From: Anas platyrhynchos
Taxonomy: Eukaryota > Chordata > Aves > Anseriformes > Anatidae
Direction of reading: 5' to 3'
DNA length: 64,000 nucleotides
Assembly: GCF_047663525.1 (NCBI RefSeq)
Contig: NC_092587.1
Coordinates: 197,963,501 to 198,027,500, forward strand
A program made the position numbers and the translations under genes. The notes below the pieces were generated by a model. That model searched no databases, was not told the origin of the DNA, and saw only the letters and a program-made list of their open reading frames with translations. Shown one piece after another: positions 1 to 64,000 of the stretch (positions are counted from its first letter, which is position 1; each line of letters begins with the position of its first letter).

Positions 1-2402
1 CTATACGTATATATTTTCTTAATACGGTGTCACACATTGCCTGGACTCCCCAGTGGCTTCCTTGGTGTAGAACGGCTAACATTTCTCTCATTATCTGTTT
101 GTTTACCATTTCTCTCCCATCAGGGAGAGTCCACCGTCCTTCGGACTCCTTTGCTCCTAATTCCCTAAAGGCTTCTATTTCCTTTTTACTGAATATTTGC
201 TTTTCAGGTGGAGGTTTTATTTCAGGTACAAGAAGCAGCTTTGCTTCTACCTCTCATTGCAAAGCTGCTTCTTTAGCCTTTTCATCTGCAATCCTGTTTC
301 CCCATTTAACTAGGGAGTTTCCTTTTCGATGTCCTTTCACGTGCACCACAGCAACCTCCTCTGGTAGTAACAGACTTTCCAAAATCTGTCTAATTAATTC
401 TTCATGAACCAATTCCTTTCCCTTCCTGTTTACTAAGTCCTTTTCTTCCCATATTTTTCCAAATGCATGTACCACCCCATATGCATATTGTGAGTCAGTA
501 TATATAGTTCCCTGTTTCCCTTTTAATTATTTTAATGCTTGATTTAATGCATATAATTCACAGGTTTGAGCTGACCAATTGCTAGGCCGTCTTCCCATTT
601 CTTCGACATTCCCATCCGGTCCTTCAATGATGCAATAACCATTACATCTCTTTCCTTGTACCACCTTAGAAGACCCATCTGTAAACAATATTTCCCCTTC
701 CTCTAAGGGCACCTCTTGCAAATCTAATCTTACCTTTGCCTGGTAATTTATTAAATGTAAGCAGTTATGTTCCGTATTTATTGGATCCTCAATTCCCTTT
801 GACAAGAAGGAGGCAGGATTCAAAACAGACTCTGTAGTTATAGTTAAATCATCCTTTTCAATTAGTATAGCTTCATATTTTAGTATTCTGGAGTCTGTCA
901 GCCACCTTCCTGCTTTCTGAGTGAGAATAGCCTTCACTTGGTGAGGGGTAGCAACAATCAGTTGTCCTCCAAAGGTGAATTTCCTGCTCTCTTCTACTAA
1001 TAAGGCAGTTGCTGCTACTGCCTGAATGCGTTCTGGCCATCCCTGGGATACAGGGTCTAATAATTTAGACAAAGATGCTACAGGTTTCTTTTTATCTCCC
1101 ATTCTTGGGTTAACACCCCCAAAGCAGCACCCTCACTTACAGTTATAAAAAGATAAAATGATTTCTTTAGGGCAGGAAGAGCTAAGACTGGTGCTGTAAT
1201 ACGGTCTTTTTTTTTTTTTTTAATTTTCCATTACTTCTTCTTCCTCTTTAATCCAGTTCAGTATATTAGGTTCTTCCTCCAATAATTTGAGATATAATTT
1301 CTCTGATTTCTGTGCATATGCTTCTATCCACAGTCTGCAATATCCAGTTCAACCCCCAAATTTTCTCAACTCTTTCTTTGTTTTAGGGAGAGGAAGTCGC
1401 ACAATTCCCTGAATCCCCTCAGGGTTTACTCTCCGTCTGCCCTCAGAGACTACATGTCCCAAATACTTAACCTCTTTTTCTACACACTGTAATTTATCTT
1501 CAGATACCCTTAGCCCATGTTCTCCTAAAAAATTCAGGAGTTTATTGGTGGCTTCCTTTACCTCCGATCTTTCTTCCCCAGATATCAATAAATTATACAC
1601 ATACTGTAACAACATCACCCCTTCTGGAATCTGAAATGTTTCTAAAATCTTTTCCAATTCTTGCCCAAACAAATTGGGAGATTCAGTGAATCCCTGAGGC
1701 AAAGCAGTCCATCTATATTGCTGTTTACGACCTGTCTCTGGGTCTTCCCATTCAAGTGCAAAAATGTATCTACTTTCAGGATCTAGTGGGCATGCCCAAA
1801 AGGCATCCTTTAAATCTATAACATTGAACCATTTGTGCTCATAAGGGATTTTACTCATCAGGGTGTAAGGGTTAAGAACCACAGGGTGGTGCTTTCATGT
1901 TATCTTGTTAACTTTTCTCAGGTCTTGTACTAATCGGTACGAACCATCTGGCTTTCGTACTGGTCAAATTGGAATGTTATATGGTGACATACAAGGCTCC
2001 AAAAGACCATCTTTAACTAAAGTTTGCACTATAGGTTTCAGGCCCATTTTTCCTTCACAAGAGATAGGCTACTGTCGTTGTCTAACTCTTCCGCTCCCTT
2101 CTTGAACAGTTATCTTTAAGGGAGTTATGTTAAGCCCTCCTCGATTTCCTGCCCTTACCCATACCGTGGGATTTATTTCTTTTTCATCATTTTCTGTTAA
2201 TAATTTCATTGCGACTGTTCTTCCTTTTTACCAGGTCTTCAATCATAATCCTAATTTGACTATTAAATCTCTCCCTAATGTTATATATGGAGTGGTAATT
2301 CGTGTCGAGAAAATGGTTGATATTAATAAAGAAGGGGGAGATTTAGGAATGTGGCCATGGGGGTTGGAAAACCCCATGAGTGAGACAACATTAGACTCTT
2401 AA
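1..2402 (-). mobile_element. Class I endogenous retrovirus fossil, pol part (unit A, cut by window edge)
   Basis: On the minus strand this encodes, from right to left, a reverse transcriptase (about 2105-1349, with the recognisable start of the polymerase domain), RNase H (about 1102-254) and the beginning of the integrase region. Similarity is to gammaretrovirus-like pol. It is broken, with several breaks in pol. There is no recognisable gag and no 5' LTR to the right, so the copy was truncated at the 5' side before the array was amplified. The rest of this element type is seen complete to its 3' LTR at 17564-22011. Confidence 0.85.
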
Positions 2403-3010
2403 CGATGAGGCCATCAGGAATATCAAAGAGTTTAGAGGGAACACAGGGTGATTCAGGAGACTCTGTGCAGTCTCCGGTTTCTTGTTCTCCAGCTGGTTCT
2501 CTTTTTCTCCAGCTGGTAAGGCATGGATGTTTCTGTGTGTTTGCTGTTGTTACATTCAAAGTTGTTTGACCAATGAAAAGTTGTATTGAAAAGAACTGCT
2601 GTGGGGAGAAGGGGATAAGAGGGGAAACCGCCCTCAAGATAAAAAAGGCAGCACGATGAAGTTACATCAATAAAGAAGCAGGAAAAAGAAGTGAAGAGGA
2701 ACAGGCTGGCAGAACGCAGACCAGGACGGTCTTTTGACACTTTGCTGTGCTGCAGGAGCGGGCTAGCTTGCAGCTTAACCTCCCTTGCCCCTGCTTTCAA
2801 GGGACTGGGAGGGTAAGGGGTGCATTGTCCCAGTGCATCCCAGCAACTCCTTGCACCTTCTGGCCGCTAGCAGCTCCTGGAAACTTCCCTCTCCGAGCTC
2901 TTGGCACCCCGATGGCTGCGTTGGCTTTCTGCCTGAGGAGCCCTGATGCCTTTGCTGGCAAGGGCATCCCTTCCTGGCCATGGTCTCAGCCAGGACTGTC
3001 TCTCCTGCAG
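2403..3010. other. Unassigned stretch between retrovirus and CCDC81-like exons (also 22012-22619, 44829-45436)
   Basis: No gene can be supported. The left half (about 2540-2690) has a CCAAT motif (GACCAATGAAAAG), an A-rich TATA-like GATAAAAAAG and a later AATAAAG on the plus strand, spaced as in a retroviral U3-R, so it may be an LTR remnant, but no TG/CA ends or target-site duplication could be defined. The right half is GC-rich and ends in a pyrimidine-rich CTCTCCTGCAG splice acceptor used by the next exon. Confidence 0.35.
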
Positions 3011-3516
3011 AGGTTAGGTACAACGGATTTGGCCACATGGGACCGAAGAGGTGTCCTCGCACAGCCAGAGTCTGGAGGAGTCATCGTCTTTCCCAGGTGA
3101 GTGTGCTGTGTCTGCAGCCCATGGCTGGCGTCAAGGCCAGGGCACTGCAACTACTGAGTGTGGTGGCCTGGAATCACACTGCTGTCCTCTTCTTGCTTCC
3201 AGGATTGGGCTCTACATTCCATCTGGAAGAGCTGCAGGGGGTAATCCAGTTCAAAGTCCCGAGAAGAAGGCTGAAAAGAAGGGAGAGTCAAGGATGGGGG
3301 AAGACTCCAACACAAAAGGTAACATGAGAGCCGTCATGCCCAAGACACCGCCAAGGGTTTCTCTTACCAGCCCTCCTGTTGCCTCCTTACAGGGATGCCT
3401 ACAGCTGACAAGAGCTAACTGCTCTCACGGCAGAGTCTCTCTCCAGCCAGATTCCCCGGAGGGACAGAGGAGGCACAGCTGGGCCAGGCTGCTGGGGGAA
3501 AAGAGCCTTCTCCCAG
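3011..3516 (+). pseudogene. CCDC81-like exons, decayed (unit A)
   Basis: Three exon-like blocks with matching splice signals: 3011-3096 (CTGCAG acceptor, CCAG/GTGAGT donor), 3203-3318 (TTCCAG acceptor, AAAG/GTAACA donor) and 3393-3516 (TTACAG acceptor, CCCAG/GTGAGG donor). Joining the first two keeps one frame and reads ...PESGGVIVFPRIGLYIPSG..., which matches the human CCDC81 segment just after its second HU-like domain (...PSSVLAFPRIELKE...). In the third block that frame meets a TAA at codon 9, so this copy looks dead. CCDC81 is a centrosome-linked protein whose N-terminus carries two HU-type domains; avian genomes carry many CCDC81-like genes. No HU domain is present in unit A. The identification rests on a short match. 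Confidence 0.55.
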
Positions 3517-3639
3517 GTGAGGCTGGGGGGCAGCTGGAGGAGGCAGCCCCTGGGCTCTTCCCCTTGAGTCAGCGAGCGGCTTTCCTTGGACAGGGGGACT
3601 TGGCCAGCTCCACAGGGGTCCCGACACATGTCCCACCCA

Positions 3640-3745
3640 CTGCCCTTTCCTTGCTGGGCAGCCGTTTGCTGAGCAAAAGCTGTAGCAGCAAATCCTCCTC
3701 TTGTGTGCTTGCAGAATGCTGACAGCATTCATTCAGGAGAGCTCC
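3640..3745 (+). repeat. Exon-end-like repeat found three times per unit
   Basis: A segment of about 80 bp with GAGCA(A/C)..GCTGT.GCAGCA, then TCCTC..CTTGTGTGCTTGCAG and GCTGACAGCA(T/C), recurs on the plus strand at about 3660-3745, 5030-5105 and 8467-8590 of unit A (about 26475-26560, 27844-27919 and 31280-31403 in B; 46086-46171, 47456-47531 and 50893-51016 in C). It ends in a pyrimidine tract plus AG, as at an intron-exon border. These may be relics of duplicated CCDC81-like 3' exons, but no frame is conserved enough to prove it. Confidence 0.4.
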
Positions 3746-3765
3746 TCGAGGATGGGAGAAGAGGG

Positions 3766-4492
3766 TGTAATAAATGGCTCAGTCTTCAAAATAGGACTAT
3801 AATCAAAGTTTACAATTTATTAAAGGAATAGAGGTAAGCAAACAGCGATGGGTGCGCTGGGAGTCTCTGCTCCACCAAGACACCCACCAGTTACATCAAG
3901 CAGCTGATTTGTATGCTCCTAGGCTGATACATATTCATTACTACTTCTAAATAAAACAGGGTTATTATAATTAGTTTCTGGAATCCCAACTGGAGCATGT
4001 GTATCAGTCTCCGGTGGTCCCTCTGGGGGTCTCTGGGGGGTCTCTCGTGCTGAAGGCTCATAGTCTTCCTCCCTCTTGTCCTTCTCCTTTGTCCAACTTG
4101 GCTGTATGTCAGAGACTTGTGCAACATCCCCTGCAAGCTTTGTCTTTTAGTTGTTCTTCAGCTCTCGCCATCTCCTTAATCTCCTGGCCAGATATCAGAG
4201 ACTTGCATAGTGTCCCATGCAATAGTCATAATAGTTAGCAGTTATTCTGAAACCCCCCAGATATCAGAGACTTCAAGGAAGAGCCTACAAATGCATTGCC
4301 CTTCAAGCTCTCTATTGACACGAATTGCTAAACCATTCCTTTGCAAGATACGAGAATTATATACGTTAACCACTCTGTTCTTCTTAGACTTGTGGTTATA
4401 CAAGGGTATGTAAGACAGAAGGTCACATTCATCATACCATGCGGCCCTAGCATTGTTCCATACTGACACAAATCAGATGAACATATCTCACA
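3766..4492 (-). repeat. Solo LTR, 727 bp, with target-site duplication (unit A)
   Basis: Ends are TGTAATAAATGG at the left and ATATCTCACA at the right, flanked on both sides by the 4-bp direct repeat AGGG (3762-3765 and 4493-4496). Read on the minus strand the last 60 bp contain AATAAA followed by the LTR end, as in R-U5. No internal retroviral sequence adjoins, so it is a solo LTR left by LTR-LTR recombination. An avian ERV LTR family is likely; the exact family needs a repeat library. Confidence 0.85.
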
Positions 4493-4496
4493 AGGG

Positions 4497-5256
4497 GAAG
4501 GGCAAGCGCTGTGCTGCAGCCTGGCCCCAAACTCAAGCCCCTGCCTGCGAGGCTCACCAGAGAGCAGGACAAGTAGCCACTGCATCTGTGTGCCCATTGC
4601 CGGGCTGTTTCACGGGTTGCCTTTGTGGAGATTTGATGTTTCTCTCTAATCGTTGCATGCTCAGCACAAAGCATGTTTTTGCAGGCATTGCTCTCCTGCG
4701 CACACTGCCAGTGTACAGCCAGGGAAGCAGCTGCTGCAGCAGCTCAGAGCAGAAGGCCACGGTTGTTCACTCACCCAATGCAGCTGCAAAGGAGCCTCCA
4801 TTTTTTCGGGGAACTCCAGGCCTCTGGGTACAGCAAGGGACAGGGTTCCCCTATCTCTGGTTCTCTCTCTCCCCTCTTTGCTGGGAGGCTCTGGATGAGG
4901 GCCTCTACTTCTCTGATTTGGCAGGTGGCTGCCACAGCTTGCACCACGGCTTCTCCTTGGGCCAGACCTCAGAAAAGAGACACTGGTCCTCGCAGAGAGC
5001 TGCCGCCTGCTGGAAAAGCAAGACCAGGTTGTTGAGCAAAAGCTATAGCAGCAAATCCTCGTCTTGTGTGCTTGCAAGATGCTGGCAATGCATCAGGTGA
5101 GCTCCACAAGGATGGCAGAACAGGGATAGGGTTGTTACAAGGGTAGTGCTTCTGAAGATTTGACGTTTCTCTAACCACTTCATGCCCTTCTCCCCTGCAG
5201 GAAATAGGCTGCCTGTGCCGCCAGCAAGACAAAAGTACTCTGAGAAGAACTTCCGA
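4497..5256. other. Unassigned stretch (also 27311-28070, 46923-47682)
   Basis: Several plus-strand acceptor- and donor-like signals (for example GTTTTTGCAG near 4684, GATTTGGCAG near 4925, CATCAGGTGAGC near 5098, CCCCTGCAG near 5202) suggest decayed exons of a plus-strand gene. The open frames between them are short and match nothing I recognise. It contains the second copy of the exon-end-like repeat. Confidence 0.3.
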
Positions 5257-5763
5257 GAAGTTGTTCCTTGTCAATTTTGCTTTGGCACTATCAAAAGTCA
5301 TCTGATAACCAGCCAGCCAGCCTTCATAACCGAAGACAGCTGAACCATGGATTGCAGGCCCAGCAAAGTCAAAGTCAACATCACAACCGAGGTTTAGGCA
5401 TTCACGTTTATATGCTGACTTGATTTTACCACTCTTCTTTCCTGTATTTGGTGAGAAAGTTGTATCAAACGTCAACTTCAAGCCTTTGGCAATCTGATCT
5501 TCAATTGCAATTTCTGTTCCCAGAGTGTTATCTGTGTTCCATTTTTCTGTGAAAGTCAGCCCATACTCAGCCCACTTGTATTTGGTCTCCAAGCTCCCAT
5601 TAACTTTTCCAGTGTCGGTGTTTGAAGAACCAGATGTTGTGAACTCCACTCCACTTGCAGATTTTGTTTTCACATCCAGCTTCACCAACCCAAACCCATA
5701 TCCTTTATTGAAGGTATCTCTGGCAGATTTGCCAAGGTCTGCGTACGACGGAGGAATTGCCAT
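5257..5763 (-). pseudogene. VDAC2: VDAC2 retrocopy, N-terminal 169 codons (unit A)
   Basis: Starts [20 protein letters not shown] and follows vertebrate VDAC2 nearly residue for residue to ...LTRNNF, then stops matching. VDAC2 is the outer-mitochondrial-membrane beta-barrel anion channel of about 283 residues, so only the N-terminal helix and roughly the first half of the barrel are present. There are no introns, although the parent gene has several coding exons, so it is a reverse-transcribed copy. The 3' part is missing, the opposite of the usual 5' truncation of retrocopies. The frame is open through the matched part and runs on into unrelated codons. It cannot make a normal channel. Confidence 0.9.
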
Positions 5764-6090
5764 TGGAGCTGGCTGGCGCGGGAGGGCGGCTTAGCTCTGC
5801 CACGAAGCTTCTCTCCAAGAGAAAAACCTGCCCTTTCTGAGCCTTGTTTTCCTTCGTGAAGGATGAGGGCTCCTGCAAAGCCCGCTGCCCTGGAAGTGTT
5901 CTTGCCCTTAGCTTCAGAGGCCGAGGGCTGGGGCCTTTCATGCTGCCTTTCTGAGAGAAAGCAGGCTGCAGGGAAACTGCCCTGAGCCTGGGGAAACCCT
6001 GAGGGGATGACTGCCCCACTGCAGTGGGGGGACAGCTCCCACATTAGCACTCCCCTCTAAAAACGCTCCCTGTTTCTGCTTCCCCTGTAG
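5764..6090. other. Stretch between VDAC2 start and terminal exons (also 28578-28903, 48190-48516)
   Basis: Directly 5' of the VDAC2 ATG on the minus strand, so the first part may be VDAC2 5' UTR carried by the retrocopy. The rest is intron-like and ends in TTCCCCTGTAG, the acceptor of the next plus-strand exon. Confidence 0.35.
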
Positions 6091-6787
6091 CAGAAGATGC
6101 AGGCGGAAATGCAGAGGCTGCAGAGGGGGTGTGCTTCCTCCATGGCACTCATGGACCTGAAGAACGCTCTGCAGCTGGTACCAGTGGAGATGAAGCATCA
6201 GCATGTCCTCATCCCTCTCCCTCCAGCGAAGAAGGCTGAGGCAGCTCCCCTCAGCAAATCAAGTGCCAGGTAAGTGTGGGCCAGCTCCCACAAAGGCCAG
6301 GAAAAGCTGAGCTGCATCAGGCTGCCCGAGGGATCCAGCATGCGGGTTGCTCAGCTCTGGGCTTTGGCTCTCCATCCCCTGGCTGCTTCGGGGAGGCAAT
6401 GACTGTGGAGAGGACCTTGCCTCCAGACGTTCCCCTGCAGACCCAAAGTCCTGAAGCTCCCCTGCAGCCGACAGTCACGTACCCACAGTGGAAGGGGGCT
6501 GTGCTCCCTGCTCCTGGGGCTGGGGGCAGGCAGAGCTGGGGACCTTCAGATCCTACCTGAGAGTTTTTTTCTCTGTTGATGCAGCTACCAATTAGTACGG
6601 AGTGTGCAGGCGGGGAAAGTGATGGAGAAGAGAAAGGAGGCCTGGAAAATCACTGGGCTGCGGCGCACTGCCTCTGTCTTGCTTCCGCGATTGCGCTCTA
6701 CACACATTTCTTATTTCATTTCATTAAGATGTAATATTTATCTTTATTTCAATAATATTTATCTTTATTTCATTAAGATTTAATAAA
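6091..6787 (+). CDS. Two 3'-terminal exons of an unidentified gene (unit A)
   Basis: Exon 6091-6269 lies between TTCCCCTGTAG and GCCAG/GTAAGT, and exon 6585 onwards follows CTGTTGATGCAG. The exon join keeps one frame (phase 2): QKMQAEMQRLQRGCASSMAL... then SYQLVRSVQAGKVMEKRKEA... About 60 codons lie in the first exon, and the second is open to a TAA at 6779 that abuts an AATAAA signal (6782-6787). The Met/Gln/Leu-rich start suggests a short coiled coil; the second exon is basic (KVMEKRKEAWK, LRRTA). Upstream exons were not found, so it is partial. I do not recognise the family. Support comes from matched splice phase, the poly(A) signal and preservation in all three units. Confidence 0.45.
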
Positions 6788-6790
6788 CAA

Positions 6791-7249
6791 ACAAACGGCT
6801 GTTCTACAGTTTTCTTTCCACACCCGAATGGATCACTGTGCACGCTCCGCGGGGCCTGCTCGAGGTTTGTACGGGCCAGAAATGAGAGAGCTTCATTCTC
6901 GGTACCGGGTTGCTCAGCTCGCTGGTGGCCCTACAGGAAAGATGCTCCCTGAGTGCACAGAGAGAGAGAGAAAAGCTGCTCCCCGACAGGGCAGCTCCTG
7001 ACCCTTCCTCTGACAGCCCTGGCGGCCATTTGGCAGTTCTGCCTGCCCCCCCGCGCCACAAGCTGGCTGAGGCCTTGGCCTGTCCGCAGCACGGCTGTCA
7101 GTGGTGTCGGGCGGCATCTAGAGCCAAGAGGCCTTTCCTTTTCTTTGTGCTGAAGGAAACTTTGTGCTGTCTGGAGAGGCAGTGCCTCTTTGCTCCAAGT
7201 CTTGCAGGGTTGCCTCTCACTTTGAGGGCCCTGTTTTTCGTCAGCATTT
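6791..7249. other. GC-rich stretch without a supported gene (also 29604-30062, 49217-49675)
   Basis: Several overlapping frames are open on both strands because the region is GC-rich and stop-poor. No frame has a family match, splice support or start context. A short GAGA run lies near 6959-6972. Confidence 0.3.
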
Positions 7250-7700
7250 GTGAGGGGCTTCTGCATGCGCCCCGCTCACTTGTTGCGGCCAGGGCTTCCC
7301 CCCAGGATGTCTGGGCAGGCCCATGCCGCTGGGCAGGCTCTGGGTGGGCCTCGTTCCCTGCAGGGGCAGGCGTCTGCCCCTGAGCCCAGAGCCCAGGAGC
7401 GGCTCCTGCACTCGCGGCTGCCCCTGCGCGGGCTGCTGCCGCTGCTTCTGGAACCTTCCTGCAGCCTCTGGCAGCTGGCGCCTGCGTGGCGGCCGCACGT
7501 TGGGCTTGGCAGCCTGGCATCTGCAGGCCGTGCCAGCCTGCAGCATGGCATTGGCGGCCTTGTTGCCGTCCCCAGGGCACGGCTGAAAGGGGATTTGGGG
7601 CATTTGCTTTCCAGGGGCTGGGCACGTTGGGGATGCAATACCCCACCACGTGCACAGGCAGTTCGCACTGAACAAGGTGGGCTTTGCAGCCTCGTCCTGC
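7250..7700 (-). repeat. GC-rich module shared with the LC8 region (unit A)
   Basis: On the minus strand this segment matches sequence lying 5' of the LC8 pseudogenes on the plus strand of the same unit. The part at 7356-7534 is an inverted near-duplicate of 17144-17322, and the part near 7630-7690 (TGCCTGTGCACGTGGTGGG) matches 16124-16165. All three minus-strand frames are open for 185-310 codons, so no reading frame can be chosen. It may be 5' flank or leader of an LC8-related gene. Copies: 30063-30513 and 49676-50126. Confidence 0.6.
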
Positions 7701-8899
7701 CCTCGTAGCCTGCTCCCTCCTGCAGCTGCCACCCCACAGCCCGCCTCCTCAAGCAGAAGAAATGCCCCAGCGGTAGCCTGCAAAGTGCAGGTGTGCCAGG
7801 GGCCCCTTGCTGCTCTGGCAATATGCACAACAGAAGAGCCCAGCTCCAGCAGAAGGACGGGATGCGTACTGCCTGGCGCTTGTGCGTTGCCTGTGGCCCG
7901 AGTGGGCAAGCCAGCATGTAGCCAGAGCCGGTTCTCAAGGCTTTCCCTATTAGTTGGGAACCCCGTGGAGGGTTTTTCCTGAGCTGAGGGTGTTGGCTGT
8001 GCTCTTCCTAGCCCAGCTCTTCTGTAGGGGGCAAAAAGGAGGGAGCTGGGAAGCTCCCAGACACTGAGGCCATCTCCAGGGCTCTCCGCAGTGACGCCAT
8101 CTGGCACCTTCCCATGAGCAGTGGCCAAAGCACAAGGGCCCGTCTTCTTTGTTGGGGAAGCCCCGCGCTGCATTTCCAGTGCCAGAAATGCTTAAATACC
8201 GTTCCTCCTTTCTTGCTTTTCAGCGTGTCTTAGTACCTGGGCTGGGTGCCTCCTTCCTTATTAAAGTGGGGCTGCTCTTGTTTTTTGCTTTGAGCTCCTC
8301 CAGGTAAAGAAGCCCACTTTTCAGCTCTCGGAGAACTTTGCCTGTCTTCCCGGAGTCCCACATAAGAAAGAAAGAGACTTTTCCCGTTTCTTTCTCAGGT
8401 GAATTTGGCCGCATCAGCAGGAAAAGTGTCCTGACACATGTCCTACTGACTGTCTTTTCCTTGCCGGGCAGCTGCTTGGTGAGCACCGGCTGTTGCAGCA
8501 CTTCCTCCCCTTGTGTGCTTGCAGGCTGCTGACAGCACGTCAGGAGAGCTTGCAGGCTGCTGACAGCACGTCAGGTTCTTGCAGTGGAAAATTCCACTAA
8601 CCTTGCATTTTCAAAAGGGATTGTGCGGGCATGGCAGTAGCATACCAGGTGAAGTATTTTAAGCAGATAAGGGGAATGTCCCACAGTCGCAAAATGAGGA
8701 GGATAGCTAAGAAAAGCAGGAGAATCAGGGCAAAAATCAGTAACAAACAAATAAATAAATAAATAAATCACGGGCATTCTGGTCACGAGAGATGAAGAAA
8801 AAAATAATTAAAAAAAAAAAAAAGGAAAAGGGGAAAATAAAGGTTGGTCAAATAAAATTGTACATATATGGCGTAGTAGTAAGCATCGCGTGGTTTGTG
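7701..8899. other. Stretch with no supported gene, ending in A-rich tract (also 30514-31712, 50127-51322)
   Basis: A long minus-strand frame (8173-7241) is open in all units but overlaps two other open frames and has no family match. At 8530-8580 a 31-bp segment (CTTGCAGGCTGCTGACAGCA...) is repeated directly twice. An (AAAT)n microsatellite at about 8748-8768 and an oligo-A run at 8811-8824 precede the CR1 fragment; the oligo-A run is shorter in unit C, which accounts for part of the unit length differences. Confidence 0.4.
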
Positions 8900-9395
8900 A
8901 ACCTGATTCTCCCCCTGTACTCAGCTCTGGTGAGGTCGCGCCATGAATACCCTGTTCAGTTTTGGGGCCCTCACTGCAGGAAGGACGTGGAGGTCCTGGA
9001 GCATGTCCAAGGAAGGGGAAAGGAGCAGCCGAAGGGCCCAGGGAGCAAGTCGTGTGAGGAGTGCTGAGGGAGCTGGGGTTATGTAGCCTAGAGGAAAGGA
9101 GGCTTGGGGGAGACCTTATCACTGTGTACAAGGACCTCAGAGAAGGTTGTAGTGCGGTGGGGGTCAGTCCCATCTCCCAAGCAACAGGCGGTAGGAGAAG
9201 AGGAAAAAGTGGGGCCGCGGGAGGTTTAGGTGGATTTAGGTTTAGGTTTAGGCAAAAAGTCTTCAACAAAAGGGTTGTGAAGCATTGGAACAGGCTGCCC
9301 AGGGAAGTAGTTGAGTCACCATCCCTGGAGGCATTCGAAAGCCGTGTAGATCTGGTGCCGAGGGACACGGTTCAGTGGTAGATTCTATGATTCTG
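8900..9395 (+). mobile_element. CR1 LINE 3' end (unit A)
   Basis: Contains the hallmark CR1 3' region, including TGGAACAGGCTGCCCAGGGA and GAGTCACCATCCCTGGAGGC, and ends in GATTCTATGATTCTG, the CR1 tail repeat. It is 5'-truncated and internally shortened, so immobile. It lies head-to-head with the 3' end of the array gene. A (TTTAGG)n run at 9234-9252 inside it varies in copy number between units. Confidence 0.85.
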
Positions 9396-9502
9396 TACTT
9401 CTCTGACTGTGAGAGGCCCCGGGTTGGCATGGCCTGCACCACTCTTTCTCCTGAGATCAATGGCACAGAGAGGAGCACTGGGGGCAAAAGTCTGCCTGAG
9501 CT

Positions 9503-9508
9503 TTTATT
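9503..9508 (-). terminator. Poly(A) signal of the array gene (unit A)
   Basis: AATAAA on the minus strand, about 180 nt after the stop codon. The same AATAAAAGCTCAGGCAGA context is kept in the diverged copy at 25339, which supports its use. Copies at 32310-32315 and 51926-51931. Confidence 0.75.
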
Positions 9509-9685
9509 CAGAGCAGAAAGCAGCCGCAGCTGAGCTGAGGCTGGGGGCAGGATGTGGTGGGGCATCTGAATTCCTGGGGCGCTGTCCTGTGCCTCGCAGT
9601 GATGCTTCCGTGGGTGCTGCAAAGCTTCCTGAGGGCCAGCTGCCAGCTCCGAGCATCCTCCTGGGACTGGCACAGCCGGGCGCGG

Positions 9686-12600
9686 CTACTCTCGCTGTCC
9701 TGCGATGCAGCTGCAGCGGAAAGCCCTGCGCAGCGCGCGAAGTGCCCTCCTGATGCGGGAGGGCCGTGGCTGGCGCGCCGGGGCTTGTGCGAGGTCAAGG
9801 GTGCCTGTGGGGGACACAGAGGTGTAGGTTAGGGCCTGAGCGGGTGCTGGGCGAGCCTGTCCCCCCCTCCAAGGCCTTTCCCCGGGGAGGGGTGGCCCAG
9901 GACCAGCCAGCCCCCCTGCGCGTGGTGCTGCCAACCTTGTGCTTGGTGCTGCTCGCTGCGCTGAACAGGCCCGGCCAACAGATCCTGGGACGGCGCTTGT
10001 GTCTGGGATGTTGCTGGCTCATCCGCTGGCGTATCTTTGGTGCAGGAGGAGGACTGCGCTTGGCCTCCCTGCTCGATGGCCACCTGCATGGGGAGAGGAA
10101 CAGCACGGGCAGCTGAGGAAAGGGATGTCAGCCCTTGTGCCTGGGGCATGTGGAAATGCAGAGCAGCAAGCAGCTCCCGGCACGCACACCCAATGCACTG
10201 CTTCTGCCTGGGGCCGCCCTGGATGCCTGGTGCCCACCACGTGTGCTGTGCTTACCTGGTGCCCAGGAACCAAGGGAGTGGCTGCTGCTCCTGCTTCGTC
10301 AGCTGCTGCTGGGCGGAGATCTGTGATGGCCTCCCGGAGAGGCTCTGCAGCCAAAGGAGAAGCCCCTTCTCCACCTTCTTCTTGTGGCATTGCTGCTGCA
10401 GCGAGAGGGGCTTCATTGGCCTCCCCCACAGGGCCTCTGGCCAAGGCAGAGGCCGAGGATGTACATTCTGCAGGCTCTGGTGTGGGAGGAGGCACCCTGG
10501 GCACTGTGACCCAGGGAGCACTTGCTGCCTTGCTTGGGGCTCCCGCTCCCTGGATGATGGCTACAGAGTGGAGTAGGACTGCAGCCACGATGGTGTCAAC
10601 TCTTTCATCCAGCTCTTCATCAGAGACACTGCAGGCATGTCGGGCACGTCCCTGGCTCTCCACCATCACGGCAGCGCTGTGCTCGCTGGGGCTTGGAGAG
10701 GCCGATGGTTTTGACTGTGGAGCCCCACGTGTCAGGGGAGGCGTCCTGTGTCCCTCATCTTCCAGAGCAGGGGCTGCTGGAGGACTTGCTGGCCTGCTCT
10801 GTGCCGGTGTTGTTGTGGTGAGAGGCGTGCTGTGCCTCTCTTCCCCAGGAATTTCTTCCTGGGGAGCAGCTGATGGGACAGTGTCCGTGGTTTGCAGCGA
10901 GCCAGGAGAGGCGCTTGCTGGGTGTTCTGCTTCTTGTGCTGCCTCCCTTTCCACACTGCTGGCTGCGCTGCCCTCTTCCTGCGGAACGTCCTGTGCGTCT
11001 GTGAAGAGGCTGGCGAACCTGGGGTTGATCCAGGAGTTGATGATGACGACCTCCTCTTCATCGCATCCCCCAGGACTGCTCTCTTTCTTGCCCCGGCCTT
11101 GGCTTGTCCCCTCGTTTCCTGTCCCCTGCCTGGGTTTGATGTGTTTCTCTCTCTGTTTTTTCTTTTTACCCTGGCCTGGGCTAGCTGCTGCAGGGTCTCT
11201 GCTGGAAGCCCTTGCTCCTGCGCATACCCGGGAATCAGGCCCTGGCAGAGCAGTGGTCCGCCTCCTCTCCATGTCTGTCTGGACCCCGGCTGATCTCGTT
11301 GCTCTCCCTGTGCTCCCCGTGCGTGCCAAGTCCCCCAGTGCTCCAGCCAAGGCAGATGCTGAGGATGTAGAGTCTGCAGGCTCTGCTGTGGGAGGAGGCA
11401 CGCTGGGTCCTGTGGCCGAGGGAGCACTTGGTGCCTTGCTCACGGCTCCCTGGCTCATGGCTTCAGCACGGCGTATGACTGTGGAAACGATGGTCTTGAC
11501 TCGTTCATCCAGCTCGTCATCACAGGCACTGGAGGCATGTCGGGCACGTCCCTGGCTCTCAACCATCACCGCAGTGCTGTGCTCACTGGGGCTTGGAGAG
11601 GCCGATGGTTTTGACTGTGGAGCCCCACGTGTCAGGGGAGGCGTCCTGTGTCCCTCATCTTCCAGAGCAGGGGCTGCTGGAGGACTTGCTGGCCTGCTCT
11701 GTGCTGCTGTTGTTGTGGTGAGAGGCGTGCTGTGCCTCTCTTCCCCAGGAATTTCTTCCTGGGGAGCAGCTGATGGGACAGTGTCCGTGGTTTGCAGCGA
11801 GCCAGGAGAGGCGCTTGCTGGGTGTTCTGCTTCTTGTGCTGCCTCCCTGTCCACACTGCTGGCTGCGCTGCCCTCTTCCTGGGGAACGTCCTGTGCGTCT
11901 GTGAAGAGGCTGGCGAACCTGGGGTTGATCCAGGAGTTGATGATGACGACCTCCTCTTCATCGCATCCCCCAGGACTGCTCTCTTTCTTGCCCCGGCCTT
12001 GGCTTGTCCCCTCGTTGCCTGTCCCCTGCCTGGGTTTGACGTGTTTCTCTCTCTGTTGTTTTTTCTTCTTACCCTGGCCTGGGCTAGCTGCTGCAGGGTC
12101 TCTGCTGGAAGCCCTTGCTCCTGCGCATACCCGGGAATCAGGCCCTGGCAGAGAAGTCGTCCACGTCCTCTCCAGGTCTGTCTGGACCCCGGCTGAACTT
12201 GTTGCTCTCAATTTGCACCCCGTTTGTGCCAGGTCCCCAAGTGCTGCTGATCGTTGGCCGTGTTCCCAGCTTTTTTGCGTCTTCTGCAGCACTTCAGACA
12301 CGCGGGAGTGTGCTGTGTCCTGCAGTGCCGTGCAAGAGTCTGCAGGGCTGTGTGGGGCAGGGTGCCAGCTCTTCTTTAAATTCTGGGGCCCAGTTGCGGG
12401 CTGAGGTGGTGTTCTGTGTCCTTTGCTCGTGGGAGGTCTGCCCACAGGAGGAAGCCTTGCCTCCCTCATGGCTCCCTGGTTCCAGGCAAGGCCATTTCTT
12501 ATTGCAGTGGAGACAAAGGCCTTTATTCGGTCTTCCATTTCTTCGTCAGGGGATGCAAGGCTGCTTTTGGACGAGTGCCGACTCTTCCAGTTTTGGGCCG

Positions 12601-13781
12601 CTGCTGTGGTGAGAGGTGGTGTTCTGGGGCCTTTGGTCCTGGGAACTCTGCTTGAGGGAGAAAGCCTTGCCTTGCTGCTGGCTCCCTCGTTGCAGGCTAC
12701 AGCGTTTGTTATGACGGTGGACACAAAGGACCGTATTGCATTGCCCATGTCCTCGTCAGGGGCCACAGGGCTGTGTGGGCCACGTTCCCGCCTCTCTGCC
12801 CTCACTGCTCTGTCCCTGTTGCCAGAGATGCAGGGAAGAGGTGGCAAAAGCTCTTGCTGGCTGCGGGCCTCTGTTCCCAATGACTTTGCCCTTCCTCCCC
12901 CTGAAGAAGCAGAGGCTGCTGCTTGCAGAGGGGGCAGCTTGCAAGTGGCCTTTTCAGATGATGATGTCTCTGCTTTAGGCACTTGCTTGGGTGCTGCTGC
13001 CTGAGTCGCTGCCTGCCTTGGCAAAGGCGGCAGGGCTGGCAGCTGGATTCTCTCGGCCTGCCTCACCCCACGGTGAGGCAGTGTCTTGATGTCTTGCGGC
13101 TTCTTCTCCATCTGCAAGAGAAGCGAGAAGAAAGGCCAAGTTACTTGGGCCATTTCTGCCATTCTGCTCCGTGTCCCCACTAGAAGTGCTGCTGTGAGCT
13201 GCCCTGCAGCGGCCCCCGGCACGCCCTGGCAGCTGCCCACGCAGAGCGGGGCTCAGCCTGCCAGGGTAATGCCCTGCCTGTCTCCTCCTGCGAGTGCTGC
13301 CTGCTCATCGCAGGCTGCCAGGGCTGCCAAAGATGTTCGACCGAACCGTCCTGGGGCTCCCGACTCCGTGTGGCAGCTGCCAGTGTGACGCACGCTCTCT
13401 GGGCACGACCGCACCGGCAGCCTGTCCGCATGGAGGGACGGTGGAGGCAGCTCCTGGCTGCGCACAGCCAGGTTGAATTAGGCCACGCTGCTCTTTGTGC
13501 CTGTGGGCACAGAACTGCCAGGGCCACATGGGCTTTGGCTGTCCTGGGGGTGGGCTCTTCATGGAGAAACCCCAGGTTTGGGAACAACTGTGTCCAGGCC
13601 GGAGGGGCTCAGGGCCAGCTGGCCGGCTCGCTCCAGCACCGTTCTCCTCATCCTGGTGCTCTCGGTGCCATCCCGTCACACTGCTGTCCCTGTCTCGCTC
13701 CCTGAGCCTCACCTGGCGCCGCTCCTGCACGCTCCGCTGCCCTTCAGCGGGCTGGGAGTCATCCTTATTCTGCTGCTCCAT
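9686..13781 (-). CDS. Array gene, four exons, 1063 aa, family not recognised (unit A)
   Basis: Exons (minus strand): 13781-13713, 13111-10256, 10083-9936 and 9804-9686. Every intron is GT/AG (CCAG/GTGAGG...TTGCAG; CCAG/GTAAGC...ATGCAG; CAAG/GTTGGC...CCACAG), phases agree, and the sum is 3192 bp. The start is the first ATG after a TATA box; the ATG at 13904 lies upstream of that box and was rejected. The protein is Pro/Ser/Ala/Glu-rich and mostly disordered. There are two 70-residue modules (about 140-280), each with a helix-like SFVSTVI-type motif and an RTPP motif, then two 300-residue repeats (about 311-910). Each 300-residue repeat has SAGVQTD, a GKKKKQ basic patch (likely nuclear signal), an acidic DEEE run, a conserved INPRFASLF core, RTPPL and another helix motif. 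The C-terminus is Arg-rich (IRRALRALRRAF). No transmembrane segment or signal peptide. Function unknown; a nuclear role is inference. A divergent copy at 22886-25344 preserves the same C-terminal frame across exon 4. Confidence 0.8.
10430..12240 (-). repeat. Two tandem copies of a 900-bp coding repeat in exon 2 (unit A)
   Basis: The segment at about 10430-11330 recurs at about 11330-12240 with a 900-903 bp offset; for example GGGGCTTGGAGAGGCCGATG is found at both 10688 and 11588. The period is a multiple of three, so the repeat adds 300 residues without breaking the frame. Equivalent in B at about 33240-35050 and in C at about 52855-54670. Confidence 0.92.
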
Positions 13782-13890
13782 GCTATGCTCCAGGTCCTCT
13801 GACCAAGAACTCCAACAGGCACCCAGGGGAGCTGCTGCCTCCTGACAGAGCTGCTCTCCTGAGAGTGAGTGGGCAGCCCGGGGCTCGGGC

Positions 13891-13896
13891 TTTATA
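13891..13896 (-). promoter_or_regulatory. TATA box of the array gene (unit A)
   Basis: Minus strand CCCTTATAAAGCCC, a consensus TATAAA. A start site about 30 bp downstream (near 13862) would give a 5' UTR of about 80 nt with no earlier ATG. The surrounding sequence is GC-rich. Confidence 0.65.
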
Positions 13897-13899
13897 AGG

Positions 13900-14289
13900 G
13901 ACACCGTTGCCGTGGGTACCCCTCCGTGTCACAATGGCCTTTGGGTACGCATCACAATGCCCCGGTGGTTGCCATGGGGCCCTCAAGCCCATATGCTGGC
14001 AGACACCCCAGGGACACCGTCTCACACACCCACAGCAGGATCTGCATTGGCAGGTACCTCTGGCTCCTTCCAGCCAGTGCCCCCGGCTCAGCCCCAGCTC
14101 AGTCTTTCTCAGGGCAGTTAGCTTAGCTCCCTAACTGCTCCCAGGTAACTGCGCGTTACCTGCTCTGCCAGGAGATGCTCTGCTCGGTCGTCCGCGTAAG
14201 CTTCCTGGCTCTTTTGCCTGACTGCCCACACATCAGCAGAGACTGCACTCGAGCTTGGACGCCCATCAGGCCACCCTGGCAGTGCAGCT

Positions 14290-14333
<44 letters not shown>

Positions 14334-14654
14334 GATTCCTCCCGTGTCCGGGCAGCCAGAGGCCTGTGGCTCTAGGCACTGTGAAGTGCTCCCAGAGAAG
14401 GTGGGCTCCAGGGAGCCGGTGGAGCTGGCAGAGAGGTGGCTTGAGGCAGGCTCTGGCAGGGCTGTGAGAGGAAAGCCCTGGGCAGCCGCAGGACGAGTTC
14501 CTGCTCCTTGCTTTAAGAGCAAGCTGTGGAGGAGCTTTCAGCAGCAGAGCCACAGCTGTGCCACGCTGCTGTTTAGCCTGCAGCTTCTCTGGCTGCTGAA
14601 GCAGGTCCTATGCTTCAGAGTTGTGCCTGAAACAGTGTTGGTAACACAACGGTG
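13900..14654. other. 5' flank of array gene with (GGAGCA)n microsatellite (also 36713-37467, 56332-57086)
   Basis: Upstream of the TATA box. A hexanucleotide GGAGCA run of about seven units lies at 14291-14333 (37104-37146 in B, 56723-56765 in C) and has the same length in the three units. No gene is supported. Confidence 0.45.
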
Positions 14655-14740
14655 TCTTTGCTGGAACAGGTTGCCCAGAGAGGCTGTGGCGTCTCCATCC
14701 TTGGAGATCTTCAGAAGCACAATCCTCGGAATTGTGCGTA
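14655..14740 (+). mobile_element. Short CR1 fragment (also 37468-37553, 57087-57172)
   Basis: TGCTGGAACAGGTTGCCCAG followed by a TCTCCATCCTTGGAGATCTT stretch matches the CR1 3' region over about 80 bp only. Confidence 0.65.
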
Positions 14741-15475
14741 AAGCTCGTCCTTTGGGGAGAAAGAGAAGGAATTGGAAAAACAACCCCAAAACTAGGGAAA
14801 AGGATAAAAAAGCACAGGTTAGATATTGTCCAATTGTCTGGCCTGAAAAGCCATTAAAAGGAACTTTGCTCCTTTGGCCACAACGCAGGTCCGATGAAAA
14901 TTCCCGCTTCAAGTTTACAGGTAAACAATAAGACTCCTTTTCCGCAGGAGGAATCAAGTTATGCTCCCTCTAACCCTAACATTGCAGCCGAGGCAGCAGG
15001 AGCTGCACCAGCAAGGAAGTATATGTGTAAGTGTACGTGCTTGAGACAAAGTATTGGATCTGCTTGAGACAAAGTATTGCTGTGAAGGGAGTGACTCCTC
15101 ACTCTAGAGTAACACTTGTAACAGTAACAGTAGAAGTTGTTGTACAGCAGATACAACATGAGAATCCTGTAAGGGGATGGCCTGTCCCGAATGGCAAGGG
15201 GTAGTACTGGCTCTGCGGCAATAAATGCAGGAAGGTGTTGCCCCTTGGCTGGAAGGCAGCTTGCACCCTGGGGGCAATAATTCCACATGTACCTATTACT
15301 GAAGACCCACAACGCCAAAGCCCCCTTGAGACCGCACGCAGAATTACGAGGACTCCACATAATCCTCTAGGAAACCGAACCAGGGAATTTCACTCACTGG
15401 AGAACTAGAAAATAACACTCTGCACGCAGTCCAGGCACTACGAGAGGAGCTAAGAAGCTTCTCAGAAACAGTACT
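14741..15475 (+). mobile_element. Retroviral env-like relic (also 37554-38288, 57173-57907)
   Basis: Around 15170-15330 the plus strand carries a conceptual segment with WPVPNGKG, WLCGNK and LPLGWKAACTLGA, resembling retroviral envelope surface/TM sequence of avian ERVs. It is broken and its limits are unclear. No polypurine tract separates it from the LTR that follows, so the two may come from different insertions. Confidence 0.5.
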
Positions 15476-16076
15476 TGTGTTGGGTCTGTCTGAGCTGGAG
15501 TCACCTTTTCCCTGCAGCAGCCCACACAGTGCTGTGCTCTGCACTCGTAGCTGGAGCAGCACTGATATCGCTCAAGTGTTGTGTCTGTTGCTGCGCAGTG
15601 CTGGCACGGCATCAGGACTCCTTCCAAGCCCCCAAGAGCCAGCAGGCTGGGGGTGGGCAAGTGATGGGGAGGGGGCATTGCCAGGGCAGCTGACCTAAAC
15701 CAACCAAAGGGATATTCCATAACACCTGATGTCACACTCAGCAATAAAAAGGGGGGCTCTCCTGGGGGAGGGGGCTGTTCCTCCTGAACAACCACTATGC
15801 GTTTTGAGGCCCTGCTTCCCAGGACGTGGCCGAACATCGCTCGTTGATGGGAAGCAGAGAATATTTTTTTTCCCTCTATCTGTGCTTCCGCACTGACTTA
15901 TTGTTTCTCTTGTTTCTTTTTTTCCTCCCCATTCCCTTTCCCTTTAATTAAACCTTTCTCATCTCAAACCTCGAGTTCTCTGTGTTGTATTTTCTCCCCC
16001 TTCCTCTTTGAGGAGAGGGGGAGTGAGAGAGCGGTTGTGGTGGAGCTCAGCTGCCCACCTGAGTCAAACCACAACA
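15476..16076 (+). repeat. LTR, about 600 bp, plus orientation (unit A)
   Basis: Starts TGTGTTGGGTCTGTC and ends GTCAAACCACAACA. Inside are a TATA-like AATAAAAAGGGG near 15741, a pyrimidine-rich U5 leader and a TTTAATTAAA poly(A)-like motif near 15945. It resembles avian ERVK-type LTRs. No direct repeat was seen at the flanks, so the target-site duplication is lost or the LTR is rearranged. Confidence 0.7.
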
Positions 16077-16235
16077 GGCCAACAGGGCTGCTGGTATTGG
16101 CTGTGTTCCCTGTTCGCTGCAAAGTGCCTGTGCACGTGGTGGGAGATTGCATCCCCAGCTTTCTCAGGCCCTGGAAGCAAATCCCCCAAAAGCGGAGCAG
16201 TGGCATCACGAGCGGAGCCCCGGAGGCAACCGCGG

Positions 16236-16495
16236 CTGTCTGAAAGGCAAGCATCAAGAATGCGGACATGTCAGAGGAGGAGCAGCAAGATGCTGTTGAT
16301 TGCGCCACTCAGGCCTTGGCGAAGCACATCGAGAAGGGCATTGCTGCGCACATCGGGAAGGAATTTGACAAGAAATAGAATCCCACTTGGCACTGCAACA
16401 CAGGAGGGAACTGCGGCAGCTACGTGACTCCTGAGAGCACGCACTTCACCTACTTCTAGCTCAGCCAAGTTGCTATTCTTTTCGAGTCTGGTTAG
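16236..16495 (+). pseudogene. Dynein light chain LC8 (DYNLL) retropseudogene (unit A)
   Basis: The frame reads [42 protein letters not shown] and SYVTPES, matching the 89-residue LC8 dynein light chain (DYNLL1/DYNLL2) almost end to end without introns. LC8 is a dimeric hub in cytoplasmic dynein and many other complexes. This copy is dead: the start ATG is CTG, a base change of frame follows within the first codons, the Tyr codon before NPTW and the Tyr codon in the YFYL segment are TAG, and one codon is lost near KYNIEK. Sequence after the stop looks like its 3' UTR to about 16570. Confidence 0.9.
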
Positions 16496-16744
16496 AACCA
16501 CGGACTCCCACTGACACTTGCATCTGGTTACAGGACTTTGCTGGCTCCCATGGCTGGTTACTTCAGCCTTCCTGAGGAAACAAACCTTGATCTTCAAGGG
16601 CAATGGCAGGGATTATGCTATAGCAGAAGTTGTTACATTGTGGAAATATAAAGGAAAAATACCAACAAAATGTATTCATTGTTTTTTTTGTTTTGTTTGT
16701 ATTTATTGTAATAATTGTAATATTGTATAAATTGGGCCAAGCCC

Positions 16745-17140
16745 CAATTTAAAATGTTGAAATTAAAAGAGTTGGATCCATACAAGTCCATGCATCTGGA
16801 TGGGATTCATCCCAGAGTGCTTGGAGAGCTGGCTGACATCATTGCGGGACCTCTCTCAATTATTTTTCTATGGTCTTGGCAATCTGGAGAGGCCCCAGTA
16901 GAGTGGCAGCTGGCAAAAGTTGTACCAATTTTCAAGAAGGGCAAAAAGAAGACCCCGGTAATTACAGGCTTGTCAGTCTCAGGTCAGTGCCTGCTAAAAT
17001 TAGGGAGAAGATTATCCTTGAAGTTATTGAAGAGCGCCTGGGGGACAGTGCAGTCATTTCTCCCAGCCAACATGGGTTCACGAGGGTTAGGACCTGTTTA
17101 ACAAATTTCATTTCCTTTTTAACAATTTTGATTTCCATGG
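16745..17140 (+). mobile_element. CR1 LINE reverse-transcriptase fragment (unit A)
   Basis: Encodes the CR1 RT signature LDPYKSMHLDGIHPRVLGEL, PLSIIFLWSWQSGEAP, VPIFKKGKK, EDPGNYRLVSLRSVPAKI and ISPSQHGFTRVRTCLTNFIS, with a change of frame between VPIFKKGKK and EDPGNYR. Only about 130 codons remain. On its right it is cut sharply at about 17140 by the GC-rich module that precedes the second LC8 copy. Confidence 0.9.
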
Positions 17141-17143
17141 GCA

Positions 17144-17322
17144 GGCACGGCCCGCAGATGCCAGGCTGCCAAGCCCAACGTGCGGCCGCCAAGCAGGCGC
17201 CAGCTGCCAGAGGCTGCAGGAAGGCTCCAGAAGCAGCGGCAGCAGCCCGCGCAGGGGCAGCCACGACTGCAGGAGCCGCTCCTGGGCTGTGGGCTCAGGG
17301 GCAGACGCCTGCCCCTGCAGGG
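17144..17322 (+). repeat. Inverted partner of the 7.3 kb GC-rich module (unit A)
   Basis: Near-identical inverted duplicate of 7356-7534, about 9.6 kb apart. Followed by a linker and the 5' flank of the second LC8 copy. Copies at 39959-40137 and 59576-59754. Confidence 0.85.
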
Positions 17323-17451
17323 GATAAGGCAAACCCAGAGCCCAAAACCAACCCCAAGGGTACTGCATCCCCAACTTTCCTAGGCCCTGGAAGCAAATCC
17401 CCTAAAAGCGGAGCAGTGGCGGCGTGAGCAGAGCCCCTGAGGCAACCGCGA

Positions 17452-17563
17452 CTGTCTGAAAGGCAGGCATCAAGAATGCGGACATGTCAGAGAAGAAGCA
17501 GCAAGATGCTGTTGATGGTGCCACTCAGGCCTCCCTGCCCACGCTGCTGGATGAGCTGCCCTA
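17452..17563 (+). pseudogene. Second LC8 copy, cut off after about 27 codons (unit A)
   Basis: Repeats the 5' flank and first codons of the first LC8 pseudogene, including the CTG in place of ATG (CTGTCTGAAAGGCAGGCATC), to CCACTCAGGCC. It then changes to unrelated sequence and is ended by the LTR at 17564. The shared defect shows it arose by local duplication of the first pseudogene, not by a new retrotransposition. Copies at 40267-40378 and 59884-59995. Confidence 0.85.
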
Positions 17564-18040
17564 TGTGAGAAACACTCCGTAGCCAATAACTTAGGCTCAG
17601 GCGAGGATCTCAGTGAAGTAGTAATTTATTTGCGATTGCAATGGCGGGCGCCCCACAAGCAGGAGAGCGTGCCTACTAGTTCCAAAACACAGTTTATATA
17701 CCTTTTGATGACAGGACCCTCCCCTGTTTCCCCACTGAGTGAGTAATCCAGGTTCACAATCTATCTGATGCTTCACAAACAACGCATGGCCTTCGGTTGC
17801 CGGCCTGTTAAATTTCAAATTTCTTTTGACGTTTTTACTGCTTGAAGGGGTAATGTTTCTTCCCTTATCTGACTTGACTTAACACTGCAATTTTCACCTA
17901 ATATTGTCCTAAGGAATCTGGTTGTCTGCATTTTACAAGGTCGCCTGCTAAGCTTTCTCATCACTGTAAGCATATCTCAGTACCACATTCCTTCCCTCTA
18001 AACAATGTAACTCTGCAAAAACAACATTTCTATTCCCACA
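17564..18040 (-). repeat. 3' LTR of the class I retrovirus (477 bp)
   Basis: Starts TGTGAGAAACA and ends TATTCCCACA on the plus strand, giving the TG...CA ends of an LTR. A polypurine tract (minus strand) lies directly to its right at 18041-18060. Read on the minus strand it has a TATA-like TATATAAA near 17700 and an AATAAA near 17628, as expected for U3-R-U5. Copies at 40379-40855 and 59996-60472. The insertion flank on its left is the cut-off LC8 copy. Confidence 0.85.
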
Positions 18041-21000
18041 ATTCCCCCCTTTTCTTCTTCATAAACTGTTGATTTTTGCAAAACCTTTCTCTAAGGTGTA
18101 ATTTGGTAGATTTCTTCTTCTTTGCTTTCTTTGCTTTCCATCTCCTCATTATCACCTTATCTGAGTAAGGTGGTGGCTCCATGGTCATTTGTTTCAGTAG
18201 TGCGGTTTCAGTTAACCACTGTACTAGTCCTCTTACACAGGGGATAATGCAGCAACCAATGGCTGTCAAAACTCCTACTACAACTGCAATCAAGGATGTA
18301 AATATGCCTACTTTTTCTGCCAATTCACTGGCAAGGGTGGTAAGCCTTTGAAGTGCTTTGAAGTGAGGCAGGATGCCATGGAGTATGAAATTCCCATTTT
18401 ATTCCCAAGGCTTTTCCAAGTTTCCACTTGACCAAGGCCTCCTCTGAGAGGTACACAATTAATAGTTGATTCTTCCCTATCATCGTTTTTTAACCTTAGG
18501 CTTCCAAATAATTATTAATACAAAGAATAAGATGTACACTACTACTATAATAAACTCCTCTTGGGAGCACTTCAATTTGTTATAGGTCTGTCCTTTTTAG
18601 TTACCTGTGAAAATAAAGGGTTAGTTTACAACTGTAAGCTTTTATCCTGCTCAGAGTCTGTTACGAGATTTTTCTTTTTGATTTTAACTTTCAACAAGTC
18701 GTCTGTAGGAACAACTTCCCAGGCGCTAGGGTCGGTAGCTGCTTTCACTCGAGTATAGTGAGTCCAACCTTTTTCCGCAGCTCTTACAGCTGTTTCAGTG
18801 CTTAGCAGTACTTGGAATGGTCCTTCCCATTCAGGCCGAAGTTTTGATTCTTTCCAGGTGCGTATCAGGACCCTATCTCCTGCATGGAATGAATGTACTG
18901 GGAATTCCAAAGGCGGAGTTTGAGCCAACAGTCCACGAACCCTGAGAGATTCTAAGAAAGAAGATAATCCAGGCATATAATTTTTGAGGAAAATATCTTT
19001 AGTTTCAAAAACAGGTATCTCACCGTTTCTACCCAGGTACGGTAGTCCAAACAACATCTCATATGGTGAAACTCCTACATCTTTTCTAGAAGCAGTTTGA
19101 ATTCTGAGAAGTGCTAAAGGTAAACACTTTGTCCAGGGAAACTTAGTCTCTAAAACCAGCTTTGACGGATGTTTCTTTAATGTCTGATTCATTCGCTCCA
19201 CTTTCCCTGATGAGGAAGGATGCCATGGAGTATGAAATTCCCATTTTATTCCCAAGGCTCCCATGAATCCTTGTAAAACAGATGAAGGGAAATGACTTCC
19301 TTGATCTGAATCTGTATTTTCAACAATCCCATATCTAGGGATTATTTGTTCCAGGATTACCTTTATCACCACACTAGCTGTTGCTGATGCTGAAGGAAAA
19401 GCTTCTACCCATCCTGACAAATGGTCAATCAACACCAGCAAGTACTTAAATCTGCCTACTTTAGGTGATTCAGTAAAATCGATTTGGATGCTCTGAAAAG
19501 GTTGAAGCCCTGGCTCCCGTCCGCCCAGGGGTTGTTTCCGTAGAGCCTTCTTATTCACTCGTTGGCATGCTATGCAACTATTACACGCTTGTTTAGCTAC
19601 AGCGTACATGCCTATACGTATATATTTTCTTAATACGGTGTCACACATTGCCTGGACTCCCCAGTGGCTTCCTTGGTGTAGAACGGCTAACATTTCTCTC
19701 ATTATCTGTTTGTTTACCATTTCTCTCCCATCAGGGAGAGTCCACCGTCCTTCGGACTCCTTTGCTCCTAATTCCCTAAAGGCTTCTATTTCCTTTTTAC
19801 TGAATATTTGCTTTTCAGGTGGAGGTTTTATTTCAGGTACAAGAAGCAGCTTTGCTTCTACCTCTCATTGCAAAGCTGCTTCTTTAGCCTTTTCATCTGC
19901 AATCCTGTTTCCCCATTTAACTAGGGAGTTTCCTTTTCGATGTCCTTTCACGTGCACCACAGCAACCTCCTCTGGTAGTAACAGACTTTCCAAAATCTGT
20001 CTAATTAATTCTTCATGAACCAATTCCTTTCCCTTCCTGTTTACTAAGCCCTTTTCTTCCCATATTTTTCCAAATGCATGTACCACCCCATATGCATATT
20101 GTGAGTCAGTATATATAGTTCCCTGTTTCCCTTTTAATTATTTTAATGCTTGATTTAATGCATATAATTCACAGGTTTGAGCTGACCAATTGCTAGGCCG
20201 TCTTCCCATTTCTTCGACATTCCCATCCGGTCCTTCAATGATGCAATAACCATTACATCTCTTTCCTTGTACCACCTTAGAAGACCCATCTGTAAACAAT
20301 ATTTCCCCTTCCTCTAAGGGCACCTCTTGCAAATCTAATCTTACCTTTGCCTGGTAATTTATTAAATGTAAGCAGTTATGTTCCGTATTTATTGGATCCT
20401 CAATTCCCTTTGACAAGAAGGAGGCAGGATTCAAAACAGACTCTGTAGTTATAGTTAAATCATCCTTTTCAATTAGTATAGCTTCATATTTTAGTATTCT
20501 GGAGTCTGTCAGCCACCTTCCTGCTTTCTGAGTGAGAATAGCCTTCACTTGGTGAGGGGTAGCAACAATCAGTTGTCCTCCAAAGGTGAATTTCCTGCTC
20601 TCTTCTACTAATAAGGCAGTTGCTGCTACTGCCTGAATGCGTTCTGGCCATCCCTGGGATACAGGGTCTAATAATTTAGACAAAGACGCTACAGGTTTCT
20701 TTTTATCTCCCATTCTTGGGTTAACACCCCCAAAGCAGCACCCTCACTTACAGTTATAAAAAGATAAAATGATTTCTTTAGGGCAGGAAGAGCTAAGACT
20801 GGTGCTGTAATAAGGTCTTTTTTTAAAAAAAAATTTCCATTACTTCTTCTTCCTCTTTAATCCAGTTCAGTATATTAGGTTCTTCCTCCAATAATTTGAG
20901 ATATAATTTCTCTGATTTCTGTGCATATGCTTCTATCCACAGTCTGCAATATCCAGTTCAACCCCCAAATTTTCTCAACTCTTTCTTTGTTTTAGGGAGA

Positions 21001-22011
21001 GGAAGTCGCACAATTCCCTGAATCCCCTCAGGGTTTACTCTCCGTCTGCCCTCAGAGACTACATGTCCCAAATACTTAACCTCTTTTTCTACACACTGTA
21101 ATTTATCTTCAGATACCCTTAGCCCGTGTTCTCCTAAAAAATTCAGGAGTTTATTGGTGGCTTCTTTTACCTCCGATCTTTCTTCCCCAGATATCAATAA
21201 ATTATACACATACTGTAACAACATCACCCCTTCTGGAATCTGAAATGTTTCTAAAATCTTTTCCAATTCTTGCCCAAACAAATTGGGAGATTCAGTGAAT
21301 CCCTGAGGCAAAGCAGTCCATCTATATTGCTGTTTATGACCTGTCTCTGGGTCTTCCCATTCAAGTGCAAAAATGTATCGACTTTCAGGATCTAGTGGGC
21401 ATGCCCAAAAGGCATCCTTTAAATCTATAACATTGAACCATTTGTGCTCATAAGGGATTTTACTCATCAGGGTGTAAGGGTTAAGAACCACAGGGTGGTG
21501 CTTTCATGTTATCTTGTTAACTTTTCTCAGGTCTTGTACTAATCGGTACGAACCATCTGGCTTTCGTACTGGTCAAATTGGAATGTTATATGGTGACATA
21601 CAAGGCTCCAAAAGACCATCTTTAACTAAAGTTTGCACTATAGGTTTCAGGCCCATTTTTCCTTCACAAGAGATAGGCTACTGTCATTGTCTAACTCTTC
21701 CGCTCCCTTCTTGAACAGTTATCTTTAAGGGAGTTATGTTAAGCCCTCCTCGATTTCCTGCCCTTACCCATACCGTGGGATTTATTTCTTTTTCATCATT
21801 TTCTGTTAATAATTTCATTGCGACTGTTCTTCCTTTTTCACAGGTCTTCAATCATAATCCTAATTTGACTATTAAATCTCTCCCTAATGTTATATATGGA
21901 GTGGTAATTCGTGTCGAGAAAATGGTTGATATTAATAAAGAAGGGGGAGATTTAGGAATGTGGCCATGGGGGTTGGAAAACCCCATGAGTGAGACAACAT
22001 TAGACTCTTAA
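17564..22011 (-). mobile_element. Class I endogenous retrovirus fossil: RT, RNase H, integrase, env tail, 3' LTR
   Basis: Minus-strand order: RT (about 21714-20958), RNase H (about 20713-19865), integrase with zinc-binding, DDE core and C-terminal GPF-type domains (about 19720-18626), the membrane-spanning tail of an envelope TM subunit (about 18323-18030), a polypurine tract abutting the LTR, and the 3' LTR (17564-18040). The layout and the env tail fit a gammaretrovirus-like element. It is broken, with several breaks; gag, most of env and the 5' LTR are missing. The same copy sits at the same place in every unit, so insertion predates amplification. With one LTR, no LTR-LTR age is available. 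Confidence 0.88.
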
Positions 22012-22619
22012 CGATGAGGCCATCAGGAATATCAAAGAGTTTAGAGGGAACACAGGGTGATTCAGGAGACTCTGTGCAGTCTCCGGTTTCTTGTTCTCCA
22101 GCTGGTTCTCTTTTTCTCCAGCTGGTAAGGCATGGATGTTTCTGTGTGTTTGCTGTTGTTACATTCAAAGTTGTTTGACCAATGAAAAGTTGTTTTGAAA
22201 AGAACTGCTGTGGGGAGAAGGGGATAAGAGGGGAAACCGCCCTCAAGATAAAAAAGGCAGCACGATGAAGTTACATCAATAAAGAAGCAGGAAAAAGAAG
22301 TGAAGAGGAACAGGCTGGCAGAACGCAGACCAGGACGGTCTTTTGACACTTTGCTGTGCTGCAGGAGCGGGCTAGCTTGCAGCTTAACCTCCCTTGCCCC
22401 TGCTTTCAAGGGACTGGGAGGGTAAGGGGTGCATTGTCCCAGTGCATCCCAGCAACTCCTTGCACCTTCTGGCCGCTAGCAGCTCCTGGAAACTTCCCTC
22501 TCCGAGCTCTTGGCACCCCGATGGCTGCGTTGGCTTTCTGCCTGAGGAGCCCTGATGCCTTTGCTGGGAAGGGCATCCCTTCCTGGCCATGGTCTCAGCC
22601 AGGACTGTCTCTCCTGCAG

Positions 22620-22885
22620 AGGTTAGGCACAACGGATTTGGCCACATGGGACCGAAGAGGTGTCCTCGCACAGCCAGAGTCTGGAGGAGTCATCGTCTTT
22701 CCCAGGTGAGTGTGCTGCGTCTGCAGCCCATGGCTGGCGTCAAGGCCAGGGCACTGCAACTACTGAGTGTGGTGGCCTGGAATCACACTGCTGTCCTCTT
22801 CTTGCTTCCAGGATTGGGCTCTACATTCCATCTGGAAGAGCTGCAGGGGGTAATCCAGTTCAAAGTCCTGAGAAGCAGGCTGAAA
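22620..22885 (+). pseudogene. CCDC81-like exons, cut by the unit B block
   Basis: First exon 22620-22705 and the start of the second from 22812, equivalent to 3011-3096 and 3203 onwards. Homology to units A and C ends at 22885 inside the second exon, where sequence from intron 1 of the inverted array-gene copy begins. The exon has no donor here, so this copy is truncated. Confidence 0.55.
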
Positions 22886-25344
22886 GCTGCCAGGGCGTGC
22901 CGGGGGCCGCTGCAGGGCAGCTCACAGCAGCACTTCTAGCGGGGACACGGAGCAGAATGGCAGAAATGGCCCAAGTAACTTGGCCTTTCTTCTCGCTTCT
23001 CTTGCAGATGGAGAAGAAGCCGCAAGACATCAAGACACTGCCTCACTGTGGGGTGAGGCAGGCCGAGAGAATCCAGCTGCCAGCCCTGCCGCCTTTGCCA
23101 AGGCAGGCAGCAACTCAGGCAGCAGCACCCAAGCAAGTGCCTAAAGCAGAGACATCATCATCTGAAAAGGCCACTTGCAAGCTGCCCCCTCTGCAAGCAG
23201 CAGCCTCTGCAACTTCTGCCAGAGGAAGAGCAAAGGCATTGGGTACAGAGGCCCTCAGCCACCGAGAGCTTCTGCCACCTCTTCCATGCGTCTCTGCTGA
23301 GAGGGACAGGGCAGAGAGGGCAGAGAGGTGGGAACGTGTCCCACACAGCCCTGTGGCCCCTGCTGAGGATGTGGAGTACTCAGTACGGTCCTTCGTCTCC
23401 ACAGTCATAAGAAATGCTGTAGCCAAGAGCAAGGCAAGGCTTTCTCCATCAGGCAGAGGTCCTAGGACCACAGGCCACAGAACACCACCTCTCCCCACAG
23501 CAGTGCCCTGGCATTTGAAGAAGAGCCGGCACCCTGCCCCACACAGCCCCACCGACTCTTTTACGGTGCTGCAGGACACAGCACTGTCTGTTGTGTCTGA
23601 AGCCATGTCAAAGGCGATGGCTAAAATGCGGCAACAAGGCCAATGACCGGCAGCAATGGGGGACCCAGTGACAGCAACAACATGGGCAACACATGGGGTG
23701 CCCAGTGACAGCAACAAGATCAGCCGGCGTCCAGACTGACATGGAGAGCAGGTGGACCGCTGCTCTGCCAGCGTTCGATTGTCGGGGAGGTGCAAGAAAA
23801 CCAACTGCCAGCAGAGACCATGCACCAGCCAGCCCAGGCAGGGTTGAAAAGCAAGAGCAAGAGAGAGCCCAAAACATCAAACCCAGGCAGGGGAGCAGCA
23901 AGGAGGGGACAAGCCAGGGCCGAGGCAGGCAAGAAAGCGGTCCTGTGGGATGGGACCAAGAGGAAGAGATTGTCGTCATCAAGTCCGCGATCAACCCCAG
24001 GTTTGCCAGACTCTTCCAGGAACCACAGGCTTTTCCCCCGGAAGAAGGCAGCTCATCCAGCACCGTGGACAGGGAGGCCGCAGAAGAAGAAGCAGTAAAC
24101 CCAACAAGCGCCTCTCTTGACTCATCAGAGTCCACGGACACTACACTGTCAGCTGCTTCCCTGGCAGAAGGTCCTGGGGAAGAGAGGCACGGCACGCCTC
24201 TCACAGCACCAGCACCAGCACCAGCACCAGCAGCAGCAGAGAGGACGCCAGCGAGTCCTCTATCAGCCCCTATTTGCGAAGATGAGGGGTACAGAGCGCC
24301 TCCCCAGACACCTGGAGGTCAAGACTCAAAGCCATCAGCATGTCCCTGCCCCAGTGAGCACAGCACTGCGGTGCTGGTTGAGAGCCAGGGACGTGCACGA
24401 CATGCCTCCAGTGTCTCTGAGGAAGAGCTGGATGAAACAGCCGAGATTGTCGTTGCTGCAGTGCTACTCCATTCTGTAGCCATCATGCAGGGAGCCACGA
24501 GCAAGGATCCAACTGCTCCCTCGGCTGCATAGCCCAGGGTGCCTCCTCCCACCCCAGAGCCTGTTGACTGTACAGCAGTTGATGAAACCGGAGCAGTGGC
24601 TACTCCCTTGGCTACGGTTCCTGGGCACCAGGTAAGCCCAGCGCGTGTGGTGGTCTCCAGGCACCGAGGGCAGCCCGAGGCAGAAGCAGTGCGTGGGGTG
24701 TGCGTGCTGGGGAGCTGCCTGCTGCTCTCCATTCCCAAACGCCCCAGGCACAAGGGCTGACATCCCTTCCATCACCTACCTGTGCTCTTGCTCTCCCCAT
24801 GCAGGTTGCTGCTGAGCAGGGAGGCCAAGCACAGTCCTCCTGCACCAGAGATACACCAGCAGACAAGCCAGCAACGTGCCAGAAACAAGAGCCGTCCCAG
24901 GGACTTTTGGATGGGCCTGTTCAGAGCAGCGAGCAGGAGCAAGGGCTAGGAAAACGCAGGGGGGATGGCTGGTCCTGGGCCACCCCTCCCCTTGGGTGCT
25001 GGTGCGGGGGGAAGGCAGGGGCTTGCCCATCACCCGCTCAGGCCCTAACCTACACCTCTCTGTCTCCCACAGGCATCCATGACCTCACACAAGCCCCGGC
25101 ACACCAGCCACGGCCCGCCCACATCAGGAGACAGGCGCTTCAGGCTCTGCGCAGTGCTTTGTGCTGCAGCTTCATCGCAGAAGAGTGGGAGTAGCAGCGC
25201 CCAGCTGCCAGCACCAGGAGGGCGCTCGGAGCTGTACGCTGACATCACTGAAAGGAACAGGACAGTGCCCCAGGAATTCAGATGCCCCTCCACATCCTGC
25301 CCCCAGCCTCAGCTCATCTGCAGCTGCCTTCTGCTGGGAATAAA
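22886..25344 (+). pseudogene. Diverged, inverted copy of the array gene lacking exon 1 (unit B only)
   Basis: Opposite orientation to the array gene. It begins inside intron 1 (22886) and has exon 2 (23008-24631; CTTGCAG acceptor, CACCAG/GTAAGC donor), exon 3 (from 24805, after CCCCATGCAG), exon 4 (25073-25194, ending ...SFIAEEWE) and AATAAA (25339-25344). Exon 2 is 1624 bp against 2856 bp because it has one 70-residue module and one 300-residue repeat instead of two of each. It is broken: exon 1 and promoter are missing, exon 2 has an in-frame TGA at 23645 with a frame change after it and a TAG near 24531, and the exon 3 donor is lost. It still shares SAGVQTD, INPRFA.LF, the helix motif and the Arg-rich tail with the intact copies, marking these as the conserved parts. 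Confidence 0.85.
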
Positions 25345-25438
25345 AGCTCAGGCAGAGTTTTGCTCCCAGTGCTCCTCTCTGTGTCGTTGATCTCAGGAGA
25401 AAGAGTGGTGCAGACCACGCCAACCTGCTTCCCGTAGC

Positions 25439-25638
25439 ATTCAACACCGTGCAGCGCTGCATTCAGGAGACCCTGCTCTTTCTCTCCTACACCCTTGCAA
25501 AGAAGCAGGCTGTTGATTTCATCTTCAAGGACATCGGCCGTCTGGTCTCCCGCAAGAGCAGAGTCCAAATGCACTTTTCCTCCGACTTTGTTCACAACCT
25601 GAATAGCAACGGCCAGCTGTTGAAATGCCGCCTCACTG
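25439..25638 (+). pseudogene. CCDC81-like exon encoding the second HU-type domain (unit B only)
   Basis: Between a CTTCCCGTAG acceptor and a CACT/GTAAGT donor lies an open frame reading VQRCIQETLLFLSYTLAKKQ followed by VDFIFKDIGRL and a basic VSRKSRVQMHF stretch. This aligns residue by residue with the human CCDC81 second HU-like domain (VEGCVKETLLFLS..., VEFTFKGIGVL..., KVKMRFYKDF). In CCDC81 the exon after it encodes the ...VLAFPRIEL segment, seen here at 22620 upstream, so exon order is scrambled relative to a working gene. It begins just 3' of the poly(A) region of the diverged array-gene copy. No other HU-domain exon was seen in the window, so this is most likely a stranded exon. Confidence 0.75.
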
Positions 25639-25639
25639 T

Positions 25640-25950
25640 AAGTTTCTCACTGCACCAGCACAGCCCAGGGCTCCTGGGAAATGCCCCAAGAGGCCGTTGG
25701 CGTGTTAGGAAACAGCTGGGGAAGAGGAAGGAGGCCCTGCAGGAAGGCAGGACCAAGAGCAGAGCTGTGGACATCCCCGGGAAGACTGTGGAGGAGCTCC
25801 CGCTCTGGTAGTCCTCTGCTGCAACAGCCTTCTTTCCACAGCCCCTTGTTCAGTGAGGCCTCTGGGCTCTCACTGGCACCCTTCTCCCTGAAGGGAGCAG
25901 GGAGTGTCACTCAGCTCTCCTCTCTGGAGCGGAATCTTGAACCTTTCCAG
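25640..25950. other. Intron-like stretch of the unit B block
   Basis: Follows the HU-domain exon donor (GTAAGTTTCTC). No gene or known repeat is seen. Confidence 0.3.
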
Positions 25951-26160
25951 AGAATCACAGAATGGCTTGGGTTGCAATTGATGTTAAAGATCTTCTATTC
26001 CCTCCTGCCCCCTGCCATGGGCAGGGATGCCATTCACTAGAGCAAGTAGCCCAGTGCCTCATCCAAACAGGTCTTGAAGACCTCCAGGGATGGGGCATCC
26101 ACGGCTTCTCTGGGCAAGCTGTTCCAGTGCCTCACCACCCTCTGTGTGAAGAAGTTTTGT
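25951..26160 (-). mobile_element. CR1 LINE fragment (unit B only)
   Basis: Plus strand reads AGAATCACAGAATGGCTTGG, then GCCATGGGCAGGGATGCC, CCTCCAGGGATGGGGCATCC and CTGTTCCAGTGCCTCACCAC, the reverse complement of a CR1 3' end. It sits between the HU-domain exon and the diverged CCDC81-like exon, near the right edge of the unit B block. Confidence 0.88.
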
Positions 26161-26208
26161 GGCCACCAAGGAGCAGCTCTGACTAGCCTTCTCTTTTCCT
26201 CCTGACAG

Positions 26209-26330
26209 GGATGCCTCCTGCTATTAAGAGCCGGCTGCTCACACCCCAGAGTCGCTCTCCAGCCAGACTCCAGGGCAACAGGGGAGGCACAGCTGGGCCA
26301 GGCTGCTGGGGGAAAAGAGCCTTCTCCCAG
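26209..26330 (+). pseudogene. CCDC81-like exon, diverged version (unit B)
   Basis: Equivalent of the third block at 3393-3516. Left of about 26282 it differs from A and C at many sites and keeps an open frame (41 codons, [20 protein letters not shown]...). From about 26283 on it is identical to them. The switch from paralogous to identical sequence inside one exon marks an exchange breakpoint. Acceptor CTGACAG, donor CCCAG/GTGAGG. Confidence 0.5.
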
Positions 26331-26579
26331 GTGAGGCTGGGGGGCAGCTGGAGGAGGCAGCCCCTGGGCTCTTCCCCTTGAGTCAGCGAGCGGCTTTCCT
26401 TGGACAGGGGGACTTGGCCAGCTCCACAGGGGTCCCGACACATGTCCCACCCACTGCCCTTTCCTTGCTGGGCAGCCGTTTGCTGAGCAAAAGCTGTAGC
26501 AACAAATCCTCCTCTTGTGTGCTTGCAGAATGCTGACAGCATTCATTCAGGAGAGCTCCTCGAGGATGGGAGAAGAGGG

Positions 26580-27306
26580 TGTAATAAATGGCTCAGTCTT
26601 CAAAATAGGACTATAATCAAAGTTTACAATTTATTAAAGGAATAGAGGTAAGCAAACAGCGATGGGTGCGCTGGGAGTCTCTGCTCCACCAAGACACCCA
26701 CCAGTTACATCAAGCAGCTGATTTGTATGCTCCTAGGCTGATACATATTCATTACTACTTCTAAATAAAACAGGGTTATTATAATTAGTTTCTGGAATCC
26801 CAACTGGAGCATGTGTATCAGTCTCCGGTGGTCCCTCTGGGGGTCTCTGGGGGGTCTCTCGTGCTGAAGGCTCATAGTCTTCCTCCCTCTTGTCCTTCTC
26901 CTTTGTCCAACTTGGCTGTATGTCAGAGACTTGTGCAACATCCCCTGCAAGCTTTGTCTTTTAGTTGTTCTTCAGCTCTCGCCATCTCCTTAATCTCCTG
27001 GCCAGATATCAGAGACTTGCATAGTGTCCCATGCAATAGTCATAATAGTTAGCAGTTATTCTGAAACCCCCCAGATATCAGAGACTTCAAGGAAGAGCCT
27101 ACAAATGCATTGCCCTTCAAGCTCTCTATTGACACGAATTGCTAAACCATTCCTTTGCAAGATACGAGAATTATATACATTAACCACTCTGTTCTTCTTA
27201 GACTTGTGGTTATACAAGGGTATGTAAGACAGAAGGTCACATTCATCATACCATGCGGCCCTAGCATTGTTCCATACTGACACAAATCAGATGAACATAT
27301 CTCACA
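26580..27306 (-). repeat. Solo LTR with AGGG duplication (unit B)
   Basis: Same insertion as 3766-4492, with flanks AGGG at 26576-26579 and 27307-27310. Duplicated with the unit. Confidence 0.85.
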
Positions 27307-28070
27307 AGGGGAAGGGCAAGCGCTGTGCTGCAGCCTGGCCCCAAACTCAAGCCCCTGCCTGCGAGGCTCACCAGAGAGCAGGACAAGTAGCCACTGCATC
27401 TGTGTGCCCATTGCCGGGCTGTTTCACGGGTTGCCTTTGTGGAGATTTGATGTTTCTCTCTAATCGTTGCATGCTCAGCACAAAGCATGTTTTTGCAGGC
27501 ATTGCTCTCCTGCGCACACTGCCAGTGTACAGCCAGGGAAGCAGCTGCTGCAGCAGCTCAGAGCAGAAGGCCACGGTTGTTCACTCACCCAATGCAGCTG
27601 CAAAGGAGCCTCCATTTTTTCGGGGAACTCCAGGCCTCTGGGTACAGCAAGGGACAGGGTTCCCCTATCTCTGGTTCTCTCTCTCCCCTCTTTGCTGGGA
27701 GGCTCTGGATGAGGGCCTCTACTTCTCTGATTTGGCAGGTGGCTGCCACAGCTTGCACCACGGCTTCTCCTTGGGCCAGACCTCAGAAAAGAGACACTGG
27801 TCCTCGCAGAGAGCTGCCGCCTGCTGGAAAAGCAAGACCAGGTTGTTGAGCAAAAGCTATAGCAGCAAATCCTCGTCTTGTGTGCTTGCAAGATGCTGGC
27901 AATGCATCAGGTGAGCTCCACAAGGATGGCAGAACAGGGATAGGGTTGTTACAAGGGTAGTGCTTCTGAAGATTTGACGTTTCTCTAACCACTTCATGCC
28001 CTTCTCCCCTGCAGGAAATAGGCTGCCTGTGCCGCCAGCAAGACAAAAGAACTCTGAGAAGAACTTCAGA

Positions 28071-28577
28071 GAAGTTGTTCCTTGTCAATTTTGATTTGGC
28101 ACTATCAAAAGTCATCTGGTAACCAGCCAGCCAGCCTTCATAACCGAAGACAGCTGAACCATGGATTGCAGGCCCAGCAAAGTCAAAGTCAACATCACAA
28201 CCGAGGTTTAGGCATTCACGTTTATATGCTGACTTGATTTTACCACTCTTCTTTCCTGTATTTGGTGAGAAAGTTGTATCAAACGTCAACTTCAAGCCTT
28301 TGGCAATCTGATCTTCAATTGCAATTTCTGTTCCCAGAGTGTTATCTGTGTTCCGTTTTTCTGTGAAAGTCAGCCCATACTCAGCCCACTTGTATTTGGT
28401 CTCCAAGCTCCCATTAACTTTTCCAGTGTCGGTGTTCGAAGAACCAGATGTTGTGAACTCCACCCCACTTGCAGATTTTGTTTTCACATCCAGCTTCACC
28501 AACCCAAACCCATATCCTTTATTGAAGGTATCTCTGGCAGATTTGCCAAGGTCTGCGTACGACGGAGGAATTGCCAT
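28071..28577 (-). pseudogene. VDAC2: VDAC2 retrocopy, N-terminal half (unit B)
   Basis: As in unit A, with a few substitutions (for example Trp to Arg in the TEKWNTDN segment). One base is missing just upstream of the ATG relative to A and C. This puts the VDAC2 frame in register with an upstream open frame, giving a continuous 349-codon ORF (28832-27783) in this unit only. Whether it is translated is unknown. Confidence 0.88.
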
Positions 28578-28903
28578 TGGGCTGGCTGGCGCGGGAGGGC
28601 GGCTTAGCTCTGCCACGAAGCTTCTCTCCAAGAGAAAAACCTGCCCTTTCTGAGCCTTGTTTTCCTTCGTGAAGGATGAGGGCTCCTGCAAAGCCCGCTG
28701 CCCTGGAAGTGTTCTTGCCCTTAGCTTCAGAGGCCGAGGGCTGGGGCCTTTCATGCTGCCTTTCTGAGAGAAAGCAGGCTGCAGGGAAACTGCCCTGAGC
28801 CTGGGGAAACCCTGAGGGGATGACTGCCCCACTGCAGTGGGGGGACAGCTCCCACATTAGCACTCCCCTCTAAAAATGCTCCCTGTTTCTGCTTCCCCTG
28901 TAG

Positions 28904-29600
28904 CAGAAGATGCAGGCGGAAATGCAGAGGCTGCAGAGGGGGTGTGCTTCCTCCATGGCACTCATGGACCTGAAGAACGCTCTGCAGCTGGTACCAGTGG
29001 AGATGAAGCATCAGCATGTCCTCATCCCTCTCCCTCCAGCGAAGAAGGCTGAGGCAGCTCCCCTCAGCAAATCAAGTGCCAGGTAAGTGTGGGCCAACTC
29101 CCACAAAGGCCAGGAAAAGCTGAGCTGCATCAGGCTGCCCGAGGGATCCAGCATGCGGGTTGCTCAGCTCTGGGCTTTGGCTCTCCATCCCCTGGCTGCT
29201 TCGGGGAGGCAATGACTGTGGAGAGGACCTTGCCTCCAGACGTTCCCCTGCAGACCCAAAGTCCTGAAGCTCCCCTGCAGCCGACAGTCACGTACCCACA
29301 GTGGAAGGGGGCTGTGCTCCCTGCTCCTGGGGCTGGGGGCAGGCAGAGCTGGGGACCTTCAGATCCTACCTGAGAGTTTTTTTCTCTGTTGATGCAGCTA
29401 CCAATTAGTACGGAGTGTGCAGGCGGGGAAAGTGATGGAGAAGAGAAAGGAGGCCTGGAAAATCACTGGGCTGCGGCGCACTGCCTCTGTCTTGCTTCCG
29501 CGATTGCGCTCTACACACATTTCTTATTTCATTTCATTAAGATGTAATATTTATCTTTATTTCAATAATATTTATCTTTATTTCATTAAGATTTAATAAA
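28904..29600 (+). CDS. Two terminal exons of an unidentified gene (unit B)
   Basis: Exons 28904-29082 and 29398 onwards, with the same splice signals, frame and AATAAA as in unit A. Confidence 0.45.
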
Positions 29601-30062
29601 CAAACAAACGGCTGTTCTACAGTTTTCTTTCCACACCCGAATGGATCACTGTGCACGCTCCGCGGGGCCTGCTCGAGGTTTGTACGGGCCAGAAATGAGA
29701 GAGCTTCATTCTCGGTACCGGGTTGCTCAGCTCGCTGGTGGCCCTACAGGAAAGATGCTCCCTGAGTGCACAGAGAGAGAGAGAAAAGCTGCTCCCCGAC
29801 AGGGCAGCTCCTGACCCTTCCTCTGACAGCCCTGGCGGCCATTTGGCAGTTCTGCCTGCCCCCCCGCGCCACAAGCTGGCTGAGGCCTTGGCCTGTCCGC
29901 AGCACGGCTGTCAGTGGTGTCGGGCGGCATCTAGAGCCAAGAGGCCTTTCCTTTTCTTTGTGCTGAAGGAAACTTTGTGCTGTCTGGAGAGGCAGTGCCT
30001 CTTTGCTCCAAGTCTTGCAGGGTTGCCTCTCACTTTGAGGGCCCTGTTTTTCGTCAGCATTT

Positions 30063-30513
30063 GTGAGGGGCTTCTGCATGCGCCCCGCTCACTTGTTGCG
30101 GCCAGGGCTTCCCCCCAGGATGTCTGGGCAGGCCCATGCCGCTGGGCAGGCTCTGGGTGGGCCTCGTTCCCTGCAGGGGCAGGCGTCTGCCCCTGAGCCC
30201 AGAGCCCAGGAGCGGCTCCTGCACTCGCGGCTGCCCCTGCGCGGGCTGCTGCCGCTGCTTCTGGAACCTTCCTGCAGCCTCTGGCAGCTGGCGCCTGCGT
30301 GGCGGCCGCACGTTGGGCTTGGCAGCCTGGCATCTGCAGGCCGTGCCAGCCTGCAGCATGGCATTGGCGGCCTTGTTGCCGTCCCCAGGGCACGGCTGAA
30401 AGGGGATTTGGGGCATTTGCTTTCCAGGGGCTGGGCACGTTGGGGATGCAATACCCCACCACGTGCACAGGCAGTTCGCACTGAACAAGGTGGGCTTTGC
30501 AGCCTCGTCCTGC
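30063..30513 (-). repeat. GC-rich module (unit B)
   Basis: Copy of 7250-7700. Its inverted partner in this unit is 39959-40137, which differs from it at only about two positions over 165 bp. Confidence 0.6.
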
Positions 30514-31712
30514 CCTCGTAGCCTGCTCCCTCCTGCAGCTGCCACCCCACAGCCCGCCTCCTCAAGCAGAAGAAATGCCCCAGCGGTAGCCTGCAAAGTG
30601 CAGGTGTGCCAGGGGCCCCTTGCTGCTCTGGCAATATGCACAACAGAAGAGCCCAGCTCCAGCAGAAGGACGGGATGCGTACTGCCTGGCGCTTGTGCGT
30701 TGCCTGTGGCCCGAGTGGGCAAGCCAGCATGTAGCCAGAGCCGGTTCTCAAGGCTTTCCCTATTAGTTGGGAACCCCGTGGAGGGTTTTTCCTGAGCTGA
30801 GGGTGTTGGCTGTGCTCTTCCTAGCCCAGCTCTTCTGTAGGGGGCAAAAAGGAGGGAGCTGGGAAGCTCCCAGACACTGAGGCCATCTCCAGGGCTCTCT
30901 GCAGTGACGCCATCTGGCACCTTCCCATGAGCAGTGGCCAAAGCACAAGGGCCCATCTTCTTTGTTGGGGAAGCCCCGCGCTGCATTTCCAGTGCCAGAA
31001 ATGCTTAAATACTGTTCCTCCTTTCTTGCTTTTCAGCGTGTCTTAGTACCTGGGCTGGGTGCCTCCTTCCTTATTAAAGTGGGGCTGCTCTTGTTTTTTG
31101 CTTTGAGCTCCTCCAGGTAAAGAAGCCCACTTTTCAGCTCTCGGAGAACTTTGCCTGTCTTCCCGGAGTCCCACATAAGAAAGAAAGAGACTTTTCCTGT
31201 TTCTTTCTCAGGTGAATTTGGCCGCATCGGCAGGAAAAGTGTCCTGACACATGTCCTACTGACTGTCTTTTCCTTGCCGGGCAGCTGCTTGGTGAGCACC
31301 GGCTGTTGCAGCACTTCCTCCCCTTGTGTGCTTGCAGGCTGCTGACAGCACGTCAGGAGAGCTTGCAGGCTGCTGACAGCACGTCAGGTTCTTGCAGTGG
31401 AAAATTCCACTAACCTTGCATTTTCAAAAGGGATTGTGCGGGCATGGCAGTAGCATACCAGGTGAAGTATTTTAAGCAGATAAGGGGAATGTCCCACAGT
31501 CGCAAAATGAGGAGGATAGCTAAGAAAAGCAGGAGAATCAGGGCAAAAATCAGTAACAAACAAATAAATAAATAAATAAATCACGGGCATTCTGGTCACG
31601 AGAGATGAAGAAAAAAATAATTAAAAAAAAAAAAAAGGAAAAGGGGAAAATAAAGGTTGGTCAAATAAAATTGTACATATATGGCGTAGTAGTAAGCATC
31701 GCGTGGTTTGTG

Positions 31713-32202
31713 AACCTGATTCTCCCCCTGTACTCAGCTCTGGTGAGGTCGCGCCATGAATACCCTGTTCAGTTTTGGGGCCCTCACTGCAGGAAGGACG
31801 TGGAGGTCCTGGAGCATGTCCAAGGAAGGGGAAAGGAGCAGCCGAAGGGCCCAGGGAGCAAGTCGTGTGAGGAGTGCTGAGGGAGCTGGGGTTATGTAGC
31901 CTAGAGGAAAGGAGGCTTGGGGGAGACCTTATCACTGTGTACAAGGACCTCAGAGAAGGTTGTAGTGCGGTGGGGGTCAGTCCCATCTCCCAAGCAACAG
32001 GCGGTAGGAGAAGAGGAAAAAGTGGGGCCGCGGGAGGTTTAGGTGGATTTAGGTTTAGGCAAAAAGTCTTCAACAAAAGGGTTGTGAAGCATTGGAACAG
32101 GCTGCCCAGGGAAGTAGTTGAGTCACCATCCCTGGAGGCATTCGAAAGCCGTGTAGATCTGGTGCCGAGGGACACGGTTCAGTGGTAGATTCTATGATTC
32201 TG
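31713..32202 (+). mobile_element. CR1 LINE 3' end (unit B)
   Basis: As in unit A, but the TTTAGG run is one repeat (6 bp) shorter. Confidence 0.85.
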
Positions 32203-32309
32203 TACTTCTCTGACTGTGAGAGGCCCCGGGTTGGCATGGCCTGCACCGCTCTTTCTCCTGAGATCAATGGCACAGAGAGGAGCACTGGGGGCAAAAGTCT
32301 GCCTGAGCT

Positions 32310-32315
32310 TTTATT
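32310..32315 (-). terminator. Poly(A) signal of the array gene (unit B)
   Basis: AATAAA about 180 nt downstream of the stop at 32493. Confidence 0.75.
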
Positions 32316-32492
32316 CAGAGCAGAAAGCAGCCGCAGCTGAGCTGAGGCTGGGGGCAGGATGTGGTGGGGCATCTGAATTCCTGGGGCGCTGTCCTGTGCC
32401 TCGCAGTGATGCTTCCGTGGGTGCTGCAAAGCTTCCTGAGGGCCAGCTGCCAGCTCCGAGCATCCTCCTGGGACTGGCACAGCCGGGCGCGG

Positions 32493-35400
32493 CTACTCTC
32501 GCTGTCCTGCGATGCAGCTGCAGCGGAAAGCCCTGCGCAGCGCGCGAAGTGCCCTCCTGATGCGGGAGGGCCGTGGCTGGCGCGCCGGGGCTTGTGCGAG
32601 GTCAAGGGTGCCTGTGGGGGACACAGAGGTGTAGGTTAGGGCCTGAGCGGGTGCTGGGCGAGCCTGTCCCCCCCTCCAAGGCCTTTCCCCGGGGAGGGGT
32701 GGCCCAGGACCAGCCAGCCCCCCTGCGCGTGGTGCTGCCAACCTTGTGCTTGGTGCTGCTCGCTGCGCTGAACAGGCCCGGCCAACAGATCCTGGGACGG
32801 CGCTTGTGTCTGGGATGTTGCTGGCTCATCCGCTGGCGTATCTTTGGTGCAGGAGGAGGACTGCGCTTGGCCTCCCTGCTCGATGGCCACCTGCATGGGG
32901 AGAGGAACAGCACGGGCAGCTGAGGAAAGGGATGTCAGCCCTTGTGCCTGGGGCATGTGGAAATGCAGAGCAGCAAGCAGCTCCCGGCACGCACACCCAA
33001 TGCACTGCTTCTGCCTGGGGCCGCCCTGGATGCCTGGTGCCCACCACGTGTGCTGTGCTTACCTGGTGCCCAGGAACCAAGGGAGTGGCTGCTGCTCCTG
33101 CTTCGTCAGCTGCTGCTGGGCGGAGATCTGTGATGGCCTCCCGGAGAGGCTCTGCAGCCAAAGGAGAAGCCCCTTCTCCACCTTCTTCTTGTGGCATTGC
33201 TGCTGCAGCGAGAGGGGCTTCATTGGCCTCCCCCACAGGGCCTCTGGCCAAGGCAGAGGCCGAGGATGTACATTCTGCAGGCTCTGGTGTGGGAGGAGGC
33301 ACCCTGGGCACTGTGACCCAGGGAGCACTTGCTGCCTTGCTTGGGGCTCCCGCTCCCTGGATGATGGCTACAGAGTGGAGTAGGACTGCAGCCACGATGG
33401 TGTCAACTCTTTCATCCAGCTCTTCATCAGAGACACTGCAGGCATGTCGGGCACGTCCCTGGCTCTCCACCATCACGGCAGCGCTGTGCTCGCTGGGGCT
33501 TGGAGAGGCCGATGGTTTTGACTGTGGAGCCCCACGTGTCAGGGGAGGCGTCCTGTGTCCCTCATCTTCCAGAGCAGGGGCTGCTGGAGGACTTGCTGGC
33601 CTGCTCTGTGCCGGTGTTGTTGTGGTGAGAGGCGTGCTGTGCCTCTCTTCCCCAGGAATTTCTTCCTGGGGAGCAGCTGATGGGACAGTGTCCGTGGTTT
33701 GCAGCGAGCCAGGAGAGGCGCTTGCTGGGTGTTCTGCTTCTTGTGCTGCCTCCCTTTCCACACTGCTGGCTGCGCTGCCCTCTTCCTGCGGAACGTCCTG
33801 TGCGTCTGTGAAGAGGCTGGCGAACCTGGGGTTGATCCAGGAGTTGATGATGACGATCTCCTCCTCTTCATCCCATCCCCCAGGACTGCTCTCTTTCTTG
33901 CCCCGGCCTTGGCTTGTCCCCTCGTTTCCTGTCCCCTGCCTGGGTTTGACGTGTTTCTCTCTCTGTTGTTTTTTCTTCTTACCCTGGCCTGGGCTAGCTG
34001 CTGCAGGGTCTCTGCTGGAAGCCCTTGCTCCTGCGCATACCCGGGAATCAGGCCCTGGCAGAGCAGTGGTCCGCCTCCTCTCCAGGTCTGTCTGGACCCC
34101 GGCTGATCTCGTTGCTCTCCCTGTGCTCCCCGTGCGTGCCAAGTCCCCCAGTGCTCCAGCCAAGGCAGATGCTGAGGATGTAGAGTCTGCAGGCTCTGCT
34201 GTGGGAGGAGGCACGCTGGGTCCTGTGGCCGAGGGAGCACTTGCTGCCTTGCTCACGGCTCCCTGGCTCATGGCTTCAGCACGGCGTATGACTGTGGAAA
34301 CGATGGTCTTGACTCGTTCATCCAGCTCGTCATCACAGGCACTGGAGGCATGTCGGGCACGTCCCTGGCTCTCAACCATCACCGCAGTGCTGTGCTCACT
34401 GGGGCTTGGAGAGGCCGATGGTTTTGACTGTGGAGCCCCACGTGTCAGGGGAGGCGTCCTGTGTCCCTCATCTTCCAGAGCAGGGGCTGCTGGAGGACTT
34501 GCTGGCCTGCTCTGTGCTGCTGTTGTTGTGGTGAGAGGCGTGCTGTGCCTCTCTTCCCCAGGAATTTCTTCCTGGGGAGCAGCTGATGGGACAGTGTCCG
34601 TGGTTTGCAGCGAGCCAGGAGAGGCGCTTGCTGGGTGTTCTGCTTCTTGTGCTGCCTCCCTGTCCACACTGCTGGCTGCGCTGCCCTCTTCCTGGGGAAC
34701 GTCCTGTGCGTCTGTGAAGAGGCTGGCGAACCTGGGGTTGATCCAGGAGTTGATGATGACGACCTCCTCTTCATCGCATCCCCCAGGACTGCTCTCTTTC
34801 TTGCCCCGGCCTTGGCTTGTCCCCTCGTTGCCTGTCCCCTGCCTGGGTTTGATGTGTTTCTCTCTCTGTTGTTTTTTCTTCTTACCCTGGCCTGGGCTAG
34901 CTGCTGCAGGGTCTCTGCTGGAAGCCCTTGCTCCTGCGCATACCCGGGAATCAGGCCCTGGCAGAGAAGTCGTCCACGTCCTCTCCAGGTCTGTCTGGAC
35001 CCCGGCTGAACTTGTTGCTCTCAATTTGCACCCCGTTTGTGCCAGGTCCCCAAGTGCTGCTGATCGTTGGCCGTGTTCCCAGCTTTTTTGCGTCTTCTGC
35101 AGCACTTCAGACACGCGGGAGTGTGCTGTGTCCTGCAGTGCCGTGCAAGAGTCTGCAGGGCTGTGTGGGGCAGGGTGCCAGCTCTTCTTTAAATTCTGGG
35201 GCCCAGTTGCGGGCTGAGGTGGTGTTCTGTGTCCTTTGCTCGTGGGAGGTCTGCCCACGGGAGGAAGCCTTGCCTCCCTCATGGCTCCCTGGTTCCAGGC
35301 AAGGCCATTTCTTATTGCAGTGGAGACAAAGGCCTTTATTCGGTCTTCCATTTCTTCGTCAGGGGATGCAAGGCTGCTTTTGGACGAGTGCCGACTCTTC

Positions 35401-36594
35401 CAGTTTTGGGCCGCTGCTGTGGTGAGAGGTGGTGTTCTGGGGCCTTTGGTCCTGGGAACTCTGCTTGAGGGAGAAAGCCTTGCCTTGCTGCTGGCTCCCT
35501 CGTTGCAGGCTACAGCGTTTGTTATGACGGTGGACACAAAGGACCGTATTGCATTGCCCATGTCCTCGTCAGGGGCCACAGGGCTGTGTGGGCCACGTTC
35601 CCGCCTCTCTGCCCTCACTGCTCTGTCCCTGTTGCCAGAGATGCAGGGAAGAGGTGGCAAAAGCTCTTGCTGGCTGCGGGCCTCTGTTCCCAATGACTTT
35701 GCCCTTCCTCCCCCTGAAGAAGCAGAGGCTGCTGCTTGCAGAGGGGGCAGCTTGCAAGTGGCCTTTTCAGATGATGATGTCTCTGCTTTAGGCACTTGCT
35801 TGGGTGCTGCTGCCTGAGTCGCTGCCTGCCTTGGCAAAGGCGGCAGGGCTGGCAGCTGGATTCTCTCGGCCTGCCTCACCCCACGGTGAGGCAGTGTCTT
35901 GATGTCTTGCGGCTTCTTCTCCATCTGCAAGAGAAGCGAGAAGAAAGGCCAAGTTACTTGGGCCATTTCTGCCATTCTGCTCCGTGTCCCCACTAGAAGT
36001 GCTGCTGTGAGCTGCCCTGCAGCGGCCCCCGGCACGCCCTGGCAGCTGCCCACGCAGAGCGGGGCTCAGCCTGCCAGGGTAATGCCCTGCCTGTCTCCTC
36101 CTGCGAGTGCTGCCTGCTCATCGCAGGCTGCCAGGGCTGCCAAAGATGTTCGACCGAACCGTCCTGGGGCTCCCGACTCCGTGTGGCAGCTGCCAGTGTG
36201 ACGCACGCTCTCTGGGCACGACCGCACCGGCAGCCTGTCCGCATGGAGGGACGGTGGAGGCAGCTCCTGGCTGCGCACAGCCAGGTTGAATTAGGCCACG
36301 CTGCTCTTTGTGCCTGTGGGCACAGAACTGCCAGGGCCACATGGGCTTTGGCTGTCCTGGGGGTGGGCTCTTCATGGAGAAACCCCAGGTTTGGGAACAA
36401 CTGTGTCCAGGCCGGAGGGGCTCAGGGCCAGCTGGCCGGCTCGCTCCAGCACCGTTCTCCTCATCCTGGTGCTCTCGGTGCCATCCCGTCACACTGCTGT
36501 CCCTGTCTCGCTCCCTGAGCCTCACCTGGCGCCGCTCCTGCACGCTCCGCTGCCCTTCAGCGGGCTGGGAGTCATCCTTATTCTGCTGCTCCAT
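32493..36594 (-). CDS. Array gene, 1065 aa (unit B)
   Basis: Exons 36594-36526, 35924-33063, 32890-32743 and 32611-32493; same splice sites and an intact frame. Exon 2 is 6 bp longer than in A, within the Lys/Gln-rich and Asp/Glu-rich parts of the second 300-residue repeat. That repeat carries GGWDEEEE where A has GGCDEEE. Three open copies of a frame of over 3 kb in the window argue for recent duplication or continuing constraint. Confidence 0.8.
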
Positions 36595-36703
36595 GCTATG
36601 CTCCAGGTCCTCTGACCAAGAACTCCAACAGGCACCCAGGGGAGCTGCTGCCTCCTGACAGAGCTGCTCTCCTGAGAGTGAGTGGGCAGCCCGGGGCTCG
36701 GGC

Positions 36704-36709
36704 TTTATA
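36704..36709 (-). promoter_or_regulatory. TATA box of the array gene (unit B)
   Basis: Identical TATAAA and spacing to the ATG (36594) as in unit A. Confidence 0.65.
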
Positions 36710-37102
36710 AGGGACACCGTTGCCGTGGGTACCCCTCCGTGTCACAATGGCCTTTGGGTACGCATCACAATGCCCCGGTGGTTGCCATGGGGCCCTCAAG
36801 CCCATATTCTGGCAGACACCCCAGGGACACCGTCTCACACACCCACAGCAGGATCTGCATTGGCAGGTACCTCTGGCTCCTTCCAGCCAGTGCCCCCGGC
36901 TCAGCCCCAGCTCAGTCTTTCTCAGGGCAGTTAGCTTAGCTCCCTAACTGCTCCCAGGTAACTGCGCGTTACCTGCTCTGCCAGGAGATGCTCTGCTCGG
37001 TCGTCCGCGTAAGCTTCCTGGCTCTTTTGCCTGACTGCCCACACATCAGCAGAGACTGCACTCGAGCTTGGACGCCCATCAGGCCACCCTGGCAGTGCAG
37101 CT

Positions 37103-37146
<44 letters not shown>

Positions 37147-38288
37147 GATTCCTCCCGTGTCCGGGCAGCCAGAGGCCTGTGGCTCTAGGCACTGTGAAGT
37201 GCTCCCAGAGAAGGTGGGCTCCAGGGAGCCGGTGGAGCTGGCAGAGAGGTGGCTTGAGGCAGGCTCTGGCAGGGCTGTGAGAGGAAAGCCCTGGGCAGCC
37301 GCAGGACGAGTTCCTGCTCCTTGCTTTAAGAGCAAGCTGTGGAGGAGCTTTCAGCAGCAGAGCCACAGCTGTGCCACGCTGCTGTTTAGTCTGCAGCTTC
37401 TCTGGCTGCTGAAGCAGGTCCTATGCTTCAGAGTTGTGCCTGAAACAGTGTTGGTAACACAACGGTGTCTTTGCTGGAACAGGTTGCCCAGAGAGGCTGT
37501 GGCGTCTCCATCCTTGGAGATCTTCAGAAGCACAATCCTCGGAATTGTGCGTAAAGCTCGTCCTTTGGGGAGAAAGAGAAGGAATTGGAAAAACAACCCC
37601 AAAACTAGGGAAAAGGATAAAAAAGCACAGGTTAGATATTGTCCAATTGTCTGGCCTGAAAAGCCATTAAAAGGAACTTTGCTCCTTTGGCCACAACGCA
37701 GGTCCGATGAAAATTCCCGCTTCAAGTTTACAGGTAAACAATAAGACTCCTTTTCCGCAGGAGGAATCAAGTTATGCTCCCTCTAACCCTAACATTGCAG
37801 CCGAGGCAGCAGGAGCTGCACCAGCAAGGAAGTATATGTGTAAGTGTACGTGCTTGAGACAAAGTATTGGATCTGCTTGAGACAAAGTATTGCTGTGAAG
37901 GGAGTGACTCCTCACTCTAGAGTAACACTTGTAACAGTAACAGTAGAAGTTGTTGTACAGCAGATACAACATGAGAATCCTGTAAGGGGATGGCCTGTCC
38001 CGAATGGCAAGGGGTAGTACTGGCTCTGCGGCAATAAATGCAGGAAGGTGTTGCCCCTTGGCTGGAAGGCAGCTTGCACCCTGGGGGCAATAATTCCACA
38101 TGTACCTATTACTGAAGACCCACAACGCCAAAGCCCCCTTGAGACCGCACGCAGAATTACGAGGACTCCACATAATCCTCTAGGAAACCGAACCAGGGAA
38201 TTTCACTCACTGGAGAACTAGAAAATAACACTCTGCACGCAGTCCAGGCACTACGAGAGGAGCTAAGAAGCTTCTCAGAAACAGTACT

Positions 38289-38889
38289 TGTGTTGGGTCT
38301 GTCTGAGCTGGAGTCACCTTTTCCCTGCAGCAGCCCACACAGTGCTGTGCTCTGCACTCGTAGCTGGAGCAGCACTGATATCGCTCAAGTGTTGTGTCTG
38401 TTGCTGCGCAGTGCTGGCACGGCATCAGGACTCCTTCCAAGCCCCCAAGAGCCAGCAGGCTGGGGGTGGGCAAGTGATGGGGAGGGGGCATTGCCAGGGC
38501 AGCTGACCTAAACCAACCAAAGGGATATTCCATAACACCTGATGTCACACTCAGCAATAAAAAGGGGGGCTCTCCTGGGGGAGGGGGCTGTTCCTCCTGA
38601 ACAACCACTACGCGCTTTGAGGCCCTGCTTCCCAGGACGTGGCCGAACATCGCTCGTTGATGGGAAGCAGAGAATATTTTTTTTCCCTCTCTCTGTGCTT
38701 CCGCACTGACTTATTGTTTCTCTTGTTTCTTTTTTTCCTCCCCATTCCCTTTCCCTTTAATTAAACCTTTCTCATCTCAAACCTCGAGTTCTCTGTGTTG
38801 TATTTTCTCCCCCTTCCTCTTTGAGGAGAGGGGGAGTGAGAGAGCGGTTGTGGTGGAGCTCGGCTGCCCACCTGAGTCAAACCACAACA
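38289..38889 (+). repeat. LTR, plus orientation (unit B)
   Basis: Same ends as 15476-16076. Confidence 0.7.
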
Positions 38890-39048
38890 GGCCAACAGGG
38901 CTGCTGGTATTGGCTGTGTTCCCTGTTCGCTGCAAAGTGCCTGTGCACGTGGTGGGAGATTGCATCCCCAGCTTTCTCAGGCCCTGGAAGCAAATCCCCC
39001 AAAAGCGGAGCAGTGGCATCACGAGCAGAGCCCCGGAGGCAACCGCGG

Positions 39049-39308
39049 CTGTCTGAAAGGCAAGCATCAAGAATGCGGACATGTCAGAGGAGGAGCAGCA
39101 AGATGCTGTTGATTGCGCCACTCAGGCCTTGGCGAAGCACATCGAGAAGGGCATTGCTGCGCACATCGGGAAGGAATTTGACAAGAAATAGAATCCCACT
39201 TGGCACTGCAACACAGGAGGGAACTGCGGCAGCTACGTGACTCCTGAGAGCACGCACTTCACCTACTTCTAGCTCAGCCAAGTTGCTATTCTTTTTGAGT
39301 CTGATTAG
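39049..39308 (+). pseudogene. LC8 (DYNLL) retropseudogene (unit B)
   Basis: Same defects as the unit A copy, so it was already dead before amplification. Confidence 0.9.
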
Positions 39309-39559
39309 AACCACGGACTCCCACTGACACTTGCATCTGGTTACAGGACTTTGCTGGCTCCCATGGCTGGTTACTTCAGCCTTCCTGAGGAAACAAACCT
39401 TGATCTTCAAGGGCAATGGCAGGGATTATGCTATAGCAGAAGGTGTTACATTGTGGAAATAAAAAGGAAAAATACCAACAAAATGTATTCATTGTTTTTT
39501 TTTTGTTTTGTTTGTATTTATTGTAATAATTGTAATATTGTATAAATTGGGCCAAGCCC

Positions 39560-39955
39560 CAATTTAAAATGTTGAAATTAAAAGATTTGGATCCATACAA
39601 GTCCATGCATCTGGATGGGATTCATCCCAGAGTGCTTGGAGAGCTGGCTGACATCATTGCGGGACCTCTCTCAATTATTTTTCTATGGTCTTGGCAATCT
39701 GGAGAGGCCCCAGTAGAGTGGCAGCTGGCAAAAGTTGTACCAATTTTCAAGAAGGGCAAAAAGAAGACCCCGGTAATTACAGGCTTGTCAGTCTCAGGTC
39801 AGTGCCTGCTAAAATTAGGGAGAAGATTATCCTTGAAGTTATTGAAGAGCGCCTGGGGGACAGTGCAGTCATTTCTCCCAGCCAACATGGGTTCACGAGG
39901 GTTAGGACCTGTTTAACAAATTTCATTTCCTTTTTAACAATTTTGATTTCCATGG
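39560..39955 (+). mobile_element. CR1 LINE reverse-transcriptase fragment (unit B)
   Basis: Copy of 16745-17140 with the same truncation. Confidence 0.9.
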
Positions 39956-40266
39956 GCAGGCACGGCCCGCAGATGCCAGGCTGCCAAGCCCAACGTGCGG
40001 CCGCCAAGCAGGCGCCAGCTGCCAGAGGCTGCAGGAAGGCTCCAGAAGCAGCGGCAGCAGCCCGCGCAGGGGCAGCCGCGAGTGCAGGAGCCGCTCCTGG
40101 GCTCTGGGCTCAGGGGCAGACGCCTGCCCCTGCAGGGGATAAGGCAAACCCAGAGCCCAAAACCAACCCCAAGGGTACTGCATCCCCAACTTTCCTAGGC
40201 CCTGGAAGCAAATCCCCTAAAAGCGGAGCAGTGGCGGCGTGAGCAGAGCCCCTGAGGCAACCGCGA

Positions 40267-40378
40267 CTGTCTGAAAGGCAGGCATCAAGAATGCGGACAT
40301 GTCAGAGAAGAAGCAGCAAGATGCTGTTGATGGTGCCACTCAGGCCTCCCTGCCCACGCTGCTGGATCAGCTGCCCTA
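40267..40378 (+). pseudogene. Second LC8 copy, cut off (unit B)
   Basis: As at 17452-17563. Confidence 0.85.
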
Positions 40379-40855
40379 TGTGAGAAACACTCCGTAGCCA
40401 ATAACTTAGGCTCAGGCGAGGATCTCAGTGAAGTAGTAATTTATTTGCGATTGCAATGGCGGGCGCCCCACAAGCAGGAGAGCGTGCCTACTAGTTCCAA
40501 AACACAGTTTATATACCTTTTGATGACAGGACCCTCCCCTGTTTCCCCACTGAGTGAGTAATCCAGGTTCACAATCTATCTGATGCTTCACAAACAACGC
40601 ATGGCCTTCGGTTGCCGGCCTGTTAAATTTCAAATTTCTTTTGACGTTTTTACTGCTTGAAGGGGTAATGTTTCTTCCCTTATCTGACTTGACTTAACAC
40701 TGCAATTTTCACCTAATACTGTCCTAAGGAATCTGGTTGTCTGCATTTTACAAGGTCGCCTGCTAAGCTTTCTCATCACTGTAAGCATATCTCAGTACCA
40801 CATTCCTTCCCTCTAAACAATGTAACTCTGCAAAAACAACATTTCTATTCCCACA
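40379..40855 (-). repeat. 3' LTR of the class I retrovirus, unit B copy
   Basis: Same ends and internal signals as the LTR at 17564-18040. Part of the amplified unit. Confidence 0.85.
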
Positions 40856-43800
40856 ATTCCCCCCTTTTCTTCTTCATAAACTGTTGATTTTTGCAAAACC
40901 TTTCTCTAAGGTGTAATTTGGTAGATTTCTTCTTCTTTGCTTTCTTTGCTTTCCATCTCCTCATTATCACCTTATCTGAGTAAGGTGGTGGCTCCATGGT
41001 CATTTGTTTCAGTAGTGCGGTTTCAGTTAACCACTGTACTAGTCCTCTTACACAGGGGATAATGCAGCAACCAATGGCTGTCAAAACTCCTACTACAACT
41101 GCAATCAAGGATGTAAATATGCCTACTTTTTCTGCCAATTCACTGGCAAGGGTGGTAAGCCTTTGAAGTGCTTTGAAGTGAGGCAGGATGCCATGGAGTA
41201 TGAAATTCCCATTTTATTCCCAAGGCTTTTCCAAGTTTCCACTTGACCAAGGCCTCCTCTGAGAGGTACACAATTAATAGTTGATTCTTCCCTATCATCG
41301 TTTTTTAACCTTAGGCTTCCAAATAATTATTAATACAAAGAATAAGATGTACACTACTACTATAATAAACTCCTCTTGGGAGCACTTCAATTTGTTATAG
41401 GTCTGTCCTTTTTAGTTACCTGTGAAAATAAAGGGTTAGTTTACAACTGTAAGCTTTTATCCTGCTCAGAGTCTGTTACGAGATTTTTCTTTTTGATTTT
41501 AACTTTCAACAAGTCGTCTGTAGGAACAACTTCCCAGGCGCTAGGGTCGGTAGCTGCTTTCACTCGAGTATAGTGAGTCCAACCTTTTTCCGCAGCTCTT
41601 ACAGCTGTTTCAGTGCTTAGCAGTACTTGGAATGGTCCTTCCCATTCAGGCCGAAGTTTTGATTCTTTCCAGGTGCGTATCAGGACCCTATCTCCTGCAT
41701 GGAATGAATGTACTGGGAATTCCAAAGGCGGAGTTTGAGCCAACAGTCCACGAACCCTGAGAGATTCTAAGGAAGAAGATAATCCAGGCATATAATTTTT
41801 GAGGAAAATATCTTTAGTTTCAAAAATAGGTATCTCACCGTTTCTACCCAGGTACGGTAGTCCAAACAACATCTCATATGGTGAAACTCCTACATCTTTT
41901 CTAGAAGCAGTTCGAATTCTGAGAAGTGCTAAAGGTAAACACTTTGTCCAGGGAAACTTAGTCTCTAAAACCAGCTTTGACGGATGTTTCTTTAATGTCT
42001 GATTCATTCGCTCCACTTTCCCTGATGAGGAAGGATGCCATGGAGTATGAAATTCCCATTTTATTCCCAAGGCTCCCATGAATCCTTGTAAAACAGATGA
42101 AGGGAAATGACTTCCTTGATCTGAATCTGTATTTTCAACAATCCCATATCTAGGGATTATTTGTTCCAGGATTACCTTTATCACCACACTAGCTGTTGCT
42201 GATGCTGAAGGAAAAGCTTCTACCAATCCTGACAAATGGTCAATCAACACCAGCAAGTACTTAAATCTGCCTACTTTAGGTGATTCAGTAAAATCGATTT
42301 GGATGCTCTGAAAAGGTTGAAGCCCTGGCTCCCGTCCGCCCAGGGGTTGTTTCCGTAGAGCCTTCTTATTCACTCGTTGGCATGTTATGCAACTATTACA
42401 CGCTTGTTTAGCTACAGCGTACATGCCTATACGTATATATTTTCTTAATACGGTGTCACACATTGCCTGGACTCCCCAGTGGCTTCCTTGGTGTAGAACG
42501 GCTAACATTTCTCTCATTATCTGTTTGTTTACCATTTCTCTCCCATCAGGGAGAGTCCACCGTCCTTCGGACTCCTTTGCTCCTAATTCCCTAAAGGCTT
42601 CTATTTCCTTTTTACTGAATATTTGCTTTTCAGGTGGAGGTTTTATTTCAGGTACAAGAAGCAGCTTTGCTTCTACCTCTCATTGCAAAGCTGCTTCTTT
42701 AGCCTTTTCATCTGCAATCCTGTTTCCCCATTTAACTAGGGAGTTTCCTTTTCGATGTCCTTTCACGTGCACCACAGCAACCTCCTCTGGTAGTAACAGA
42801 CTTTCCAAAATCTGTCTAATTAATTCTTCATGAACCAATTCCTTTCCCTTCCTGTTTACTAAGTCCTTTTCTTCCCATATTTTTCCAAATGCATGTACCA
42901 CCCCATATGCATATTGTGAGTCAGTATATATAGTTCCCTGTTTCCCTTTTAATTATTTTAATGCTTGATTTAATGCATATAATTCACAGGTTTGAGCTGA
43001 CCAATTGCTAGGCCGTCTTCCCATTTCTTCGACATTCCCATCCGGTCCTTCAATGATGCAATAACCATTACATCTCTTTCCTTGTACCACCTTAGAAGAC
43101 CCATCTGTAAACAATATTTCCCCTTCCTCTAAGGGCACCTCTTGCAAATCTAATCTTACCTTTGCCTGGTAATTTATTAAATGTAAGCAGTTATGTTCCG
43201 TATTTATTGGATCCTCAATTCCCTTTGACAAGAAGGAGGCAGGATTCAAAACAGACTCTGTAGTTATAGTTAAATCATCCTTTTCAATTAGTATAGCTTC
43301 ATATTTTAGTATTCTGGAGTCTGTCAGCCACCTTCCTGCTTTCTGAGTGAGAATAGCCTTCACTTGGTGAGGGGTAGCAACAATCAGTTGTCCTCCAAAG
43401 GTGAATTTCCTGCTCTCTTCTACTAATAAGGCAGTTGCTGCTACTGCCTGAATGCGTTCTGGCCATCCCTGGGATACAGGGTCTAATAATTTAGACAAAG
43501 ATGCTACAGGTTTCTTTTTATCTCCCATTCTTGGGTTAACACCCCCAAAGCAGCACCCTCACTTACAGTTATAAAAAGATAAAATGATTTCTTTAGGGCA
43601 GGAAGAGCTAAGACTGGTGCTGTAATACGGTCTTTTTTTTTTTTTTTAATTTTCCATTACTTCTTCTTCCTCTTTAATCCAGTTCAGTATATTAGGTTCT
43701 TCCTCCAATAATTTGAGATATAATTTCTCTGATTTCTGTGCATATGCTTCTATCCACAGTCTGCAATATCCAGTTCAACCCCCAAATTTTCTCAACTCTT

Positions 43801-44828
43801 TCTTTGTTTTAGGGAGAGGAAGTCGCACAATTCCCTGAATCCCCTCAGGGTTTACTCTCCGTCTGCCCTCAGAGACTACATGTCCCAAATACTTAACCTC
43901 TTTTTCTACACACTGTAATTTATCTTCAGATACCCTTAGCCCATGTTCTCCTAAAAAATTCAGGAGTTTATTGGTGGCTTCCTTTACCTCCGATCTTTCT
44001 TCCCCAGATATCAATAAATTATACACATACTGTAACAACATCACCCCTTCTGGAATCTGAAATGTTTCTAAAATCTTTTCCAATTCTTGCCCAAACAAAT
44101 TGGGAGATTCAGTGAATCCCTGAGGCAAAGCAGTCCATCTATATTGCTGTTTACGACCTGTCTCTGGGTCTTCCCATTCAAGTGCAAAAATGTATCTACT
44201 TTCAGGATCTAGTGGGCATGCCCAAAAGGCATCCTTTAAATCTATAACATTGAACCATTTGTGCTCATAAGGGATTTTACTCATCAGGGTGTAAGGGTTA
44301 AGAACCACAGGGTGGTGCTTTCATGTTATCTTGTTAACTTTTCTCAGGTCTTGTACTAATCGGTACGAACCATCTGGCTTTCGTACTGGTCAAATTGGAA
44401 TGTTATATGGTGACATACAAGGCTCCAAAAGACCATCTTTAACTAAAGTTTGCACTATAGGTTTCAGGCCCATTTTTCCTTCACAAGAGATAGGCTACTG
44501 TCGTTGTCTAACTCTTCCGCTCCCTTCTTGAACAGTTATCTTTAAGGGAGTTATGTTAAGCCCTCCTCGATTTCCTGCCCTTACCCATACCGTGGGATTT
44601 ATTTCTTTTTCATCATTTTCTGTTAATAATTTCATTGCGACTGTTCTTCCTTTTTACCAGGTCTTCAATCATAATCCTAATTTGACTATTAAATCTCTCC
44701 CTAATGTTATATATGGAGTGGTAATTCGTGTCGAGAAAATGGTTGATATTAATAAAGAAGGGGGAGATTTAGGAATGTGGCCATGGGGGTTGGAAAACCC
44801 CATGAGTGAGACAACATTAGACTCTTAA
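40379..44828 (-). mobile_element. Class I endogenous retrovirus fossil (copy between units B and C)
   Basis: Duplicate of the element at 17564-22011 with the same truncation points, carried along by the array duplication rather than by a new insertion. Integrase is at about 42535-41441, RNase H at about 43528-42680 and RT at about 44531-43775. Broken in the same way. Confidence 0.88.
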
Positions 44829-45436
44829 CGATGAGGCCATCAGGAATATCAAAGAGTTTAGAGGGAACACAGGGTGATTCAGGAGACTCTGTGCAGTCTC
44901 CGGTTTCTTGTTCTCCAGCTGGTTCTCTTTTTCTCCAGCTGGTAAGGCATGGATGTTTCTGTGTGTTTGCTGTTGTTACATTCAAAGTTGTTTGACCAAT
45001 GAAAAGTTGTATTGAAAAGAACTGCTGTGGGGAGAAGGGGATAAGAGGGGAAACCGCCCTCAAGATAAAAAAGGCAGCACGATGAAGTTACATCAATAAA
45101 GAAGCAGGAAAAAGAAGTGAAGAGGAACAGGCTGGCAGAACGCAGACCAGGACGGTCTTTTGACACTTTGCTGTGCTGCAGGAGCGGGCTAGCTTGCAGC
45201 TTAACCTCCCTTGCCCCTGCTTTCAAGGGACTGGGAGGGTAAGGGGTGCATTGTCCCAGTGCATCCCAGCAACTCCTTGCACCTTCTGGCCGCTAGCAGC
45301 TCCTGGAAACTTCCCTCTCCGAGCTCTTGGCACCCCGATGGCTGCGTTGGCTTTCTGCCTGAGGAGCCCTGATGCCTTTGCTGGCAAGGGCATCCCTTCC
45401 TGGCCATGGTCTCAGCCAGGACTGTCTCTCCTGCAG

Positions 45437-45942
45437 AGGTTAGGTACAACGGATTTGGCCACATGGGACCGAAGAGGTGTCCTCGCACAGCCAGAGTCTG
45501 GAGGAGTCATCGTCTTTCCCAGGTGAGTGTGCTGTGTCTGCAGCCCATGGCTGGCGTCAAGGCCAGGGCACTGCAACTACTGAGTGTGGTGGCCTGGAAT
45601 CACACTGCTGTCCTCTTCTTGCTTCCAGGATTGGGCTCTACATTCCATCTGGAAGAGCTGCAGGGGGTAATCCAGTTCAAAGTCCCGAGAAGAAGGCTGA
45701 AAAGAAGGGAGAGTCAAGGATGGGGGAAGACTCCAACACAAAAGGTAACATGAGAGCCGTCATGCCCAAGACACCGCCAAGGGTTTCTCTTACCAGCCCT
45801 CCTGTTGCCTCCTTACAGGGATGCCTACAGCTGACAAGAGCTAACTGCTCTCACGGCAGAGTCTCTCTCCAGCCAGATTCCCCGGAGGGACAGAGGAGGC
45901 ACAGCTGGGCCAGGCTGCTGGGGGAAAAGAGCCTTCTCCCAG
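45437..45942 (+). pseudogene. CCDC81-like exons, decayed (unit C)
   Basis: Exon-like blocks 45437-45522, 45629-45744 and 45819-45942, matching unit A including the in-frame TAA in the third block. Confidence 0.55.
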
Positions 45943-46191
45943 GTGAGGCTGGGGGGCAGCTGGAGGAGGCAGCCCCTGGGCTCTTCCCCTTGAGTCAGCG
46001 AGCGGCTTTCCTTGGACAGGGGGACTTGGCCAGCTCCACAGGGGTCCCGACACATGTCCCACCCACTGCCCTTTCCTTGCTGGGCAGCCGTTTGCTGAGC
46101 AAAAGCTGTAGCAGCAAATCCTCCTCTTGTGTGCTTGCAGAATGCTGACAGCATTCATTCAGGAGAGCTCCTCGAGGATGGGAGAAGAGGG

Positions 46192-46918
46192 TGTAATAAA
46201 TGGCTCAGTCTTCAAAATAGGACTATAATCAAAGTTTACAATTTATTAAAGGAATAGAGGTAAGCAAACAGCGATGGGTGCGCTGGGAGTCTCTGCTCCA
46301 CCAAGACACCCACCAGTTACATCAAGCAGCTGATTTGTATGCTCCTAGGCTGATACATATTCATTACTACTTCTAAATAAAACAGGGTTATTATAATTAG
46401 TTTCTGGAATCCCAACTGGAGCATGTGTATCAGTCTCCGGTGGTCCCTCTGGGGGTCTCTGGGGGGTCTCTCGTGCTGAAGGCTCATAGTCTTCCTCCCT
46501 CTTGTCCTTCTCCTTTGTCCAACTTGGCTGTATGTCAGAGACTTGTGCAACATCCCCTGCAAGCTTTGTCTTTTAGTTGTTCTTCAGCTCTCGCCATCTC
46601 CTTAATCTCCTGGCCAGATATCAGAGACTTGCATAGTGTCCCATGCAATAGTCATAATAGTTAGCAGTTATTCTGAAACCCCCCAGATATCAGAGACTTC
46701 AAGGAAGAGCCTACAAATGCATTGCCCTTCAAGCTCTCTATTGACACGAATTGCTAAACCATTCCTTTGCAAGATACGAGAATTATATACGTTAACCACT
46801 CTGTTCTTCTTAGACTTGTGGTTATACAAGGGTATGTAAGACAGAAGGTCACATTCATCATACCATGCGGCCCTAGCATTGTTCCATACTGACACAAATC
46901 AGATGAACATATCTCACA
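46192..46918 (-). repeat. Solo LTR with AGGG duplication (unit C)
   Basis: Same insertion as 3766-4492, with flanks AGGG at 46188-46191 and 46919-46922. Confidence 0.85.
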
Positions 46919-47682
46919 AGGGGAAGGGCAAGCGCTGTGCTGCAGCCTGGCCCCAAACTCAAGCCCCTGCCTGCGAGGCTCACCAGAGAGCAGGACAAGT
47001 AGCCACTGCATCTGTGTGCCCATTGCCGGGCTGTTTCACGGGTTGCCTTTGTGGAGATTTGATGTTTCTCTCTAATCGTTGCATGCTCAGCACAAAGCAT
47101 GTTTTTGCAGGCATTGCTCTCCTGCGCACACTGCCAGTGTACAGCCAGGGAAGCAGCTGCTGCAGCAGCTCAGAGCAGAAGGCCACGGTTGTTCACTCAC
47201 CCAATGCAGCTGCAAAGGAGCCTCCATTTTTTCGGGGAACTCCAGGCCTCTGGGTACAGCAAGGGACAGGGTTCCCCTATCTCTGGTTCTCTCTCTCCCC
47301 TCTTTGCTGGGAGGCTCTGGATGAGGGCCTCTACTTCTCTGATTTGGCAGGTGGCTGCCACAGCTTGCACCACGGCTTCTCCTTGGGCCAGACCTCAGAA
47401 AAGAGACACTGGTCCTCGCAGAGAGCTGCCGCCTGCTGGAAAAGCAAGACCAGGTTGTTGAGCAAAAGCTATAGCAGCAAATCCTCGTCTTGTGTGCTTG
47501 CAAGATGCTGGCAATGCATCAGGTGAGCTCCACAAGGATGGCAGAACAGGGATAGGGTTGTTACAAGGGTAGTGCTTCTGAAGATTTGACGTTTCTCTAA
47601 CCACTTCATGCCCTTCTCCCCTGCAGGAAATAGGCTGCCTGTGCCGCCAGCAAGACAAAAGTACTCTGAGAAGAACTTCCGA

Positions 47683-48189
47683 GAAGTTGTTCCTTGTCAA
47701 TTTTGCTTTGGCACTATCAAAAGTCATCTGATAACCAGCCAGCCAGCCTTCATAACCGAAGACAGCTGAACCATGGATTGCAGGCCCAGCAAAGTCAAAG
47801 TCAACATCACAACCGAGGTTTAGGCATTCACGTTTATATGCTGACTTGATTTTACCACTCTTCTTTCCTGTATTTGGTGAGAAAGTTGTATCAAACGTCA
47901 ACTTCAAGCCTTTGGCAATCTGATCTTCAATTGCAATTTCTGTTCCCAGAGTGTTATCTGTGTTCCATTTTTCTGTGAAAGTCAGCCCATACTCAGCCCA
48001 CTTGTATTTGGTCTCCAAGCTCCCATTAACTTTTCCAGTGTCGGTGTTTGAAGAACCAGATGTTGTGAACTCCACTCCACTTGCAGATTTTGTTTTCACA
48101 TCCAGCTTCACCAACCCAAACCCATATCCTTTATTGAAGGTATCTCTGGCAGATTTGCCAAGGTCTGCGTACGACGGAGGAATTGCCAT
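47683..48189 (-). pseudogene. VDAC2: VDAC2 retrocopy, N-terminal half (unit C)
   Basis: Same as unit A over the matched part; ends at the same codon (...LTRNNF). Confidence 0.9.
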
Positions 48190-48516
48190 TGGAGCTGGCT
48201 GGCGCGGGAGGGCGGCTTAGCTCTGCCACGAAGCTTCTCTCCAAGAGAAAAACCTGCCCTTTCTGAGCCTTGTTTTCCTTCGTGAAGGATGAGGGCTCCT
48301 GCAAAGCCCGCTGCCCTGGAAGTGTTCTTGCCCTTAGCTTCAGAGGCCGAGGGCTGGGGCCTTTCATGCTGCCTTTCTGAGAGAAAGCAGGCTGCAGGGA
48401 AACTGCCCTGAGCCTGGGGAAACCCTGAGGGGATGACTGCCCCACTGCAGTGGGGGGACAGCTCCCACATTAGCACTCCCCTCTAAAAACGCTCCCTGTT
48501 TCTGCTTCCCCTGTAG

Positions 48517-49213
48517 CAGAAGATGCAGGCGGAAATGCAGAGGCTGCAGAGGGGGTGTGCTTCCTCCATGGCACTCATGGACCTGAAGAACGCTCTGCAG
48601 CTGGTACCAGTGGAGATGAAGCATCAGCATGTCCTCATCCCTCTCCCTCCAGCGAAGAAGGCTGAGGCAGCTCCCCTCAGCAAATCAAGTGCCAGGTAAG
48701 TGTGGGCCAGCTCCCACAAAGGCCAGGAAAAGCTGAGCTGCATCAGGCTGCCCGAGGGATCCAGCATGCGGGTTGCTCAGCTCTGGGCTTTGGCTCTCCA
48801 TCCCCTGGCTGCTTCGGGGAGGCAATGACTGTGGAGAGGACCTTGCCTCCAGACGTTCCCCTGCAGACCCAAAGTCCTGAAGCTCCCCTGCAGCCGACAG
48901 TCACGTACCCACAGTGGAAGGGGGCTGTGCTCCCTGCTCCTGGGGCTGGGGGCAGGCAGAGCTGGGGACCTTCAGATCCTACCTGAGAGTTTTTTTCTCT
49001 GTTGATGCAGCTACCAATTAGTACGGAGTGTGCAGGCGGGGAAAGTGATGGAGAAGAGAAAGGAGGCCTGGAAAATCACTGGGCTGCGGCGCACTGCCTC
49101 TGTCTTGCTTCCGCGATTGCGCTCTACACACATTTCTTATTTCATTTCATTAAGATGTAATATTTATCTTTATTTCAATAATATTTATCTTTATTTCATT
49201 AAGATTTAATAAA
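48517..49213 (+). CDS. Two terminal exons of an unidentified gene (unit C)
   Basis: Exons 48517-48695 and 49011 onwards, with the same splice signals, frame and AATAAA as in unit A. Confidence 0.45.
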
Positions 49214-49675
49214 CAAACAAACGGCTGTTCTACAGTTTTCTTTCCACACCCGAATGGATCACTGTGCACGCTCCGCGGGGCCTGCTCGAGGTTTGTACGG
49301 GCCAGAAATGAGAGAGCTTCATTCTCGGTACCGGGTTGCTCAGCTCGCTGGTGGCCCTACAGGAAAGATGCTCCCTGAGTGCACAGAGAGAGAGAGAAAA
49401 GCTGCTCCCCGACAGGGCAGCTCCTGACCCTTCCTCTGACAGCCCTGGCGGCCATTTGGCAGTTCTGCCTGCCCCCCCGCGCCACAAGCTGGCTGAGGCC
49501 TTGGCCTGTCCGCAGCACGGCTGTCAGTGGTGTCGGGCGGCATCTAGAGCCAAGAGGCCTTTCCTTTTCTTTGTGCTGAAGGAAACTTTGTGCTGTCTGG
49601 AGAGGCAGTGCCTCTTTGCTCCAAGTCTTGCAGGGTTGCCTCTCACTTTGAGGGCCCTGTTTTTCGTCAGCATTT

Positions 49676-50126
49676 GTGAGGGGCTTCTGCATGCGCCCCG
49701 CTCACTTGTTGCGGCCAGGGCTTCCCCCCAGGATGTCTGGGCAGGCCCATGCCGCTGGGCAGGCTCTGGGTGGGCCTCGTTCCCTGCAGGGGCAGGCGTC
49801 TGCCCCTGAGCCCAGAGCCCAGGAGCGGCTCCTGCACTCGCGGCTGCCCCTGCGCGGGCTGCTGCCGCTGCTTCTGGAACCTTCCTGCAGCCTCTGGCAG
49901 CTGGCGCCTGCGTGGCGGCCGCACGTTGGGCTTGGCAGCCTGGCATCTGCAGGCCGTGCCAGCCTGCAGCATGGCATTGGCGGCCTTGTTGCCGTCCCCA
50001 GGGCACGGCTGAAAGGGGATTTGGGGCATTTGCTTTCCAGGGGCTGGGCACGTTGGGGATGCAATACCCCACCACGTGCACAGGCAGTTCGCACTGAACA
50101 AGGTGGGCTTTGCAGCCTCGTCCTGC
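49676..50126 (-). repeat. GC-rich module (unit C)
   Basis: Copy of 7250-7700, with inverted partner 59576-59754. Confidence 0.6.
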
Positions 50127-51322
50127 CCTCGTAGCCTGCTCCCTCCTGCAGCTGCCACCCCACAGCCCGCCTCCTCAAGCAGAAGAAATGCCCCAGCGGT
50201 AGCCTGCAAAGTGCAGGTGTGCCAGGGGCCCCTTGCTGCTCTGGCAATATGCACAACAGAAGAGCCCAGCTCCAGCAGAAGGACGGGATGCGTACTGCCT
50301 GGCGCTTGTGCGTTGCCTGTGGCCCGAGTGGGCAAGCCAGCATGTAGCCAGAGCCGGTTCTCAAGGCTTTCCCTATTAGTTGGGAACCCCGTGGAGGGTT
50401 TTTCCTGAGCTGAGGGTGTTGGCTGTGCTCTTCCTAGCCCAGCTCTTCTGTAGGGGGCAAAAAGGAGGGAGCTGGGAAGCTCCCAGACACTGAGGCCATC
50501 TCCAGGGCTCTCTGCAGTGATGCCATCTGGCACCTTCCCATGAGCAGTGGCCAAAGCACAAGGGCCCATCTTCTTTGTTGGGGAAGCCCCGCGCTGCATT
50601 TCCAGTGCCAGAAATGCTTAAATACTGTTCCTCCTTTCTTGCTTTTCAGCGTGTCTTAGTACCTGGGCTGGGTGCCTCCTTCCTTATTAAAGTGGGGCTG
50701 CTCTTGTTTTTTGCTTTGAGCTCCTCCAGGTAAAGAAGCCCACTTTTCAGCTCTCGGAGAACTTTGCCTGTCTTCCCGGAGTCCCACATAAGAAAGAAAG
50801 AGACTTTTCCTGTTTCTTTCTCAGGTGAATTTGGCCGCATCGGCAGGAAAAGTGTCCTGACACATGTCCTACTGACTGTCTTTTCCTTGCCGGGCAGCTG
50901 CTTGGTGAGCACCGGCTGTTGCAGCACTTCCTCCCCTTGTGTGCTTGCAGGCTGCTGACAGCACGTCAGGAGAGCTTGCAGGCTGCTGACAGCACGTCAG
51001 GTTCTTGCAGTGGAAAATTCCACTAACCTTGCATTTTCAAAAGGGATTGTGCGGGCATGGCAGTAGCATACCAGGTGAAGTATTTTAAGCAGATAAGGGG
51101 AATGTCCCACAGTCGCAAAATGAGGAGGATAGCTAAGAAAAGCAGGAGAATCAGGGCAAAAATCAGTAACAAACAAATAAATAAATAAATAAATCACGGG
51201 CATTCTGGTCACGAGAGATGAAGAAAAAAATAATTAAAAAAAAAAAGGAAAAGGGGAAAATAAAGGTTGGTCAAATAAAATTGTACATATATGGTGTAGT
51301 AGTAAGCATCGCGTGGTTTGTG

Positions 51323-51818
51323 AACCTGATTCTCCCCCTGTACTCAGCTCTGGTGAGGTCGCGCCATGAATACCCTGTTCAGTTTTGGGGCCCTCACTGC
51401 AGGAAGGACGTGGAGGTCCTGGAGCATGTCCGAGGAAGGGGAAAGGAGCAGCCGAAGGGCCCAGGGAGCAAGTCGTGTGAGGAGTGCTGAGGGAGCTGGG
51501 GTTATGTAGCCTAGAGGAAAGGAGGCTTGGGGGAGACCTTATCACTGTGTACAAGGACCTCAGAGAAGGTTGTAGTGCGGTGGGGGTCAGTCCCATCTCC
51601 CAAGCAACAGGCGGTAGGAGAAGAGGAAAAAGTGGGGCCGCGGGAGGTTTAGGTGGATTTAGGTTTAGGTTTAGGCAAAAAGTCTTCAACAAAAGGGTTG
51701 TGAAGCATTGGAACAGGCTGCCCAGGGAAGTAGTTGAGTCACCATCCCTGGAGGCATTCGAAAGCCGTGTAGATCTGGTGCCGAGGGACACGGTTCAGTG
51801 GTAGATTCTATGATTCTG
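51323..51818 (+). mobile_element. CR1 LINE 3' end (unit C)
   Basis: As in unit A, with the same TTTAGG copy number as A. Confidence 0.85.
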
Positions 51819-51925
51819 TACTTCTCTGACTGTGAGAGGCCCCGGGTTGGCATGGCCTGCACCGCTCTTTCTCCTGAGATCAATGGCACAGAGAGGAGCA
51901 CTGGGGGCAAAAGTCTGCCTGAGCT

Positions 51926-51931
51926 TTTATT
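51926..51931 (-). terminator. Poly(A) signal of the array gene (unit C)
   Basis: AATAAA about 180 nt downstream of the stop at 52109. Confidence 0.75.
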
Positions 51932-52108
51932 CAGAGCAGAAAGCAGCTGCAGCTGAGCTGAGGCTGGGGGCAGGATGTGGTGGGGCATCTGAATTCCTGG
52001 GGCGCTGTCCTGTGCCTCGCAGTGATGCTTCCGTGGGTGCTGCAAAGCTTCCTGAGGGCCAGCTGCCAGCTCCGAGCATCCTCCTGGGACTGGCACAGCC
52101 GGGCGCGG

Positions 52109-55100
52109 CTACTCTCGCTGTCCTGCGATGCAGCTGCAGCGGAAAGCCCTGCGCAGCGCGCGAAGTGCCCTCCTGATGCGGGAGGGCCGTGGCTGGCGCG
52201 CCGGGGCTTGTGCGAGGTCAAGGGTGCCTGTGGGGGACACAGAGGTGTAGGTTAGGGCCTGAGCGGGTGCTGGGCGAGCCTGTCCCCCCCTCCAAGGCCT
52301 TTCCCCGGGGAGGGGTGGCCCAGGACCAGCCAGCCCCCCTGCGCGTGGTGCTGCCAACCTTGTGCTTGGTGCTGCTCGCTGCGCTGAACAGGCCCGGCCA
52401 ACAGATCCTGGGACGGCGCTTGTGTCTGGGATGTTGCTGGCTCATCCGCTGGCGTATCTTTGGTGCAGGAGGAGGACTGCGCTTGGCCTCCCTGCTCGAT
52501 GGCCACCTGCATGGGGAGAGGAACAGCACGGGCAGCTGAGGAAAGGGATGTCAGCCCTTGTGCCTGGGGCATGTGGAAATGCAGAGCAGCAAGCAGCTCC
52601 CGGCACGCACACCCAATGCACTGCTTCTGCCTGGGGCCGCCCTGGATGCCTGGTGCCCACCACGTGTGCTGTGCTTACCTGGTGCCCAGGAACCAAGGGA
52701 GTGGCTGCTGCTCCTGCTTCGTCAGCTGCTGCTGGGCGGAGATCTGTGATGGCCTCCCGGAGAGGCTCTGCAGCCAAAGGAGAAGCCCCTTCTCCACCTT
52801 CTTCTTGTGGCATTGCTGCTGCAGCGAGAGGGGCTTCATTGGCCTCCCCCACAGGGCCTCTGGCCAAGGCAGAGGCCGAGGATGTACATTCTGCAGGCTC
52901 TGGTGTGGGAGGAGGCACCCTGGGCACTGTGACCCAGGGAGCACTTGCTGCCTTGCTTGGGGCTCCCGCTCCCTGGATGATGGCTACAGAGTGGAGTAGG
53001 ACTGCAGCCACGATGGTGTCAACTCTTTCATCCAGCTCTTCATCAGAGACACTGCAGGCATGTCGGGCACGTCCCTGGCTCTCCACCATCACGGCAGCGC
53101 TGTGCTCGCTGGGGCTTGGAGAGGCCGATGGTTTTGACTGTGGAGCCCCACGTGTCAGGGGAGGCGTCCTGTGTCCCTCATCTTCCAGAGCAGGGGCTGC
53201 TGGAGGACTTGCTGGCCTGCTCTGTGCCGGTGTTGTTGTGGTGAGAGGCGTGCTGTGCCTCTCTTCCCCAGGAATTTCTTCCTGGGGAGCAGCTGATGGG
53301 ACAGTGTCCGTGGTTTGCAGCGAGCCAGGAGAGGCGCTTGCTGGGTGTTCTGCTTCTTGTGCTGCCTCCCTGTCCACACTGCTGGCTGCGCTGCCCTCTT
53401 CCTGCGGAACGTCCTGTGCGTCTGTGAAGAGGCTGGCGAACCTGGGGTTGATCCAGGAGTTGATGATGACGATCTCCTCCTCTTCATCGCATCCCCCAGG
53501 ACTGCTCTCTTTCTTGCCCCGGCCTTGGCTTGTCCCCTCGTTTCCTGTCCCCTGCCTGGGTTTGACGTGTTTCTCTCTCTGTTGTTTTTTCTTCTTACCC
53601 TGGCCTGGGCTAGCTGCTGCAGGGTCTCTGCTGGAAGCCCTTGCTCCTGCGCATACCCGGGAATCAGGCCCTGGCAGAGCAGTGGTCCGCCTCCTCTCCA
53701 GGTCTGTCTGGACCCCGGCTGATCTCGTTGCTCTCCCTGTGCTCCCCGTGCGTGCCAAGTCCCCCAGTGCTCCAGCCAAGGCAGATGCTGAGGATGTAGA
53801 GTCTGCAGGCTCTGCTGTGGGAGGAGGCACGCTGGGTCCTGTGGCCGAGGGAGCACTTGCTGCCTTGCTCACGGCTCCCTGGCTCATGGCTTCAGCACGG
53901 CGTATGACTGTGGAAACGATGGTCTTGACTCCTTCATCCAGCTCGTCATCACAGGCACTGGAGGCATGTCGGGCACGTCCCTGGCTCTCAACCATCACCG
54001 CAGTGCTGTGCTCACTGGGGCTTGGAGAGGCCGATGGTTTTGACTGTGGAGCCCCACGTGTCAGGGGAGGCGTCCTGTGTCCCTCATCTTCCAGAGCAGG
54101 GGCTGCTGGAGGACTTGCTGGCCTGCTCTGTGCTGCTGTTGTTGTGGTGAGAGGCGTGCTGTGCCTCTCTTCCCCAGGAATTTCTTCCTGGGGAGCAGCT
54201 GATGGGACAGTGTCCGTGGTTTGCAGCGAGCCAGGAGAGGCGCTTGCTGGGTGTTCTGCTTCTTGTGCTGCCTCCCTGTCCACACTGCTGGCTGCGCTGC
54301 CCTCTTCCTGGGGAACGTCCTGTGCGTCTGTGAAGAGGCTGGCGAACCTGGGGTTGATCCAGGAGTTGATGATGACGATCTCCTCCTCTTCATCGCATCC
54401 CCCAGGACTGCTCTCTTTCTTGCCCCGGCCTTGGCTTGTCCCCTCGTTGCCTGTCCCCTGCCTGGGTTTGATGTGTTTCTCTCTCTGTTGTTTTTTCTTC
54501 TTACCCTGGCCTGGGCTAGCTGCTGCAGGGTCTCTGCTGGAAGCCCTTGCTCCTGCGCATACCCGGGAATCAGGCCCTGGCAGAGAAGTCGTCCACGTCC
54601 TCTCCAGGTCTGTCTGGACCCCGGCTGAACTTGTTGCTCTCAATTTGCACCCCGTTTGTGCCAGGTCCCCAAGTGCTGCTGATCGTTGGCCGTGTTCCCA
54701 GCTTTTTTGCGTCTTCTGCAGCACTTCAGACACGCGGGAGTGTGCTGTGTCCTGCAGTGCCGTGCAAGAGTCTGCAGGGCTGTGTGGGGCAGGGTGCCAG
54801 CTCTTCTTTAAATTCTGGGGCCCAGTTGCGGGCTGAGGTGGTGTTCTGTGTCCTTTGCTCGTGGGAGGTCTGCCCACGGGAGGAAGCCTTGCCTCCCTCA
54901 TGGCTCCCTGGTTCCAGGCAAGGCCATTTCTTATTGCAGTGGAGACAAAGGCCTTTATTCGGTCTTCCATTTCTTCGTCAGGGGATGCAAGGCTGCTTTT
55001 GGACGAGTGCCGACTCTTCCAGTTTTGGGCCGCTGCTGTGGTGAGAGGTGGTGTTCTGGGGCCTTTGGTCCTGGGAACTCTGCTTGAGGGAGAAAGCCTT

Positions 55101-56213
55101 GCCTTGCTGCTGGCTCCCTCGTTGCAGGCTACAGCGTTTGTTATGACGGTGGACACAAAGGACCGTATTGCATTGCCCATGTCCTCGTCAGGGGCCACAG
55201 GGCTGTGTGGGCCACGTTCCCGCCTCTCTGCCCTCACTGCTCTGTCCCTGTTGCCAGAGATGCAGGGAAGAGGTGGCAAAAGCTCTTGCTGGCTGCGGGC
55301 CTCTGTTCCCAATGACTTTGCCCTTCCTCCCCCTGAAGAAGCAGAGGCTGCTGCTTGCAGAGGGGGCAGCTTGCAAGTGGCCTTTTCAGATGATGATGTC
55401 TCTGCTTTAGGCACTTGCTTGGGTGCTGCTGCCTGAGTCGCTGCCTGCCTTGGCAAAGGCGGCAGGGCTGGCAGCTGGATTCTCTCGGCCTGCCTCACCC
55501 CACGGTGAGGCAGTGTCTTGATGTCTTGCGGCTTCTTCTCCATCTGCAAGAGAAGCGAGAAGAAAGGCCAAGTTACTTGGGCCATTTCTGCCATTCTGCT
55601 CCGTGTCCCCACTAGAAGTGCTGCTGTGAGCTGCCCTGCAGCGGCCCCCGGCACGCCCTGGCAGCTGCCCACGCAGAGCGGGGCTCAGCCTGCCAGGGTA
55701 ATGCCCTGCCTGTCTCCTCCTGCGAGTGCTGCCTGCTCATCGCAGGCTGCCAGGGCTGCCAAAGATGTTCGACCGAACCGTCCTGGGGCTCCCGACTCCG
55801 TGTGGCAGCTGCCAGTGTGACGCACGCTCTCTGGGCACGACCGCACCGGCAGCCTGTCCGCATGGAGGGACGGTGGAGGCAGCTCCTGGCTGCGCACAGC
55901 CAGGTTGAATTAGGCCACGCTGCTCTTTGTGCCTGTGGGCACAGAACTGCCAGGGCCACATGGGCTTTGGCTGTCCTGGGGGTGGGCTCTTCATGGAGAA
56001 ACCCCAGGTTTGGGAACAACTGTGTCCAGGCCGGAGGGGCTCAGGGCCAGCTGGCCGGCTCGCTCCAGCACCGTTCTCCTCATCCTGGTGCTCTCGGTGC
56101 CATCCCGTCACACTGCTGTCCCTGTCTCGCTCCCTGAGCCTCACCTGGCGCCGCTCCTGCACGCTCCGCTGCCCTTCAGCGGGCTGGGAGTCATCCTTAT
56201 TCTGCTGCTCCAT
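52109..56213 (-). CDS. Array gene, 1066 aa (unit C)
   Basis: Exons 56213-56145, 55543-52679, 52506-52359 and 52227-52109; intact frame. Exon 2 is 9 bp longer than in A. Both 300-residue repeats have the longer DEEEE form, whereas A has the short form in both and B has one of each, so variants move between repeats and units. Confidence 0.8.
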
Positions 56214-56322
56214 GCTATGCTCCAGGTCCTCTGACCAAGAACTCCAACAGGCACCCAGGGGAGCTGCTGCCTCCTGACAGAGCTGCTCTCCTGAGAGTGA
56301 GTGGGCAGCCCGGGGCTCGGGC

Positions 56323-56328
56323 TTTATA
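56323..56328 (-). promoter_or_regulatory. TATA box of the array gene (unit C)
   Basis: Identical TATAAA and spacing to the ATG (56213) as in unit A. Confidence 0.65.
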
Positions 56329-56721
56329 AGGGACACCGTTGCCGTGGGTACCCCTCCGTGTCACAATGGCCTTTGGGTACGCATCACAATGCCCCGGTGG
56401 TTGCCATGGGGCCCTCAAGCCCATATGCTGGCAGACACCCCAGGGACACCGTCTCACACACCCACAGCAGGATCTGCATTGGCAGGTACCTCTGGCTCCT
56501 TCCAGCCAGTGCCCCCGGCTCAGCCCCAGCTCAGTCTTTCTCAGGGCAGTTAGCTTAGCTCCCTAACTGCTCCCAGGTAACTGCGCGTTACCTGCTCTGC
56601 CAGGAGATGCTCTGCTCGGTCGTCCGCGTAAGCTTCCTGGCTCTTTTGCCTGACTGCCCACACATCAGCAGAGACTGCACTCGAGCTTGGACGCCCATCA
56701 GGCCACCCTGGCAGTGCAGCT

Positions 56722-56765
<44 letters not shown>

Positions 56766-57907
56766 GATTCCTCCCGTGTCCGGGCAGCCAGAGGCCTGTG
56801 GCTCTAGGCACTGTGAAGTGCTCCCAGAGAAGGTGGGCTCCAGGGAGCCGGTGGAGCTGGCAGAGAGGTGGCTTGAGGCAGGCTCTGGCAGGGCTGTGAG
56901 AGGAAAGCCCTGGGCAGCCGCAGGACGAGTTCCTGCTCCTTGCTTTAAGAGCAAGCTGTGGAGGAGCTTTCAGCAGCAGAGCCACAGCTGTGCCACGCTG
57001 CTGTTTAGCCTGCAGCTTCTCTGGCTGCTGAAGCAGGTCCTATGCTTCAGAGTTGTGCCTGAAACAGTGTTGGTAACACAACGGTGTCTTTGCTGGAACA
57101 GGTTGCCCAGAGAGGCTGTGGCGTCTCCATCCTTGGAGATCTTCAGAAGCACAATCCTCGGAATTGTGCGTAAAGCTCGTCCTTTGGGGAGAAAGAGAAG
57201 GAATTGGAAAAACAACCCCAAAACTAGGGAAAAGGATAAAAAAGCACAGGTTAGATATTGTCCAATTGTCTGGCCTGAAAAGCCATTAAAAGGAACTTTG
57301 CTCCTTTGGCCACAACGCAGGTCCGATGAAAATTCCCGCTTCAAGTTTACAGGTAAACAATAAGACTCCTTTTCCGCAGGAGGAATCAAGTTATGCTCCC
57401 TCTAACCCTAACATTGCAGCCGAGGCAGCAGGAGCTGCACCAGCAAGGAAGTATATGTGTAAGTGTACGTGCTTGAGACAAAGTATTGGATCTGCTTGAG
57501 ACAAAGTATTGCTGTGAAGGGAGTGACTCCTCACTCTAGAGTAACACTTGTAACAGTAACAGTAGAAGTTGTTGTACAGCAGATACAACATGAGAATCCT
57601 GTAAGGGGATGGCCTGTCCCGAATGGCAAGGGGTAGTACTGGCTCTGCGGCAATAAATGCAGGAAGGTGTTGCCCCTTGGCTGGAAGGCAGCTTGCACCC
57701 TGGGGGCAATAATTCCACATGTACCTATTACTGAAGACCCACAACGCCAAAGCCCCCTTGAGACCGCACGCAGAATTACGAGGACTCCACATAATCCTCT
57801 AGGAAACCGAACCAGGGAATTTCACTCACTGGAGAACTAGAAAATAACACTCTGCACGCAGTCCAGGCACTACGAGAGGAGCTAAGAAGCTTCTCAGAAA
57901 CAGTACT

Positions 57908-58508
57908 TGTGTTGGGTCTGTCTGAGCTGGAGTCACCTTTTCCCTGCAGCAGCCCACACAGTGCTGTGCTCTGCACTCGTAGCTGGAGCAGCACTGATAT
58001 CGCTCAAGTGTTGTGTCTGTTGCTGCGCAGTGCTGGCACGGCATCAGGACTCCTTCCAAGCCCCCAAGAGCCAGCAGGCTGGGGGTGGGCAAGTGATGGG
58101 GAGGGGGCATTGCCAGGGCAGCTGACCTAAACCAACCAAAGGGATATTCCATAACACCTGATGTCACACTCAGCAATAAAAAGGGGGGCTCTCCTGGGGG
58201 AGGGGGCTGTTCCTCCTGAACAACCACTACGCGCTTTGAGGCCCTGCTTCCCAGGACGTGGCCGAACATCGCTCGTTGATGGGAAGCAGAGAATATTTTT
58301 TTTCCCTCTATCTGTGCTTCCGCACTGACTTATTGTTTCTCTTGTTTCTTTTTTTCCTCCCCATTCCCTTTCCCTTTAATTAAACCTTTCTCATCTCAAA
58401 CCTCGAGTTCTCTGTGTTGTATTTTCTCCCCCTTCCTCTTTGAGAAGAGGGGGAGTGAGAGAGCGGTTGTGGTGGAGCTCAGCTGCCCACCTGAGTCAAA
58501 CCACAACA
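57908..58508 (+). repeat. LTR, plus orientation (unit C)
   Basis: Same ends as 15476-16076. Confidence 0.7.
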
Positions 58509-58667
58509 GGCCAACAGGGCTGCTGGTATTGGCTGTGTTCCCTGTTCGCTGCAAAGTGCCTGTGCACGTGGTGGGAGATTGCATCCCCAGCTTTCTCAGG
58601 CCCTGGAAGCAAATCCCCCAAAAGTGGAGCAGTGGCATCACGAGCGGAGCCCCGGAGGCAACCGCGG

Positions 58668-58927
58668 CTGTCTGAAAGGCAAGCATCAAGAATGCGGACA
58701 TGTCAGAGGAGGAGCAGCAAGATGCTGTTGATTGCGCCACTCAGGCCTTGGCGAAGCACATCGAGAAGGGCATTGCTGCGCAAATCGGGAAGGAATTTGA
58801 CAAGAAATAGAATCCCACTTGGCACTGCAACACAGGAGGGAACTGCGGCAGCTACGTGACTCCTGAGAGCACGCACTTCACCTACTTCTAGCTCAGCCAA
58901 GTTGCTATTCTTTTCGAGTCTGGTTAG
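58668..58927 (+). pseudogene. LC8 (DYNLL) retropseudogene (unit C)
   Basis: Same defects as unit A, plus a His to Gln change in the IAAHIGK segment. Confidence 0.9.
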
Positions 58928-59176
58928 AACCACGGACTCCCACTGACACTTGCATCTGGTTACAGGACTTTGCTGGCTCCCATGGCTGGTTACTTCAGCC
59001 TTCCTGAGGAAACAAACCTTGATCTTCAAGGGCAATGGCAGGGATTATGCTATAGCAGAAGTTGTTACATTGTGGAAATATAAAGGAAAAATACCAACAA
59101 AATGTATTCATTGTTTTTTTTGTTTTGTTTGTATTTATTGTAATAATTGTAATATTGTATAAATTGGGCCAAGCCC

Positions 59177-59572
59177 CAATTTAAAATGTTGAAATTAAAA
59201 GAGTTGGATCCATACAAGTCCATGCATCTGGATGGGATTCATCCCAGAGTGCTTGGAGAGCTGGCTGACATCATTGCGGGACCTCTCTCAATTATTTTTC
59301 TATGGTCTTGGCAATCTGGAGAGGCCCCAGTAGAGTGGCAGCTGGCAAAAGTTGTACCAATTTTCAAGAAGGGCAAAAAGAAGACCCCGGTAATTACAGG
59401 CTTGTCAGTCTCAGGTCAGTGCCTGCTAAAATTAGGGAGAAGATTATCCTTGAAGTTATTGAAGAGCGCCTGGGGGACAGTGCAGTCATTTCTCCCAGCC
59501 AACATGGGTTCACGAGGGTTAGGACCTGTTTAACAAATTTCATTTCCTTTTTAACAATTTTGATTTCCATGG
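59177..59572 (+). mobile_element. CR1 LINE reverse-transcriptase fragment (unit C)
   Basis: Copy of 16745-17140 with the same truncation. Confidence 0.9.
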
Positions 59573-59883
59573 GCAGGCACGGCCCGCAGATGCCAGGCTG
59601 CCAAGCCCAACGTGCGGCCGCCAAGCAGGCGCCAGCTGCCAGAGGCTGCAGGAAGGCTCCAGAAGCAGCGGCAGCAGCCCGCGCAGGGGCAGCCGCGAGT
59701 GCAGGAGCCGCTCCTGGGCTCTGGGCTCAGGGGCAGACGCCTGCCCCTGCAGGGGATAAGGCAAACCCAGAGCCCAAAACCAACCCCAAGGGTACTGCAT
59801 CCCCAACTTTCCTAGGCCCTGGAAGCAAATCCCCTAAAAGCGGAGCAGTGGCGGCGTGAGCAGAGCCCCTGAGGCAACCGCGA

Positions 59884-59995
59884 CTGTCTGAAAGGCAGGC
59901 ATCAAGAATGCGGACATGTCAGAGAAGAAGCAGCAAGATGCTGTTGATGGTGCCACTCAGGCCTCCCTGCCCACGCTGCTGGATGAGCTGCCCTA
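59884..59995 (+). pseudogene. Second LC8 copy, cut off (unit C)
   Basis: As at 17452-17563. Confidence 0.85.
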
Positions 59996-60472
59996 TGTGA
60001 GAAACACTCCGTAGCCAATAACTTAGGCTCAGGCGAGGATCTCAGTGAAGTAGTAATTTATTTGCGATTGCAATGGCGGGCGCCCCACAAGCAGGAGAGC
60101 GTGCCTACTAGTTCCAAAACACAGTTTATATACCTTTTGATGACAGGACCCTCCCCTGTTTCCCCACTGAGTGAGTAATCCAGGTTCACAATCTATCTGA
60201 TGCTTCACAAACAACGCATGGCCTTCGGTTGCCGGCCTGTTAAATTTCAAATTTCTTTTGACGTTTTTACTGCTTGAAGGGGTAATGTTTCTTCCCTTAT
60301 CTGACTTGACTTAACACTGCAATTTTCACCTAATACTGTCCTAAGGAATCTGGTTGTCTGCATTTTACAAGGTCGCCTGCTAAGCTTTCTCATCACTGTA
60401 AGCATATCTCAGTACCACATTCCTTCCCTCTAAACAATGTAACTCTGCAAAAACAACATTTCTATTCCCACA
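59996..60472 (-). repeat. 3' LTR of the class I retrovirus, unit C copy
   Basis: Same ends and internal signals as the LTR at 17564-18040. Part of the amplified unit. Confidence 0.85.
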
Positions 60473-62043
60473 ATTCCCCCCTTTTCTTCTTCATAAACTG
60501 TTGATTTTTGCAAAACCTTTCTCTAAGGTGTAATTTGGTAGATTTCTTCTTCTTTGCTTTCTTTGCTTTCCATCTCCTCATTATCACCTTATCTGAGTAA
60601 GGTGGTGGCTCCATGGTCATTTGTTTCAGTAGTGCGGTTTCAGTTAACCACTGTACTAGTCCTCTTACACAGGGGATAATGCAGCAACCAATGGCTGTCA
60701 AAACTCCTACTACAACTGCAATCAAGGATGTAAATATGCCTACTTTTTCTGCCAATTCACTGGCAAGGGTGGTAAGCCTTTGAAGTGCTTTGAAGTGAGG
60801 CAGGATGCCATGGAGTATGAAATTCCCATTTTATTCCCAAGGCTTTTCCAAGTTTCCACTTGACCAAGGCCTCCTCTGAGAGGTACACAATTAATAGTTG
60901 ATTCTTCCCTATCATCGTTTTTTAACCTTAGGCTTCCAAATAATTATTAATACAAAGAATAAGATGTACACTACTACTATAATAAACTCCTCCTGGGAGC
61001 ACTTCAATTTGTTATAGGTCTGTCCTTTTTAGTTACCTGTGAAAATAAAGGGTTAGTTTACAACTGTAAGCTTTTATCCTGCTCAGAGTCTGTTACGAGA
61101 TTTTTCTTTTTGATTTTAACTTTCAACAAGTCGTCTGTAGGAACAACTTCCCAGGCGCTAGGGTCGGTAGCTGCTTTCACTCGAGTATAGTGAGTCCAAC
61201 CTTTTTCCGCAGCTCTTACAGCTGTTTCAGTGCTTAGCAGTACTTGGAATGGTCCTTCCCATTCAGGCCGAAGTTTTGATTCTTTCCAGGTGCGTATCAG
61301 GACCCTATCTCCTGCATGGAATGAATGTACTGGGAATTCCAAAGGCGGAGTTTGAGCCAACAGTCCACGAACCCTGAGAGATTCTAAGGAAGAAGATAAT
61401 CCAGGCATATAATTTTTGAGGAAAATATCTTTAGTTTCAAAAACAGGTATCTCACCGTTTCTACCCAGGTACGGTAGTCCAAACAACATCTCATATGGTG
61501 AAACTCCTACATCTTTTCTAGAAGCAGTTCGAATTCTGAGAAGTGCTAAAGGTAAACACTTTGTCCAGGGAAACTTAGTCTCTAAAACCAGCTTTGACGG
61601 ATGTTTCTTTAATGTCTGATTCATTCGCTTCACTTTCCCTGATGAGGAAGGATGCCATGGAGTATGAAATTCCCATTTTATTCCCAAGGCTCCCATGAAT
61701 CCTTGTAAAACAGATGAAGGGAAATGACTTCCTTGATCTGAATCTGTATTTTCAACAATCCCATATCTAGGGATTATTTGTTCCAGGATTACCTTTATCA
61801 CCACACTAGCTGTTGCTGATGCTGAAGGAAAAGCTTCTACCCATCCTGACAAATGGTCAATCAACACCAGCAAGTACTTAAATCTGCCTACTTTAGGTGA
61901 TTCAGTAAAATCGATTTGGATGCTCTGAAAAGGTTGAAGCCCTGGCTCCCGTCCGCCCAGGGGTTGTTTCCGTAGAGCCTTCTTATTCACTCGTTGGCAT
62001 GTTATGCAACTATTACACGCTTGTTTAGCTACAGCGTACATGC

Positions 62044-64000
62044 CTATACGTATATATTTTCTTAATACGGTGTCACACATTGCCTGGACTCCCCAGTGGC
62101 TTCCTTGGTGTAGAACGGCTAACATTTCTCTCATTATCTGTTTGTTTACCATTTCTCTCCCATCAGGGAGAGTCCACCATCCTTCGGACTCCTTTGCTCC
62201 TAATTCCCTAAAGGCTTCTATTTCCTTTTTACTGAATATTTGCTTTTCAGGTGGAGGTTTTATTTCAGGTACAAGAAGCAGCTTTGCTTCTACCTCTCAT
62301 TGCAAAGCTGCTTCTTTAGCCTTTTCATCTGCAATCCTGTTTCCCCATTTAACTAGGGAGTTTCCTTTTCGATGTCCTTTCACGTGCACCACAGCAACCT
62401 CCTCTGGTAGTAACAGACTTTCCAAAATCTGTCTAATTAATTCTTCATGAACCAATTCCTTTCCCTTCCTGTTTACTAAGTCCTTTTCTTCCCATATTTT
62501 TCCAAATGCATGTACCACCCCATATGCATATTGTGAGTCAGTATATATAGTTCCCTGTTTCCCTTTTAATTATTTTAATGCTTGATTTAATGCATATAAT
62601 TCACAGGTTTGAGCTGACCAATTGCTAGGCCGTCTTCCCATTTCTTCGACATTCCCATCCGGTCCTTCAATGATGCAATAACCATTACATCTCTTTCCTT
62701 GTACCACCTTAGAAGACCCATCTGTAAACAATATTTCCCCTTCCTCTAAGGGCACCTCTTGCAAATCTAATCTTACCTTTGCCTGGTAATTTATTAAATG
62801 TAAGCAGTTATGTTCCGTATTTATTGGATCCTCAATTCCCTTTGACAAGAAGGAGGCAGGATTCAAAACAGACTCTGTAGTTATAGTTAAATCATCCTTT
62901 TCAATTAGTATAGCTTCATATTTTAGTATTCTGGAGTCTGTCAGCCACCTTCCTGCTTTCTGAGTGAGAATAGCCTTCACTTGGTGAGGGGTAGCAACAA
63001 TCAGTTGTCCTCCAAAGGTGAATTTCCTGCTCTCTTCTACTAATAAGGCAGTTGCTGCTACTGCCTGAATGCATTCTGGCCATCCCTGGGATACAGGGTC
63101 TAATAATTTAGACAAAGATGCTACAGGTTTCTTTTTATCTCCCATTCTTGGGTTAACACCCCCAAAGCAGCACCCTCACTTACAGTTATAAAAAGATAAA
63201 ATGATTTCTTTAGGGCAGGAAGAGCTAAGACTGGTGCTGTAATAAGGTCTTTTTTTAAAAAAAAATTTCCATTACTTCTTCTTCCTCTTTAATCCAGTTC
63301 AGTATATTAGGTTCTTCCTCCAATAATTTGAGATATAATTTCTCTGATTTCTGTGCATATGCTTCTATCCACAGTCTGCAATATCCAGTTCAACCCCCAA
63401 ATTTTCTCAACTCTTTCTTTGTTTTAGGGAGAGGAAGTCGCACAATTCCCTGAATCTCCTCAGGGTTTACTCTCCGTCTGCCCTCAGAGACTACATGTCC
63501 CAAATACTTAACCTCTTTTTCTACACACTGTAATTTATCTTCAGATACCCTTAGCCCGTGTTCTCCTAAAAAATTCAGGAGTTTATTGGTGGCTTCTTTT
63601 ACCTCCGATCTTTCTTCCCCAGATATCAATAAATTATACACATACTGTAACAACATCACCCCTTCTGGAATCTGAAATGTTTCTAAAATCTTTTCCAATT
63701 CTTGCCCAAACAAATTGGGAGATTCAGTGAATCCCTGAGGCAAAGCAGTCCATCTATATTGCTGTTTACGACCTGTCTCTGGGTCTTCCCATTCAAGTGC
63801 AAAAATGTATCGACTTTCAGGATCTAGTGGGCATGCCCAAAAGGCATCCTTTAAATCTATAACATTGAACCATTTGTGCTCATAAGGGATTTTACTCATC
63901 AGGGTATAAGGGTTAGGAACCACAGGGTGGTGCTTTCATGTTATCTTGTTAACTTTTCTCAGGTCTTGTACTAATCGGTACGAACCATCTGGCTTTCGTA
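62044..64000. repeat. Start of a fourth array unit (D)
   Basis: The repeat continues to the window's right edge inside the retroviral reverse-transcriptase region. The array therefore extends beyond the window on both sides and true copy number cannot be read here. Confidence 0.95.

Follow-up and report, generated by a model that had tools for sequence, protein, structure and literature searches.

An intact gene from a fast-evolving bird family, amplified in duck arrays and perhaps encoding a sperm or cilium scaffold

Testis-biased multicopy genes occupy 7 of the 10 dot chromosomes of the chicken, according to one report (PMC9974502). The chicken Z chromosome carries four testis families, as cited in the duck genome paper, which reports no such testis arrays on the duck Z (PMC7787181). 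Among proteins, a further point of comparison is provided by the AKAPs, whose helices are described as docking sites for PKA and for three sperm proteins, SPA17, ROPN1 and CABYR (PMC8339350). Here we describe a duck gene that is best read as a bird ampliconic gene, perhaps for a scaffold of the sperm or the cilium.

Gene structure and copies in the duck genome

We analysed a 64,000-nucleotide stretch of duck DNA (the window), which probably belongs to chromosome 1 and in which a preliminary description had placed an apparently undescribed gene in three consecutive copies, all on the minus strand: A (13781-9686), B (36594-32493) and C (56213-52109). These coordinates were confirmed, as were the TATA box, the first ATG, four exons with GT/AG ends and correct phases, a frame of more than 1060 codons and the AATAAA signal in 3/3 copies, and sense-strand models yielded intact proteins of 1063, 1065 and 1066 aa, respectively. 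Exons measure 69 nt, 2856, 2862 or 2865 nt, 148 nt and 119 nt, separated by introns of 601, 172 and 131 nt. In copy A, exon 1 (13713-13781, ATG at 13781) is followed by exon 2 (10256-13111, 2856 nt), which codes for two tandem internal repeats of ~300 aa with five predicted helices, by exon 3 (9936-10083) and by exon 4 (9686-9804, including the TAG), which codes for a predicted basic C-terminal helix and the end RAFRCSCIAGQRE; the AATAAA lies at 9503-9508 on the minus strand. Its promoter holds a TATA box (TTATAAAG, 13890-13897, minus strand) and two X-box-like motifs on the plus strand, GTTGCCGTGGGTAC (13906-13919) and GTTGCCATGGGGCC (13968-13981), with 0 and 1 mismatches, respectively, to the X-box pattern applied here. 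The corresponding exons are at 36526-36594, 33063-35924 (2862 nt), 32743-32890 and 32493-32611 (with the stop) in copy B, and at 56145-56213, 52679-55543 (2865 nt), 52359-52506 and 52109-52227 (with the stop) in copy C. The TATA box and the two X-box-like motifs fall at 36710-36703, 36719-36732 and 36781-36794 in copy B (36703-36794, minus strand) and at 56329-56322, 56338-56351 and 56400-56413 in copy C (56322-56413, minus strand). An Rfam search returned no matches. The gene does lack a database name, but it is not new to databases: NCBI already predicts this 1065-aa protein (P0001), labelled 'uncharacterized', and NCBI models with identical exon joins exist.

A search of the assembly, which gives a lower bound, recovered at least 18 copies at full length, all free of stops, and one further copy carrying three internal repeats. 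Eight lie in the window's array and four and three in two arrays with a different unit size, while others are singles elsewhere on C1 and one is on C5. Amplification within the array held (3/3 window units), and it extends beyond this array to the others, the singles and C5. The three arrays consist of near-identical tandem copies, 15/15 of them intact (8 + 4 + 3), as in an ampliconic gene. We retrieved 20 loci. The full gene model fits 19 of them, each intact; L027, of the other subfamily, did not fit. The start, six splice sites, stop, TATA box, both X-box-like motifs and AATAAA are kept in all 19 model-fitting copies, across a coding divergence of up to ~4%. Because the 18 copies were selected as full-length matches, frameshifted copies would be missed among them and would show as partial matches; a locus damaged in this way is found at C1:193.29 Mb. 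The three partial-copy loci examined have no exact matches to the promoter motifs; two are internally deleted with open frames and one is truncated and shifted.

Six other full-length loci share flanks equivalent to about 6765-16080 of the window, with the whole gene inside, as far as these flanks were fetched (the comparison at the 189.80 Mb locus reaches down to 8259 only). The duck gene lies in a duplicated block present in several arrays and at single sites, and it remains the natural candidate for the cargo of the amplification. Pfam returned 0 matches for nine other ORFs in and around the shared core.

Only one window unit carries an insert (22885-26176, plus strand), which contains a dead paralog in inverted orientation, from a second subfamily of the gene, and a fragment of CCDC81 HU domain 2 (25443-25655, plus strand; PF18289, E 2.9e-16). 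The former (23008-25194, plus strand) retains part of exon 2 (23008-24631) together with exon 3 (24805-24949) and exon 4 (25073-25194). It is a pseudogene because exon 1 is missing and the frame both changes and is interrupted by two in-frame stops. CCDC81 has a centrosomal function, and the gene could have split off from the 3' end of a CCDC81-like gene and retained this function. Duck model P0016 (LOC119716484) joins both HU domains to sequence resembling exon 2 of the second subfamily, model P0017 likewise fuses the HU domains to that subfamily, HU2 exons are present near the gene loci, and the fragment in the insert adjoins the dead paralog. However, P0016 may be a prediction artefact spanning neighbours, the main duck subfamily comes with a promoter and an exon 1 of its own, and the HU domains (PF14908 and PF18289) are absent from the main gene and were seen solely in the fused second-subfamily models. 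None of 18 non-waterfowl members scanned shows an HU domain, and a member from the shag has parts of both its N and its C terminus in common with the duck protein. We hold descent from CCDC81 to be quite improbable.

Reading frame and selection among copies

By itself, an open frame counts for little at this locus because the antisense strand also carries long ORFs (821, 823 and 824 aa in the window copies), and we rejected frame length as sufficient evidence of coding. What lifts the sense frame above chance is how the 18 copies in the genome compare. In exon 2 this frame has no stops in 18/18 copies, whereas in the longest rival frame, on the antisense strand, each copy holds 3 to 7 stops, and the longest open run drops from 715-718 codons within the window's array (eight copies) to 563 and 228 elsewhere. 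All 9 gap events in exon 2 are multiples of three. No nonsense changes were seen among copies against 8.0 expected (P 0.0003, an expectation without CpG control) or ~4.6 with rates controlled for change type (for example, 2.3 per 128 changes). The reading frame is under selection. The same DNA could in principle be a recent GC-rich, low-complexity duplicon too young to decay, as its antisense ORFs and the small differences within the gene between copies A, B and C (0.07-0.2%) would allow. The broken antisense frame, the unbroken sense frame, the in-frame gaps and the missing nonsense changes all speak against such a passive frame, as do swan and goose models with the same architecture as the duck gene, and we regard it as very improbable.

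We dropped dN/dS among the three window copies as uninformative because they differ at just 5 to 12 sites. For recent duck copies (pairs of nine representatives, one single-difference pair excluded), dN/dS is 0.33-1.07, or 0.42-1.32 with change types controlled, with no significant departure from neutral (largest |z| 1.93). Replacement among duck copies is near neutral, and no selection on residues was detected among these nine representatives. In comparison with the older paralog, synonymous change is in excess in the sense frame (pooled w about 0.67, z +3.6), and repeat 1 compared with repeat 2 of exon 2 gives 0.62-0.66, with intervals extending to 1. The preliminary description had set dN/dS near 1, together with many frame-breaking copies, against the idea of a gene. 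Ratios of that order were largely found, but frame-breaking copies were not: the 19 model-fitting copies are intact and damage is in partial copies.

Near-neutral replacement is also what would be seen if the gene works but is a passenger, carried along as the block spreads through its repeats with no benefit from copy number itself. Consistent with this, the unit holds retroelement pieces (ERV and CR1-like) in a CCDC81-like neighbourhood, and in a tree of the copies the arrays separate from each other with near-identical members within each, as expected from local unequal exchange. Against it stand the frame, splice sites and promoter kept in every model-fitting copy despite their divergence, and the partial loci, in which deletion or truncation accompanies the lack of exact promoter-motif matches. 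We consider the passenger explanation unlikely, though the strongest of the alternatives. Readable frames in the full-length copies suggest that they are kept for a purpose, and the gene is very probably a functional protein-coding one.

Bird relatives, protein features and promoter

Relatives were found in goose and swan, and outside the waterfowl in at least 14 species, all at E 5.5e-27 or better. Those in seabirds, raptors and a parrot are hidden under misleading database names (futsch-like, capicua, sialidase-like, treacle-like). No chicken relative was among the matches, with only ~8000 word-sharing candidates scored per search. Judged by limited literature searches and by database names, the gene appears undescribed. 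As far as the matched proteins indicate, this is a rapidly evolving family of bird proteins without a database name. Separately, a fused flamingo model (P0030) hints at a possible duck copy beside AIFM1.

We scanned 25 family proteins (18 non-waterfowl and 7 waterfowl or waterfowl-like) against profiles. The earlier statement that the protein matches no recognised family holds for the main-type waterfowl proteins but fails for one non-waterfowl member, ibis P0022, which matches FSIP2 (PF15783) at 35.7 bits (cut-off 27), or 40.6 for the segment alone. Shag P0019 matches the same profile region below cut-off, at 20.5 and 24.8 bits. No FSIP2 match was found in the other 16 non-waterfowl proteins or in the 7 waterfowl or waterfowl-like ones, main-type proteins included. 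Non-waterfowl proteins also gave hits to DUF6658, phospholamban, DUF7360 and SmAKAP, all below cut-off and treated as chance (SmAKAP in P0025, E 2.5). Similarity of the ibis and shag relatives to FSIP2 is supported at the level of profile matching.

The duck protein looks mainly disordered apart from five helices that recur as repeats and a basic one at the C terminus. Its AlphaFold model, of very low confidence (mean pLDDT 32), confines helices to these repeats and to the C-terminal end; a fold search with this model gave 0 matches and is uninformative by design at such confidence. The predicted repeat helices are ~24 residues long and amphipathic, a W-[IV]-N-P motif recurs in the protein, and a Cys-x-Cys motif follows the basic helix. 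By a loose C-terminal pattern, the basic helix occurs in 14/35 family proteins and 6/18 non-waterfowl ones. Among duck copies the helices are no more conserved than the remaining protein (replacement-variable codons 23/123 versus 121/831, p 0.23).

The repeat-helix consensus, xALxDTAxxIVSxVLxxAVA, fits the form of the RII-binding motif of AKAPs applied here. Three of the five repeat helices match this pattern, and the whole protein has 5 matches versus 1.2 in shuffles, a number reached by 15 of 1000 shuffles. In 17/20 chosen repeats the pattern fits in register, the repeats having been selected with a loosened version of the same pattern. Searches with the helices against solved AKAP chains (PDB) and Pfam anchoring models gave no match, and PDB searches with the helices and with P0022 gave no matches or chance-level ones. 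A custom score built on six AKAP helices was discarded for poor register. AKAP-like docking by these helices is a doubtful prospect.

The X-box-like sites in the promoter are supported. Allowing at most 1 mismatch, two sites occur within the first 22,884 bases and both fall in the promoter of this gene, against 0.12 expected per 19.6 kb, for motifs spotted by eye first and tested after; with up to 2 mismatches allowed, the window holds 13 versus 9.8 expected, no excess. As a sign of germline expression they may be taken as only a hint. Rapid replacement, disorder and amplification are common in genes of innate immunity, mobile-element restraint and the female germline, so these traits would equally suit a real gene working there rather than in sperm tail or cilia, and the helices without sequence match to AKAPs leave room for this. 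The paired X-box-like motifs and the FSIP2 similarity among relatives weigh the other way, and we think such a setting unlikely, slightly more so than the passenger explanation. A sperm or ciliary role is a tentative assignment.

Comparison with sperm proteins and avian testis amplicons

The best explanation, to which we give a probability of roughly 45%, is a multi-copy coding gene of a fast-evolving bird family, RFX-driven and encoding a sperm-tail scaffold. The compact TATA promoter with its two X-box-like sites would put the gene under RFX control in cells forming cilia or flagella, and in spermatids most of all. There the protein would serve the sperm tail as a scaffold, flexible and multivalent; the repeat helices might dock partner proteins in the fashion of AKAP helices, and the C terminus could anchor the scaffold. 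Amplification would add dose and diversity under reproductive competition, and ducks are a classic sperm-competition system. A bolder version, which we hold distinctly unlikely, would make the family bird-wide sperm-tail scaffolds whose AKAP-like helices dock PKA-type domains, with several autosomal duck arrays diversifying nearly free of constraint in a sperm-competition arms race while the frame is strictly kept.

FSIP2 (fibrous sheath-interacting protein 2) is a sperm protein far larger than the duck protein. A segment of ~120 residues in two non-waterfowl relatives matches one region of its profile, whereas the main-type waterfowl proteins and the remainder of these relatives do not. Any resemblance to AKAPs lies in the helix consensus; the family's helices differ in matching neither solved AKAP helices nor a Pfam anchoring model. 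With CCDC81 the likeness is confined to the fragment beside the dead paralog and to the two fused models, while the main duck gene has no HU domain.

Like the avian testis amplicons (chicken Z arrays, dot-chromosome amplicons and HINT1W), the duck gene is an intact gene in tandem arrays in a bird. It differs in encoding another, unnamed protein and in lying on a macrochromosome autosome and on C5. These autosomal arrays stand against the lack of Z-linked testis arrays in the duck genome paper (PMC7787181). With at least 19 intact, rapidly diversifying copies, this autosomal duck family offers a concrete candidate for a fast-evolving bird reproductive gene.

Gene structure and copies across the duck genome

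The preliminary description proposed an intact, apparently undescribed multi-exon gene amplified once per array unit, and its gene ends and four exons were confirmed in all three copies in the window, which lies at C1:197963501-198027500, on what we infer to be duck chromosome 1 (C1). Copies A (13781-9686, 1063 aa), B (36594-32493, 1065 aa) and C (56213-52109, 1066 aa) are all on the minus strand, with exons of 69, 2856-2865, 148 and 119 nt and introns of 601, 172 and 131 nt. A TATA box (TTATAAAG) is found 109-116 bases upstream of the ATG, and AATAAA is present downstream of the stop codon. The top protein match, a 1065-aa NCBI prediction named 'uncharacterized protein [Anas platyrhynchos]', has the same exon joins.

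An assembly search gave at least 57 matches, a lower bound with 48 of 1767 first-look candidates scored. Eighteen matches span the whole query and none of these contains a stop; apart from the L028 copy described below, the others are partial copies, short fragments and members of a second subfamily (an older paralog group), some carrying stops. The main array (C1:197931333-198084276) holds eight full-length copies at steps of 22.8 and 19.6 kb, alternating over most of its length, with a higher-order unit of 42.4 kb; two pairs of copies 42.4 kb apart were compared and found to be identical or nearly identical. A second array (C1, 146.87-146.91 Mb) contains four full-length copies spaced by ~10.9 kb and a third (C1, 200.87-200.90 Mb) contains three spaced by 12.26 kb. 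Single full-length copies occur at 190.97 and 199.59 Mb on C1 and at 41.85 Mb on C5. Additionally, the L028 copy at 189.80 Mb (C1:189801775-189809539; 1369 codons including the stop) carries a third internal repeat of ~300 aa with its whole frame still open; the number of internal repeats differs among gene copies. Six other full-length loci share flanks over approximately window 6765-16080, as far as fetched (at 189.80 Mb, down to window 8259). The main gene lies inside this shared stretch. The differently sized units were thus formed around a single block enclosing the whole gene.

The array units of ~19.6 kb are 99.4-99.8% identical to each other. An additional 3.3 kb (22885-26176) is inserted into one of the window's units and contains an inverted second-subfamily copy and a CCDC81 HU-domain fragment. 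This paralog is dead, lacking exon 1 and carrying two stops and a frame change. Its first ~300 bases (window 22885-23185) are 99% identical to the main gene, beyond which identity falls to ~70-91% per 100 bases, a mosaic suggesting recombination or gene conversion. All four second-subfamily copies inside the main array contain stops, unlike L027 (C1:198092047-198098306), a second-subfamily copy near the array edge whose frame is open over 602 aa.

Every unit also carries an ORF with a porin start (window 4969-5763 and equivalents), VDAC-like (PF01459) for ~165 residues and unrelated to porin thereafter. Distinct ORFs of the units (window 527-1882, 18626-21491 and equivalents) correspond to retrovirus-like pol pieces, namely integrase with an MLV-type C-terminal domain, RNase H and reverse transcriptase. 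CCDC81-like exons form a large expansion separate from the main gene and clustered on several contigs: in the duck genome, 77 CCDC81 HU-domain-2 matches exceeded the curated cut-off, 70 of them free of stops, on C1, C39, C30, C26, C35, C2 and others.

Preservation of the frame and divergence of the coding sequence

The gene model fitted 19 of the 20 loci fetched, the exception being L027 of the other subfamily. All 19 copies keep the ATG, three GT and three AG ends, the in-frame stop, the TATA box, both X-box-like motifs ahead of it and AATAAA. Alignments were made without L027 and the three-repeat L028, giving 18 copies with 16 distinct coding sequences. All nine distinct gap events in exon 2 were multiples of three. 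Of the eight events outside exons, four measured 1, 1, 7 and 1 bases; the other four, 18-36 bases long, lie in the 5' flank, are likewise multiples of three and resemble a six-base repeat. Across 255 biallelic coding sites, no copy had a stop-making change, against 8.0 expected without CpG control (P 0.0003) and ~4.6 with controlled change rates (P about 0.01); pairwise stop counts of '1' or '2' reflect two-change codons stepped singly. Frameshifted copies were possibly under-counted because the set was picked by full-length matches. Of three partial-copy loci, all without exact matches to the promoter motifs, those at 199.608 and 200.852 Mb are internally deleted with open frames and that at 193.29 Mb is truncated and frame-shifted. 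On the plus strand, each of the three window copies has an open antisense ORF of 821-824 aa (window 9939-12404) that is broken in copies outside the window, a warning on ORF length as evidence in DNA of such composition; across the copies aligned, the rival antisense frame contains 3 to 7 stops per copy.

Compared with the older dead paralog, dN/dS in three parts was 0.53 (0.37-0.82), 0.58 (0.43-0.79) and 0.49 (0.25-0.95), and 0.82 (0.59-1.18) when repeat 1 was used in place of repeat 2. The two internal repeats compared with each other gave values of 0.62-0.66 whose intervals extend to 1. In the comparison with the paralog, the pooled sense frame had a synonymous excess once change types were controlled (z +3.6); other frames had none, except the antisense frame sharing third positions (z +2.8). 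The exon-2 repeats differ from the paralog by 20-22%, exons 3-4 by 17.6% and the N-terminal portion of exon 2 by 13.7%, compared with 14.5% for intron 2, 18.2% for intron 3 and 11.7% for the 3'UTR; where intron 1 ends, divergence falls to near identity (0.8%). Among recent copies, dN/dS ranged from 0.33 to 1.07 (36 pairs of nine representatives, one single-difference pair omitted), and no pair of the 36 was significantly off neutral with change types controlled. Coding divergence exceeded noncoding in three of the eight pairs shown and was slightly lower in five. The kept frame together with near-neutral dN/dS indicates that the frame is guarded and the residues are almost free to change, which is compatible with an arms race acting on a disordered protein and also with relaxed constraint.

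Relatives in other birds and possible role

The first two protein searches returned goose (Anser cygnoides), swan (Cygnus olor) and one cormorant relative, those of goose and swan labelled, for instance, futsch-like, capicua or sialidase-like. Waterfowl relatives, goose and swan among them, share only 54-64% identity, which we judge from these alignments to be fast for birds so close. With a third search using the cormorant protein as query, strong matches (E 5.5e-27 or better) reached at least 14 non-waterfowl species in all, including shag, shearwater, buzzard, ibis, eagles, potoo, falcons, razorbill, flamingo and kakapo; a night parrot match was weak (E 0.034). Three parts are common to the family: an N-terminal stretch, which the alignment with the shag protein covers, a W-[IV]-N-P motif and the C-terminal region around RRALRALRRAF. 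Among 18 non-waterfowl proteins, a loose pattern for the motif was present in 13 and one for the C terminus in six. The flamingo NCBI model (P0030) continues from this family into AIFM1-like domains; neighbouring genes were probably joined there in error, which hints at the gene's position outside waterfowl. Eight of 17 strong non-waterfowl matches lie on contigs of 24-27 Mb, and together with this join they suggest that the ancestral site may be the AIFM1-bearing avian chromosome.

In the AlphaFold model (mean pLDDT 32) the duck protein is a disordered chain, with helices only at residues 143-165, 211-240, 279-306, 556-574, 856-878 and 1043-1064, which correspond to the five repeats plus the C terminus. 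The consensus of the repeats, xALxDTAxxIVSxVLxxAVA, fits what we take to be the pattern for RII binding in A-kinase anchoring proteins; the repeats scored had been selected by a loosened form of that pattern. The helices matched neither solved AKAP helices nor Pfam anchoring models and displayed no special conservation among duck copies. AKAP-like docking by the repeated helices seems rather unlikely.

The ibis relative matched FSIP2, of the sperm fibrous-sheath family, above the cut-off and the shag relative matched in the same part below it; the match was absent from the 16 other non-waterfowl proteins scanned. X-boxes are connected with RFX factors and spermatids. Within the first 22,884 bases, only two X-box-like sites depart from the pattern by no more than one mismatch, and both are in the gene's promoter; they were spotted prior to the test, and at up to two mismatches there was no excess in the window. 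The FSIP2 match and the promoter pair hint at flagella, and a sperm or ciliary scaffold would be the likeliest role (probability about 0.45).

A limited literature search found no description of the protein family, which is apparently undescribed within that search. Its kind, a bird amplicon, is already known: birds possess testis-expressed amplicons (PMC9974502), and according to the duck genome paper the four Z testis families of chicken do not form arrays on the Z of the duck (PMC7787181).
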